DNA of 51,979 nt from Bacteroidota bacterium (GTDB lineage Bacteria > Bacteroidota > Ignavibacteria > Tepidaquicellales > Tepidaquicellaceae), in contig JAFDZO010000042.1 in assembly GCA_018266845.1 (NCBI GenBank), positions 1-51,979 of the forward strand. The letters are read 5' to 3'. Below the pieces are notes generated by a model, which saw only the letters and a program-made list of their open reading frames with translations, did no database searches and was not told where the DNA came from. Position 1 is the first letter of the stretch, and every line of letters starts with the position of its first letter. Position numbers and translations under genes: made by a program. Positions 1 through 51,979 of the stretch are shown here, piece after piece.

Positions 1-92
1 CTGCGTAGCGGCGGAAAACTGCTGCGTATCCCTGTTGCAACGCCGGAATGTTGTAATAAAAACAGATTGAACGGGTTAGTTAGCACGAAACT

Positions 93-139
93 TCTTTATA
101 AACTTTTTACTTTATAAACTTTTTACTTTATAAACTTTA
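93..139. repeat. Short 16-bp tandem repeat
   Basis: The unit TTTATAAACTTTTTAC occurs at 95-110 and 111-126, with a partial third copy to 139. It lies just downstream of the stop of the minus-strand acidic protein gene. No gene is seen in 1-141. The repeat has no hairpin and is probably a minisatellite-like spacer. Confidence 0.75.
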
Positions 140-141
140 TT

Positions 142-441
142 CTAAAGTGTCTCTTTCCAAAAGTCATAGTCATCGTCATTTTTATCTTCGTTCAGCTTAA
201 AAAATTCATCATTATAATATTCATCGCTGAAGAATTCTTCATCGGAAAGCTCTTCTATTTCGTCATCAATGATGCGGAGGTTTTCAAAATCTATTTCTTC
301 CTGCATATTGACTTCGCATTCATCTTCTTCGAGCGCGGAAGAATCCTGCTCGTTTTTCGCCAGCAGCTTGCGGAGGTACTCTTTTCCCTCCTGCGTTATG
401 CAGTAGCGAGTGTACTCGTCAACTTTTTTTTGTGGTTCCAT
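142..441 (-). CDS. Small acidic hypothetical protein
   Basis: About 99 residues if started at the ATG at 441 (MEPQKK...). A start 14 codons upstream is possible but adds a hydrophobic stretch unlike the rest. Residues about 8-29 (EYTRYCITQEGKEYLRKL) read like the end of a winged-helix domain, in which ITxEGKxYL is common. From residue 30 on the protein is strongly acidic, with many D/E runs, and ends in aromatic and acidic residues. It could be a DNA-mimic or a partner-binding tail, but no family is recognised and no function is claimed. It stands alone and diverges from the secreted-protein array that starts at 1023. Confidence 0.5.
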   Translation of the reverse strand: MEPQKKVDEYTRYCITQEGKEYLRKLLAKNEQDSSALEEDECEVNMQEEIDFENLRIIDDEIEELSDEEFFSDEYYNDEFFKLNEDKNDDDYDFWKETL

Positions 442-483
442 TTTTTTTATAGTATTAAGTAGTAAGTAGAATGTATAAAGCAA

Positions 484-831
484 AATTGTGAGTTATGAAC
501 TCATTAATCTCAAATCTTAAATCTTAAATACGGAATCCGAACTCTGAAATCTGAAATTTCTCTTCATTTCCTTTAAATCCGAAATCCTCTATCTTGAATT
601 AATAAACAATAGCTTACAAAAAACTACCATACAAAATTACGGCAGTTTTACAGTAATGTCAAGCGTTATTTGCGTCATTAATGCAGTAAATCATTTAATG
701 ACTAATTATTTATGGTAGTTAAGGGTGAGGGTAAAAATTTGTCCCCATTAATTTTGCGCAGCAGAAGTGCCGGAGCAGAGGGCGGTAAAGTAAAAAAACT
801 ACTTTTTTACGGTTAGTAATTTCAATTTCTT
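484..831. other. Intergenic AT-rich spacer without genes
   Basis: No open frame of note is seen. Positions about 497-600 are low-complexity, built from variants of short words such as AAATCTTAAATCTTAAAT and CTGAAATCTGAAAT. The same style of spacer recurs around 3767-3800 and in other gaps of the window. The remainder is plain AT-rich DNA that leads into the palindromic repeat at 832. Confidence 0.6.
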
Positions 832-974
832 TTAGTTTACCAAAGTAAAATAAGGAATTTTTTATTTTACTTTTGAGCTTGAAAGTAAAATAAGGTGTTT
901 TTTATTTTACCTTAGTTTACCAAAGTAAAATAAGGAATTTTTTATTTTACTTTTGAGCTTGAAAGTAAAATAAG
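832..974. repeat. 63-bp direct repeat with internal palindromes
   Basis: Two copies of a 63-bp sequence lie at 832-894 and 912-974 (period 80), with no difference seen between them. Each copy carries AAGTAAAATAA followed by its complement TTATTTTACTT, so hairpins can form. In total there are four AAAGTAAAATAAG words and three TTATTTTAC complements. The block sits about 50 bp before the first gene of the secreted-paralog array. It may be a regulatory site (operator cluster) or a mobile palindromic repeat; the sequence alone does not decide. Confidence 0.8.
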
Positions 975-1022
975 AGATAAAAATACTTCATTTTTAGCGT
1001 TTTTTGAGACTTACAAACTACC

Positions 1023-2048
1023 ATGCTGAAAAAGGTTTCTATGACTATTAAAATAATTTTTGTTTTGATTTTAACTTGCAGCCTTGCGAATGCGCAATAT
1101 GCAGAGCGAATTCATCTGAATAACTTTGAATATTTTTTTCTTAAAGATTATGCATTAAGAAATGTTTTTGGAAACGATGCAAATATATTACGAGTTTGCA
1201 AAGTGAAGGCTGCAATGACAACCGATTCCACAGGAAGCATTATTTACGACAGCTTAAAGTTTGATGAGCGCGGAAATCTGATGAGGCATACCATATTGAA
1301 ATCGGATGTACGTAACGACTTCGGCGGTTTTCTTGGATACATGAATTATGGTAATAAAGTTTTCAATATCGAAGTTAACGAAGAAAAGAGCGAAGTTAAG
1401 TTTATTATACATCATAACGGAACGCATAAAGGCACAGGTTTCCCTGATACAGAATACAAAATTGTAATTACTCCCGATTCATTAAAAAGCACAATGTTCA
1501 CTTTTGAAGGTCCGATTGGAGATGATTATAAAGTAGAATTTTTTGAGCAGCGTTACATTAGAATCAATAAGTTTATAGAGACGAGAACTTTTATGAATGA
1601 CTTCAGCTGGAAAGGAAATCATCCCAGATATATTTACAAGTATGATTCTCTTTTAAATGCCAAAGGTTATTCAACATTAAATAATGGTGGAGAAGAATAT
1701 TACTCAGTCAGTGTTTTTTATAATAAAGATACAATTTCATTTATACCGTCTGATTTTGATGAAGAATGGCTGGATAACTTTCCAGATTTGGGGAAAGAGT
1801 TTTACATAATTAAAAATAACAGAATTTTTCGGAAGGAAATCATTTATCCTTTCGGGAAATACTACAATGCATTTCTTGAACCGAAAAACAGGCCAATATA
1901 TTTAAATACTGAATATCATTACAAAGAAAATGGATTGACTGATTACACTCTTACAGATTACACTGAATTTCAGACGGATTTCGACACTAATGAAAAAACA
2001 TACAAGGAAGGAAGATTTAAAAAGTATTTCAGGTATGAGTATTATTAA
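1023..2048 (+). CDS. Secreted array paralog 1
   Basis: 341 residues with a signal peptide (hydrophobic IIFVLILTCSLANA, cleavage before QYAE). Starts at 1023 or at the second ATG (1041) would both give a working leader. It belongs to the family that fills 1023-13273: a leader ending in A-Q, a mature N-terminus often QYxEF, a helix, then a KVK motif (here CKVKAAM), beta-rich segments with YD/RHS-like phrases, and an aromatic C-terminus (here YEYY). It is the longest member. The protein should be periplasmic, outer-membrane-associated or secreted, and its function is unknown. The stop overlaps the next gene by 14 bp, so translation of the two is probably coupled. Confidence 0.75.
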   Translation: MLKKVSMTIKIIFVLILTCSLANAQYAERIHLNNFEYFFLKDYALRNVFGNDANILRVCKVKAAMTTDSTGSIIYDSLKFDERGNLMRHTILKSDVRNDFGGFLGYMNYGNKVFNIEVNEEKSEVKFIIHHNGTHKGTGFPDTEYKIVITPDSLKSTMFTFEGPIGDDYKVEFFEQRYIRINKFIETRTFMNDFSWKGNHPRYIYKYDSLLNAKGYSTLNNGGEEYYSVSVFYNKDTISFIPSDFDEEWLDNFPDLGKEFYIIKNNRIFRKEIIYPFGKYYNAFLEPKNRPIYLNTEYHYKENGLTDYTLTDYTEFQTDFDTNEKTYKEGRFKKYFRYEYY

Positions 2049-2883
2049 ATATTTTCTCTTCTTTTTTTTCATATTATTTTCGTTTACTAATGTAAACGCC
2101 CAGTATGCTGAGTTTGAAAGATTTGACGACTGCGAGACATTTTTTCTGAATAAAATTATTTTTAAAGAAATAATTAAAGAAGATAAAAAAATTCTTGCTG
2201 CAAACAGAATACTTGAGATAAGGATTATTGAAGCTAACGGCTTCAGCGAAACAATTTTTCTGAATAAAAATTATACCGCAGACAGCATAATAAAAGATAA
2301 CTCAGGCAGAGAGGAAACGCATTTCATACACGATTCCGCCGGCTTGAAAAAAATCACGAAGAAGATAATTGTGTATATGGTGAACTCGGCTACTCAGCAG
2401 ACTAATAAATATTCGTTTCAAAATTCGCTGGCAGATTTTTTTCGTTCGCCCGATGCGGATACGGTTTACTACAATGATAAAGGAATTGTTGGCGATTCTT
2501 CAGTTTATATTTTTAAGAAAGATAAAAACGGAAATCCACTGGAGCTAATAAAATCATCTTCCGGTGAAGACGGAAAAATATATTACGGCTATGATAAAAT
2601 GGGTAAGTTAATTTCGCGCGCTGAGGGAAAAAATAAAATTGAGTTTACTGTAAATGACACGCTGATAAGATATTTTCACAACACAGATGCAGAGAGCAGA
2701 TTTTATCTGAACAACAAAAGAATAACAAGAATAGAGTATTTCGCTAAAGAAAAACTTGTAAAGTCAACAGCATTCAGATACGAACCAAGCGGGCTAATAG
2801 AAAGCGCGGAGGTTTTTATCTATACCGGCGGAGATGCAATCCGCACAAAACTTTTTTATGATTATTCATACTATGAAGATTAA
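2035..2883 (+). CDS. Secreted array paralog 2
   Basis: 282 residues from the ATG at 2035. An upstream in-frame start at 1990 would put 15 polar residues before the leader, so 2035 is preferred. The signal peptide is YFLFFFFILFSFTNVNA, followed by QYAEFERF. The family NKVK motif is degenerate here (AANRILEIRI). The middle part has YD-like text (YGYDKMGKLISRAEG), and the C-terminus is YSYYED. The start codon lies inside the C-terminal codons of paralog 1 (14-bp overlap), and the stop overlaps paralog 3 by 11 bp. Function unknown. Confidence 0.75.
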   Translation: MSIIKYFLFFFFILFSFTNVNAQYAEFERFDDCETFFLNKIIFKEIIKEDKKILAANRILEIRIIEANGFSETIFLNKNYTADSIIKDNSGREETHFIHDSAGLKKITKKIIVYMVNSATQQTNKYSFQNSLADFFRSPDADTVYYNDKGIVGDSSVYIFKKDKNGNPLELIKSSSGEDGKIYYGYDKMGKLISRAEGKNKIEFTVNDTLIRYFHNTDAESRFYLNNKRITRIEYFAKEKLVKSTAFRYEPSGLIESAEVFIYTGGDAIRTKLFYDYSYYED

Positions 2884-3766
2884 AATAATTTTATTACTGC
2901 TGCTTTTCAGCACAGTTTCATTCGCCCAGTACAACTTCCCTTTCACAAGCAGGTATGCCACGCTGCACCTGATGGTAAATACAAACCTGAAAAAATTTTT
3001 TGAAGCAGACTCAAAAAGACTGCGCGAGGCAAAAGTAAAATTAATTACTGCGGGCAATGATTCCGAGCCGGAGTTTGAAAAGTTTGAGGTGAACTCGCGC
3101 GGGCTGATTGAAAATTATATTACACACAGCGAGCTTTACCTGATGGGAGAGGATGAAACGGAATACAATATTAAATACAACATCGGCGGGCAGATTAGCT
3201 ACATTTACCACTCCCCCGACCAGACTGCATTTTTTTACGAGCATGATTTCGGAAAGTACTCCGGTCTGAAAAGCGAAAGCTATGACGGCATTGACTATAC
3301 GTGTAAATATTATTACAGGGATGAAATGCCCGATTCATTATACACTGATTTGAATTACAACGGAAAGCGCACAAGCACGCGGTTTAAAATCGAAACCGAT
3401 GCGGAGGCGCGGCTTATCAAAAAAATTACCGATGTAACAATCCCGACTCCCGAAATTGCGTTTACAGTCAGCGCAGACGATAAATCAATGACGATAAAAG
3501 CTCCCGATGTAAAGGACGACCTTTCTGCTTTTTACATGCCGCCGCGGGCTGACTATGATTACCAAAAATATATGAAGTTTATTTTTGAAGGGGATAAAAT
3601 TGCATCGTACACAACGATTAAAAAAATAAAAGAAACTATATATATTTATACAACAGCTTTCACTTATCAGCCGAACGGACTTATTGATACAGTTATAATT
3701 ACAAAATCCTCCGGCGGAAATCAGCTATACACAAAAAGTTTCAAGTATAAGTATGAATATTATTAA
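2873..3766 (+). CDS. Secreted array paralog 3
   Basis: 297 residues from the ATG at 2873. The longer frame from 2834 would bury the leader, so this start is preferred. The signal peptide is IKIILLLLLFSTVSFA, followed by QYNFPF. It has a helix and then REAKVKLIT (family motif), beta-rich YD-like repeats and the C-terminus FKYKYEYY. It closes a three-gene coupled set with paralogs 1 and 2. Base composition is slightly more GC-rich than in paralogs 1 and 2. Function unknown. Confidence 0.75.
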   Translation: MKIKIILLLLLFSTVSFAQYNFPFTSRYATLHLMVNTNLKKFFEADSKRLREAKVKLITAGNDSEPEFEKFEVNSRGLIENYITHSELYLMGEDETEYNIKYNIGGQISYIYHSPDQTAFFYEHDFGKYSGLKSESYDGIDYTCKYYYRDEMPDSLYTDLNYNGKRTSTRFKIETDAEARLIKKITDVTIPTPEIAFTVSADDKSMTIKAPDVKDDLSAFYMPPRADYDYQKYMKFIFEGDKIASYTTIKKIKETIYIYTTAFTYQPNGLIDTVIITKSSGGNQLYTKSFKYKYEYY

Positions 3767-3800
3767 TTTCAAATTTTGAATTTCAGATTTCAAATTTCTC

Positions 3801-3881
3801 ATGAAAACACATCATAAAATTTTATTGGCAATACTTGTGCTGCTCGTAATAGCAGCGTTTGTGAATTATATGATTTTGTAG
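3801..3881 (+). CDS. Possible 26-residue membrane peptide
   Basis: A short frame, ATG at 3801 and TAG at 3879. It encodes MKTHHK, then a hydrophobic helix (ILLAILVLLVIAAFV) and NYMIL. It has the shape of a single-span small membrane protein, or of a signal peptide left over from an array paralog. No clear ribosome site is seen. A chance frame cannot be excluded. Confidence 0.25.
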   Translation: MKTHHKILLAILVLLVIAAFVNYMIL

Positions 3882-3887
3882 AAACTA

Positions 3888-3915
3888 CACTCCCCCTTCT
3901 GCTAAGGAGGGGGCA
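3888..3915. repeat. Imperfect CTCCCCCTT / AAGGAGGGGG inverted repeat
   Basis: CTCCCCCTTCTGCT is followed by AAGGAGGGGG, giving an imperfect C/G hairpin between the array and the regulator gene. Related C/G-rich inverted repeats occur at about 35010-35053 and 49056-49111, so this looks like a member of a dispersed family. There is no T-tract after it, so terminator function is doubtful. Confidence 0.45.
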
Positions 3916-4006
3916 TGTAAAGCCGGATTGTTTTTATATAGATAAAATATTTTAAAGCAGACAGAAATAATTTACTTAGGCTATACATAATACTATCACT
4001 TGTTAA

Positions 4007-4648
4007 ATGATTCAAACACGATTGAAGCAGCTTCGCGAAGCTCTGGGGCTAAATAAAAATCAGCTTGCAGTCAGGCTTGGCGTTGATAACGGTTACCTTT
4101 CCCGGTATGAAAATGGAAAGGTGAAACCTAACTCTGATTTCTATGAGAGACTTGTGCAGAAATTTGAGAATGTAAATCTCTCATGGCTTATCAGCGGCGA
4201 GGGCGAAATGTTCATTCAAAAAATTTCTGCGCCAGAGAGAAGCAAAATCAGGAGCGTACCGCTTTACTCCTATGTTTACTGCGGCAGCCCGGCTTCCCAA
4301 TGGGATAATGACAAAGTAAAGGAGCATCTCTTTCTCCCCTCTCTCACAAAGTTCGGCGAAGTGTTCGGGCTGATTGCAAAGGGAGATTCTATGGCTCCCT
4401 ATATAAACCCCTACGATGTCTTAATCTGCGTAGATAAGCCCGACCTGCTGAAAGACGGCACTGCTGTTGTGTGCGTTTTTAAATCGGTTGATACGATTGA
4501 AGCGAATGCAAAGCTGCTAAAGCGTAACCGCAAAAACGGAACAGTAATGCTTTACTCTATTAATACAAAATATGAACCCGAAGTTTACAATGAAGATGAG
4601 ATTTTGAAAATTTATAAAGTGGTAAGGATAATAAGAGATGTAAAGTAA
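4007..4648 (+). CDS. CI/LexA-type transcriptional regulator (HTH XRE + S24 domain)
   Basis: 213 residues. Residues about 4-60 form an XRE helix-turn-helix (LREALGLNKNQLAVRLGVDNGYLSRYENG). Residues about 83-210 are an S24 peptidase-like domain with the nucleophile region KGDSM (Ser128) and a lysine in NAKLLKR (Lys169 or 172). A Cys-Gly pair at 92-93 (YVYCGSP) sits where LexA/UmuD/CI proteins cut themselves. Proteins of this build are repressors released by RecA-stimulated self-cleavage or sensing factors that use the fold for dimerisation. There are no phage structural genes nearby; it lies between two blocks of secreted paralogs on the same strand. Whether it controls them is an inference. 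Confidence 0.85.
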   Translation: MIQTRLKQLREALGLNKNQLAVRLGVDNGYLSRYENGKVKPNSDFYERLVQKFENVNLSWLISGEGEMFIQKISAPERSKIRSVPLYSYVYCGSPASQWDNDKVKEHLFLPSLTKFGEVFGLIAKGDSMAPYINPYDVLICVDKPDLLKDGTAVVCVFKSVDTIEANAKLLKRNRKNGTVMLYSINTKYEPEVYNEDEILKIYKVVRIIRDVK

Positions 4649-4692
4649 ATATTAAAATCTCATTGAGAAACCTTCTTATATTAATATTAATT

Positions 4693-4794
4693 AATGAGAA
4701 CGGCTATCCATATTCAAGAATATCGTATAGCATAGACGAATTTATTACGGGCAAAATTTACGCAGAATACTTTGATGGCACAAATGAACCTTAA
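4693..4794 (+). pseudogene. Remnant of an array-type protein C-terminus
   Basis: In the frame ending at TAA 4792 the translation reads NENGYPYSRISYSIDEF, then ITGKIYAEYFDG. This resembles the 'NENG...Y.Y' end region of the secreted paralogs. There is no start codon or leader in front of it. It lies directly after the regulator gene and before the next intact paralog, so it is probably the tail of a lost array member. Confidence 0.4.
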
Positions 4795-4846
4795 AAGCTA
4801 AATACAACATTTACGGCAATAGTAATAAAATACCAATACAAATATT

Positions 4847-5683
4847 ATGAATAGAAAAGCCTTCTCATTTATTTTATTATTTACGTTTTCTATCTGCTTA
4901 TCCACCGGGTATTCGCAGGCAGTGCTTAAAATAGATACTAGAAACATTTTGGATTTCATAGTAAATAATATTGTTCTGAAAGATAGACTAGACACTGAAG
5001 CAAAACTATGGAAGACACTTAAAGTAAAAGAGATTACTACACAATACCAAAGTGAAAGGCAAGAGTTTCGCGCAATCAGCCTTGTAAACACCGAAGGATA
5101 CATTTATGACAGGAAGGTTTATGACGAAGATAATTTTCTAATAACAACCTTCAAAGTTAATTATGAAAATAATTCGCACGAACCTTTATATATTGAATTT
5201 GAAGGAAACGGCAATTATGAAGCGCACAGCCTTCATTACAAAAATGGTAAGCTCGATTATATAAAAACAGATTTTGACATCCCCGAACAGGACGTAGTTC
5301 AGTTTTATTATGGAAGCGGAAAAAAAAGCAATCAAGTGGAAAAAATTGTTTTACTTCGCCCCAATGAACCCGCACTCACTACAATATTTTTGTATGACAA
5401 CTTCGGCAGGCTGTCAATTGTACAGAATGAAATCGGAAAAACTGAATATGCTTTTGAGTATTCCGAAAATAAAGTTGTAATGAACTATCGTTTTATCGTT
5501 GAAGATGTTTTTGAATATACAAATAGTATTTTTCGTAAACATACACAAACAAATAGAGAAAAAGGTATAATTTCATCAGAAGAATATACCTTTGGTGAAA
5601 ATGGGCTTAGAAACGAAGGAACAAGTTTGAACAAAGACGGCATTACAACGAATATCAAAATAAACTGGAAATATTATGAATAA
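4847..5683 (+). CDS. Secreted array paralog 4
   Basis: 278 residues. Signal peptide ILLFTFSICLSTGYS, with probable cleavage before QAV. The family motif is present as LWKTLKVKEIT at about residues 55-65. YD-like text follows (FLYDNFGRLSIVQNEIG), then EEYTFGENGLRNEG and the C-terminus INWKYYE. It begins the second block of the array. The stop overlaps the next start by 8 bp (ATGAATAA), implying coupled translation. Function unknown. Confidence 0.75.
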   Translation: MNRKAFSFILLFTFSICLSTGYSQAVLKIDTRNILDFIVNNIVLKDRLDTEAKLWKTLKVKEITTQYQSERQEFRAISLVNTEGYIYDRKVYDEDNFLITTFKVNYENNSHEPLYIEFEGNGNYEAHSLHYKNGKLDYIKTDFDIPEQDVVQFYYGSGKKSNQVEKIVLLRPNEPALTTIFLYDNFGRLSIVQNEIGKTEYAFEYSENKVVMNYRFIVEDVFEYTNSIFRKHTQTNREKGIISSEEYTFGENGLRNEGTSLNKDGITTNIKINWKYYE

Positions 5684-6587
5684 AAGATTTTACAAAATCA
5701 TCGTTTTACTATTTTTATCTGCATGTTTTACAAAGGCAGATGCGCAGCTTTTAAACTTTGGAGATTTTTATTCTCTTGAAAGCTTTGTAATTAAACACTC
5801 TCTACTGAGAGAATATTATATAGCAGAAGCCTCTACTTTTAAAAACAACAAAATTAAAAAAGTAAAAGCCATTGCCGGAGATGAACGGACAATATTCCTA
5901 ATGATACTTAACGAAGAAGGAATGCCCGTTGAAATCAAAAAACAAATCCGGGAAAATCTTGAGGTTGAAAAATATCTAATTGATTATGTTTCAGCCAATG
6001 AGCCATCAAAAATCTCATACTACTTAAACAGTGAATTTCAATATAACATAGAGCTTTTTTATAAAAACGGAAAGCTTTTAAATGTAAAATGCGATTGGCC
6101 TGAGTTGAAGGAAAATGAAATAGTAATATCATACGATGAGAATAACGATAAAATAGAGAAGCTGACATTACTTTTAGACGGTCAAAGGAAATCAAATACC
6201 AAAAGTGTTAGTAATAAAGGAGCAACAGTATTTACAGATAACAGAGATTCCATAAAGATTATTTTTCAAGCCATAGATAAATTTATTATGATGTCGGAGC
6301 CCCGACAAAATTCTGAGATTTTAACTTTTTCTAACGACCGCCTTACCGCAAGAATTTTGCTAAAGACATCCAGCTTAGCTAATGTTGATAAAAGTATTTT
6401 AAAAAACTTGAAAGTTGAAGATGGCAAAGATAAATTATCAAGTTTTATTGAATTTATGCAGGCGACAAATGCTTCTTCTGAAATATACGACTATAATGCT
6501 TCAGGCATTATGAACAATTTTCTAATCAATACAGGCAGCGATGATGTTATAAACTGTAACCTTGAGTTTGAATATTATACTGACTAA
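5676..6587 (+). CDS. Secreted array paralog 5
   Basis: 303 residues. Signal peptide IIVLLFLSACFTKADA, followed by QLLNFGDF. The cysteine in the leader does not make a good lipobox. The family motif is FKNNKIKKVKAI, and the C-terminus is LEFEYYTD. The start ATG lies in the last codons of paralog 4. A truncated, frameshifted fragment follows directly, so this block has lost at least one member downstream. Confidence 0.75.
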   Translation: MNKRFYKIIVLLFLSACFTKADAQLLNFGDFYSLESFVIKHSLLREYYIAEASTFKNNKIKKVKAIAGDERTIFLMILNEEGMPVEIKKQIRENLEVEKYLIDYVSANEPSKISYYLNSEFQYNIELFYKNGKLLNVKCDWPELKENEIVISYDENNDKIEKLTLLLDGQRKSNTKSVSNKGATVFTDNRDSIKIIFQAIDKFIMMSEPRQNSEILTFSNDRLTARILLKTSSLANVDKSILKNLKVEDGKDKLSSFIEFMQATNASSEIYDYNASGIMNNFLINTGSDDVINCNLEFEYYTD

Positions 6588-6859
6588 AAGAGTTTTCCAT
6601 TTAACACCCAACGATACCTATGGTGAGGGGCAAATTCTTAATCTACGCAGTGAAATTGCATTCATAAATGAACGCAGTATTATTTCATATATCATGCTAA
6701 ACGAGGACAAAATTTTATACTCGATGCCTTCACGAAAAAAATTATTATGCCGAAAAGTTTAAAGAGTTTCTCACTGAAATAAATTCAAACGGCTTTGGGT
6801 TCGTCGTAGATAAAAATCTCAACCGCATACTTACAGAATACGTTTGCAAGTATTACTAA
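6588..6859 (+). pseudogene. Truncated and frameshifted array member
   Basis: Directly after paralog 5 an open stretch with no leader continues to about 6733. It then changes frame at a run of seven A (6735-6741) and continues as NYYAEKFKEFLTEINSNGF to a stop at 6857, ending EYVCKYY like the family C-terminus. The missing signal peptide and the frameshift mark it as a decayed copy. A TTG start at 6562 inside the previous gene is formally possible but would give no leader. Confidence 0.5.
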
Positions 6860-6877
6860 ACGAATTTCACTAAACAA

Positions 6878-7093
6878 ATGAACTCTTTCAACTTTAAAAA
6901 ATCGTCTTTTGCTTTTTTGATAGCTCCCTGCAATATTCCTATAACAGAATGCGACGGATTGGAGATAAATGTATTTTTGGTTGACGATAAAAGAGTTATG
7001 CTAACGCTTTAGGATGAGAGCAAAAGTATAGTGGCTTTTAGCAGCAGCAAAATCGGCGATACTGAAGTCACCATTAAATATAATACATATTAA
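6878..7093 (+). pseudogene. Short gene with in-frame TAG
   Basis: From ATG 6878 the frame reads MNSFNFKKSSFAFLIAPCNI for 44 codons to a TAG at 7010-7012, then continues in the same frame as DESKSIVAFSSSKIG to TAA at 7091. The second part ends VTIKYNTY, like a family tail. The TAG is probably an inactivating mutation; TAG readthrough is not suggested elsewhere in the window. It ends 4 bp before the lipoprotein start. Confidence 0.45.
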
Positions 7094-7097
7094 AAGT

Positions 7098-7868
7098 ATG
7101 AGTCATAAAATACAGCCGTTCTTAACTTTGACTATATTCACTATGGCACTTTTCTTCGCCTCCTGCGGAGAAAAGCCGCCGGAGCGAAAACAGTTCTCTA
7201 CAGAGTTAAAATCCGGCGCGCCTGCAAGCGAGTTCACTATAAAATTTGAAGGGACACCGGGAACGACCATGCAGGGCTATATTACTCCCGCAGGAAAAGA
7301 ATCACTTGATTCGATTATTGTCGATGGTCCCGCCGGAGCAGAGGTAAGGACAATGAAGGCAAACAAAGTATTCTGTTATATTGTAAAAAAAGGTGAAGGC
7401 GGAAATATCCGTGTGAGCATTTTTTCCGGTAATAAGTTAATGATTAGAGATTCTACAGGTGCAGATAACGGATTCATTCAACTCACGGCTCTGCCGGATT
7501 CGGCAGGCATAAATCGCGAATATGTAAAAGATTCAATTGCATTCTTTCTTTCTATTACTTCCGATGAAAAAATGTCGCTTCCCATAAAACTTAGAAAAAG
7601 CATGATGAAAAATTTTGCAACTTCAATGCACAGGCTCAATATTCCGGTAGTTATACCGATAACAGATTGTCAAAAATTTGAAGCTGATGTTTTTAATGAT
7701 GAAAATTTCATGGCGGAGTTTACATGCGAAATATGGAACTCTAAAAAAGAACCTATTGCAAGAAAGACTTGCCCTGAAGGAGGTCCGGGAGTTGGTGTAC
7801 ATTTGTACGATGATGAATTTTTCAGAAAGAAAAAAATCCAGTACGATACAGTAGAGGCAAAGAAGTGA
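7098..7868 (+). CDS. Lipoprotein inside the secreted array
   Basis: 256 residues with a lipoprotein leader (ALFFASC, Cys at about 23), so it is lipid-anchored in the envelope. Residues about 45-135 form a beta-rich domain: FTIKFEG, PAGKESLDSIIVDGPAG, GNIRVSIF, GFIQLT. The same order of phrases occurs in the lipoprotein at 14879, so the two are related. The C-terminal half has an ITDC...EFTCEIW segment with several cysteines. Its stop overlaps the GTG start of the next array gene by 4 bp (GTGA), which ties it to the array as a co-translated member. No known function. Confidence 0.7.
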   Translation: MSHKIQPFLTLTIFTMALFFASCGEKPPERKQFSTELKSGAPASEFTIKFEGTPGTTMQGYITPAGKESLDSIIVDGPAGAEVRTMKANKVFCYIVKKGEGGNIRVSIFSGNKLMIRDSTGADNGFIQLTALPDSAGINREYVKDSIAFFLSITSDEKMSLPIKLRKSMMKNFATSMHRLNIPVVIPITDCQKFEADVFNDENFMAEFTCEIWNSKKEPIARKTCPEGGPGVGVHLYDDEFFRKKKIQYDTVEAKK

Positions 7869-8767
7869 AAAAAGGATTTTTAATATTTATATTTTTTTTA
7901 TATGCATCTGCCGGCGCGCAATATACTTCTCTTGTAGCAAGAAATTATCCTCCATTACAAGAGGCTATTTCTGAATATTTACAGCTTGAGAAAAAAAACT
8001 TAATCTTTACAATTAAGAAGAATAAAATAAAGAAAGTTCTCTATGTAATAAAGGGACAGGATGCCTTTACATGTGATTTTAATAGAGAGGGTCTGCCTGT
8101 TCACTACGTAGAGCTTGATTCTCTCGGCAAAGATACAGTATTTAAGGCAGAGCTTTTTTACAATAATATGAATAACATGATAGAGTACAAATCTTATTCT
8201 AAAATTTACGGCAGAGATGATTATAGTTTTTTTTACGAAAATAACCGGCTTACTTCGTATGAATGTAAAGCTGATGAATCAAGCCGTGAAAAAGTTACCT
8301 TGATTTATGATAATATAGGAAAGATTGCTGCAGTATCCGAAATTACAATCGAAGGCAGAAACAGGTCTTACGAATTTTTCAGAGGAAAAAATGGAACACT
8401 TGATTCCATTATGTATGAAGGAAAGACGATTCATCTATTTTCTAAAGATGAAAAAATTTTAACAGTATTATCTCCATACGGCTATTTAGAGTGTTACTTG
8501 GTTTTTGACGGCATTATTAACGGTGAACTTGTTATAAATTTTAGTAAAGCTGATGAACAAACACTTCTTAAATTGTTAGACTTGGCAAAAACAACCACTG
8601 AGCTTAGTGAATATGGGAAGTATTTCGGTGCTTTCAAAAAAGAAGTAATTTTGGATTTATACAGAAGTTATTATGATGAAAAGGGAGTACCGGAATATGT
8701 GGAATCATACAACCCTGACTTTACAATTGAAATCGGAAGATATATTTATGAATATTACGAAAACTAA
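7865..8767 (+). CDS. Secreted array paralog 6
   Basis: 300 residues from a GTG start that overlaps the lipoprotein stop by 4 bp. Signal peptide GFLIFIFFLYASAGA, followed by QYTSLVARNY. The family motif is clear: FTIKKNKIKKVLYV. YD-like text follows (TLIYDNIGKIAAVSEI), and the C-terminus is YIYEYYEN. It starts a run of three closely spaced paralogs (gaps of 6 and 8 bp). Function unknown. Confidence 0.75.
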   Translation: MKKGFLIFIFFLYASAGAQYTSLVARNYPPLQEAISEYLQLEKKNLIFTIKKNKIKKVLYVIKGQDAFTCDFNREGLPVHYVELDSLGKDTVFKAELFYNNMNNMIEYKSYSKIYGRDDYSFFYENNRLTSYECKADESSREKVTLIYDNIGKIAAVSEITIEGRNRSYEFFRGKNGTLDSIMYEGKTIHLFSKDEKILTVLSPYGYLECYLVFDGIINGELVINFSKADEQTLLKLLDLAKTTTELSEYGKYFGAFKKEVILDLYRSYYDEKGVPEYVESYNPDFTIEIGRYIYEYYEN

Positions 8768-8773
8768 TTAATT

Positions 8774-9616
8774 ATGTGTCGCTTTATTGTGATAATCATC
8801 TTGCTTTTCACTTCAGTTTGCTCGCGCGCGCAGTATACTTTCTACTTAAATATTGAACAAGTTGATAAATATTTAACCCGAAAAATCTATTTTGATGATG
8901 TTTGGAAATTAGACAGGGAAATTTTAAAAAATAATAAAGTTTCAAAGGTTACTGTTTATGATTACGGAAATGTGCTTGAGTTTATGATGAATATTAATAA
9001 AGAAGGATATGCCGTTTCGTTCAGGTACTTTGAGCGGCGTTTAAAAACACAAGTCGGATGTGGTTACCGCCCTGATACAATGCTTGTATTTTACAACAAT
9101 GAAAATAATATTGAAAAGATAAAGAGTGTACCTACGCTTTTGGGTTTTGGAGATATAGAACATAATTTGAATTATACAAATAATGACCTCAAGTCTGTAA
9201 TTATTAATTATGATGGAAAATTTTATGAATCTGATAGTATTCTTTATTTAAACGGAAAGCCGGTGAATGTTCTGCATTTTTACAGATACGGGGGTCAGCC
9301 AGTTTCGTCAATATTCTTTTACTCTCCTGATACAACTCATAACAACGGAAAGCCTATAATCGGCGGAGATTGGGAAATTTATGCCACGAATAAAGACAGC
9401 ATTGCCTTTGTCGCGGGTGAAATACCCCTTGAAATTACTACGCTAAAGAACAACAGAATTGCGATGCAATATTTTGATTATGGTGAAAGACGTTTTGGGA
9501 GAGCTTTTATGGAATATGTTTATAAGCCTGACGGTTTAATTCAATACATTAAAATAAAAGACCGCCTCGGTAGAAATCACACAAGGTTTTACGAATACGA
9601 ATATTATTCAGACTAA
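8774..9616 (+). CDS. Secreted array paralog 7
   Basis: 280 residues. Signal peptide FIVIIILLFTSVCSRA, followed by QYTFYLN. Family motif ILKNNKVSKVTVYDYG. Late segment YVYKPDGLIQYIKIKDRLG and C-terminus YEYEYYSD. The 6-bp gap from paralog 6 and 8-bp gap to paralog 8 indicate one transcript. Function unknown. Confidence 0.75.
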   Translation: MCRFIVIIILLFTSVCSRAQYTFYLNIEQVDKYLTRKIYFDDVWKLDREILKNNKVSKVTVYDYGNVLEFMMNINKEGYAVSFRYFERRLKTQVGCGYRPDTMLVFYNNENNIEKIKSVPTLLGFGDIEHNLNYTNNDLKSVIINYDGKFYESDSILYLNGKPVNVLHFYRYGGQPVSSIFFYSPDTTHNNGKPIIGGDWEIYATNKDSIAFVAGEIPLEITTLKNNRIAMQYFDYGERRFGRAFMEYVYKPDGLIQYIKIKDRLGRNHTRFYEYEYYSD

Positions 9617-9624
9617 AAAATTTT

Positions 9625-10455
9625 ATGAATAAACTAATTTTAGTTTTACTGTTATTCATTAGTATCAATGCGCGCGCGCAGTACGCAGAGTTTTACGCAA
9701 TCGAAGTTCCTGAAAGGTATGTAATGGGAACGCTCTTATTCAAAGACATTCTTCTGAAGGATGCCGAAGTTATGAAGTCAAACAAAGTGAAAGAGGTATA
9801 TATAAAAACAGGAGAGAAAACAGAAGAGAAGATGCTTGTGAACTCACAAGGGTACATAGAAGATTATTATACGTTCAACCCGGAGACCGATGCGATTGAA
9901 ACGCACTGGCGGTTTGGCTATGGAGAAGGAAACATTTTAACAAGCGCGTATTTCCGCCATGCAAGGCAGCGCATTAATTACATTCTCTCCTATGAAAATG
10001 GCAGGCTGGCAAAAATCAACTGTGATTCTGCCGGCACCGAAAGCCAATGGAGTTTTGAATATGAAGCAGGCAGGATGTCGAAAATGATTTATACGAAATC
10101 AGCCTTCGACAGCTTTGCTTTAACATATAATTTTTTATACGATGCTGAAAGCAGGGTTATTAGCGTACAAACCGGAGACGGTGAAAAAATTTATAGCATA
10201 ACCTATGATAACAGCTCACTAAAAATTTCGTACGGAATGATTTTCAGTAATAAATATAAATTTAAAGATGAAAGAATTACCGAAAAAGTTTTTGAGTATC
10301 AGACCAAAGAGTATTTGCAGACACAAACCCCTTCTAAAATTATCACAACACAGGAGGAATATATTTACAATGAAAAAGGATTAATAACCGAAAGCGTGAT
10401 TAAGTCAGACTCAAATGAAAAAAAGTCAGTTTTTGAATACAGTTTTTATGAGTAA
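9625..10455 (+). CDS. Secreted array paralog 8
   Basis: 276 residues. Signal peptide LILVLLLFISINARA, followed by QYAEFYA, a typical mature N-terminus of the family. The motif EVMKSNKVKEVYIKTG is close to the family consensus. The pattern 'YNEKGLITESVIKSD' comes before the C-terminus FEYSFYE. It ends the tight run; the next paralog follows after 83 bp. Function unknown. Confidence 0.75.
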   Translation: MNKLILVLLLFISINARAQYAEFYAIEVPERYVMGTLLFKDILLKDAEVMKSNKVKEVYIKTGEKTEEKMLVNSQGYIEDYYTFNPETDAIETHWRFGYGEGNILTSAYFRHARQRINYILSYENGRLAKINCDSAGTESQWSFEYEAGRMSKMIYTKSAFDSFALTYNFLYDAESRVISVQTGDGEKIYSITYDNSSLKISYGMIFSNKYKFKDERITEKVFEYQTKEYLQTQTPSKIITTQEEYIYNEKGLITESVIKSDSNEKKSVFEYSFYE

Positions 10456-10538
10456 TGTTTTATGAGAAAAATGTGAGTGTATTTTCTTCCCGCTAAATAT
10501 TAAATTTAAAATTAATCAAAAATTCCCAAAATTCACCA

Positions 10539-11492
10539 ATGAAAAAGTTTCTATACCTTTGTTTGCTTTGCTGCATCCTCTTATCCTCAAATGCGTTTGC
10601 GCAATATTCGGAGTTTTTCAAATATCAAAAGCCCCTGCTTCAGCTTATCACTAATACTGCTCTTGACAGCGTAATAAAAGTTGACCAGAGAAAAGTGAGA
10701 ATGAACCGGATTGCAGGAGTTACTGTCAGCGACCAGAACGGGAAAAAGATTGAATACATGCTTTACGATTTGAAGGGAAACATCTCGCAATATTACCAGT
10801 TTGAAGATACGGCAAAGTTTACCTATGACAAGCTCGGGAAAGTTGTTTATACGGTGCTAGATTCATTTCCGAAAAATGTCTATGAAAATATTATCTTCCA
10901 ATACAATGATGCAGGGCAATGCGTGCTGATTGATAAAAACTATAATGATGTTCTCCCTGAAGTAAGAATGGATTTCATCTATGAAAATAAATATCTGAAG
11001 TCAATAACTGCCATTAAAGAGAACTCAGATTTCCGCAAACAATACGGATTTTTTTATGAAGGCGTAAACAATATGGTGAAGAACATCACTGTTGCAAACT
11101 TAGGCGTTGATGAAATCGGAGCAACGAAGTTTGCTCTTGACTATAACACTCTTGGAAAGCTTGCTTCGGTAAAGTTCACCGATAACAATCTGGCTTTTGT
11201 AAATATCCGCTACAGCGGAGATACTGCCCATGTTTCCCCGAATGAAAACGTGTTCGACCCCGTGAACGGAATAGGTCCGCTGGATCAGGTATTCTATGTG
11301 ATAAAAAATCAGCGTATCACTTCGCGTGTTTCGCTGCTGAAGTTTTCCACTTACAACGTGATGCGCGTCGCAGATTATGTCTATACCAATGAAGGTGTGA
11401 TTGATTACATCAATGTAAACTATCACTGCTACAGAGGAATTATTAAAACCGAAAAGCTGAATTATACCTATGAGATTTATGAGAAGAATTGA
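10539..11492 (+). CDS. Secreted array paralog 9
   Basis: 317 residues. Signal peptide FLYLCLLCCILLSSNAFA, followed by QYSEFFKY. Family motif VRMNRIAGVTVSDQNG, then several YD-like phrases (LYDLKGNISQYY, FTYDKLGKVVY, FQYNDAGQCV, LDYNTLGKLASV). This member shows the resemblance to YD/RHS repeats best. C-terminus NYTYEIYEKN. It is the last plus-strand member and faces two minus-strand members. Function unknown. Confidence 0.75.
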   Translation: MKKFLYLCLLCCILLSSNAFAQYSEFFKYQKPLLQLITNTALDSVIKVDQRKVRMNRIAGVTVSDQNGKKIEYMLYDLKGNISQYYQFEDTAKFTYDKLGKVVYTVLDSFPKNVYENIIFQYNDAGQCVLIDKNYNDVLPEVRMDFIYENKYLKSITAIKENSDFRKQYGFFYEGVNNMVKNITVANLGVDEIGATKFALDYNTLGKLASVKFTDNNLAFVNIRYSGDTAHVSPNENVFDPVNGIGPLDQVFYVIKNQRITSRVSLLKFSTYNVMRVADYVYTNEGVIDYINVNYHCYRGIIKTEKLNYTYEIYEKN

Positions 11493-11537
11493 GCTTGTTA
11501 TTTTTTCAGCAGCAAGCAGGAATAAAAATTAGAGTAC

Positions 11538-11561
11538 TTCCTCTCCGGCGCAGGAGAGGAA
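11538..11561. terminator. Hairpin between convergent genes
   Basis: TTCCTCTCC and GGAGAGGAA form a perfect 9-bp stem around the loop GGCGCA. It sits between the convergent ends of paralogs 9 and 10. No T-tract follows on the plus strand (A-rich instead), so it is not a canonical terminator, though the position suits a shared one. Confidence 0.45.
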
Positions 11562-11617
11562 AAATCGGCGCATAGCTTCATAAATTCTCATGTTGAAATT
11601 TTCTTCTAATCTTTTTC

Positions 11618-12421
11618 TTAATCATCATAATATTTAAAAACATATTTTCTTTTTGAAACTACTCCGTTTCTGGAAAAAACTTCACCCCGAACGCCGTTCT
11701 CATCAATTGTGTATTCTATTTCGCTGATAAGCATTCCTTTATAGAAGCAAATATTCTTTGTTACTTCATTATTGGCAATCTTATACACTAATTTATCACC
11801 CGAATCATTTTCGATACTATATTCCTCCGGCAAGTTCTTCACAAAATATTTATCAATGGAATTCCCGCCTCCATACTTCAAAGAGACTTTTACATCTTCA
11901 TTCGTGTAACTGAACTCATAAGCCAGCTCTTTATCTTTAAAATTTTCGTTAACCAATCTTTTTATTCTTCCATTGGAAATTTCAAAATTATACCTTATAT
12001 GTTTTGTAGAATCATAATTGATTATCAAATAATCCGGGTATTTTCCAGTGTAAAAAATAATCAGCGTCGTTTTCTTTTTTTCAGTTCCAATGGTAATCGA
12101 ATCGGGGCTTCCCGAATTATTATAAGAAACAAATAAATTTTTATTTGCCAAAGTATTAATATCAAATCCGTAATAGCTCTGTATTAACCTGCCGTTTCTG
12201 TCGTATTTAAAATCATCTATCACTCTGCCGGATTCGATTTCAACAATTTGCGATTCTTTTACTTTTTCTTTCTTTACCCATGATTCATTTATTTCGTTTA
12301 ATCTCTGCATAAGGGTAAAAGTCAGATAATAAGAAAGTATCCCATCCGGGTTATATCTTTCACTCTGCGCAGAGACAGAAGAAGAGATAAAAATTAGTAG
12401 AGCCAGAACTATTTTCTTCAT
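11618..12421 (-). CDS. Secreted array paralog 10
   Basis: 267 residues on the minus strand. Signal peptide IVLALLIFISSSVSA, followed by QSERYN. Family motif WVKKEKVKESQIVEIESG, YD-like FKYDRNGRLIQSYYG and C-terminus YVFKYYDD. It follows paralog 11 with a 3-bp gap, so the two form an operon that converges on the plus-strand array. Shortest intact member. Function unknown. Confidence 0.75.
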   Translation of the reverse strand: MKKIVLALLIFISSSVSAQSERYNPDGILSYYLTFTLMQRLNEINESWVKKEKVKESQIVEIESGRVIDDFKYDRNGRLIQSYYGFDINTLANKNLFVSYNNSGSPDSITIGTEKKKTTLIIFYTGKYPDYLIINYDSTKHIRYNFEISNGRIKRLVNENFKDKELAYEFSYTNEDVKVSLKYGGGNSIDKYFVKNLPEEYSIENDSGDKLVYKIANNEVTKNICFYKGMLISEIEYTIDENGVRGEVFSRNGVVSKRKYVFKYYDD

Positions 12422-12424
12422 GTG

Positions 12425-13273
12425 TTATTTGTAAAACTCGTATTGATAATATTGTGTATAGTTACGCATCTTACCGTCTATATCTTTATACGAAACCGTT
12501 ACGCTTTCCCGCAAGCCCGATGCGCTAAATTTGTTTTCATAGCTGATATAACCCTTGCCGCCATCAAAATCCAGAGACATTTTTTGCGCGATATTATTCT
12601 TAAACTCAAGAACTATCTTATCGTTTTCAACTGTTGTTAAAGTTATCTTATCCGGTTCGTTTAAGATTTTATACAAATCCGGCGAACCCTCTTCATAAAC
12701 ACGGATTAATTTTCCCGACTCGCTGTATTTAAAATTTATATAATAATAGTCATCATCATATCGCTGCATTTTTATCTTTGTCAGCATCGGCTCGCCGGGA
12801 TTATCGGAGTAAACCGGAGCGCTTAAGTAATAATCAATACTGTCCCCTGAATAAATTATAGAGCTTATCTTCCCGTTTTTATAATAGAAGTGTGAAATAT
12901 ACGTCAAACCGCTTTCATCTGTCTGATAAATAATGGAGGGCATATTTATAGAATCATATACTATTCTTACCGCGCTAACCGGTGATTGCATTGTGTCAAA
13001 CGAATACTCCATATTTATTAAGCCGTTAACATCTATGAAACGTATTCTTTCAGACCAGAAATCATCTTTGCTGTTTTTAAGATAAATTTTTTTCACTTTA
13101 TTGCGCTTCAGCAGCTTTGATTCCGCATCCAGATTTTCTTTAAACAGTATTCTGAAAGTCATAAGCCGCGCAATTGATGAATTGTCATAAGAATGACCCG
13201 GCTGCGCAAACGACTTAAAAGGAGAGATTATTACTGCAAGAAAAATTATTATTGCTGCAAGAAAAAATTTCAT
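12425..13273 (-). CDS. Secreted array paralog 11
   Basis: 282 residues. Leader FFLAAIIIFLAVIISPFKSFA, followed by QPGHSYDN. Motif LLKRNKVKKIYLKNSK is the cleanest copy of the family signature. Later text NFKYSESGKLIRVYEEG and C-terminus YQYEFYK. First gene of the two-gene minus-strand operon with paralog 10. The upstream 100 bp is very AT-rich and must hold the promoter, but no convincing consensus was found. Function unknown. Confidence 0.75.
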   Translation of the reverse strand: MKFFLAAIIIFLAVIISPFKSFAQPGHSYDNSSIARLMTFRILFKENLDAESKLLKRNKVKKIYLKNSKDDFWSERIRFIDVNGLINMEYSFDTMQSPVSAVRIVYDSINMPSIIYQTDESGLTYISHFYYKNGKISSIIYSGDSIDYYLSAPVYSDNPGEPMLTKIKMQRYDDDYYYINFKYSESGKLIRVYEEGSPDLYKILNEPDKITLTTVENDKIVLEFKNNIAQKMSLDFDGGKGYISYENKFSASGLRESVTVSYKDIDGKMRNYTQYYQYEFYK

Positions 13274-13411
13274 TTAGCTTTTTTTCTAAAATAGGAATTT
13301 TTTTACAATTTAGCTTTATAGTTTTATCTACTTACATAATAACATCATCGCAAAATTCAACATATTTGAAGCTCTTGACTCTGTTTTAAAAACTTATTTC
13401 TTTTTTGCAAA

Positions 13412-13445
13412 AAAAATCCCTCTGCATAGTTGCAAAGGGATTTTT
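13412..13445. terminator. Bidirectional terminator-like hairpin
   Basis: AAAAATCCCT (13412-13421) pairs with AGGGATTTTT (13436-13445). A stem flanked by A and T runs could act in both directions. It lies upstream of the minus-strand pair and beside the orphan sorting-domain fragment. Confidence 0.65.
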
Positions 13446-13468
13446 CATTCACCTGTTTTCATTTCTCG

Positions 13469-13490
13469 TTGCTACGCTCCGGCGTAGCAA
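13469..13490. repeat. Dispersed palindrome with core CTACGCTCCnGCGTAG
   Basis: TTGCTACGC and GCGTAGCAA form a perfect 9-bp stem with loop TCCG. The same core (CTACGCTCC then GCGTAG) occurs in the hairpin at 41117-41142, so it belongs to a dispersed palindrome family of this genome. Confidence 0.6.
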
Positions 13491-13531
13491 AGAAGAAACA
13501 AACAACATATAGCAAGCAACCGAAACTGAAT

Positions 13532-13615
13532 TTACTTCACAAGCACCATCTTTCTCGTCTCTGAAAAATTTCCTGTTTCGAGTTTATAAAAATAAATTCC
13601 GCCGCTGAAGAAATT
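13532..13615 (-). pseudogene. Orphan T9SS sorting-domain fragment
   Basis: The minus strand encodes FFSGGIYFYKLETGNFSETR followed by KMVLVK and TAA. These are the last 26-27 residues of a T9SS C-terminal sorting domain like those of the eight proteins at 23752-39374. Nothing upstream continues the domain, and a dispersed palindrome lies nearby. It is the 3' end of a deleted exported-protein gene. Confidence 0.8.
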
Positions 13616-13708
13616 TTCCAAAAACCTGCGAGCATCACTCGCCGTGAATTTTGCCCAAGCCAGTTATTAACAGTTATTTAAAAAATGGAATTTTCCTCCG
13701 AAAAAATC

Positions 13709-13739
13709 TTTGCGCAGAAAAATATTTTCTCATACATTG
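13709..13739 (+). promoter_or_regulatory. Possible Bacteroidota-type promoter
   Basis: TTTG at 13709-13712, a 20-base spacer, then TACATTG at 13733-13739, compared with the known Bacteroidota consensus TTTG-N19/20-TAnnTTTG. The -7 element deviates by one base. The lipoprotein ATG is 15 bp downstream. Plausible but unproven. Confidence 0.35.
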
Positions 13740-13754
13740 AAATAAATTCTTTAT

Positions 13755-14762
13755 ATGAGAAAAATGATTTTTACTTCGCTGATGCTTACTGCCTTAGCAG
13801 TTTTATCAGGCTGCAATAACGACGGGCTTGTTTCACCTGACGAAGGAAGCGGTATATTCAAGTGGTCTGTTACAGATTCAGTTTTTTATACAACTCAAAT
13901 CCAAATCGTTGATGAAAACACATTGCTTATTGCCGGAGATTTTTCCAATTGCTATAAAATTCAAAATGGAGTTAAGACACGTCTTGAATTAGAAGAAACT
14001 GATTTCCTTAGCTCAACCATAAAATTTCTCAATGCAGATTACTTCGCATTTGCAAATACTTATAGTTACTCTTATCCCATAAGCACAAAAATAAAATATT
14101 TTAAAAAAGGTATATTGAATACAATAAGTTTTTCTTATGGAGGATATTACGATACAAGAATTTTTGATTTCCTATTGCTGGATACAAATAAACTGCTAAT
14201 CAATACGTCTGATAGTTTATTTATATTTGAAAATTCTCTCGGCAAAAAAATTAAAGGAAGTAACTTTGTATTGCATACAGGCAGACTGGCAAAATCGGAT
14301 GGTAAGATTTATGTGATTTTGTTTGATACATATCAGCAGTCAGTAAGCGCTGCGCAAATCATAAATGACAGTTTACAGGCTTTCTCATTTCTTTCAGACG
14401 CAAAAAATATCTGGATAGATAATATCAAAGGAAAGATTGTTAAAGAATGGCAGGATATTGACCGCAAAACAAATCTTTCCTATCTCAGCCCGCAAGGCTG
14501 GATAACTTTTTTTTCATCTAATATAAAATATTTTCAGTCTATTGCAGGTGAAAGCATAGACAATTTTTATTTCAGCGCAAGAGATTCGTCAAATAAAATC
14601 GTAAGAGGGTACTATAACGGAAGAGCAATATTGGAAGATACTAATTTTCCCGTTAAGGATTCAACGGGCTTAAGCGTTTCAATGCTTAACGGAACAATTT
14701 ACGCTTCAAGAGAAATCTACTCCAGCGGAAAATCTTATATTTATAAAGGTGTAAGAAGGTAA
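13755..14762 (+). CDS. Lipoprotein, member 1 of a four-gene family
   Basis: 335 residues. Lipoprotein leader LAVLSGC (Cys20), then a short linker NNDGLVSP. The rest is beta-rich with short repeated segments (ENTLLIAGDFSNCYKI, INTSDSLFIFEN) and ends SYIYKGVRR, suggesting a propeller-like fold. It shares length, leader, the 'SP...F.W' opening and the 'F.DS.F' phrases with the proteins at 20718, 45498 and 46518. It should be a membrane-anchored envelope protein. Ligand and role are unknown. Confidence 0.7.
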   Translation: MRKMIFTSLMLTALAVLSGCNNDGLVSPDEGSGIFKWSVTDSVFYTTQIQIVDENTLLIAGDFSNCYKIQNGVKTRLELEETDFLSSTIKFLNADYFAFANTYSYSYPISTKIKYFKKGILNTISFSYGGYYDTRIFDFLLLDTNKLLINTSDSLFIFENSLGKKIKGSNFVLHTGRLAKSDGKIYVILFDTYQQSVSAAQIINDSLQAFSFLSDAKNIWIDNIKGKIVKEWQDIDRKTNLSYLSPQGWITFFSSNIKYFQSIAGESIDNFYFSARDSSNKIVRGYYNGRAILEDTNFPVKDSTGLSVSMLNGTIYASREIYSSGKSYIYKGVRR

Positions 14763-14878
14763 GCTCATATTAATTCTTACGCTGTATTTGAAAAATAAAA
14801 CCTTTAACTTTATGTAAGCATTAACCCGATAGTTTTTGTAAGGGGGTGGAACGGGTAGATGTAAACTTACAAAAACAA

Positions 14879-15241
14879 ATGCTTCATAAATTTAAGTTCT
14901 TTTCAGCAGTCTCAATCTGTCTGCTGATAATATTTTCCTGCGGAAACTCCGGTGAGAAATCTGGAAAATACAAAATCTCCCTAAGCGGCACAGATAAGCT
15001 CCGCTATACAGGTTATTACAAAACAATTTCTCCCAACGGAGCGATTCGGTCAAACACTGTAGAAGGTGTTCTCCCCGCCGAGTATTTCCTCGAGGACTGT
15101 AAATCGCTTGTGTGTTCATTTCAAAAAGAGGCAGAGCGCGGCGAACTGCGGATGATTATCACCGATGAAAACGGAAATGAGCTTCGCAATGAGTTTACAG
15201 CAATGTCTTACGGCAGCGTTCAGCTAACGACGGATTTTTAA
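14879..15241 (+). CDS. Small lipoprotein related to the one at 7098
   Basis: About 120 residues from the ATG at 14879; a longer start at 14846 would put charged residues before the leader. Lipobox LIIFSC. The domain contains YKISLSGTDKL, YKTISPNGAIRSNTVEG, LPAEYFLEDCKSLVC, GELRMII and GSVQLT, in the same order as the domain in the 7098 lipoprotein. The pattern (short strands, a proline-containing turn, a Cys, then GxLRV) recalls small envelope beta-sandwich domains, but no named family is claimed. It lies between the first lipoprotein and the AbiE module. Confidence 0.65.
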   Translation: MLHKFKFFSAVSICLLIIFSCGNSGEKSGKYKISLSGTDKLRYTGYYKTISPNGAIRSNTVEGVLPAEYFLEDCKSLVCSFQKEAERGELRMIITDENGNELRNEFTAMSYGSVQLTTDF

Positions 15242-15270
15242 CAAAGTAATTTTTTATGGTTCATATTCAT

Positions 15271-15356
15271 AATACAAGAAAATCTCTTTATTTTTTAATA
15301 TAAAATATATAATTTTATATGTTTTATATTATATTTATAAGAAAATTTCTTGTATT
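15271..15356. promoter_or_regulatory. Inverted-repeat operator and promoter region of the AbiE pair
   Basis: AATACAAGAAA at 15271-15281 is the exact complement of TTTCTTGTATT at 15346-15356, which abuts the antitoxin TTG start. A second nested pair lies inside: AATATAAAA at 15297-15305 and TTTTATATT at 15322-15330. AbiEi antitoxins are known to repress their own operon by binding inverted repeats upstream, so the outer pair is a good candidate operator. The very AT-rich centre would hold the promoter. Confidence 0.6.
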
Positions 15357-16184
15357 TTGAATACAAATAATAGAATTCTCTCGGGAAAAGCGAATTTCCT
15401 TCTTGAAAGTCTGATTTCGCAGAATAAAAATTTTTTCAATATTCAGGATGCCATAGAGATTATTGAAAATAGTTCTATTACAAATGTGAGCGAACTTCTG
15501 CGTTCGATAGCGCGCAGAGGGCGAATACGAAAAATTTCGGCAGGATTGTATTGTATAGTTCCTTTAGGTGAAAATGCAGATACATATTTGCCGGACTGGC
15601 ACTTAACTGCGAAAGAGCTTGTCAACAATTCACCCTACTATATAGGGTTTTACAGCGCATTGGATATTCACGGTCTTATTACCCAGCCCTCTTTAACCGA
15701 GCAGGTTGTAACTTCAAAACAGTTTATACCGAAGCATAAAAAAATAGGAAGCGTAAAATTTGAATTCATATACTTTAATGAAAAACATTTCTTCGGATTT
15801 GAAAATACATGGATTGACAAGTATGATAAAATTCAATGCAGCGATTTGGAAAAAACCTTTATAGATTGCCTGTATAAACCAGGATATGGTTCAGGAATAA
15901 CTGAAATTGTTAAAGCGATTTACAAAGCTCGTGATAAAATTAGCGAAGAGAAGATGCTGAATTATCTGGAAAAATTTGATTCGCAGGCTGTGATGCAAAG
16001 ACTCGGATTTATTTTATCGAAGCTGGATATTTTATACATGCTTAGAAAGTATCTGCAATCAAATATTACAAAAGTTTATACTCCGCTCGACCCCTCCCTG
16101 CCCTCTGAAGGAAAATATCATTCGCAATGGAGCATACAGGAGAATATAAAATTCGAAGAAATTAAAAATTCTCTGGAAAACTAA
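15357..16184 (+). CDS. AbiEi-family antitoxin (type IV toxin-antitoxin)
   Basis: 275 residues from a TTG start directly after the inverted repeat. N-terminal winged helix about residues 10-70 (FFNIQDAIEIIENSSITNVS, then RRGRIRKISAGLYCI), then the larger AbiEi C-terminal domain (LVNNSPYYIGFYSALDIHG, CSDLEKTFIDCLYKPGYGSG). The family represses its operon and counteracts the nucleotidyltransferase toxin encoded next. The toxin gene begins 3 bp downstream. Length and order match typical AbiE systems, which act in abortive infection against phage. Confidence 0.9.
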   Translation: MNTNNRILSGKANFLLESLISQNKNFFNIQDAIEIIENSSITNVSELLRSIARRGRIRKISAGLYCIVPLGENADTYLPDWHLTAKELVNNSPYYIGFYSALDIHGLITQPSLTEQVVTSKQFIPKHKKIGSVKFEFIYFNEKHFFGFENTWIDKYDKIQCSDLEKTFIDCLYKPGYGSGITEIVKAIYKARDKISEEKMLNYLEKFDSQAVMQRLGFILSKLDILYMLRKYLQSNITKVYTPLDPSLPSEGKYHSQWSIQENIKFEEIKNSLEN

Positions 16185-16187
16185 TTT

Positions 16188-17003
16188 ATGATTAAGCCCG
16201 GTGAAATTAGTAAAATTGCAAACCAAAACGGACTTCGCGATACTCAAATTGAAAAAGATTATATATTGGGATGGGTTTTATATGCAATATCCAAAAATGA
16301 TTCACTGAATAAATTGCTTGTGTTCAAAGGCGGAACTGCGATAAGAAAACTTTACATAGGTGATTACCGGCTTTCCGAAGACCTTGACTTTACTCTTGCG
16401 GAAGGAAAAATAAATACCGTTAGTCTGAAAAGCGAGTTTGAAAAAATTATTAACTGGATTAAGAATGAATCGCGCTTAGAATTAGAAATCCGTGATGAAA
16501 CCATAAACACAAAAGGAAATTATTCGTTCTATATAGGATACATTGGTCCATTGGGCGGAGATATAAAAAAGAGAGATATTAAAATTGATATAAGCGACAA
16601 CGAAATAATATGCGATGAAATTAAAGAGAGTACTGTCTTGAATCAGTATTCGGATTTAAGCGAAGAATATTCATTAAAAAGTTATACTATAAATGAAATT
16701 ATAGCCGAGAAACTAAGGTCGCTGATGCAAAGAACTGTGCCAAGAGATTTGTATGACGTATGGTATCTGCTTGAAATTGAACAAAATAATTTGGAAAGCT
16801 GCATTGAGTATTTTAAGAAAAAAGCAGAATTTAAAGAAAAGAATCCCGTTGAGTTTTACGATACTGTAACAGCAAAGAAAGAAAAATTTAAAGGTGAATG
16901 GGAAAAGAGTCTTGATAAACAATTTAAAGAGATTCCCGATTTAGAAAAAATCTGGCGGGAATCTTTAAGACATTTTAAAAAAATATCAAAACTGCTAAAC
17001 TAA
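16188..17003 (+). CDS. AbiEii/AbiGii nucleotidyltransferase toxin
   Basis: 271 residues. Motifs of the family are intact: EKDYILGW (22-29), FKGGTAIRKLY (46-56), RLSEDLDF (61-68, the metal-binding aspartates), DIKIDIS, and the late AEKLRSLMQRTVPRDLYDVW. The toxin transfers nucleotides to target RNA (GTP-binding or tRNA-modifying in studied members) and stops growth. It is paired with the antitoxin gene 3 bp upstream. All catalytic residues expected from the motif are present, so it should be active. Confidence 0.92.
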   Translation: MIKPGEISKIANQNGLRDTQIEKDYILGWVLYAISKNDSLNKLLVFKGGTAIRKLYIGDYRLSEDLDFTLAEGKINTVSLKSEFEKIINWIKNESRLELEIRDETINTKGNYSFYIGYIGPLGGDIKKRDIKIDISDNEIICDEIKESTVLNQYSDLSEEYSLKSYTINEIIAEKLRSLMQRTVPRDLYDVWYLLEIEQNNLESCIEYFKKKAEFKEKNPVEFYDTVTAKKEKFKGEWEKSLDKQFKEIPDLEKIWRESLRHFKKISKLLN

Positions 17004-17024
17004 TTTTATTGACCCATAAATTCT

Positions 17025-17621
17025 ATGAAAAAAATATTTGCGCTGGCAATTTTAATATGCGCGATTGAGGCATTTGGGCAGATGCCGAACACAACTTACG
17101 TAACTCCGTATCTCGGAGCAGCAGTTCCCTCAAACCTCAGCAATTATAAATCAAGCTTTACCGCCGGAGCAAACTTCGAGTTTGCTCTTACAAAAGCTGC
17201 CGTCTTCGGCTTTGATGTAAACTTTGCAAATTTAATTTCTAAAAATAATAGCTCTGTTTTCCCCGCAGTATTAGGGTACACTTATTACGGCTCGGGAAAT
17301 TATGCCACGATGGGATTTATGGTTTTTGCAAAACTTCAGAATGCCGAAGCAGTGAAATCCCCCGTGCAGCCCTTTGTGAAAATCGGAGCGGGAACCTCAT
17401 TAATTTCTCAAACCGAATTTTACTCAATGATAAACGGCTTCACGAATTTAACGCCCGTTTCTACATCAACGGGATTATTATTCGCGCCCTCTCTCGGCGC
17501 AAATATAATGATTCATTCCAAAAACAAAATCGTACTCGAAGCGCAGTACAGGATAAACAAATCGGATACCGATGATGTCCGCCAGTTCCTTTTTACATTA
17601 GGGTATTCGTTCAGATTGTAA
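17025..17621 (+). CDS. Outer-membrane beta-barrel protein 1
   Basis: 198 residues. Signal peptide IFALAILICAIEAFG, then QMPNTTYVTPYLGAAVPSNL. Alternating hydrophobic/polar beta strands with the end VRQFLFTLGYSFRL (terminal aromatic-rich strand) are typical of small porin-like barrels. Closely similar to the next gene at 17662 and related to those at 20129 and 21961. It begins 21 bp after the toxin gene, probably by chance of insertion; no functional link to AbiE is suggested. Confidence 0.75.
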   Translation: MKKIFALAILICAIEAFGQMPNTTYVTPYLGAAVPSNLSNYKSSFTAGANFEFALTKAAVFGFDVNFANLISKNNSSVFPAVLGYTYYGSGNYATMGFMVFAKLQNAEAVKSPVQPFVKIGAGTSLISQTEFYSMINGFTNLTPVSTSTGLLFAPSLGANIMIHSKNKIVLEAQYRINKSDTDDVRQFLFTLGYSFRL

Positions 17622-17661
17622 CAACAAAAAATTACTTAGTTCCAACTAAACTGAATCTGCC

Positions 17662-18261
17662 ATGAAAAAACTCTTAGCAGTTCTTATTATTATTTTCCCC
17701 TCGATGATTTTTGCGCAGCTTAAAGGAGCTTCATACATTACACCTTATGCCGGGCTTTCTGTTCCATTTGATAAAAGCACTTACAATACCTCATTTAATA
17801 CCGGAGTTAATTTTGAAATTTCTCTCAGCAATATCACTTCTATCGGCTTCGATGTAAATATAGCAAATTTTACCTCTGATGAAGTGAGGGCGGGCATGAT
17901 AACCAACCGGGTTTCTCCGCGCTCTTACAGTGCTGGCAATTACAGAACAACGGGCTTGATGCCATTTATAAAATTTCAGAGTGCGGAAGCCATTAATAAA
18001 GTTCAATTGTTTGTGAGACTTGGAGCAGGCGTATCTTTTCTTGCCCGCACAGGCAGCAGAACAACTTACTACGATAATTCAGTTGTTTACTCTCAGAGCG
18101 TAGTTTCTTCGGGAATTTTACTCGCGCCCTCAATCGGTACATACTTTGCAGCATCAACCGCAAATAAAATCGTTATCGAAGCGCAGTACAGATTGAATAA
18201 ATCAAGCACTGATGAAGTCAATGCGTTTCTGCTCAACATAGGTTATGCTTTCAGAATGTAA
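17662..18261 (+). CDS. Outer-membrane beta-barrel protein 2
   Basis: 199 residues. Signal peptide LLAVLIIIFPSMIFA, then QLKGASYITPYAGLSVPF. It shares phrases with protein 1 throughout (SIGFDVNIANF, FVRLGAGVSFL, IVIEAQYRLNKSSTDEV) and the same last strand (LNIGYAFRM). The two arose by tandem duplication. A 40-bp gap separates them, so they are probably co-transcribed. Role: small outer-membrane barrel, substrate unknown. Confidence 0.75.
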   Translation: MKKLLAVLIIIFPSMIFAQLKGASYITPYAGLSVPFDKSTYNTSFNTGVNFEISLSNITSIGFDVNIANFTSDEVRAGMITNRVSPRSYSAGNYRTTGLMPFIKFQSAEAINKVQLFVRLGAGVSFLARTGSRTTYYDNSVVYSQSVVSSGILLAPSIGTYFAASTANKIVIEAQYRLNKSSTDEVNAFLLNIGYAFRM

Positions 18262-19013
18262 GCGGCGATAAATCCGCTCAATAAGCCTTCTATGAATGCT
18301 CTCTTCCCAAGCTACGGCTTCGGAAAAGAAACAAAATTAGTACCGAACGCAGCAACAATACACCGCCATTTCTTTATTTTTTTGCTGCCAAATATACATT
18401 ACTTATTTTATGGAACTAAATAATTTTTGCAAAGTATAAATTGATAAATCAAGAAATTTACTAAAAATGTTTCTCAATACTCTGACATAAAACAGAAGAG
18501 AACACTTTTCTGATACACCTCAGGGAAATTAGGCTAATACTTTTAAAACCGCTTAAAAAAAGTAATCCAATTGGAACAAAACGAGATAAAAACAGCAATA
18601 TCTTCCATAGAAATACCTGCTATTCCCAAAACACAATTTCAAAAATCTTAACTCTGCATTCGGCAAAACTTTTTACTAATTTACATTAAATAAGCTATTC
18701 AAAGCAATTTATCGCGAGAAAATTTACTATTTTTATCTTGATATAAAACGTTATAAACAATAAGTTGCTGAAGTAATTTCTTTTTTGTAAACCGGCAGTA
18801 TTTTTTAAAGTAAAAATACTGGCGAAGTAAAATTTATTTTTCATTTAAAAAAATTCTGATATGAAAAAAATTAAAAGCAGTAAGCGTAAGCGTCTTCGGA
18901 GCCGGAAGTAAATAGCAAATAAATTATGCCTGATTACTGGGGAGTGGAGGCGTGGTTTATTAATAAACATACGGACGCTAAAGTGAATTTCAAAACTATA
19001 AAATCATCAACCC
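18262..19013. other. Gene-poor AT-rich stretch
   Basis: About 750 bp with no convincing gene. Two tiny frames occur: a 16-codon basic one at 18861 (MKKIKSSKRKRLRSRK) and a 31-codon one at 18926-19021 (MPDYWGVEAWFINKHTDAKV...). Neither has a ribosome site or family match. The stretch may be the decayed neighbourhood of the nuclease gene that follows. No tRNA or strong hairpin is visible. Confidence 0.5.
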
Positions 19014-20069
19014 TTGGGTAGTATAATTCAGCTTTGGGCGCAAAACAGAGAGATATTTGAAAAAAAATCCCTTGAGCAAATTATTCAATTTGCCGGCGAA
19101 GGGAAACTAAGAGATTCAAATGCTGCTTCTCTTGAATTCAGGGAGTTTATTAATAATGTTTCCTCAGAGATGTTAATGAACTATTATGAAAGCTGCCTGA
19201 ACAATAAGTTTGAAGACAGCGGTTTCGCATTACAGGATTTAGTAAATGAAGCAGGGGTGAGACTCGGCTTCGAAGTGCAGTTTGGGCTTTATCATGGAAG
19301 AAAAAATGAAATAGGATTTGACGGCGTTTGGACATCCTTCGACGGGCACAACTTCATAGTAGAAGTGAAAACTACCGACGCTTACAGAATCAATCTGGAA
19401 AAGCTGGTCGCTTATAAAGATAAGCTGACGGCTGCAGGAAAGATTAGCAGCAACGGAAGCTCTTCCATTCTGATTATTGTCGGCAGAGAGGATACGGGAG
19501 ATTTGGAAGCGCAAATTAGGGGGTCAAAGTTTGCATGGGATATTAGATTGATGAGCACTCAATCGCTTTTAACCCTTTTAAAAGCAAAAGAAAATACCAA
19601 CGATATAAAGACTTCCTCTCAGATTTCCGAAATCCTCAAACCTAAGGAATATACAAGAATAGACAGGCTGATTGATATTATGTTTGTTAATCCCGATGGA
19701 ATAAAAGCTTCTGAAAAATCTTTGAAAGAAATTTCAACTGTTAAAAGAAGCTGCAAAAAAACGAAAGACGAAGTTATCAAAATTGATAACACGCATCTCA
19801 CAGTAAAAGCAAATTCCGTTGAGAAAAAAGAGAACAAACTGACCATAACTCAAAATCAGGTAAAAGAAATTGAGCTAAGTTCGCAAAATCAATCTGCCCT
19901 TCTTTTTATGAAGGAAGAAAAAACCGTTACGATAATAAAGTCAGTCTCAAAAATTGAAAGCCATAATGATATGCCCGAGCCTGCCGGAGATGAAATGAAA
20001 GAAAAATTCTGGCAGAGGTTTTTCCGCGCTACACAAAGTTTTTCCTGCTCTTTAAGAAACCTGATTTAA
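19014..20069 (+). CDS. PD-(D/E)XK nuclease-like protein
   Basis: 351 residues from a TTG start; upstream frames do not offer a better one. Residues about 25-80 are helical. The core at about 95-140 reads NEIGFDGVWTSFDG and HNFIVEVKTTDAY, fitting the D...ExK active site of the PD-(D/E)XK fold (Asp in FDG, EVK). A following IILIVG-like strand (SSSILIIVGREDTGDLEAQ) supports it. From residue about 210 the tail is Lys/Ser-rich, low in order, and ends FSCSLRNLI. It stands alone with no methyltransferase beside it. It could be an orphan restriction endonuclease or a DNA-repair-type nuclease. Confidence 0.65.
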   Translation: MGSIIQLWAQNREIFEKKSLEQIIQFAGEGKLRDSNAASLEFREFINNVSSEMLMNYYESCLNNKFEDSGFALQDLVNEAGVRLGFEVQFGLYHGRKNEIGFDGVWTSFDGHNFIVEVKTTDAYRINLEKLVAYKDKLTAAGKISSNGSSSILIIVGREDTGDLEAQIRGSKFAWDIRLMSTQSLLTLLKAKENTNDIKTSSQISEILKPKEYTRIDRLIDIMFVNPDGIKASEKSLKEISTVKRSCKKTKDEVIKIDNTHLTVKANSVEKKENKLTITQNQVKEIELSSQNQSALLFMKEEKTVTIIKSVSKIESHNDMPEPAGDEMKEKFWQRFFRATQSFSCSLRNLI

Positions 20070-20071
20070 AA

Positions 20072-20106
20072 AAAACGGAAGAGGCTTTCCCTGCCTCTTC
20101 CGCTTT
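20072..20106 (+). terminator. Rho-independent terminator
   Basis: CGGAAGAGGC pairs with GCCTCTTCCG around the loop TTTCCCT, followed by CTTTT; the A run before the stem can pair with the T run. It starts 3 bp after the nuclease gene stop. Clear intrinsic terminator. Confidence 0.88.
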
Positions 20107-20128
20107 TAAGCGAGTTAAAATATTTTTT

Positions 20129-20695
20129 TTGAAATCAATTATTCTCATATTTCTCTTTCTCCCCTGCCTTGCGTTTTCGCAAGGAGTAAATAAAACAAAT
20201 CTCGGCTTCATGGGCGGGATGAGCGTGCCTATAGGCTCAAAAACTTTTGCGGAAAATCATTCGCCCGGATTTAATTTTAATATAAATCTTGAACACACCG
20301 TTTCAGAAGCAATTCTGCTCGGCGCTGAACTCGATTTTGCAAATCACAAAGGTTCATACACTGAAACTTATTCTTCATCCGTATATAATAAAGAAAGCAG
20401 CTATCAATTTATTGCTGCGGATGCTTATATGAAGCTGCAAAATAATCTTGCCCGGAATAATGAATTTCAATTTTATCTTAAAGCAGGCGGAGGGCTTTAC
20501 ATGACCGCAGTGAATAAAGGATTAGGAGGAGGCGGCATAGTCATTCTTTTTGCTCCCGGAATAAACTATATGACAGGTCATCACGTAAAATTAACTTCCG
20601 CATTAGAATACAGATACAATTCTTCCCAAAGCGATTGGTCCGCTTCCCTGCTTCAATTTAAACTTGGATTTTCTTTCTGCATGAACCCGAAATAA
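20129..20695 (+). CDS. Outer-membrane beta-barrel protein 3
   Basis: 188 residues from a TTG start. Signal peptide IILIFLFLPCLAFS, then QGVNKTNLGFMGGMSVP. Barrel strands include ILLGAELDFANHKGS and FYLKAGGGLYM, and the end reads LLQFKLGFSFCMNPK. Related in layout to the barrels at 17025 and 17662 but more diverged, with three residues after the usual aromatic end. The lipoprotein gene follows after 22 bp, probably on the same transcript. Confidence 0.7.
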   Translation: MKSIILIFLFLPCLAFSQGVNKTNLGFMGGMSVPIGSKTFAENHSPGFNFNINLEHTVSEAILLGAELDFANHKGSYTETYSSSVYNKESSYQFIAADAYMKLQNNLARNNEFQFYLKAGGGLYMTAVNKGLGGGGIVILFAPGINYMTGHHVKLTSALEYRYNSSQSDWSASLLQFKLGFSFCMNPK

Positions 20696-20717
20696 TTTTT
20701 TTAATTTTATAATCATA

Positions 20718-21728
20718 ATGAAAACATTTTTTGTAGCAATACTGATAGTCATTACTTCAATAATTTTTTACTCGTGCAAATCCGATTCTCCTGTTTCGCC
20801 GGGCACTTCTGAACAGGGATTTTCATGGGAGCTTTTTCAGCGCGGAATTTTCCTCGAGCCGGCAAGATACATTGCATTAGCAGATGAAAACACTATCTAC
20901 ACAAGCCATGTTCCGGCATGCTATAGAATCACTGCTTCTGGAAGAACCCAAATTGATTTTCAGGATTCCCTGTTCACTTCTAAGTGCTTTGATGTTTACA
21001 ATCCTTCTTACTATGCCTACTGCGGTGATGAATATTATAACAATCATGGACTTACAGTTATGAAAATTTTCAATAACTCGGTAATTACTTCAGTTGTGTT
21101 AGACTCTGCTTATTCTAATAATCCAACTGAACTAAAAATTCTTGAGCCCGGTAAAATAGCAGTTATAAGCACGGGGAAGTTTTTCCTGTACGAAAATGGA
21201 AATGTTTTCAGAGGCACATCTGCCGATACATCAGGCAGCGGATTTAATAATCTCATCTCTCAAAACGGAACATGGTTTATAAGCGGAAGAAGCGGAAAGA
21301 TTTACAAATATGAAAACAATTCAATTGTTGTCGCAAATAACGAAGTTGCAACAAACGAATTTTTCCGGATGAAAATAAATAACGCAATCATAAAAGCGCC
21401 TTACTCCCCGCTTCCCGTTGTGCTTTCTAGCTGGAACGGCTCTGCGTGGACTCCATTTACATCGGATTCAGCTTTTTCAATTTATTACTGGGCTGCCGGA
21501 GAAAATACGAATCTAATTTATTTACTCTATGCAGATTCTGCTTTAACTGCTTCATATGGAAAAATTTGGACAGGTTCAAAATTAATTTCAGACCCGTATT
21601 TCCCTCCTGATAACGTAAGCCAAAGATTATACACAGAAGCATTAAGCAATATGAAAAACGGAGTTGTCTTTATCTCTAAATATGACGGGTTTGAATGCAA
21701 AATTTATCGCGGAAGAAAAAACTGGTAA
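20718..21728 (+). CDS. Lipoprotein, member 2 of a four-gene family
   Basis: 336 residues. Lipoprotein leader SIIFYSC (Cys20) followed by KSDSPVSPG. Shares the FSW opening, 'LADENTIYTSHVPACYRI', 'DSLFTS' and the 'KIYRG' ending with the proteins at 13755, 45498 and 46518. Beta-rich, propeller-like. Encoded directly after barrel 3, so the two may act together in the outer membrane, which is an inference from position only. Confidence 0.7.
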   Translation: MKTFFVAILIVITSIIFYSCKSDSPVSPGTSEQGFSWELFQRGIFLEPARYIALADENTIYTSHVPACYRITASGRTQIDFQDSLFTSKCFDVYNPSYYAYCGDEYYNNHGLTVMKIFNNSVITSVVLDSAYSNNPTELKILEPGKIAVISTGKFFLYENGNVFRGTSADTSGSGFNNLISQNGTWFISGRSGKIYKYENNSIVVANNEVATNEFFRMKINNAIIKAPYSPLPVVLSSWNGSAWTPFTSDSAFSIYYWAAGENTNLIYLLYADSALTASYGKIWTGSKLISDPYFPPDNVSQRLYTEALSNMKNGVVFISKYDGFECKIYRGRKNW

Positions 21729-21901
21729 GCTGATAACCTGCCTTACCTTATTCATTATCTGCTGTAAAACTTTTGAATAACTATTTATTAATAACTGATA
21801 TTTATCGCCTAGTTGATACAATTAAGCTTACAATTATTTATTATTTTGTATTTATTCAAAACAATATTAAAATAGTTACACTAAAGTAAATATATTTTAT
21901 T

Positions 21902-21931
21902 TTTGATGGAAAAATTATAACTTTAGCTTTG
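21902..21931 (+). promoter_or_regulatory. Bacteroidota-type promoter
   Basis: TTTG at 21902-21905, 18-base spacer, TAGCTTTG at 21924-21931. The -7 element is an exact match to TAnnTTTG and the -33 element an exact TTTG; the spacer is one base short of the usual 19-20. The start would fall near 21938, giving a leader of about 23 bases before the ATG at 21961. Confidence 0.6.
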
Positions 21932-21960
21932 TCATTTAACTTTAAATCAAAATTCCCTTT

Positions 21961-22536
21961 ATGAAAAAAACACTACTGCTTGCTTTTATATTTATGCCAT
22001 TCATACTTTTTGCACAATCGCAGTCATCCATTGGCTTATATGCCGGAGCCACATTTCCAATGTCGCCAAGTGATTTTAAAAGCTATTGGAAAACTTCATT
22101 CTCAATAGGAGGAGATTACTCACAAAAAGTCGGAAACGTATTCTATCTCGGTGGCGAACTGAACTATTCATCCTTCTCACTCGATAACTCGTCCCTCGGA
22201 GTAAGTTCGTCCGTTACTGGAGGTGCTTTTAATGCCTTGCAGATACTTGGTTTCGTAAAATTACAGGACGAAAATAGTGCCGGAATGATTGCTCCGTTTG
22301 GAAAAGTTGGTTTAGGACTTAGTTCCTCTTCAGCAAGCGACTTGAAAGTCTCGGGGACAACCATTGCTACGGGAACTTCCGAAACCGGATTAGGAATTTC
22401 ACTTGCAGCAGGACTCGACTATAAATTGGCTGCAGGTAACAAACTATCTCTAGAATTGAGCTACCGTATGAACAACAGAAAATCAGACAGTTACAACGGA
22501 ATTATTTTTGCTTTAGGATACAGATTCAAAATTTAA
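21961..22536 (+). CDS. Outer-membrane beta-barrel protein 4
   Basis: 191 residues. Signal peptide LLLAFIFMPFILFA, then QSQSSIGLYAGATFP. Strands such as FYLGGELNYSSFSL, FGKVGLGLSSSSA and KLSLELSYRMNNRKSD resemble the other three barrels. It ends GIIFALGYRFKI, a good terminal barrel strand. It has its own promoter (21902-21931) and a hairpin terminator downstream, so it is a single-gene unit. Confidence 0.75.
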   Translation: MKKTLLLAFIFMPFILFAQSQSSIGLYAGATFPMSPSDFKSYWKTSFSIGGDYSQKVGNVFYLGGELNYSSFSLDNSSLGVSSSVTGGAFNALQILGFVKLQDENSAGMIAPFGKVGLGLSSSSASDLKVSGTTIATGTSETGLGISLAAGLDYKLAAGNKLSLELSYRMNNRKSDSYNGIIFALGYRFKI

Positions 22537-22569
22537 TACATATTCTTTAACACAATTTTTTTTTTACCA

Positions 22570-22603
22570 TTATCCCGTTCTAATTCAATTCGGAACGGGA
22601 TAA
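22570..22603 (+). terminator. Hairpin terminator after barrel 4
   Basis: TTATCCCGTTC pairs perfectly with GAACGGGATAA (11 bp) around a 12-base loop. A short ATTTT follows, and a long T run precedes it, so it could also stop minus-strand transcription. It lies 34 bp after the barrel gene. Confidence 0.75.
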
Positions 22604-22730
22604 ATTTTCCTGCCTCATTACCATAATGGAATTCAAAACAATTTTATTCACCACTTATCATTAAAACTTTTCTTTCGCCTTAAACATCAATTTGAAATTT
22701 TATATTTTCTTAACAACTAATAACTGAAAA

Positions 22731-23681
22731 CTGGAAACCAACATCTCATTAGCCATACACGGCGGAGCAGGGACAATAACCAAGGCAAACATGACTCCCG
22801 AAACCGAAGCCCAATACAAACAAGCCCTTGAAACCTCACTTACAGAAGGGTGGGAAATTTTACGCTCAGGAGGCAGCGCGCTTGATGCAGTTGAGGCATG
22901 CGTAGTTGAAATGGAGCTGAATCCCCTCTTCAATGCCGGGCGCGGCTCGGTTTTCACCAACGAAGGCACTATAGAAATGGATGCTTCCATAATGAACGGC
23001 GCAAACCTAATGGCGGGTGCAGTAGCCGCAGTGAAAAACATAAAGCAGCCCATAAAACTTGCAAGAGCCGTGATGGAAAAATCTGACTTTGTTATACTCA
23101 CCGGAAAAGGCGCAGAGGAATTTGCAAAACAAAACAATATTGAATTTGCCCCGGATGAGTATTTTTTTACCCAGAGGAGATTTGACCAGCTTCAGAAGGC
23201 AAAGGCATCGGGCAAGTCCTTCCTAGACCACACTACGGATTTTGCGGGCAATAAAAAGAAGTTCGGCACTGTAGGAGCAGCGGCTCTTGACAGCAATGGC
23301 AATCTTGCTGCCGCAACCTCAACCGGCGGCATGACAAATAAAATGTTCGGGCGCATCGGCGATACAGCTATCATCGGCTCAGGGACTTACGCAGAGAACG
23401 GCGTTGCGGCGGTTTCGTGCACGGGCGACGGAGAATTTTTTATCAGGCAATCGGTAGCTTATGACCTTATTGCTCTAATGAAATATAAAAAACTTTCCTT
23501 AAAGGAAGCAGCGGAGTATGCGATATTTAATAATCTTAATTCTATTAAGGGTGAAGGAGGGCTGATAGCAGTGGATTCAGAGGGAAATATCGAAATGGTT
23601 TTCAATAGCGAAGGAATGTACAGAGCATCTATTTCAAAAAATATCCCGATGAACATAGAAATTTATAAACAGGAACACTGA
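22731..23681 (+). CDS. Isoaspartyl peptidase / L-asparaginase, Ntn-hydrolase family
   Basis: Matches the plant-type asparaginase (IaaA-like) family. The enzyme hydrolyses isoaspartyl dipeptides and asparagine after self-cleavage before the catalytic Thr. Motifs: N-terminal IAIHGGAGTI, NPLFNAGRGSVFT, EMDASIM, the cleavage site KKFGTVGAAALD (Thr in GTVG) and ATSTGGMTNKMFGRIGDTAIIGSGTYA. The first ATG (22791) would cut off the conserved HGGAGT motif. The frame is open back to TGA at 22725, and the only start-like codon in between is CTG at 22731, so either CTG is used or the start has been lost. From CTG the protein has 316 residues, with Thr at about 180. Confidence 0.85.
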   Translation: METNISLAIHGGAGTITKANMTPETEAQYKQALETSLTEGWEILRSGGSALDAVEACVVEMELNPLFNAGRGSVFTNEGTIEMDASIMNGANLMAGAVAAVKNIKQPIKLARAVMEKSDFVILTGKGAEEFAKQNNIEFAPDEYFFTQRRFDQLQKAKASGKSFLDHTTDFAGNKKKFGTVGAAALDSNGNLAAATSTGGMTNKMFGRIGDTAIIGSGTYAENGVAAVSCTGDGEFFIRQSVAYDLIALMKYKKLSLKEAAEYAIFNNLNSIKGEGGLIAVDSEGNIEMVFNSEGMYRASISKNIPMNIEIYKQEH

Positions 23682-23751
23682 TGAATATGATCTATATGAT
23701 TCACAGATGTAATAAATCTGTGCAATCATACTCATCATAAAAATCTGTGTT

Positions 23752-25950
23752 CTATTTTATCAGCACCATTTTCCTTGTCTCTTTAAACTCTCCTGCATTT
23801 AATGTATAAAAATAAATTCCGCTGGGGAGATTGTATTCCGCTGAATTAAAATCTACTGCATAGCTGCCTGCATTTTGCTTTTCATTAACAAGCACTGCAA
23901 CTTCTTTTCCGAGTAAATCAAAAACTTTGAGCGTTGTAAATCCGGCAACTAATAACTGATAACGGATTACTGTGCTTGGGTTGAACGGGTTGGGGTAGTT
24001 TTGGCGCAATGCAAATTTATCAGGAACTTCTGAAGAAATTTGCGAGACACCAACATTCAATCCTCCGGCATTTGTGGTCTTATAAATAACACCCTCATTA
24101 CCTACTATGAACCCTGTATAATTATTTATAAACTGAATTGCGTTAGGTGAATATGGGGTGAATTGTGAAATCCAGTTTATTCCTCCATCAGATGAAGCAT
24201 AACCATTGGATGAGAATGCAGTATTCTCATCAGTAAAAATAAAATTATTGCTGTAAAAATCTGTTATCTTATTCCAGTTAGTACCACCATTTGTAGTTTT
24301 ATATATGCCTTTTTTAGTTGAGCTTGCAAAGTGAGAGTATACAGAGTAATAACCCGTGGTTGGATTTATAAAATATATTTTACCTCCTTGCGTACTATCT
24401 AAATCCAGTATAGTAGTCCAATTATTTCCTCCATTAATTGTTTTTAAAATTTTACCTGATTCAGCGAGAAAAGAAGGCACTTGTACCTGTGTTTGATATT
24501 TATTATAAATGCTGAAACCTGTATTTGAATTTATAAAAAACACATCATTTATAGTTTCGCTAGAATTATAACCGTTGCTTCCTGCTACTCCTTGCACAGA
24601 TAGTTTCAGATTCCAGTTTGTTCCGCTGTTTGTTGTTGTGTAAATATTATTTGTTGTATATCTGGTACCGGGCGAAACAGTAGTAGTATATGTTAACCCC
24701 AGAACAATAAATGATTCATTTAATACTCTTAATAAATTATGTGTACCGTAAACTCCGGGAACTACCGGAAAGCTAGACCACGTATCGCCATGGTCTATCG
24801 TATACCTTACCCTGTTAGGAGTTAATCCAAATCCGTTATTATAATTAGTGAATTTTATCTGAGATAATGGCAACCCCTGATTAAATTTGCCCCAATTAAT
24901 ACCGCCGTTTGTGGTTTTCCAAAAATATACATCAGTTGCAATAAATATTTCATTGGCATTAAACATATGAATAGAATTCATTGATGTGTAATCCCCTGAT
25001 ACCGCTCCTATATCAGTGAATGAAGAACCAAAATCTGTAGATTTAAAAATTCTTTTACCGCCTGTAAGCACACATCTGTTTTTATCCCAGAATGAACATC
25101 TTGTCTTATAAAAGTACTCCGGATAAGGCATAACTACAGTATTATTTGTAAAAGTAACCCCGCCATTACTTGAGAAACAAAATTTGGCTTCAGTTAAAGA
25201 GGAAGAACAAATCATAGTATCATTTTTATAAAAAAGACAGGTGTATAAATTTGTTGAATTCACGTTGTTCCATGTTTGCCCTCCGTTTGTAGTGTTAAGA
25301 ACTTCATTATACCTAAGTATAAATCCTTTATTTGCATCCTGAAAATTAAATTCATTAATAGATATACCCGACCATACATTAATCCAATTTTTCCCGCTGT
25401 TTGTAGTTTTAAATACTTGATTAGTGGTACTGCAGTAACCTGTACTATCATTGACAAAACTAATTCTATAAGCCGGTGGCAGAAGTGTATCACACTGAAC
25501 CCAGTTAACCCCTCCGTTTGTACTTTTATAAAAATATATCGATGCATCTACATGAGTAAGTGCATATACTACATTTGGACTGACATAAATATAGCTGTCA
25601 TAATAATTTGAGGAGACAACACTCCAATTGTTACCGCCGTTTGTTGTTTTATAAAGGAATGAAGAGGAGGCAAAGCCGGTATTTGAATTAAAAAATTTCA
25701 AGTTGTTTATATCTTTTGAATTGGTTGTCTGATTAATACCGGAGTTACTGTAAGACCAGTTTGCGCCGCCATTTTCCGATTTAATAATCATGTTATTTCT
25801 GCCGGAAGCGAAGATAGTAGAACTATCCCTCCAATACACATTACTTATAGAATCCTGTGAAAAAGTCGAGTAACGATCATTCGACGTAATCCATTGTCCA
25901 AAAATATTTTGAGTTACAATAATGAATATAAAAATTATGAACTTTTTCAT
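23752..25950 (-). CDS. T9SS-exported YCF48/BNR beta-propeller protein
   Basis: 732 residues. Signal peptide FIIFIFIIVTQNIFG, then QWITSNDRYS. From about residue 45 to 640 there are many short repeats of the form 'N.GFA....I.KTTNGG.NW', the YCF48/BNR-type blade signature. Residues 646-732 are the T9SS sorting domain (QNYPNPFNPSTVIRYQL, then VFDLLGKEV, SGIYFYTL, RKMVLIK), which directs export through the type IX machinery and cell-surface attachment. It is the last gene of a tight three-gene series with the genes at 25962 and 28142 (11-bp gaps). Ligand unknown. Confidence 0.85.
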   Translation of the reverse strand: MKKFIIFIFIIVTQNIFGQWITSNDRYSTFSQDSISNVYWRDSSTIFASGRNNMIIKSENGGANWSYSNSGINQTTNSKDINNLKFFNSNTGFASSSFLYKTTNGGNNWSVVSSNYYDSYIYVSPNVVYALTHVDASIYFYKSTNGGVNWVQCDTLLPPAYRISFVNDSTGYCSTTNQVFKTTNSGKNWINVWSGISINEFNFQDANKGFILRYNEVLNTTNGGQTWNNVNSTNLYTCLFYKNDTMICSSSLTEAKFCFSSNGGVTFTNNTVVMPYPEYFYKTRCSFWDKNRCVLTGGKRIFKSTDFGSSFTDIGAVSGDYTSMNSIHMFNANEIFIATDVYFWKTTNGGINWGKFNQGLPLSQIKFTNYNNGFGLTPNRVRYTIDHGDTWSSFPVVPGVYGTHNLLRVLNESFIVLGLTYTTTVSPGTRYTTNNIYTTTNSGTNWNLKLSVQGVAGSNGYNSSETINDVFFINSNTGFSIYNKYQTQVQVPSFLAESGKILKTINGGNNWTTILDLDSTQGGKIYFINPTTGYYSVYSHFASSTKKGIYKTTNGGTNWNKITDFYSNNFIFTDENTAFSSNGYASSDGGINWISQFTPYSPNAIQFINNYTGFIVGNEGVIYKTTNAGGLNVGVSQISSEVPDKFALRQNYPNPFNPSTVIRYQLLVAGFTTLKVFDLLGKEVAVLVNEKQNAGSYAVDFNSAEYNLPSGIYFYTLNAGEFKETRKMVLIK

Positions 25951-25961
25951 AGCTGTAAATT

Positions 25962-28130
25962 TTACTTTATTAAAACCATTTTTTTTGTCTCTTTAAACTC
26001 CCCGGCATTCAGTGTATAAAAATAAATTCCGCTTGGAAGATTGAACTCAGTTGAATTAAAATCAACTGCATAGCTGCCGGCATTTTGCTTTTCGTTTACG
26101 AGCGTAGCAACCTCTTTTCCGAGTAAATCGAAAACTTTAAGCGTAGTAAATCCGGCAACTGACAACTGATAACGGATAACAGTGCTTGGATTGAACGGGT
26201 TGGGGTAGTTCTGAAACAGAGAAAAATTATCCGGGATATTACTGCTAAGATTTATTATTTCAGTAATTGTTTCCCCGCCGTTTGTTGTTTTCAATATTGC
26301 TCCATTGTAGCCGACAATAAATCCTGTGTTTTGGTTTACGAAACACATATCATAAATACTCTCTGTTTGCGGATCCTGAGCAGTCCAGTTTTGCCCTAAG
26401 TCAGTTGAACGGTAGCCTTCGACTGTCACAGTTAAAGGAGGTACAAAATCTAAGACATTTGTGATCTTGGACAAATTTAATATTTTTGTCCAGGTCCCTG
26501 TGTACTTGTAAACACCGTCTGAGGCAACTGCAAATGCAAGAGTAGGAGAAATAAATTTCATTCGTTCAAAATAAATATTACTCAGACTTGAAATAGAAAC
26601 CCAATTTATCCCTGCATTAGCAGTTCTGAAAACTGTTGTGTAAGTTGGAGGACACAAGCCGCAGCTTTGCTGATGCGCATCAAATAAATATCCTGTTTGG
26701 GAATCAAGAAACTGAACTGAGCCGACACTATTATTCTCAGTTGTAGTATTCAGTGTTTGCATAGACCAGTTTACTCCGCCGTTTGTAGTTCTGAATATTT
26801 TTCCGAGTCCGTCGCCGACAAAGCCGGTGCTCTCGTCTAAAAAATAAATAGAGCCCAACCCGTTTGGAAAAACTCCGTTTCCTGCAAGGTTCCAGTTTAC
26901 ACCGCCGTTAGTTGTCTTTACAAGAGAATCTGAGGCAAGCGAGTATCCCGTTTGAGCATTAAGAAAATAAGCAGTATAAAAATTACAATTGGCTTTATAT
27001 AAATTCCAGTTTGTCCCTCCGTTGAAAGTCTTTATTATATTACCGGCACCAAGCAAAATTCCGTTATTATCATCAAAAAATTTTGCGAAATACAATGAAC
27101 GCAGAATCCCCCATTGGGAAGATCTGCAAATCCAGTTAGAACCTGAATTAGAAGTATAAAAAGTTTCACCACCGTTACCCATAGCAAAACCGGTTGAAGT
27201 GTTTTTGAAAGCTAGTGTAAATATCCCTGTAGTCGGAACATCCCTCAAAGGAATCGAGTCCCAGCTTTGCCCTTCATTTGTTGTTCTCCTAAATGTTCCG
27301 TAAACTACATTTGAATAAACGTACCCGGTTTGCTCCGAAACCATTTCAAAGCTGTTATCAAAGCCCGAGCCAAACGGAAGATTTCTCAATAGCTGCCAGT
27401 TTACCCCTCCATTAGTAGTCTTCAGCAATTTAGACGGTAAAGAATATTTATCGGTAAGGGCATACCCCGTAGTTGAATTAATAAAATCGAAATGATGAAT
27501 AAAATCAGTGCTGGAGGTGTAAGTCTGTGTCCACGTATCCCCTGTAGTTGTAGAGTAGTATATTGTTACGCTGCCGGAAACCATCGCGGAAAACATTCCT
27601 GCCTGTTGTGATGCAAAATATATATCATCAATCTCAGTGCCGTACGTTCCGTTGAGAAGCCACGTTGCGCCCTGATTGGTTGTTCTGTAGAGTTTTCCAA
27701 GTGAAGTTGAAGCAAATCCGGTATTACTGTTTGCAAATGCAATTCCTGTAACATTAGTAACATCCCCCCCAATGGAAAACCAGGTCGTCCCGCCGTTTGT
27801 GGTTTTTATTATTCCGTTTCCTCCGGCTATGACAGTATTTTCGTTAATAATTGCAAAGGATTTAAGTATGCCTGCCCACAATTCTGTTCCGGTACCTATA
27901 AGAGAACGAATTCCATTGTTGACAAGTATCCAGTTTTCTCCACCGTTTGTGGTTTTTATCACCGTATTACTGCGCCCGACTGCATAACCGGTATTAGCAT
28001 CATAGAATTTTACTTTATTAATTCCGTTCCCTTGTGGAATGGGATTCAACCACTGCCAACCGGACTGGGAGTATAAATTTGACGCAAATAAAAAAGCAAT
28101 TGCCAGAGAAAATATGCCAGCTTTTTTCAT
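25962..28130 (-). CDS. T9SS-exported YCF48/BNR beta-propeller protein
   Basis: 722 residues. Signal peptide IFSLAIAFLFASNLYS, then QSGWQWLNPIPQGNG, an opening shared with the 31537 protein (GIWQWMSPVATGN). Propeller repeats run to about residue 625 and include one cysteine pair (QSCGLCPPTY). The sorting domain is at 636-722, with the STVIRYQLSVAG variant. Gaps of 11 bp on both sides place it in the middle of an operon. The base sequence before its ATG ends AAGCT, as for several genes of this cluster. Confidence 0.85.
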   Translation of the reverse strand: MKKAGIFSLAIAFLFASNLYSQSGWQWLNPIPQGNGINKVKFYDANTGYAVGRSNTVIKTTNGGENWILVNNGIRSLIGTGTELWAGILKSFAIINENTVIAGGNGIIKTTNGGTTWFSIGGDVTNVTGIAFANSNTGFASTSLGKLYRTTNQGATWLLNGTYGTEIDDIYFASQQAGMFSAMVSGSVTIYYSTTTGDTWTQTYTSSTDFIHHFDFINSTTGYALTDKYSLPSKLLKTTNGGVNWQLLRNLPFGSGFDNSFEMVSEQTGYVYSNVVYGTFRRTTNEGQSWDSIPLRDVPTTGIFTLAFKNTSTGFAMGNGGETFYTSNSGSNWICRSSQWGILRSLYFAKFFDDNNGILLGAGNIIKTFNGGTNWNLYKANCNFYTAYFLNAQTGYSLASDSLVKTTNGGVNWNLAGNGVFPNGLGSIYFLDESTGFVGDGLGKIFRTTNGGVNWSMQTLNTTTENNSVGSVQFLDSQTGYLFDAHQQSCGLCPPTYTTVFRTANAGINWVSISSLSNIYFERMKFISPTLAFAVASDGVYKYTGTWTKILNLSKITNVLDFVPPLTVTVEGYRSTDLGQNWTAQDPQTESIYDMCFVNQNTGFIVGYNGAILKTTNGGETITEIINLSSNIPDNFSLFQNYPNPFNPSTVIRYQLSVAGFTTLKVFDLLGKEVATLVNEKQNAGSYAVDFNSTEFNLPSGIYFYTLNAGEFKETKKMVLIK

Positions 28131-28141
28131 AGCTTAATATT

Positions 28142-29842
28142 TTATTTCACTAAAATCATTTTTCTCGTCTCTTTAAACTCCCCCGCTTTCAATGTATAAA
28201 AGTAAATTCCGCTAGGGAGAGCAATAGTTGAAATTGTTCTGCTGTAATAACCGGCAGGAAGAGATTCATTTACAGCTTCAAAAACTTTTCTTCCGGAAAT
28301 ATCAAAAACAGATAAGTTGACAAATACCGAAGCGTTTGTGTTAAATTTTATCTTTGTTGTGCCGTTAAACGGGTTAGGGTAATTCTGAAACAATTCTATA
28401 GATGCCGGAGGCAAATAATTTACCTTATCGAAATATGAATATGCTGTCCAACCCTGATTTACAAGCCTCAACCTGTAGTCATATTTGCCAAATGCATCAA
28501 GCGGAACACTCGTGCTGTAATTAACCTGAGTATTCGAGTAAATTCCTTTAGCATCGATTGTTTTCTCTACCCTGTAAAAGTTGTACACCGTATCTCTTTT
28601 TTCTATATAAATGGTTCGCATACCGTACTCATAATTTGTAGTCCAGTTTAATTGAAGACTATTTTCGTCAAAAGTATAATTCATATTAGTAACCTGAGGC
28701 TGATTGAAATTGAAGTAAATCGTGTTAGTATCTCCCGCAGAAAAATAATCCCACTGCATTCCTTTCAATGCAAAGCTCTCAATACTGCCGTCTTCGCTAA
28801 CAACATCATACCTCACTATTCCCCAATTCTTAGCATAAGTTTTATAAAGCGTTTTACCATTTAAAGTATATTTGAAAGTTTTAATTCTTGAATATGAAGT
28901 AAATATAATCGTATCTTTTTCAGCAACAAGAACTTTTTCAGGCAATCCCGAACAGAATCTCACAGTATCTCCCACTGAGGACTTTATGCTATCAGATTTC
29001 TGAAACAGATTATATCCGCCACATGACAAAACAGCCGGCTTAATAACGTTTCCCTTACCGGTATCGTAAGAGATATATCCTCCTTCAATAGTATTTTTTA
29101 CAAATCGTCTGCCTGAAATACTGGTATCATTCAGCCAATATTGCTTAATAATTTTGGCAGGATTCGTAATTGAATAAAATATGCATTTTCTGTTCGTATA
29201 AATCGGCAAATATGGCGAATTGACAGTATCGGGTCCTGAATAAAGATTTCCATACTGAATACCATTTATCACGGCACCTTTTAAATTTGATACGCTGGAA
29301 CTGTACAAAAAAACTGCGCTTCCTGTTTGAGTAATTCCAATCCCTTTTGAGTATGAAATTGTTGTATACATTGTGGGAGCAGATTGAGTACGGGTATCGA
29401 ATTCAATAGTAGAAATATTACTGCCTAAAATATATCTATCACCTGCGAATGTACACATTTTAGGAATTCCCCCGCTACAAAACTTTACAGAATCATTTAG
29501 ATGAACGTTCAAGCTGTCAACTAATCTCTCTCCATGATAGATTCCACAGTTGTAATTATCTGCAAAAGCAAGTACACATTTAGTTAAACTATCATACCTT
29601 ATCCATGCTCCGAACACTTCGTGAAAATAATAGCGGTAACCGTTGCTGAAGACTGAGTCTTTTGTAATCCGCTTCACAGAATATGAATAGTAATGGTAGC
29701 CATGAGAGTAGTTATCGTTATAGAACACAAACATATCACCGGTGTGGAGAGGCAAAAAAGATTCCTGTGAAAAGACGTTCTTGAGTCCGAGTATAGTGAT
29801 AAAAATTAAAACGACTCTTATTTTTACAAGTATTTTTTCCAT
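28142..29842 (-). CDS. T9SS-exported protein with divergent sorting domain
   Basis: 566 residues. Leader VVLIFITILGLKNVFS, then QESFLPLHTGDMFVFYND. The body is not built of TTNGG repeats: it has two related sections (each with 'DSV.FCSGG.P' and a 'TYAKNWGIVRYD' or 'YSKGIGITQTG' phrase), suggesting a duplicated beta domain, followed by a fibronectin-type-III-like stretch (LQLNWTTNYEYGMRTIYIEK). The sorting domain (487-566) reads NPFNGTTKIKF and VFDISGRKVFE, unlike its neighbours, so it has not been homogenised with them. First gene of the three-gene series. Function unknown. Confidence 0.8.
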   Translation of the reverse strand: MEKILVKIRVVLIFITILGLKNVFSQESFLPLHTGDMFVFYNDNYSHGYHYYSYSVKRITKDSVFSNGYRYYFHEVFGAWIRYDSLTKCVLAFADNYNCGIYHGERLVDSLNVHLNDSVKFCSGGIPKMCTFAGDRYILGSNISTIEFDTRTQSAPTMYTTISYSKGIGITQTGSAVFLYSSSVSNLKGAVINGIQYGNLYSGPDTVNSPYLPIYTNRKCIFYSITNPAKIIKQYWLNDTSISGRRFVKNTIEGGYISYDTGKGNVIKPAVLSCGGYNLFQKSDSIKSSVGDTVRFCSGLPEKVLVAEKDTIIFTSYSRIKTFKYTLNGKTLYKTYAKNWGIVRYDVVSEDGSIESFALKGMQWDYFSAGDTNTIYFNFNQPQVTNMNYTFDENSLQLNWTTNYEYGMRTIYIEKRDTVYNFYRVEKTIDAKGIYSNTQVNYSTSVPLDAFGKYDYRLRLVNQGWTAYSYFDKVNYLPPASIELFQNYPNPFNGTTKIKFNTNASVFVNLSVFDISGRKVFEAVNESLPAGYYSRTISTIALPSGIYFYTLKAGEFKETRKMILVK

Positions 29843-29899
29843 ATCTTTAGAATATACTTATTTTAATACATAAAAAATAAATAAGTTTACTTTAATTTC

Positions 29900-29917
29900 C
29901 TATGATTTATATCATAG
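29900..29917. other. Small palindrome between genes
   Basis: CTATGAT and ATCATAG form a 7-bp stem with loop TTAT, a few bases after the stop of the 29925 gene on the minus strand. No T-tract follows, so it may be a weak terminator or processing site, or part of the promoter region of the 28142 gene. Confidence 0.4.
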
Positions 29918-29924
29918 AATTCCA

Positions 29925-31421
29925 TCATTTTATCAGCACCATTTTTCTCGTCTCCTTAAACTCTCCCGCACTCAGTGTATAAAAATAAATTCCGCTGGGG
30001 AGATTGAATTCCGCTGAGTTAAAATCCACTGCATAGCTCCCTGCAATTTGCTTTTCGTTTACCAGCGATGCAACTTCCTTTCCGAGCAAATCAAAAACTT
30101 TGAGTGAAACATTTCCGGCAACTGACAACTGATAACGGATAACTGTGCTAGGGTTGAACGGGTTTGGGTAGTTTTGAATGAGTTCATATTTAGTTGATGA
30201 GCCAGTGTTAGCCACAGCTCCGATAACATCTGACATGTAAGATTCTACCAGAGCAGATTTCCCATTAATCTTTTGCTCCCAAACAGCACAAATTTTATAA
30301 AAGTTACCTTGTGAAACAGGAATACTTAAATCGAGCATTGTCTTCACAGAATCATTCCCAAGATACTTTTTCTTTAGAACTATATTTGTATAACCGCTAA
30401 AATAATGCGGCATTAACGATATGTAAGTAGAATCATTGTTCCTTGTAACAAAACCCAACGCTGAAAAATAATACGAACCCGCAGCATCCGTTACTATTCC
30501 CATCAATGAACCTTTTCCGTTTGTATGGCTTCCCGGAATTCTTTTGGAGAGTGTATCAATTGTAATGTAATTCGATTGTATCAAGCCAACTACATTGGAG
30601 ACCGGACTGCCTGATGAAAAAGTAAAATAACTCCCTATACCATAAGAAATATTATAGTTTTTGTCTCTTAGAATAAAATCATATTCAGCAGGAGGAAATA
30701 ATTGAACATAGCTGGTATAATCTCTGAATTTTCTAGAAGCCGGTTTAAATACTCCCGGGGAAACTTCCTTAGAAAAATATACCATACACTCAGAGAAGCC
30801 TGCCGGTCTGGGTTTTGAGCAATTTTGACTAATGCTATCAGTAAGGTTTATCTCAAGAGAGTCCCACGATAAAGACTGTAGTTTGTACCTTCGAAGAAAA
30901 ATATCACCTGCTCTTTCAAAGAGCAGATAATAAGCAGAGTATTGTATGGGACCAGTATTATTATTTATGATGTAAGGATTAATTTCATCTGCCGATGTGC
31001 TGCTAATTGTAGAAGGGGCGGACCAATTGCTTCCGTTGTATATTGAATAAAACAAATCCCAGTTACCGTTTTTATTCGATTGCCAGGAAAGAAATTTTCC
31101 GTTTACAACAGGATTAATATTTTGCTCGCCTGTTGAATTTGTAATTACTACTTCCGGGCTATAACCTGCGAATGATAATTGTCTTATCACAATATCTGAT
31201 AAGCTGCCATTGTACCGCTCATATGCTAACCATGTGAATTGAGATAAATCTTGACCACTGGATTCAAAGCTTGGGTTTTTATAATCATAATCTGCCGATG
31301 AGACTACGGTTTTTACCGAGTCAAAATTAGCAAGCTGCGCCTGAACATTTTTTGAAAAAATAACAAAAAGAATTGTGATTACTCCGAAGAGCAATTTGAA
31401 AGGAAGTACATTGCTTCTCAT
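29925..31421 (-). CDS. T9SS-exported WD40-like propeller protein
   Basis: 498 residues. Leader LLFGVITILFVIFSKNVQA, then QLANFDSVKTVVSSADYDYK. The body has strands like 'NPSFESSG...FTWLAYERYNGSLSDIVIRQL' and 'LSWQSNKNGNWDLFYSIYNGSNWSAPSTIS', which recall PD40/TolB-type propeller blades, not YCF48 repeats. Sorting domain at 412-498 (STVIRYQLSVAGNVSLK). An unusually good ribosome site (GGAGGT) precedes the ATG at 31421. Separated by 82 and 115 bp from its neighbours, so probably its own unit. Ligand unknown. Confidence 0.8.
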   Translation of the reverse strand: MRSNVLPFKLLFGVITILFVIFSKNVQAQLANFDSVKTVVSSADYDYKNPSFESSGQDLSQFTWLAYERYNGSLSDIVIRQLSFAGYSPEVVITNSTGEQNINPVVNGKFLSWQSNKNGNWDLFYSIYNGSNWSAPSTISSTSADEINPYIINNNTGPIQYSAYYLLFERAGDIFLRRYKLQSLSWDSLEINLTDSISQNCSKPRPAGFSECMVYFSKEVSPGVFKPASRKFRDYTSYVQLFPPAEYDFILRDKNYNISYGIGSYFTFSSGSPVSNVVGLIQSNYITIDTLSKRIPGSHTNGKGSLMGIVTDAAGSYYFSALGFVTRNNDSTYISLMPHYFSGYTNIVLKKKYLGNDSVKTMLDLSIPVSQGNFYKICAVWEQKINGKSALVESYMSDVIGAVANTGSSTKYELIQNYPNPFNPSTVIRYQLSVAGNVSLKVFDLLGKEVASLVNEKQIAGSYAVDFNSAEFNLPSGIYFYTLSAGEFKETRKMVLIK

Positions 31422-31536
31422 AGCTGACCTCCGCTTTTTTAAAGTTTGAGAAAACTTTTCTTCTCTCGCGCTAAGGTTCTAATGCACTGTTTTAAAAGGC
31501 TGCTATAAAGCAGCCTGATATATATTAATAAAAAAA

Positions 31537-33642
31537 TTATTTAATTAAAATCATTTTTTTCGTCTCCTTAAACTCTCCCGCATTAAGCGTATAAAAATAA
31601 ATCCCGCTTGGGAGATTATATTCCGCAGAATTAAAATCAACGGCATAACTGCCTGCTGATTGCTTTTCATTTACAAGCTGTGCCACTTCTTTTCCAAGCA
31701 AATCAAAAATTTTGAGTGAAACATTTCCGGCAACGGACAACTGGTAACGGATAACTGTACTTGGATTGAACGGGTTTGGGTAGTTTTGTGAGAGCGAAAA
31801 TTGTTCAGAAAGAGATGATTGAATAAAATTTGCTCCATCAATTATTCCGAGAGATGATTTGAGAATTATTCCCGCATCTCCACCTATAAGAATATTGGTA
31901 TTGTCAATAAAACTTATTGTGTTAAGCGAAGAACAATAAATTCTTGATTGGCTGCTCCAGTTATTACCGCCATCAACCGTTGCAAAAATATCGCCGTTAG
32001 CCCCTATACAAAGCCCCATGTTAGCATTATAAAATTTTATAGCCCTAAAGTACTTTCCGGGGTAAGCTTTATCATTCCAGTTTGTACCACCGTTTGTTGT
32101 CTTTGAAATAAATTCACCACCGCAAATCCATCCTGTTTGCGAGTTAACAAAATGAACCGATAAATTATTCGGGTTTGTATTAAACTGTGAAAACCAGGTT
32201 GCTCCGCCGTCAGTTGTTTTTCTTATTTGAGAAGTGGAAGAAGTACCGATAGCCCAGCCTGTGAGAGAGTTTAGAAAAAATATTTTTATATTTGAGAAAC
32301 TACCGGGATTTGTAAAAGATACCCAGTTTGTCCCTCCATTAGTTGTTTTATAGTTATATCCGCCAAAGCTTGCATACGTCCAGCCAAAAAGTGAATCACA
32401 AAACTCAATGGAAACTAACGGACTCATTGAAGAAGCGCCATATTGTACAGTCCAGTTAGCTCCGCTGTTAGTAGTTTTTGCCACCTTCATACTGTCTCCG
32501 CAAATCCACCCCGTTTGTGAGTTTAAAAAATATATACTCTGAAAATATCCGGGCGGCATCTGAAGCGCAGTCCAGTTTAACCCGCCGTTAGTGGTTTTTA
32601 AAGCAGGCCCTCCGGCTCCATAAGTAGTAGAAGCGTTTTTTGATGAGACAAACCCCGTGAGCGAATTTACAAACACAATATTATTAATATTATAACTCGT
32701 GATGCGGTTTGTGAGCGATGTGAAAACCGTAGCATTGGAAGCTGCTTTTAAAATTACTCCGTTATCGCCAAAAACAAAAGCATTGCCGGCATCTACTATG
32801 AATGAATTGTAATATGCAAGATTACTATTAAAAAACGGCGTAGAGCCTGTTGTCCAAGATAAGCCGCCGTAAGTGCGAAGAATTTTATTGCTGCGTGTTG
32901 TTGCGATTCCAACAGACGAAGGGTGCATATTTACAGATGTAAATTCTTCAGTACCCGAATAGCTTGAATACCAGTTAAGCCCTCCGTTCGTGGTTGTGTA
33001 CAAAAATCCCATGCCTGCGACTACGCCGAACGATGTATCTTTAAAGCTGAAACAATTCGCAGCAGAAAACCATCCCGGAGTAACAGCGCTCCATGTATTT
33101 CCGCTGTCATAAGTTTTTAAAAAATATTCCTGTGTAAAAAGGTATCCTTTGCTTTCGTTAAAGAACTGAACTCCGTAAAAATTTCCGCCGATGGGAGGCG
33201 TAAACCAGTTGCTGCCTCCGGTTGTAGTTTTGAATAAGCTTCCTATAGTTGCGCAGTAGCCTGTGAGGGAATTTACAAATTGAATCTGCTTGCAGTCGTT
33301 AGGAAACGGTGTTGCCTGAAGATCCCACGAATTGCCTCCGTCAGTTGTTTTAAAGATCTTGCCTGCATTTCCGGCAATCCAGCCTGTGTTTTCATTAGTG
33401 AAATAAATTGTTGAAGGCTGAAACGCGCGGTCAATGGATTGGGTTTTCCAATTCACACCTCCATTTGTAGTTTTGATAATCGTTCCGTTTCTTCCTGCGC
33501 CCCATCCTGTTTGCGCATTGATAAAATAAGAAGTGAGTACAGTATTTCCCGTAGCTACCGGGCTCATCCATTGCCAGATTCCCTGCGCAAAAATATCTTG
33601 TCCTGCAAAAAGGATTAGAAGTGATGCTATAATTTTCTTCAT
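31537..33642 (-). CDS. T9SS-exported YCF48/BNR beta-propeller protein
   Basis: 701 residues. Signal peptide IIASLLILFAGQDIFA, then QGIWQWMSPVATGNTVL. The repeats 'NSLTGW..G....I.KTTNGG.NW' fill residues about 45-600 (for example AQTGWGAGRNGTIIKTTNGG). Sorting domain at 615-701. The propeller text is close to photosystem assembly factor YCF48 repeats, but in FCB bacteria such proteins are large surface proteins of unknown ligand. It follows 31421 by 115 bp and its start is 13 bp below the end of the 33656 gene, forming an operon with it. Confidence 0.85.
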   Translation of the reverse strand: MKKIIASLLILFAGQDIFAQGIWQWMSPVATGNTVLTSYFINAQTGWGAGRNGTIIKTTNGGVNWKTQSIDRAFQPSTIYFTNENTGWIAGNAGKIFKTTDGGNSWDLQATPFPNDCKQIQFVNSLTGYCATIGSLFKTTTGGSNWFTPPIGGNFYGVQFFNESKGYLFTQEYFLKTYDSGNTWSAVTPGWFSAANCFSFKDTSFGVVAGMGFLYTTTNGGLNWYSSYSGTEEFTSVNMHPSSVGIATTRSNKILRTYGGLSWTTGSTPFFNSNLAYYNSFIVDAGNAFVFGDNGVILKAASNATVFTSLTNRITSYNINNIVFVNSLTGFVSSKNASTTYGAGGPALKTTNGGLNWTALQMPPGYFQSIYFLNSQTGWICGDSMKVAKTTNSGANWTVQYGASSMSPLVSIEFCDSLFGWTYASFGGYNYKTTNGGTNWVSFTNPGSFSNIKIFFLNSLTGWAIGTSSTSQIRKTTDGGATWFSQFNTNPNNLSVHFVNSQTGWICGGEFISKTTNGGTNWNDKAYPGKYFRAIKFYNANMGLCIGANGDIFATVDGGNNWSSQSRIYCSSLNTISFIDNTNILIGGDAGIILKSSLGIIDGANFIQSSLSEQFSLSQNYPNPFNPSTVIRYQLSVAGNVSLKIFDLLGKEVAQLVNEKQSAGSYAVDFNSAEYNLPSGIYFYTLNAGEFKETKKMILIK

Positions 33643-33655
33643 AACAATTTTATTG

Positions 33656-34873
33656 TTATTTTATCAAAATCATTTTTCTTATCTCCTTAAACTCTCCCGC
33701 ATTTAGCGTATAAAAATAAACTCCGCTGGGCAAGTTATATTCCCCCGAATTAAAATCCACTGCATAGCTGCCAGGCGATTGCTTTTCATTTACAAGCTGT
33801 GCCACTTCTTTTCCAAGCAAATCAAAAACTTTGAGTGTTACGTAATTCGTAATTTTTAACTCGTAATTTATCCGTGTTGACGGGTTAAACGGGTTCGGAT
33901 AGTTTTGCGAAAGAGAAAATTTATCAGGAGTAGATGAACTTGTCTGCTGAACGCCAATCGGCGAGAGCAGTTCTGAGTAACTTCTTCGCCATACAGAGCC
34001 GCCGAACGTTCCCGCAAAAACGTATCCGTTATAATAATGCACAGCCATAACCGAATACGCTGCTCCGCCGGGAGCAAAGCCTTGATTTCGTTCAAGCCAT
34101 GCCGCTCCGCCATCCGGGCTAATGAAAACTCCGAGATTCAAATCCCTGCCCGCTATCAAATATGACCCTTGACTGATTAATGAATTTATCTGGCTCATCG
34201 GAAGCGAGATTGTGCTCCAGTTTACTCCTGCATTTGAGGTGTACATTAATCCGTTGAGTGTTGTGCCGCAATAAACATTTGCGCCGGATTCCAGAAAGGT
34301 ATTCGGATTTGTAGAAAAAGTTATAGTCCAGTTTGCGCCGTTGTTTGTTGATCTCCACATTCCCGAAATAGAAGCGGCTGCTAAAATTGTAGAGCCGGAT
34401 GCAGCCAGCGATTTTATAGCATAAGTTGGAAGATAAGTATTCCAGCTTGCTCCTCCGTTAGATGAAACATTGTTACCCGCATACATATATCCTCCCGTGA
34501 TAAGAATGGCTGCGATGCCTTGCCCGGCGAGGTAAGACTGAGTCCAGTTCACGCCGCCGTTAACGGAAGTATAAATCCCGTTGCTTGTGCCCGCATAAAC
34601 AGTTGCGCCGGAAACGTAGAATGTATATATACTTTGATTATTTAATGAAGTCGGGAGCCAAGTTGTGCCGTTGTTTGTCGAGCGGTAAACTCCGCTGCCC
34701 TGCATTCCTGCAAGCATAGTTGAACCGGTTGAAGCAAGCGCCTGACAGGTTTCCGTGTTACTAATGCCGGATGACATTTGAACCCATTGAGAATTAGCAG
34801 AGCTGGCAGCCCAAACGCTGAAGAAAAAAAATAAACAAAAAAAAGAGAGATGAAACTTGTAAAGTTTTTTCAT
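33656..34873 (-). CDS. T9SS-exported short BNR-repeat protein
   Basis: 405 residues, the shortest of the group. Leader FHLSFFCLFFFFSVWAASSANS, then QWVQMSSGISN. Repeats are of the 'GVYRSTNNGTTW' and 'GIYTSVNGGVNW' type, with alternating 'LA.SG..ILAA' strands, enough for one propeller. Sorting domain at 319-405 in the second variant (STRINYELKITNYVTLK). First gene of a two-gene operon with 31537 (13-bp gap). Its upstream gap (34874-35067) carries a dispersed inverted repeat. Confidence 0.82.
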   Translation of the reverse strand: MKKLYKFHLSFFCLFFFFSVWAASSANSQWVQMSSGISNTETCQALASTGSTMLAGMQGSGVYRSTNNGTTWLPTSLNNQSIYTFYVSGATVYAGTSNGIYTSVNGGVNWTQSYLAGQGIAAILITGGYMYAGNNVSSNGGASWNTYLPTYAIKSLAASGSTILAAASISGMWRSTNNGANWTITFSTNPNTFLESGANVYCGTTLNGLMYTSNAGVNWSTISLPMSQINSLISQGSYLIAGRDLNLGVFISPDGGAAWLERNQGFAPGGAAYSVMAVHYYNGYVFAGTFGGSVWRRSYSELLSPIGVQQTSSSTPDKFSLSQNYPNPFNPSTRINYELKITNYVTLKVFDLLGKEVAQLVNEKQSPGSYAVDFNSGEYNLPSGVYFYTLNAGEFKEIRKMILIK

Positions 34874-35009
34874 GGGAATTGTGTTATTGTGAAAGAACCA
34901 AAAAAGACGGATTTATAAAATAAATTAAGCAAATATTTTCAACTTCACAATAGTTTTTTCAACATTTGATAAAATTTCTTTGGGCGATTTATAAAAATTA
35001 CCGCTCCAA

Positions 35010-35053
35010 ACCCTCCCGATAAATCGTGGCAGGCTCTCCTTAACAATGGAGGC
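35010..35053. repeat. Degenerate C/G-rich inverted repeat
   Basis: CCCTCCCGAT...ATCGTGGCAGG is followed by CTCTCCTT and AATGGAGGC. Short complementary arms (CTCC/GGAG) and wording resemble the repeats at 3888 and 49056, so it is probably a degenerate member of the same dispersed family. It lies in the gap before the 33656 operon. Confidence 0.4.
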
Positions 35054-35067
35054 AGCAATGATTTATT

Positions 35068-37248
35068 TTATTTTATCAAAACCATCTTTCTTGTCTCTTT
35101 AAAATCTCCTGCATTAAGAGTATAAAAATAAATTCCGCTCGGGAGATTGTATTCTGCTGATTTAAAATCCACTACATAGCTTCCTGCATTTTGCTTTTCA
35201 TTCACAAGTGATGCAACCTCTTTACCAAGCAAATCAAAAACTTTGAGCGTTACGAAATTCGTAATTTTTAACTCGTAATTAATCCGCGTTGACGGGTTGA
35301 ACGGATTGGGATAGTTTTGAGAAAGCAGAAACACGCTTGTTATTTCTGACGTAGTTTGAACAACAAACGTAGAGCCGCCGTCAGTGGTTCTGAAAATCTG
35401 TCCCGTCTCTCCGCCATAAATAAATCCCAACTGCTCACCATAAAATTTCATATCAGTGGCTGAGGCATTTTCCAGGTCAAAGCGTTTATCGCTCCAGGTA
35501 GCTCCGCCATCTGTAGTTTTTCCTATTATCATTAACGTTCTAAATGAGGTAAGAACAAAGCCCGTATTGGAATTTACAAACAGAACTTTCCTTACAAAGT
35601 TTTCAAATAAATAATTCGGAATGCGTCCTGTGCGTGTCCAGCTGGTTCCTTTGTCAGTGGTTTTATAAAGACTGTAATTTGCAATCCTTCCGAACCCTGT
35701 ATTTTCATTGATAAAATTAATGGGGAACATAAGCGAATCTAATGTAACAAGCTGAAATGTCTGACCAAAATTTGTAGTTCTGTAATATCCCACATACAAT
35801 GAATCATTTGTCTGGCTTCTGAGAGAATAAGAATAATTAAAATACCCTGTACCGTTTGCAAAAAGCTGTAGGTTATAAAAAGTTTTGTATTCCTCATATT
35901 CATAAAATGAACGGATGTAATTGGAAATTTTTGTTGATGTCCAGTTCGTTCCGCCGTTAGTCGTAAAGCATAAAGTATCCGTTGAATATTCTCCTGTATA
36001 ATATGACTTATACATAAAGCCGGTATTGTCATTTAAAAAATTTATGTTTCTCAGGAAGGAACCATCTGATGTTTTATAAACTGTATCCCAGGATGATGCT
36101 GCATTATTTGTTTTTAGAAGAACGTTGTAAAAAACTCCGTATCCCGTATTTTGATTAACAAAAGATATCGAAGTAAGATTGAAAGGCAACGATTTCTTTG
36201 TAAATGTTGTTCCGTTATTGGTAGAGGAAGAAATTGTTCGAATATCGCCTATCAGATATACTTTGGAATTTCCCGCAATTTCCAGGTCAGATACAGTGCG
36301 AATTGAGTCAGCAATTAAACTTGTAACTGAATTCAAATCAGGAGTAATTTTTAATATATCTCCATCTGTATTTGCAAACATTCCTTCTCCCAATGAATTA
36401 AAGCTAACATTTACATAGGGAGTAGTTGTAGGTGAATTTTTTAGCTGCCAGTTTGCGCCGCCGTTAGTTGAAACTAAAAAACTTAAAGAGCCTGCCTTTA
36501 TTATAATTTTATTATTGTTAATAACGTACACATTTTGAAGTGAATAATCGTGATGGTAAACTGTGCTCCAGTTCAATCCTGCGTTTGTTGATTTCCATAT
36601 GGCATTTCCAATGGTGGCTATTAAGTTTCCGTCAGGCGCTGCGGAGCAAAAGTCCACGCTGCCTGTTAAAACCTCACTCCAGTTTGCGCCGCCGTTTGTT
36701 GTTCTTACAGTTTTATAGGTTGTTTTATGAACACCTAATCCAGTAGTTTCATTGAGAAAGAATACAGGTAAAATATTGCAGGTATCCAGAACCGTAATCC
36801 AGTTCGTTCCGCCGTTTATTGTCTTAAGTAATTTTTTTGTGTAGATGTCTGTTACAAAGCCGGTAGTTTCATTTATAAAAAGCATAGTTTCTGGCGTGCC
36901 GGTATAAATCTGCGTGAATTTATCACCTCCATCTTCAGTTTTTACTATTCCGCTGTATGAAGCAATCAGATACCCGACATTGCTGCTTTTGAAATCAAAT
37001 TTTATAACCCCAAAAGAAGCAGAAGGAAAGTTATCTGCTTTTTTTCTTATCCACGTTACTCCGTTATTTGTGGTTTTCAGAAGCATGTTAAAGCCTCCTG
37101 CAAGATATGCAGTTTCGTTAGAAGTATATTGGCACGAAGAAAATCTTAAAGGGGAATAAGTCGCAATTTGCATCCATCCGCTTTGCGCAAGCAGATTCCC
37201 TGCAAATAAAAGAATTACGAATAATAAAATTATTTTTTGCTTTCTCAT
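35068..37248 (-). CDS. T9SS-exported YCF48/BNR beta-propeller protein
   Basis: 726 residues. Signal peptide IILLFVILLFAGNLLA, then QSGWMQIATYSPLRF. The repeats (for example ETAYLAGGFNMLLKTTNNGVTW) cover about residues 40-630. They are more diverged than in the neighbours and carry long inserts such as the Tyr-rich NYIRSFYEYEEYKTFYNLQL. Sorting domain at 640-726, variant STRINYELKITNFVTLK. It follows the 37260 gene by 11 bp; the spacer (AATTTACAGCT before the ATG) is identical to the one before the 25950 start. Confidence 0.85.
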   Translation of the reverse strand: MRKQKIILLFVILLFAGNLLAQSGWMQIATYSPLRFSSCQYTSNETAYLAGGFNMLLKTTNNGVTWIRKKADNFPSASFGVIKFDFKSSNVGYLIASYSGIVKTEDGGDKFTQIYTGTPETMLFINETTGFVTDIYTKKLLKTINGGTNWITVLDTCNILPVFFLNETTGLGVHKTTYKTVRTTNGGANWSEVLTGSVDFCSAAPDGNLIATIGNAIWKSTNAGLNWSTVYHHDYSLQNVYVINNNKIIIKAGSLSFLVSTNGGANWQLKNSPTTTPYVNVSFNSLGEGMFANTDGDILKITPDLNSVTSLIADSIRTVSDLEIAGNSKVYLIGDIRTISSSTNNGTTFTKKSLPFNLTSISFVNQNTGYGVFYNVLLKTNNAASSWDTVYKTSDGSFLRNINFLNDNTGFMYKSYYTGEYSTDTLCFTTNGGTNWTSTKISNYIRSFYEYEEYKTFYNLQLFANGTGYFNYSYSLRSQTNDSLYVGYYRTTNFGQTFQLVTLDSLMFPINFINENTGFGRIANYSLYKTTDKGTSWTRTGRIPNYLFENFVRKVLFVNSNTGFVLTSFRTLMIIGKTTDGGATWSDKRFDLENASATDMKFYGEQLGFIYGGETGQIFRTTDGGSTFVVQTTSEITSVFLLSQNYPNPFNPSTRINYELKITNFVTLKVFDLLGKEVASLVNEKQNAGSYVVDFKSAEYNLPSGIYFYTLNAGDFKETRKMVLIK

Positions 37249-37259
37249 AGCTGTAAATT

Positions 37260-39374
37260 TTATTTTATCAAAATCATTTTTCTTGTTTCCTTAAACTCTC
37301 CCGCCGCCAGAGTGTAAAAATAAATTCCGCTCGGCAGATTATATTCAGTAGAATTAAAATCAACTGCGTAACTGCCTGCGTTTTGCTTTTCATTCACAAG
37401 TGATGCAACCTCTTTACCAAGCAAATCAAAAACTTTGAGCGTTACGTAATTCGTATTTTTTAATTCGTAATTTATCCGTGTTGACGGGTTAAAAGGGTTG
37501 GGGTAGTTTTGAGATAACTTAAAATTTTCTGGAACAATGGAAGAAGTTTGAGAAATAAAAACTGCACCTCCGGTAGTTGTTCTGAAAGTGTTTCCTCTTG
37601 AACCAACTGCCCAACCGGTCAGCTCATTCAAAAACTGTAAATTATAAATTCCCGCGACGGAAGGTATTGTCTCGGCTGCCCAGTTTACTCCGCCGTTTGT
37701 CGTTTTATAAATCTTACCCGATGTAAAACTGACACCAATGCAATACCCTGTAAGCAAATTTACAAATTTAATCCCATAAAAACTTTCTCCTGAGTTTGAA
37801 GTAACATTGTAAGTTGCCCAGCTTATTCCTCCATCCGTCGTTTTATTTACGTTAGGAAAATTAGGCACCCACCCGGTATTTTCATTAATAAAATTCACAT
37901 CCCTGTTTTGTCCCGGCAAAATAGTCTGAGTCCAGTTCGTTCCGCCGTTAGTTGTTCTGTATATATAGTTTATCCCCGAAGCCCAGCCCGTAAGATTGTT
38001 AACAAAACAAAATCTGCTAAGCTCGGCGGGTGAGGTTACTACCACCTGCCAGCTTGTACCGCCATCTGTTGTCCTTAAAAGCCTGCCGTCAAGAGCCGAT
38101 ATAAAACAAATCTGGTCAGTAAGGCAATAAATAGAATTGTACGTAGAGCTTCCTGCGCCGGCAAGCGATACCCAGCTGCTGCCTCCATCTGTAGATTTCT
38201 TCACTCCGCCTGTTGATGTAAACCAGCCTGTACTTGGATTGTAAAAATTGACTGAAGTAATAAATGAAGTGGTTCCTGATGCAAGCGGCAGCCAGCTGAT
38301 ACCTCCGTCAGTAGATTTTATAAGCGTGCCATTTCCACCGGAAGACCAGCCCGTAAACTGGTTAATAAACTTTACAGAATTCAAATCATTGTTTACACTC
38401 TGAATCTGAGAGTAAATCCACCCTGAATTAACCTCTCCTGCATTAGTGGTTTTAAAAGCAACTCCTCCGTCCCCAACAGCATACCCAGTACCTTGATTTA
38501 TCATCTGCAAAGCATAAAGACCGTTTGAAGTTGTAAAATTTTGCATGCTCCAGTTTACCCCGCCGTTAGTTGTCTTAAATATTCTGCCGTCATAATAATT
38601 GTTTGCGCTGCCCGCAATGTAGCCGGTAAGCTCATTAGTAAATACAACTTCATAAAAAACGTTTCCGTAATTTGAAACTAAATACGTCTGCCAGGTTGCT
38701 CCTCCGTTGGTAGTTTTTTGTACGTTTGGATAAGAACATACCCATCCGGTCAGTTCATTTACAAAATGAACACCTTTATTAGAACCCGTCATTGCGCTTT
38801 GCTGCCATGTTGTGCCGCCGTCAGTTGTTTTAAAAAAAGCATTAGTTGCAGTAACCCAGCCGGTAAGATTGTTTATGAAAAAAATTCTGTTGTAGTCAGC
38901 AGTTGAAGAATGAACGACTGTCCAGCTTGCCCCGCCGTTAGTCGTTCTGTATAGGTTTCCATTTTTGCCGGAAGCAAAACAAATCTGATCTGAAAGCGCA
39001 AGGCATCTATCTAACAAGCCCGTGCCCGGAACTAATTGATTTATCCAGCTCGCCCCGCCGTTAGTTGTTTTTTTAAAATTGTTAACATCAGCAGCTATCC
39101 AGCCCGTCATATCATTGACAAACTGAACAGAGTTCATATACGCAGATGAACCCGTATTAATTAAACTCCAGTTCATTCCTCCATTGGTTGTTTTTATCAC
39201 GGTGCCAAGCTCACCGCACGCCCATCCGGACATTTCGTTTAAAAATTTCACCTCATTCAAATCGTAATTAGTTGCGTTTTGCGGAAGGCTAAGCCATCCC
39301 TGCTGCGAAAAAGAATCAGTGAACAGAAAAAAAACTAAGGTTAAAACAAGAGAAATAAAATTTCTAGTATTCAT
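37260..39374 (-). CDS. T9SS-exported protein with duplicated YCF48 propeller
   Basis: 704 residues. Leader FISLVLTLVFFLFTDSFS, then QQGWLSLPQNATNYDLNEV. Residues about 38-315 and about 330-605 are two copies of the same propeller: both contain in order 'DLN.VKF.N..(S/T)GW', a 'DQICF(A/I)S....G.L.RTT(N/D)GG.SWQ/T' blade, 'NNLTGW', 'ENTGW or ELTGW..S/P.PNV.KTT(N/D)GG' and 'GIYNLQF or GLYALQM'. Sorting domain at 618-704. First gene of an operon with the 35068 gene. Its promoter must lie in 39375-39890, but no clear consensus is seen. Confidence 0.85.
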   Translation of the reverse strand: MNTRNFISLVLTLVFFLFTDSFSQQGWLSLPQNATNYDLNEVKFLNEMSGWACGELGTVIKTTNGGMNWSLINTGSSAYMNSVQFVNDMTGWIAADVNNFKKTTNGGASWINQLVPGTGLLDRCLALSDQICFASGKNGNLYRTTNGGASWTVVHSSTADYNRIFFINNLTGWVTATNAFFKTTDGGTTWQQSAMTGSNKGVHFVNELTGWVCSYPNVQKTTNGGATWQTYLVSNYGNVFYEVVFTNELTGYIAGSANNYYDGRIFKTTNGGVNWSMQNFTTSNGLYALQMINQGTGYAVGDGGVAFKTTNAGEVNSGWIYSQIQSVNNDLNSVKFINQFTGWSSGGNGTLIKSTDGGISWLPLASGTTSFITSVNFYNPSTGWFTSTGGVKKSTDGGSSWVSLAGAGSSTYNSIYCLTDQICFISALDGRLLRTTDGGTSWQVVVTSPAELSRFCFVNNLTGWASGINYIYRTTNGGTNWTQTILPGQNRDVNFINENTGWVPNFPNVNKTTDGGISWATYNVTSNSGESFYGIKFVNLLTGYCIGVSFTSGKIYKTTNGGVNWAAETIPSVAGIYNLQFLNELTGWAVGSRGNTFRTTTGGAVFISQTSSIVPENFKLSQNYPNPFNPSTRINYELKNTNYVTLKVFDLLGKEVASLVNEKQNAGSYAVDFNSTEYNLPSGIYFYTLAAGEFKETRKMILIK

Positions 39375-39890
39375 AGGTAAGTATTTTTAATAAATAAAAT
39401 ATTTACAGCGGAAATTTTTGCAATGTAATAATTTAAATCTACTAAAATTAATTTTCCAGTACGAATTATTTATTTAATTTTTCGGAATTAGACTTGAAGT
39501 AAAAATAAAATGATTTAACACATAAAAAAATCAGATTTAATTTTACTCAATTAAGAAAATCGCAATACGTTAATTTTCTTATGGAGCTGTTTTTGGGACA
39601 AAACAAAGGGGTAATCACTAATACCCAATGAAGAAATCAGTGATTTAAAAATCTGCCGATTAATAGATTTTTCTATAGCTATAAACAGGCTATTGGGAGA
39701 GCAGGGTGAATAATTTTCTCCATACATAAAATTGTTTTGTTTTTTTCAATATTAAATTTTAAATTAAAAAAGGTAGAAAAAAAGAAAAACCTTTAAAACA
39801 AGCATAATTTTCAAACCGGTAAAGCGATAACACAAAACTTCTCTATAGGCAAGTGTATGTTAATCTAAAAATAGTTTTTTTTGTGTAGTA
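39375..39890. other. Divergent intergenic region
   Basis: 516 bp between the minus-strand exported-protein operon and the plus-strand HTH gene. No gene is seen. It holds a palindrome at 39552-39581 (TAAGAAAAT ... ATTTTCTTA) and a minus-strand TACATTG near 39420 that could be part of a promoter. Otherwise AT-rich with no recognised element. Confidence 0.5.
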
Positions 39891-40136
39891 ATGAACTCAA
39901 AGAAAACGACAACAATAGAACAGTTCGTTATAAATACAGCTAGAGAGAAAAGAATGCAGCGTAACATTTCACAAAGTGAATTGGCACACATGCTGGACGT
40001 TTCACCGGGATTTATAGGAAAGGTCGAAAGCTCAAAGCACACGAGCAAGTACAACCTCAATCACGTAAATAAATTAGCGGAAATTTTTAACTGCTCGCCG
40101 AGGGCTTTTCTGCCGGAGCATCCGTTTTCCGCATAG
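39891..40136 (+). CDS. Small XRE-family DNA-binding protein
   Basis: 81 residues, almost wholly one helix-turn-helix domain: AREKRMQRNISQSELAHMLD, then VSPGFIGKVESSK, then NLNHVNKLAEIFNCSPRAF. It matches Cro/CI-type XRE domains. Such small proteins act as repressors or as antitoxins. The gene at 40232 follows after about 95 bp on the same strand, so a two-gene unit is possible. Ends EHPFSA. No start doubt. Confidence 0.82.
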   Translation: MNSKKTTTIEQFVINTAREKRMQRNISQSELAHMLDVSPGFIGKVESSKHTSKYNLNHVNKLAEIFNCSPRAFLPEHPFSA

Positions 40137-40231
40137 CTGTTAGTCCATTCTCATTTCAAACGGATTTAGGGGGAGTAAATCCGAAATACAGAATAAAATT
40201 TTAGTTCATCTTTCGATAGGCACAGTCGGAA

Positions 40232-40678
40232 ATGAAACGGGTATTCTATGCCCGAAAATTAACGAACTTAACGCTTATACTAATGCATGAACTGAAAATT
40301 ATTTCAGCTTATCAACGCGGCAATCTTGCCGCTGAGTACCTGCTTATCGAAGTCCTGAGCGATACCAATCTGCATAACTATATTCTATTTGATTCTGCTT
40401 ATAGCGAATTTAATCCGTTCCATAGCGATTCTCAAAAATTCTTTTGGTTTCCATATTGCGAAGTGAGGGAGGGTGATTATGTCTATCTCTTTTCTACCAT
40501 TGGCGAGAACAAAAAATCTTATGATAACGCCTTAGATTATTCCGAGCACCGCTTTTTCTGGGGGCGGAATCAGGCGGCGTGGACGAAGGGCGCGGAGACG
40601 GCTTACCTCTTCAGGGTAAACCTCCCACCGCAGATTTGTAATGTGGAGCGGGAAAGCTCTGAGCTTGATATAAGGTAA
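40232..40678 (+). CDS. Hypothetical protein downstream of XRE gene
   Basis: 148 residues, or 131 if started at the second ATG (40283, MHELKII), which fits the compact domain better. The domain reads ISAYQRGNLAAEYLLIEVLS, NYILFDSAYS, FFWFPYCEVREGDYVYLFS, HRFFWGRNQAAWTKGAETAY: all-beta, with W/F-rich strands and an end 'W.kGaEtAyLF' that recalls lamin-tail-like beta-sandwiches. No named family is claimed. It has no leader, so it is cytoplasmic. The XRE neighbour suggests autoregulation or a toxin-antitoxin-like role, which is inference. A strong hairpin follows. Confidence 0.6.
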   Translation: MKRVFYARKLTNLTLILMHELKIISAYQRGNLAAEYLLIEVLSDTNLHNYILFDSAYSEFNPFHSDSQKFFWFPYCEVREGDYVYLFSTIGENKKSYDNALDYSEHRFFWGRNQAAWTKGAETAYLFRVNLPPQICNVERESSELDIR

Positions 40679-40692
40679 GCAAAAATAGTTTT

Positions 40693-40746
40693 TAGCTCGT
40701 TAGCCGGCGGTGGTTTGCCAGGGGAAAAATCCGCCGCCGGGAGCTA
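40693..40746 (+). other. Strong GC-rich hairpin after 40678
   Basis: TAGCTC ... CCGGCGGTGG pairs with CCGCCGCCGG GAGCTA (one G-U wobble). It lies 14 bases after the stop of the unknown protein in otherwise AT-rich DNA. ATTTTATT follows, so it could serve as a terminator or 3' stabiliser. Confidence 0.6.
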
Positions 40747-40799
40747 TTTTATTCCCCATGAGTGTCTCCTATAGCTGCTAATGAGTACAGGAGCCCCCT

Positions 40800-40836
40800 C
40801 CCCTTGCCCGATCTGCACCGGGTAAGGGGTTTTTTT
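40800..40836 (+). terminator. Rho-independent terminator
   Basis: CCCCTTGCCCG pairs with CGGGTAAGGGG (one mismatch, G-T) around ATCTGCAC, followed directly by seven T. A textbook intrinsic terminator, about 120 bp after the unknown protein gene and following the hairpin at 40693. Confidence 0.85.
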
Positions 40837-40985
40837 ATATAGAAACTAAATAGCTGATTATTAGAACCAAAAATTTACGCTTAATAAGGGGTTTTGAGGA
40901 TAAATTATTGTTTTTATAATCTTTTTGTGTTGAGTAATGAGTGGCGGGTATTGGGATTTTAAATTATGAATTACTGCGATAGCAG

Positions 40986-41174
40986 TCCCGATTTTGCGGG
41001 AGGGATTTTTTTTTCCGTTCCCACGCTCCCGATTTCATCGGGATCCCGCTAAAGCTGGACAAGTAAATTCCGCGTAGGAACGAGAGGGAAAACGAGGGCG
41101 AAGGTTTTAACCAACTGGTAACTACGCTCCTGCGTAGTTACCTTTTTCCGTTCCCACGCAGGAGCGTAGGAACG
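40986..41174. repeat. Cluster of nested dispersed palindromes
   Basis: Four hairpins in a row. (1) TCCCG/CGGGA at 40986-41001 followed by a nine-T run. (2) An outer CGTTCCCACGC (41016-41026) with GCGTAGGAACG (41072-41082), enclosing CCCGAT/ATCGGG at 41028-41042. (3) GGTAACTACGC/GCGTAGTTACC at 41117-41142 followed by TTTTT. (4) CGTTCCcACGC/GCGTaGGAACG at 41149-41174. The words CGTTCC, CCCGAT and GGAACG recur at 48979-49025, marking a dispersed family. No gene is found in 40837-41278. Confidence 0.7.
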
Positions 41175-41278
41175 AGGAAAGAGGAAAGCCGCGGGATTTA
41201 ACTGGGCGTTAGCTATATATACAATTCTAAGATAAAATATTGTAAAGATTTTTTATTAAAAATTCTCTAAATTAATTT

Positions 41279-41533
41279 ATGAGAAAAAAGAGACTTTCAA
41301 CAATCAAAAAAGAAATTGCATTAGCAAATCCCAAAAAAATCGGATGGTATGCTGCTATAGATAAAAATACCGGAAATTTCAGATTAGGAAGAACATTGGT
41401 TAATTCTTATAAAAATGCAAAAGCAGCCATAAGGGTTGAAAGATTCAGCTTTTACAAAATTGGTGTTGACCCTATTAGTCTAACTTCAGTAACTAAAACT
41501 CATAACAATGGGGTCTCAATATCTAAGAGGTAA
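41279..41533 (+). CDS. Small partner of the aspartic protease gene
   Basis: 84 residues, basic N-terminus (MRKKRLSTIKKE), then WYAAIDKNTGNFRLGRTLVN and a middle KNAKAAIRVERFSFYKIGVD. The pattern WxAxDxxxGxxxxxGxxLxxxYxxA...FYxIG resembles short proteins (DUF5678-like) often encoded directly before retropepsin-like proteases, but this is a weak match. Its last 26 bases overlap the protease gene in another frame, so translation of the pair is likely coupled. No leader. Confidence 0.6.
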   Translation: MRKKRLSTIKKEIALANPKKIGWYAAIDKNTGNFRLGRTLVNSYKNAKAAIRVERFSFYKIGVDPISLTSVTKTHNNGVSISKR

Positions 41534-41894
41534 CTTAGAAGTTTTAAAACCTCATTTATCTGCAAAATGTGTAAGTGGTAAGTTAATTTTGGGTAAAGGG
41601 CATGAAAATATAAAAATCGATACTGCTTTTGATTATTGTATTTCGGCACCGATAAGTATATTAAACCAGTTAAATTTAGTACAACAGGATGACCGTTTGG
41701 TTGATGTCGGTGATTTTGAGGGTAAGACAAGAAAGAAAAAAGTTTATATTGGTCAAGTTAAAATTAGAAAAAAAGTTATTGATACATATTTTATAGAAGG
41801 TAATTTTTTGTTAGGGATGGAATTTGCATATGATGTTTTTAAAACCTTCAAGCTCGACTTTGTAAACGAAAAATTCTCTTTAAAACTCAGATAA
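41508..41894 (+). CDS. Retropepsin-like (clan AA) aspartic protease, degenerate active site
   Basis: 128 residues. The strand-turn 'IKIDTAFDYCISAPISIL' at about 35-52 corresponds to the catalytic 'DTGFDGYLxLP' of small bacterial clan AA aspartic proteases, and 'FLLGMEFAYDVFKTFKLDF' at 100-118 to the conserved 'LLGMdxL....hid' end. The catalytic Asp38 is present but the DTG triplet reads DTA. Such enzymes work as homodimers on peptide substrates; with DTA activity could be reduced. The gene overlaps the small partner gene by 26 bp and ends 3 bp before the end of the convergent restriction-modification gene. Confidence 0.72.
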   Translation: MGSQYLRGNLEVLKPHLSAKCVSGKLILGKGHENIKIDTAFDYCISAPISILNQLNLVQQDDRLVDVGDFEGKTRKKKVYIGQVKIRKKVIDTYFIEGNFLLGMEFAYDVFKTFKLDFVNEKFSLKLR

Positions 41895-41896
41895 CA

Positions 41897-44800
41897 TCAC
41901 CCCTTCTCCTCCTCCATCTCTCTCACTATCTCCATTGTCTTTACGCTCACTGTGCAGACTCTTTTTAATAAATCTATTACCTGTTCTTTGTAATCAGCGA
42001 AGCGGTAGGTATTAAATTTTTCCGCAATGGTCGGGTCGGTCGGCTTTTTTTCTTTGTACTGGTCTAATATCCATTCAAGGGCGGAGCGGTTGCCAAGCTT
42101 GTACTCCCACGCTTCTTTCGGTATGCCTGAAAGCGATGTTACTTCATCAAGCTCAATTATTCCTTTTTCCTTATCGGCTTTTAGTTTTACTTTTACTTTT
42201 GGAGTGTATTTGTAAAGCGCTTCCGGCTCTTTTACTTCTTCAAATAATTCTTCACCTTTTTTATTCGCCTTAACTGCTTTTACTTCAGTCAATTTTAAAT
42301 TGAACGGCTTTACAGTTTCATAGTTTATGTGAAGCTCCATAAGTTCTTTTCCCCATTTAGCCCATTTTTTAAAATTTACATAAAACGGAATCCGCGGAAA
42401 CTCTCTTTTTAAATTAAGCTCGTATTTTTTTCTGTAGGCGGGATTGTGAAGCACTCCATAAACATAATTAAAAATATCTTCCTTTGTGATTTTTTTATCT
42501 TTATAATGAGATTGGAATTGCTGTAATCCCCAGTCGGTGATGTTATCGAGTTTGTTTCCATCTGTATTATAATAATATAATGGTAAAGATTGTGTCTTTT
42601 CTAAAGTATCAACTCCAAATAAAACATTGGTAGCTAAGCTGGAAAACATTTTATTTGAACCGATACCTGAAAATCCGATTACAAAATTATTTGTATCCAA
42701 ACTTTTACCAAATGTTTGATAATGTATATCAGTTAATCTATCACTTAAATTTTTATCACTATAATAATTAAATTTTGTAAAGGGTCTATAAATTACTTTT
42801 GATAAATATTTATTATTAAACTGAATTTCAACATGTTTTGCATGTATTTTTTTTAAATTTTCACTCCACTTTATTTTTGCATCAATAAAATCGTAATTTT
42901 TTACAGTTAATGTCTTATTATATGAATCTATAAAATATTTAATTTTTAAAGCTAATTTTGAACTATTAAAATCAAATACCCATTCATCTCTATTGGTTGA
43001 TAATCCTAAAGAATACATTTCAAAAATAGCAGCTCTTTTTTTCCCTGACTTTACATCTTTATCGGCAACTGGAATAAGAGTTTCCCAATCATTATTCTCA
43101 GATAAATTTAACCAGTTATTATTCTTATCAGGATTTACGGTTTCAAAAACTATATCCTGAAGTTTATGATTTTTAAGCCATTCAAGTTTTTCTTCTTTCC
43201 TCCAGTTATCTTCCATTGAAACATATTCTATTTTGCATTTTTCATCGTTATTCTCTTTTTTTACTAAAAGCATTATTGCAACTCCTGTTTGAATACCGAA
43301 AACATTATGAGTTGTTCCTGCAATTTTAGGATTTGCTCTTACATCGCTTTTTGTATCAATTATATAGGCGTAATTAAATTCATCCTGAATACATTTGCGG
43401 AAGCCGTCAAAAGTTCTGCTATCTATAAAACTGCGGTTTGTTATTAAAGCAATGATTCCGTTCTTATCTAATCTATCCATAGCCCAGCGGTAAAACCTTG
43501 CATACATATCATACACTTTTGTTTTTTGCGCAGTGCTTTTTGCTATAAATGTTTCCTTTATTCTTTTATCTATATTGGGATATTCACGATTTTTATTATT
43601 CTCATTTTCATTTTTCTGATTGGCATTATAAGGAGGATTGCCGATTATAACTGAGATTTTTTTATCATTCTGCTTTTTAATTCTGTTTGCATTTTCACTG
43701 CTAAGCCCGAACATCCCTGTCTGCGTGCCATAATACATTGAAATAGTATTATCAAGCGTATCAACAAAGCAGATGTTTTCAAACTCGGCGTACAAGCCCA
43801 TTTTTTGCTTATAGGTATATTCAATATTTAAGCTGGCGATGTAATAAGGAAGAATGGCGACTTCATTTGCATGAAGCTCGTTTTTGTATTTATAAATTAA
43901 ATTCTGTTTTGGGATATGCTCTATAATATCGCAGATAAAAGTTCCCGTGCCTGTGGCGGGGTCTAAAATATCTACGTTTTTATCTGCCATTGTTTTTCCG
44001 AAATGCTTATGCAGAAGGTAGTCAGTGCTTTCAATCATAAAATTTACAATCTCGTTTGGAGTATAAATCACTCCGAGCCTATCGGCAGCTTTAGGATTAT
44101 AAACTTTATAAAAATTTTCGTATAGGACTTTAAGGAATTTTTGTTTTTCGTGATGGTCGGCAATTCCTGCGGCGGCGGCGTTAATCGTATCGTAATAATG
44201 CGCAATGCTTTCAAGAAGATTTCTGCGCTCTGAATATGTGAAAAGAATTTCAATCAGCTTTTCAAGCTCTGAGGCGATTGTATTATGCCTGTGAAAATCC
44301 GGGTCGTCAAAAATTTTATTAAATATATCGCCTGTGAGAAGATGCTGAATCATCATTTCGCGAATATCGGCAAGGGTAATTTCAGGATTAATTTCTTCTT
44401 TGCAAAGCTCAAGGAAGGCATTGCGGGCGGAGATAAAATTTTTATTCTGCGCTCCTGTCTGTTCAATTTTATTTCTTAGGACTTCAATTATTTTCGGAAT
44501 ATCTGCCTTAAAATTTTCAATCGCAGTTTCAAAATGATAAACAATTTCGCTTTTGAAATTAATAAACTCTTTTAAAATAGAATCGAGCTTATCCGGCTCG
44601 CGCACCGGAACGCGCATAACTTCGGCTCCACGCTGAAAAAGAACGGCAGTATTTGTATCTTCAAAAAGTGTATTGGTAAGTGGGTAGCCTTTTTTTATTT
44701 TGGCTGCGATTTCATCGTCAATGACATCTTTCTCATCCTTGCTTTCCCAGCAGCCTACATCGAGTCCCCAGTGAGTTTTTACAATCCCGTCGGGTAAACC

Positions 44801-44979
44801 TTCACGCCGTTAGTGCCGAGCGCAGCAACTTCGGGAATGACTTCATAATTTTTTTCCTGCGCGTATTCATTAAGGAGCATCCAGAAGTAATTTCTTACGG
44901 CGGTTTCGTTACGTGATTTTCCGTGCTGAATGGCGCGGTCAATATTATTGTAATATTTGTTAATTAGTACACGGGACAT
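41897..44979 (-). pseudogene. Single-chain restriction-modification enzyme with one-base frameshift
   Basis: Two pieces. Upstream: ATG at 44979 to a TGA-like frame end at 44782-44784 (TAA). Downstream: an open frame with first ATG at 44617, but open back to the break. The N-terminal part (MSRVLINKYYNNID..., then VYP/DGIVKTHWGLDVGCWESKD) looks like a PD-(D/E)XK nuclease: an Asp, then E-x-K. At 44792-44794 the run CCC (minus strand) should be CCCC to read VYPDGIVKTH through. The 906-residue part holds the methyltransferase: DPATGTGTF (219-227), NPPY (327-330), and a C-terminal target-recognition region with YRPFTKFNYYSD like type ISP enzymes. No helicase domain is present, unlike LlaBIII, so it is closer to a type IIG layout. 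Full length would be about 1,030 residues. Confidence 0.8.
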
Positions 44980-45076
44980 AGAAGGATTAAATTTACACAA
45001 ATTTAAGAAAAATTAGAGTGTAAAGAAATGATACATAGCTGCCGGTTGTTCGTTGTTTGTTTACGAGTTTATAGCT

Positions 45077-45293
45077 GTCCCAAACGGGGGTTTGGGACGG
45101 AGTAATTATTGCTTATCCCTCCGTTTTCTTGCGGATGGACGTTAGCATCGGTTTTATTTTTAGCGTTATGGTTGTTGGTCAGAAGACCAACAACGGCTGG
45201 ATATACCGATTTTTTATCCGGTATTTCTCATTCCCAAACCCCTGTTTGAGAATGTTTATGAGTTGATTGTCGTCCCAAACGGGAGTTTGGGAC
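45077..45293. repeat. Cluster of five perfect or near-perfect hairpins
   Basis: GTCCCAAAC/GTTTGGGAC at 45077-45098 and again at 45272-45293 (both followed by the same GGAGTAAT), GTTGTTGGTC/GACCAACAAC at 45171-45194, ATACCG/CGGTAT at 45203-45224 and CATTCCCAAAC/GTTTGAGAATG (one mismatch) at 45229-45254. No gene is seen in 45001-45485. After 45340 comes a low-complexity run of variants of AACTAACAACGAGC. Looks like a nest of palindromic repeats. Confidence 0.75.
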
Positions 45294-45497
45294 GGAGTAA
45301 TATAGAACTTAACAGCTCTACCATCATAGGAAAGAGTTTTGTACGAGCAATTAACAATTAACGAGTAACGAAAAACTAACAACAAACAACGAGCAACTAA
45401 CAACGAGCAACTAACAATGGCGGGCAATTCTTTTTACGCTGATAATTTAGATATTCTTGTGTAATATTAATTATCATTACAAAATAATTGCTCAAGC

Positions 45498-46502
45498 TTG
45501 AAATCTATTTTTCCCCCGTTAATCTGCCTCTTGTTTCTTACTTTTGCCTCATGCAGCAGAGACGATATTGAATCCCCCTCCTCAGGCGCATCGGATAAAT
45601 TTTTCAACTGGACAATCAGCGCGGTTACAACTTCAGGTGTCTCAAAAATTTCGCAGGGAGATGCCGATAATGTTTTCATTGCAGGAACATCAAGCTACCG
45701 CATTTCGCGCGGAGTTCAGACAAAGATAAACTTTGGCGACTCGACATTCACGGCTTATGATGTCTCCGCTCTGGATAGCTCATACGCAGTTTTTGCAGGC
45801 AGCACAACGGCATCGCTTTCCCCTATCATAAAAATTTACGATAACGGCTCGATACAAACCTACACTGTACCGGGCACGACAAATAAAATCACGGGACTTT
45901 ACGTAACGGAGCGGGGGAAATTTTTTGCAGGCTCGTACTACCAGAGAAATGTTTTCAAATTTGATTTCGGAGCATTCTCTTTGCTTACAATTCCGGCACC
46001 GGGCAATGCGTATTTATTCGGGAGGATAAACTCAACGCTCTATGCGGTAACATCCGATGCGATAAACTCAGCGAGAGTGATTTACAGAATTGACGGAGGG
46101 ACGCTGACGGCTGTACGCACGGAGTCGAACAGCGGAAACATTTTTTATGCGGGCAGCGATTTTATTAAGGTTGAAAGCAATGGGACGGCTCATAAATTTT
46201 TCTCCTTTGCGGAAACAGGCTGGAGCGATGTGTGCACATACTATGCAGGCTCAAATAATGAATATGTAAGCTATGTAACGGGCAGCTCGCGGAATTTTTT
46301 CACAACGCTGATTCTGACTTCAGGGGGCTACAATGCTCATGTTTTTGGCGGCGGCGCGCTGACTAAGCAGGCAAATTTTCCTTCGGGTGTTTCGGGCAGC
46401 ACAAATCCCGATGACCAGCAGATTTCACTTTATAATAATAATGCGTTTCATTTCTGCTACGGAAACGGAACGAAGATATTAAATGGCGTGTATGCGCAGT
46501 AA
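45498..46502 (+). CDS. Lipoprotein, member 3 of a four-gene family
   Basis: 334 residues from a TTG start. Leader LICLLFLTFASC (Cys19), then SRDDIESPSS. Beta-rich, propeller-like, with 'FFNWTISAV', 'ADNVFIAGTSSYRISRGVQT' and 'GDSTFTAYDV', close in wording to the 13755 and 20718 proteins. It ends KILNGVYAQ. The neighbour at 46518 begins 15 bp later. The 3'-terminal 129 bp of this gene is duplicated at 47530-47658. Confidence 0.72.
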   Translation: MKSIFPPLICLLFLTFASCSRDDIESPSSGASDKFFNWTISAVTTSGVSKISQGDADNVFIAGTSSYRISRGVQTKINFGDSTFTAYDVSALDSSYAVFAGSTTASLSPIIKIYDNGSIQTYTVPGTTNKITGLYVTERGKFFAGSYYQRNVFKFDFGAFSLLTIPAPGNAYLFGRINSTLYAVTSDAINSARVIYRIDGGTLTAVRTESNSGNIFYAGSDFIKVESNGTAHKFFSFAETGWSDVCTYYAGSNNEYVSYVTGSSRNFFTTLILTSGGYNAHVFGGGALTKQANFPSGVSGSTNPDDQQISLYNNNAFHFCYGNGTKILNGVYAQ

Positions 46503-46517
46503 ATATTTTAAAAAAAA

Positions 46518-47531
46518 ATGACAAAACTTCTTAAACTCTTTTTTCTTCTTTTTCTTCCCTGCATGTTTTATGCCTGCAAGAGTGATGACATTGTAGCAAA
46601 TAACGGCGGCACAACTAACAGCGCAGAGATGTACAGCTATACAAACCAGCCCGTAACTTATGACAATAATGTTTACCGGGTAGTTACCATTGACAGGAAC
46701 AGTTACTATGCAGTGTCATTTGATAAATTTTATAAAGTAACAAATAATGTTCCTGCTCTTTTCACCCCGAATGCAGATGTGTTTCATCCAAACACTGCGT
46801 TCATCTATGATGACAATTATATAGTTTTTGCGGGAACACGAATTTCAGACGGCAAAAAACAGCTTATGATATTCGATAACGGAGCATACACGATAGCTGA
46901 TTTGCCTGTGGCATACGGCGCATCACTTTCAAATTTAGTTTTTTACGGGAGAGCTAAATTTTTCTGCACATTTTATGATTCGCTAAAATATGTTAAATAT
47001 GATAGCGGAACATTTTCGGCTTATACGGTTCCGGGGCAGTTCATCAGAAAAATCGGAAAATCTGGAAGCAGCATTTATCTTATAGTGCGCAATCCTTCGT
47101 TCGAGAGGACAATTTATAAAATAAACGAGAGCGGATATACTGCTATCAGAACGGAACCGGAAGATTTATCAGTAGAGACACTAAATTCTGATATTCTTCA
47201 GTTTGGCAATTCACCTACTGTTGTTTCATATTTTTCAGAGACGGGATGGAACTCAATGTTCACACTTGAAAATTCTTATTACGATTATCCGTCAACAATA
47301 AAAGGTGAAACAAGAAATAATTTTATCGGCATACGCGAAGGCGGCAATGACAGTCTGCTCGCGTATGTATGGAACGGAACAAACTACATAAAGCAGACGA
47401 ACGTTCCTCCAGATGTGAATTTTCAGAATATGTTTTTTTACTCAACAAGCGAATACAGGGATAATACTTTTTACATACTTGCAACTAACAACGATGACAG
47501 TAAAAAAGTTTTTAAGGTAACATTGAGATAA
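46518..47531 (+). CDS. Lipoprotein, member 4 of a four-gene family
   Basis: 337 residues. Leader LFFLLFLPCMFYAC (Cys20), then KSDDIVANNGG. Same build as the three relatives: 'NSYYAVSFDKFYKVTNNVPAL', 'GRAKFFCTFYDSLKYV', 'YKINESGYTAIRTEPED' (matching YRIDGGTLTAVRTESN in member 3) and a short basic end VFKVTLR. Co-transcribed with member 3 (15-bp gap). Function unknown; envelope-anchored. Confidence 0.72.
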   Translation: MTKLLKLFFLLFLPCMFYACKSDDIVANNGGTTNSAEMYSYTNQPVTYDNNVYRVVTIDRNSYYAVSFDKFYKVTNNVPALFTPNADVFHPNTAFIYDDNYIVFAGTRISDGKKQLMIFDNGAYTIADLPVAYGASLSNLVFYGRAKFFCTFYDSLKYVKYDSGTFSAYTVPGQFIRKIGKSGSSIYLIVRNPSFERTIYKINESGYTAIRTEPEDLSVETLNSDILQFGNSPTVVSYFSETGWNSMFTLENSYYDYPSTIKGETRNNFIGIREGGNDSLLAYVWNGTNYIKQTNVPPDVNFQNMFFYSTSEYRDNTFYILATNNDDSKKVFKVTLR

Positions 47532-47658
47532 TTTTCCCTCCGGTATTTCGAGGAGCACAAATCCCGATGACCAGCAGATTTCACTTTATAATAATAAAGC
47601 GTTTCATTTCTGCTTCGGAAACGGAACGAAGATATTAAAGGGCGTTTATGCGCAGTGA
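47530..47658 (+). pseudogene. Duplicated 3' end of lipoprotein member 3
   Basis: 129 bp aligned without gaps to 46374-46502 with about 10 differences by eye, including the final stop (TGA instead of TAA). It directly follows the last codons of member 4 and encodes only the C-terminal tail (about 42 residues) with no start. A remnant of a third tandem copy after deletion or unequal recombination. Confidence 0.9.
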
Positions 47659-47678
47659 GGACACACTGACATCTATCT

Positions 47679-47729
47679 TTATTTTTACAATACTTAGGTG
47701 AAAAAATTCCCGTTCACACCTTGCGAATT
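47679..47729. repeat. 51-bp direct repeat, left copy
   Basis: Identical to 48875-48925 over 51 bases (starts TTATTTTTACAATACTTAGG, ends CACACCTTGCGAATT). The pair encloses the two-gene HTH/GNAT-like cassette. Could be attachment-site-like or the edge of a duplicated insertion. Confidence 0.92.
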
Positions 47730-47813
47730 GCAAATTGAACTCTTAGGGCAAGTATTTGCAATGAATTGAGAAAAATTTTGTAAGGAATTTCTTTATTGGT
47801 GAATTAAAAATTT

Positions 47814-48350
47814 CTAACCGATATTAAGGGTCTTTTTAATATTTTTTATCTCAGAAGATTTCCACAAATCAGTATCAATAAACTTAAATTCTTTTTGCTT
47901 TTCGGAAATTTTATACCAGATTAAAGCAGGAATAAAATTGTTTGAATGAAGAGCCAGCCTTTTAATAATAGCATCTGAAGGTTTTCTCTTATTCTGAAGC
48001 AGCGGACGCAAATCCCTCACATTTATTTCTTCAGATAACTGGTTTTCTTTTCTTTTCGTAACACTCAAATACTCATTTAGAAAAAAGCTAAATGAATATT
48101 TTCCGCTGTTATTTTCACTTCTGATAAACTCTTCCATTGAGTATTTCAATCTTCTCAAACCTGCTTTTAGCCTCTCTTCACTGCTCATCTGAGAAATTCT
48201 TTTCTTTCTGAATTCAGAAATTTTTTTGTGAAGAGTCTCCTGCTTAGATTTAGATAATTTAGAAGGAAATACAAAGCTCTCTGCCAGCTCCTTATCGGTA
48301 AGATTAGTCTGTTTCTTAAAATCTCTAAAATTTTTATAAGTAGTTTTCAT
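47814..48350 (-). CDS. Putative antitoxin-type HTH protein
   Basis: 178 residues, basic. First half helical with repeated Lys/Ser (FPSKLSKSKQETLHKKISEF). Second half (about 90-155) reads FFLNEYLSVTKRKENQLSEE, then INVRDLRPLLQNKRKPSDAI, then IKRLALHSNNFIPALIWYKI, which fits an XRE/HigA-type helix-turn-helix placed at the C-terminus. It follows the GNAT-like gene by 6 bp, so the two are co-transcribed, with the toxin-like gene first. Function is inferred from the pair layout only. The cassette lies between 51-bp direct repeats. Confidence 0.5.
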   Translation of the reverse strand: MKTTYKNFRDFKKQTNLTDKELAESFVFPSKLSKSKQETLHKKISEFRKKRISQMSSEERLKAGLRRLKYSMEEFIRSENNSGKYSFSFFLNEYLSVTKRKENQLSEEINVRDLRPLLQNKRKPSDAIIKRLALHSNNFIPALIWYKISEKQKEFKFIDTDLWKSSEIKNIKKTLNIG

Positions 48351-48356
48351 TTTCGG

Positions 48357-48815
48357 TTAGTATAGATAATCTTTTATTAAGTTTTCAGAATTTACTCCAT
48401 CGGTATAAAGAAAAGAACCGCAATCTAAAAAATTATATTTTTCAATATAATGCTTTTTAATTTTTGATTTAGATTCTAAAGAAACTGTTCCGTCATAATT
48501 TTTTTCAAAAGAAATTTTACATGCAAAGGATAATAAACATCCGGCGATTCGTTCATATTTTTTACTGCTGCCGATATTTTCTTTAGAACTCTCAATCAGA
48601 TTTATCTTTATGCTGTCACCTAAATCAACAATAGAAATAAGCCCCAGAATTCTGGGGGAGTTTTCAAGTCTGATACTGTAAACCGTATTGTTCAGTTCAG
48701 TGTTCCAATCAAAAGAAAATCTAATACTCTTTTCAATTTTTTTAAAGTCAATCAATCTGACTTTTTCAATCTTAGCTGTTAGTCTTTTCTTTGTTTTAGA
48801 ATGAATCAGGTACAT
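48357..48815 (-). CDS. Putative GNAT-like toxin or acetyltransferase-fold protein
   Basis: 152 residues. Pattern: MYLIHSKTKKRLTAKIEKV, then SFDWNTELNNTVYSIRLENS, ILGLISIVDLGDSIKINLIE, KKYERIAGCLLSFACKISFE, YDGTVSLESKSKIKKHYIEK, then YNFLDCGSFLYTD. The order of a strand pair ('RILGLISI', 'IKINLIES'), a long helix ('RIAGCLLSFACKISF') and a late strand-helix ('GTVSLESKSK...YIEKYNF') is that of a GNAT fold, but no acetyl-CoA loop (Q/RxxGxG/A) is clear. As the first gene before an HTH protein it is most likely a toxin or orphan acyltransferase. Confidence 0.45.
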   Translation of the reverse strand: MYLIHSKTKKRLTAKIEKVRLIDFKKIEKSIRFSFDWNTELNNTVYSIRLENSPRILGLISIVDLGDSIKINLIESSKENIGSSKKYERIAGCLLSFACKISFEKNYDGTVSLESKSKIKKHYIEKYNFLDCGSFLYTDGVNSENLIKDYLY

Positions 48816-48874
48816 TGCAAAATGTTAATTAACTTAATAATCAACATCATTAATTGAAAGTCAAATTTCAAATC

Positions 48875-48925
48875 TTATTTTTACAATACTTAGGTGAAAA
48901 AATTCCCGTTCACACCTTGCGAATT
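48875..48925. repeat. 51-bp direct repeat, right copy
   Basis: Exact copy of 47679-47729. It lies about 60 bp before the start of the GNAT-like gene on the minus strand and 240 bp before ffh. Because both copies are identical while the enclosed DNA is unrelated to their flanks, the event is likely recent. Confidence 0.92.
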
Positions 48926-48978
48926 TCCTTGTAAAAATCTTAATATTTCGGTAATTTGTAGCACTTAAATACTTTACT

Positions 48979-49111
48979 CGTTCCGCTGCGGAATTTATCC
49001 CGATAAAATCGGGAGCGCCGGAACGAATTTTTTGTTTTATTAGATTTTTACTTAGACCTCCCTCCCGCATCAAGTGCGGGACAAGCTCTGCCCCCTTTAA
49101 TCAAAGGAGGT
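48979..49111. repeat. Dispersed nested palindromes before ffh
   Basis: CGTTCCG (48979-48985) with CGGAACG (49019-49025), enclosing CCCGAT/ATCGGG (48999-49013), the same plan as at 41016-41082. Then CCCGCA/TGCGGG (49064-49080) inside ACCTCC/GGAGGT (49056-49111). Both belong to dispersed families seen elsewhere in the window. Confidence 0.7.
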
Positions 49112-49162
49112 GGAAGAATAACGGAGATTAAAAAATTACAGAATAACATACAGAGCTAACGA

Positions 49163-50515
49163 ATGTTCAACGACTTATCAACGAAGCTGGAAGGCGTACT
49201 AAAAAAGATACGCGGTGAAGGCAAGATTACAGAAAAAAATATAGACGAATCGCTCCGCGAAATCCGCAGAGTGCTTTTCGATGCCGATGTTAATTACAAA
49301 GTTGTAACATCCTTTCTTGATGAAGTAAAGAAAAAATCACTCGGACAAAACGTTCTTCTAAGCATATCGCCGGGACAGTTAATCGTTAAGATTATCAACG
49401 ATGAGCTTGTTACTCTCCTTGGCGCAGAAAAGGCAGATATAAAATTCTCGAACGATATTCCTTCCATTATAATGATGGTCGGGCTTCAGGGTTCGGGTAA
49501 AACAACTTTCTCCGCAAAGCTTGCAAGGTATTTAAAATCAAAAGGCAGACAGCCCGTTCTGGCTGCTTGCGATATTTACCGCCCTGCTGCTATAGAGCAG
49601 TTAAAAGTTTTAGGAAAGCAGATTGATGTTCCTGTTTTTTCCATAGACGGCGAAAAGGACGCAGTGAAGATTTCCAAAGAGGCAATCAACTATTGCAAGC
49701 AGAATGCGCGCGATACATTGCTGATTGATACTGCGGGCCGCTTATCCATAGATGAAGAGATGATGAATGAAGTCAAAGCGATAAAAGATGCCGTTAAGCC
49801 GGCTGAAATTTTATTCGTTGTTGACTCGATGACAGGTCAGGATGCAGTTAACACTGCAAAGAATTTTAATGAGAAGCTGAACTTCGACGGAGTAGTTCTT
49901 ACAAAGTTAGACGGCGATACAAGAGGCGGCGCAGCCTTATCTATTAAAGCAGTTGTGCAGAAGCCGATTAAGTTTGCCGGTATAGGTGAAAAACTTGATG
50001 CGCTTGAGGAGTTCCACCCCGACAGAATGGCGGGAAGAATTCTCGGCAAGGGCGATATAGTTTCCTTTGTTGAAAAAGCTCAGGCAGAGTTTGACCTTTC
50101 CGAAGCGGAAAAAATGGAAGAGAAGCTATCGAAGAATAAATTTGACTTTGATGACTTCCTAATGTATATAAAGCAGATAAGAAAAATGGGTTCGCTGACG
50201 AGTCTTCTTTCTATGATTCCCGGCGCGGCAAAGGCATTGCAGGGAAAAGAAATTGACGAAAAAGTGATTGTGCGCATAGAGGCAATAATACAATCAATGA
50301 CAAAAGAAGAAAGAAGCAATCCGAAGATTCTCAATGGAATGAGAAGAAGAAGAATTGCAAACGGAAGCGGCAACCAGATACAGGAAGTGAATAAGGTGAT
50401 AAAGCAATACGAAGATATGAGCAAAATGATGAAGGGCTTCAACCAGAATAAAGCAATGGGGATGATGAAGAAAATGAAGCTCCCCCCTAACTTTATGAAC
50501 CAAATGAAATTTTAA
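49163..50515 (+). CDS. ffh: Signal recognition particle protein Ffh
   Basis: 450 residues, the usual length. It binds signal sequences with the 4.5S RNA and delivers ribosomes to FtsY at the membrane. N domain residues 1-95; GTPase domain with GLQGSGKTTFSAKLARYL (107-124), DTAGR (189-193), TKLDGDTRGG (247-256) and GIGEKLDALEEF; M domain about 325-450, rich in methionine (MGSLTSLLSMIPGAAKAL, MMKKMKLPPNFMNQMKF). The neighbours rpsP, khpA and rimM are the standard cluster. The SRP RNA gene was not found in the window. Confidence 0.97.
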   Translation: MFNDLSTKLEGVLKKIRGEGKITEKNIDESLREIRRVLFDADVNYKVVTSFLDEVKKKSLGQNVLLSISPGQLIVKIINDELVTLLGAEKADIKFSNDIPSIIMMVGLQGSGKTTFSAKLARYLKSKGRQPVLAACDIYRPAAIEQLKVLGKQIDVPVFSIDGEKDAVKISKEAINYCKQNARDTLLIDTAGRLSIDEEMMNEVKAIKDAVKPAEILFVVDSMTGQDAVNTAKNFNEKLNFDGVVLTKLDGDTRGGAALSIKAVVQKPIKFAGIGEKLDALEEFHPDRMAGRILGKGDIVSFVEKAQAEFDLSEAEKMEEKLSKNKFDFDDFLMYIKQIRKMGSLTSLLSMIPGAAKALQGKEIDEKVIVRIEAIIQSMTKEERSNPKILNGMRRRRIANGSGNQIQEVNKVIKQYEDMSKMMKGFNQNKAMGMMKKMKLPPNFMNQMKF

Positions 50516-50531
50516 AATAAATAATAATAAC

Positions 50532-50553
50532 TAATCCGCATAGCAGCGGATTA
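50532..50553 (+). promoter_or_regulatory. Hairpin before the rpsP ribosome site
   Basis: TAATCCGC pairs with GCGGATTA (8 bp, loop ATAGCA), immediately followed by the AAAGGAG ribosome site of rpsP. A hairpin in this place could affect translation of rpsP or mRNA processing between ffh and rpsP. Confidence 0.6.
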
Positions 50554-50572
50554 AAAGGAGAAACACAAACAC

Positions 50573-50983
50573 GTGGTTAAATTAAGACTAAAAAGAATGG
50601 GGAAGAAAGCTTATCCTGTTTATAAAATAGTTGCGGCAGATTCCCGTTCGCCGAGAGATGGAAGATTCATCGAGGCAGTCGGACATTATAATCCGAATCA
50701 GGAGCCTGCAAAGGTTACTTTAAAAGATGAAAGAGTAAGCTACTGGCTGAACTCAGGCGCGCAGCCGACTGACACAGTAAGAAGCATTCTCAGCAACGAG
50801 GGCTTCCTTCTAAAACTTCATCTTAAAAGAAAAGGCGCAGATGATGCAAAGATTAATGATGAGTTCGGTAAATTCTTAGCCGACAGAAGCAGAAAAATCG
50901 AAACTGCAAAAGCTAAGAAGATAAGAAGAAAAGAAAATAAGGCAAAGAAAGAAGCAGAAGCAAAAGCTGAAAAATCAGCATAA
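50573..50983 (+). CDS. rpsP: 30S ribosomal protein S16
   Basis: 136 residues from a GTG start with a clear AAAGGAG site 12 bases upstream. Starts [20 protein letters not shown] and contains [20 protein letters not shown], the S16 signature. Residues 1-80 are the canonical domain, needed for 30S assembly; the remainder is a Lys/Glu/Ala-rich tail ([19 protein letters not shown]), as in other FCB bacteria. 58 bp after ffh. Confidence 0.97.
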
Positions 50984-51041
50984 GATTTTTCACTATTCTC
51001 CCGCTAATACAGCGTGAGAGCAGGAGATTTTTTAATAGGAG

Positions 51042-51066
51042 TCCCGGGTTTCCGGCTCGGGATTTT
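51042..51066 (+). terminator. Terminator-like hairpin after rpsP
   Basis: TCCCG and CGGGA pair around a short loop, followed by TTTT. It lies 58 bp after the rpsP stop. The stem is short, so it may be a partial terminator between rpsP and khpA. Confidence 0.5.
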
Positions 51067-51354
51067 ATCTTCATCAGTTTTATGATTTCAATTTTGCGCT
51101 TGCAATGCCAGCCTTGATTGGAATGTTTAACTGCAATTTAGTATCATTCTTTTCCGCAAGGAAGAGGATAAGCATCTTTCGGGAGAAAAGTATAAACCAT
51201 TAGGAGGATGGTTCCGAACGATGTTAAGACGCAAGTCTTTTACGAGATTTAATAAGGGCGGGTAAACGGGAAAAAAATCTTTTTTCGGAATTCCCGGTGA
51301 GATAGTTTTTCTTTAAAAATGATTTCCTAAAAAACTACCGGAAGGAGAATCAAC
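51067..51354 (+). other. Leader region of khpA with several hairpins
   Basis: About 290 bp without a gene. Hairpins: AACCAT/ATGGTT (51195-51213), AAGAC-GCAA-GTCTT with a GNRA-type loop (51226-51239), and CGGGAA/TTCCCG with an inner A/T stem (51267-51296). A ribosome site GGAAGGAG precedes the ATG at 51355. May be a structured 5' leader; no known riboswitch was recognised. Confidence 0.4.
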
Positions 51355-51609
51355 ATGAAAAACTTCATTGAATTTATCGCCAAACACCTGGTTGATAAAC
51401 CTGAAGCAGTAGTAATAGAAGAAACTGAAGAAGGAAACAAAATTAAATACAAGCTTTTCGTTGATGAAACGGAAACAGGAAAGGTAATCGGAAAGCAGGG
51501 CAGAACAGCCAAAGCTATCCGAACTCTGCTGGGCGCAATTGCAGCAAAGCAGGGCAAGATTGCCATTCTTGAAATTCCCGACAGACACGAAAAGAATGAA
51601 CAGCAATAA
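51355..51609 (+). CDS. khpA: KH-domain RNA-binding protein KhpA
   Basis: 84 residues with a strong ribosome site (GGAAGGAG). Single KH domain: VDETETGKVIGKQGRTAKAI, with the GxxG loop (GKQG), and RTLLGAIAAKQGKIAILEI. KhpA binds RNA, often with KhpB, and is regularly found between rpsP and rimM as here. The N-terminal FIEFIAKHLVDKPEAVVIEE fits the family. Confidence 0.93.
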   Translation: MKNFIEFIAKHLVDKPEAVVIEETEEGNKIKYKLFVDETETGKVIGKQGRTAKAIRTLLGAIAAKQGKIAILEIPDRHEKNEQQ

Positions 51610-51612
51610 AGA

Positions 51613-51979
51613 TTGAACTACAAAGATTTCATTTGCATAGGAAAAGTTACAGGCTGCTTAGGTATTAAGGGAGTATTGAAGATAACGCCGATCACGGATT
51701 TCCCCGACAGGTTTTTAAAGTTGAAAAGAGTTTTTCTTTTTGACGATAAAAAATTTTTGTTTGAGCTGAACCGGAAGGATGAGTTTGAATTCATAATTGA
51801 GAAGTGCGAAGTTACCTCTTCGCAGATTACTCTCAAGCTTGAAGGAATAAACTCACGGGAAGATGCAAACGATATAATGAACAGGGAAATTCTTATCCCG
51901 GAAAGCGAGAGAATCGCGCTTCCAAAGGGAAAGTTTTTTCATTACGAGATAATCGGCTTTGATGTTTATTCCCGAAATG
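51613..51979 (+). CDS. rimM: Ribosome maturation factor RimM (partial)
   Basis: TTG start 3 bp after the KhpA stop; runs off the right end at about residue 122. Reads YKDFICIGKVTGCLGIKGVL, PITDFPDRFLKLKRVFLF, LKLEGINSREDANDIMNREI, then ALPKGKFFHYEIIGF, matching RimM (GxIxxxxGxxGxxxVxxxT and the AExLxG region). It helps 30S subunit maturation and binds S19. Fits the rpsP-khpA-rimM order. Confidence 0.93.
   Translation, partial: MNYKDFICIGKVTGCLGIKGVLKITPITDFPDRFLKLKRVFLFDDKKFLFELNRKDEFEFIIEKCEVTSSQITLKLEGINSREDANDIMNREILIPESERIALPKGKFFHYEIIGFDVYSRN

What the first reader, a model, noticed from the sequence alone, without database searches (positions are those of the whole stretch)
1023..13273. 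Array of eleven diverged, coupled secreted paralogs of unknown function
Seen: eleven intact genes (1023-3766, 4847-6587, 7865-11492 on +; 11618-13273 on -) encode 267-341-residue proteins with a signal peptide, usually a mature N-terminus QYxEF or similar, a helix, an NKVKxV-type motif near residue 55-65, YD/RHS-like strands and an aromatic end such as YEYY. Several are joined by 4-14 bp overlaps. Known: YD-like repeats occur in RHS toxins and in secreted FCB proteins. Inference: a lineage-specific secreted family kept in many diverged copies, possibly for interactions that favour diversity (surface, phage or rival contact).
Basis: partly seen in the sequence, partly recalled or inferred. Interest (0 to 1): 0.65.

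Follow-up and report, generated by a model that had tools for sequence, protein, structure and literature searches.

The report
Array of diverged exported YD-shell proteins
Eleven neighbouring bacterial genes encode distant relatives of one exported beta-sheet protein, built like short pieces of the shells that hold Rhs toxins and kept as an old, changing array beside a prophage; what they do is unknown, but the pattern resembles sets of protective proteins against attackers.

Summary
Eleven intact genes form one family: with signal peptides removed, each is recovered by a profile built from the other ten. All carry Gln at the export cleavage site. They are short YD/RHS-type proteins: a family profile matches solved Rhs and teneurin shells, and a confident AlphaFold model (pLDDT 90.8) shows an N-terminal helix followed by a long antiparallel beta meander. 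The closest whole-domain folds are a Bacteroides 'porin-like' protein (4ghb) and, more weakly, LolA/LolB. They lack a T9SS sorting domain, toxin domain and Rhs cleavage motif, so they are most likely periplasmic, not released. The full-length family was found only in this genus: 13 copies here, 7 in the one sister species held, in the same place beside a prophage-like element and around its S24-type repressor. The copies diverged before the species split; only one (10539-11492) is well conserved (76%), while most neighbouring genes keep 73-87%. Distant single-copy relatives occur across the phylum. Best guess at role: periplasmic binding proteins against varying incoming proteins (toxins or phage), as in polyimmunity loci. 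That role is inference. New variant of a known kind.

The parts
1023..2048 (+). g1, exported YD-family protein, 341 aa
   Evidence: leave-one-out 29 bits
2035..2883 (+). g2, exported YD-family protein (alternative start 1990); overlaps g1 by 14 bp
2873..3766 (+). g3, exported YD-family protein; overlaps g2 by 11 bp
4847..5683 (+). g4, exported YD-family protein
5676..6587 (+). g5, exported YD-family protein; overlaps g4 by 8 bp; lipobox-like stretch in signal peptide
7865..8767 (+). g6, exported YD-family protein; overlaps lipoprotein gene by 4 bp
8774..9616 (+). g7, exported YD-family protein
9625..10455 (+). g8, exported YD-family protein; RHS_repeat above cut-off; model pLDDT 90.8; 37% to G001 s6
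10539..11492 (+). g9, the conserved member, 76% to G001 s7 in synteny
11618..12421 (-). g10, exported YD-family protein
12425..13273 (-). g11, exported YD-family protein
4007..4648 (+). S24/LexA-type HTH repressor of phage type inside the array, 87% to its counterpart in the G001 array
7098..7868 (+). lipoprotein of a second small family, translationally coupled to g6
621..747 (.). 127-bp non-coding block, 85% identical at the same place in G001
845..950 (.). three 26-nt palindromic operator-like elements, 40 bp apart, unique in the genome
142..483 (-). small acidic protein conserved beside the prophage end in G001

Best explanation
Shown: the eleven genes are ancient paralogs of one exported family of short YD/RHS-type beta-shell proteins with an N-terminal helix, a genus-restricted array form of a phylum-wide single-copy type, kept beside a prophage-like element and around a phage-type repressor. 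Inferred mechanism: each protein is exported by Sec, cleaved before Gln and stays in the periplasm. The helix packs against the conserved aromatic face of the curved sheet (as in LolA/LolB-like open barrels), while the variable face binds a partner. The copies differ because the partners differ. The most likely partners are proteins that arrive from outside, such as toxins acting in the periplasm or phage proteins, so that the array works like a homogeneous polyimmunity locus, with g9 serving a constant partner. Rough confidence: family and fold 0.9; periplasmic place 0.75; binding of varying incoming proteins 0.35.
For: One family. Profile matches to Rhs (E 6e-6; 1.2e-15 with distant relatives added) and teneurin shells. 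Confident helix-plus-meander model; both models put 4ghb first (Z 9.4 and 9.6), with LolA/LolB matches that include the helix. No T9SS domain in members while a neighbour scores. One strand face conserved and hydrophobic, the other variable (mean BLOSUM 0.77 against -0.08; loops 0.64). Tandem, close-spaced, intact diverged copies whose number differs between species fit the published description of homogeneous polyimmunity loci (PMC3482391). B. fragilis Bti1, a tested T6SS immunity protein, is a DUF4595 lipoprotein (PMC11854122; PMC7604300), and the DUF4595 proteins found here read as YD-like. Neighbours include AbiEi/AbiEii and a type IIG-like restriction enzyme.
Against: No toxin partner and no known immunity domain was found; most known immunity proteins are cytoplasmic (PMC3482391). 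The family is not DUF4595 by sequence: no PF15283 hit in the genome, and profile-profile probability only 29% over 80 columns. A LolA-like fold could equally mean lipid or lipoprotein binding. dS is saturated, so diversifying selection is neither shown nor excluded. Z near 9 is only moderate. Only two genomes carry the array.
Confidence: 0.38

Rival explanations
1. Periplasmic carrier set: the proteins are LolA/LolB-like open barrels that bind lipids, lipoproteins or other hydrophobic ligands, and the copies serve different cargo (for example the many lipoproteins and barrel proteins encoded nearby).
For: LolA/LolB/DUF1329 matches that include the helix in both models (Z 5-8); neighbouring lipoprotein and barrel families are also expanded; a LolA-like gene lies beside the single-copy relative in G008.
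Against: Z values are in the range that unrelated folds reach; Rhs matches are stronger by sequence; cargo carriers are usually conserved, whereas these diverge strongly between species.
Confidence: 0.25
2. Prophage cargo (lysogenic conversion): g1-g3 and perhaps the rest are accessory genes of the adjacent prophage-like element, controlled by its S24 repressor, and change the envelope of the lysogen, for example to exclude other phages.
For: Array lies directly beside the element in both genomes; phage-type repressor inside the array in both; conserved 127-bp block and operator-like palindromes before g1.
Against: Array is absent near related phage genes in other genera and from viral contigs; c1/c2 lie about 16 kb outside the element; right end of the element not mapped; palindromes not seen upstream of the sister array.
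Confidence: 0.2
3. Ordinary paralog expansion: an old set of envelope proteins with overlapping or diverged housekeeping functions, drifting under weak constraint, with no conflict role.
For: Other families of the region are also multiplied (barrels, lipoproteins, T9SS proteins); no sign of positive selection could be shown.
Against: All 20 copies are intact although very diverged; one copy is held at 76% while positional neighbours fall to 37% or less; such long retention implies use.
Confidence: 0.2

Closest known systems
RHS/YD-repeat proteins (Rhs toxins, teneurins)
   Same: YD-type repeat strands by profile and fold; tyrosine-rich meander
   Different: 267-341 aa only; no closed shell, no DPxG cleavage motif, no toxin or T6SS domain; N-terminal helix added
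Single-copy short exported YD-repeat proteins of Bacteroidota
   Same: signal peptide, YD strands, C-terminal YEYY-like end, often an NKVK/NRVK-type motif
   Different: usually one copy per genome and more regular repeats; here 11+2 strongly diverged copies, 11 of them in an array
Bacteroides 'porin-like' proteins 4ghb (BACUNI_01323) and 3tzg (BVU_2266)
   Same: best single-domain fold match of both models (Z 9.4/9.6 and 7.2)
   Different: no detectable sequence match; their function is unknown
DUF4595 lipoproteins such as B. fragilis Bti1 (T6SS immunity)
   Same: short exported YD-like proteins
   Different: PF15283 not matched here; lipoproteins; single immunity gene beside its effector
Homogeneous polyimmunity loci (PMC3482391)
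   Same: tandem, close-spaced, diverged paralogs whose number differs between genomes, no toxin in between
   Different: exported proteins of no known immunity family; two genes in reverse orientation; a regulator and a lipoprotein gene inside
LolA/LolB and RseB fold
   Same: helix against a curved antiparallel sheet
   Different: about 17 strands against about 11 (the latter from memory); no sequence similarity found

Membership tests
RHS/YD-repeat superfamily | YD-type repeats detectable by profile | tested here: met
   PF05593 above cut-off in one of 11 (E 1.2e-6); family profile against Rhs E 6e-6 and 1.2e-15; Foldseek E 7e-8
RHS toxins | long core shell, DPxG-type autocleavage motif, C-terminal toxin | tested here: not met
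   267-341 aa; no DPxG or PxxxxDPxGE in any of 20 members; no toxin domain
DUF4595 (PF15283) | match to the family profile | tested here: not met
   no hit in the genome at E 1e-6, none in the Pfam scan at E 1; profile-profile probability 29%
Homogeneous polyimmunity locus | tandem diverged paralogs, short spacing, number varies between genomes | tested here: met
   nine of eleven genes in one orientation
Homogeneous polyimmunity locus | genes belong to a known immunity family | tested here: not met
   no immunity family among Pfam, NCBIfam or PHROG matches of the eleven; PADLOC was run on g8 only, no match
Homogeneous polyimmunity locus | products neutralise toxins | not testable with these tools
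   needs experiment
T9SS cargo | C-terminal sorting domain (TIGR04183) | tested here: not met
   none in members; control neighbour 33656-34873 scores 39 bits
Sec/signal peptidase I substrates following the Bacteroidetes Q-rule | Gln directly after the cleavage site | tested here: met
   Gln invariant in 20 members; rule described in PMC5837995; cleavage itself is inferred from the sequence
LolA/LolB fold | helix-plugged open barrel | tested here: inconclusive
   Z 5-8 including the helix in both models

The most novel reading that the evidence does not exclude
A new kind of exported polyimmunity array: a genus-specific set of short YD-shell proteins, linked to a long-kept prophage-like element, in which each copy neutralises a different toxin or phage protein arriving in the periplasm, built from the same fold that cages Rhs toxins.
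Probability: 0.15. Interest if true: 0.8.

Novelty: new variant of a known kind. Interest (0 to 1): 0.45.

Why it matters
Short exported YD-repeat proteins are found across Bacteroidota and I found no assigned function for them. A natural set of 20 diverged copies in two species, one conserved and the rest variable, with a confident fold, makes the function testable. If the copies turn out to bind incoming toxins, the toxin-caging fold would also be an immunity fold.

Tried and rejected
PHROG and NCBIfam gave no convincing family for the members, and PADLOC none for g8, the only member scanned; one lone NCBIfam hit (adenine phosphoribosyltransferase, E 8e-6, one member) was set aside as unlikely and not pursued. 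dN/dS: dS is saturated or undefined, so positive selection was not tested. Tree: mostly unresolved, end branches about 2.3 changes per site; joins other than g9/s7 are not trusted. Mapping the right end of the prophage by what follows addB in relatives failed: in most of the seven it is xth-qor genes that are not in this window. DUF4595 as the family itself was rejected; that 4ghb and 3tzg are DUF4595 proteins is from memory and could not be confirmed. No Rfam hit. Metagenome contigs could not be scanned.

Full report
WHAT IS THERE. The window is one complete contig (C36) of a 3.53-Mb genome in 46 contigs. Eleven intact genes of 267-341 aa lie between 1023 and 13273, nine on + and two on -. 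They are tightly packed: overlaps of 14, 11 and 8 bp inside the family, 4 bp between a lipoprotein gene (7098-7868) and g6, and gaps of 3-83 bp between most other neighbours. An S24 repressor gene lies between g3 and g4.

ONE FAMILY. Identities are about 14-26%, so BLAST alone gives patchy hits. With signal peptides removed, a profile of any ten finds the eleventh at 23-82 bits, against at most 13.8 bits for 999 shuffled versions of each. A profile of all eleven finds the 11 array genes plus one on contig C42; with relatives added it finds a second next to it. Only faint possible remnants were found elsewhere in the region.

EXPORT. Gln directly after the likely cleavage site is invariant in all 20 members. 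This is the Bacteroidetes Q-rule: signal peptidase I exposes Gln, which is then cyclised (PMC5837995, PMC10653852). No member has a T9SS sorting domain, whereas a neighbouring protein scores clearly for it. Of the eleven only g5 has a lipobox-like stretch. The most likely place is therefore the periplasm; that is inference.

FOLD. The profile of 20 members matches solved Rhs and teneurin shells (best E 6e-6), and 1.2e-15 once five distant single-copy relatives are added. Pfam RHS_repeat is above its cut-off in only one of the eleven. AlphaFold on mature g8 with the ten window paralogs gives pLDDT 90.8 and pTM 0.85: helix 11-34, then a meander of about 17 strands. Mature g9 gives a weaker model of the same layout (76.6). 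Foldseek ranks Rhs and teneurin shells first for g8 (E 7e-8). By VIA-align both models put the Bacteroides 'porin-like' protein 4ghb first (Z 9.4, 3.9 A over 180; Z 9.6, 4.9 A over 200), and LolA/LolB-type proteins follow with the N-terminal helix included (Z 5-8). Within strands one face is conserved and hydrophobic, and the other is the most variable part of the protein, more so than the loops.

DISTRIBUTION. Among 29 genomes of the family only the one same-genus genome, G001, has full-length relatives at array-level scores: seven genes at one place. Weaker short YD proteins occur in a few genomes of the family and, with the own genome, in 31 of 395 genomes of the phylum at E 1e-4. Those read in full show a signal peptide, YD strands and usually a YEYY-like end, and the four tested score for RHS_repeat. 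So the array is a genus-level elaboration of a phylum-wide type.

AGE AND TURNOVER. The tree is nearly star-like with end branches around 2.3 changes per site; own and sister copies are intermixed as if labels were shuffled. The copies thus mostly diverged before the two species did. One pair, g9/s7, is 76% identical in synteny, and g8/s6 37%. Neighbours outside the family keep 87% (repressor), 79 and 81% (AbiEi, AbiEii) and 73% (lipoprotein 14846), but the lipoprotein 7098 only 33% and the barrel protein 17025 56%, so fast change is not confined to the array. dS is saturated, so only dN can be compared (g9 0.16, g8 about 0.67, repressor 0.08). The number and identity of copies differ between species, by loss, gain or very fast change; which one is not resolved.

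PROPHAGE LINK. Upstream of the array in G001 lies a prophage-like element with portal, head protease, major head protein, terminase, endolysin, replication initiator and RecE-like exonuclease. In the window's genome its counterpart reaches the end of contig C42, and the last 23 bases of C42 are the first 23 of C36 within a repeat, so the two contigs very probably join there (inference supported by synteny). Both elements follow addB. The repressor inside the array is of phage type with an S24 domain. A 127-bp non-coding block is 85% identical between the species. Three 26-nt palindromic elements 40 bp apart precede g1 and occur nowhere else in the genome; they are not seen upstream of the sister array. 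Whether the array belongs to the element is open.

HOW IT MAY WORK. I commit to periplasmic binding proteins whose variable face meets varying incoming proteins, like a polyimmunity locus. Supporting literature: homogeneous polyimmunity loci are tandem, close-spaced, diverged paralogs that vary between strains (PMC3482391); a tested T6SS immunity protein of B. fragilis, Bti1, carries DUF4595 (PMC11854122, PMC7604300), whose members read here are YD-like. But this family is not DUF4595 by sequence, and neither a toxin nor protection has been shown. Rivals are a LolA-like carrier set, prophage cargo, and plain paralog expansion.

VERDICT. A real and tidy family array within a known superfamily, for which I found no earlier description; interesting mainly because it gives a handle on widespread short YD proteins of unknown role.

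Noticed in passing
G000:C42 80.7-105 kb (L084, L085) and G001:C5 408.6-439 kb (L081, L033): Prophage-like element at the same site after addB in two species, with head protein 96% and protease and endolysin 83% identical at high dS and no integrase seen: probably vertically kept, possibly domesticated.
   Followed up: partly
window 3801-3881; L034 2055-2133: A 25-26-residue hydrophobic reading frame sits just before the repressor gene in both species.
   Followed up: partly
window 6902-7097 and 4702-4791: Apparent decayed remnant of the lipoprotein family of 7098-7868, and a faint possible remnant of a YD-family gene.
   Followed up: partly
window 17025-17621, 17662-18261, 20129-20695, 21961-22536: Second expanded family: four small exported proteins that look like outer-membrane barrels, also multiplied in the sister species.
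   Followed up: no
window 13755-14762, 20718-21728, 45498-46502, 46518-47531: Third expanded family: lipoproteins of about 335 aa; the one tested has no Pfam match; also repeated in the sister.
   Followed up: no
window 23752-39374: Run of large exported proteins with repeated TTNGG-type motifs and near-identical C-terminal T9SS sorting tails.
   Followed up: no
window 15357-17003 and 41897-44617: AbiEi/AbiEii pair and a type IIG-like restriction-methyltransferase near the array.
   Followed up: partly
end of G000:C42 and window 1-23: Tandem repeat unit with CTGCGTAGCGGCGGAAAACTGCT that breaks the assembly between C42 and C36.
   Followed up: partly
L035:6563-7456 and 7601-8473 (-): Two further family members side by side on C42, with no counterpart found in the sister genome.
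   Followed up: partly
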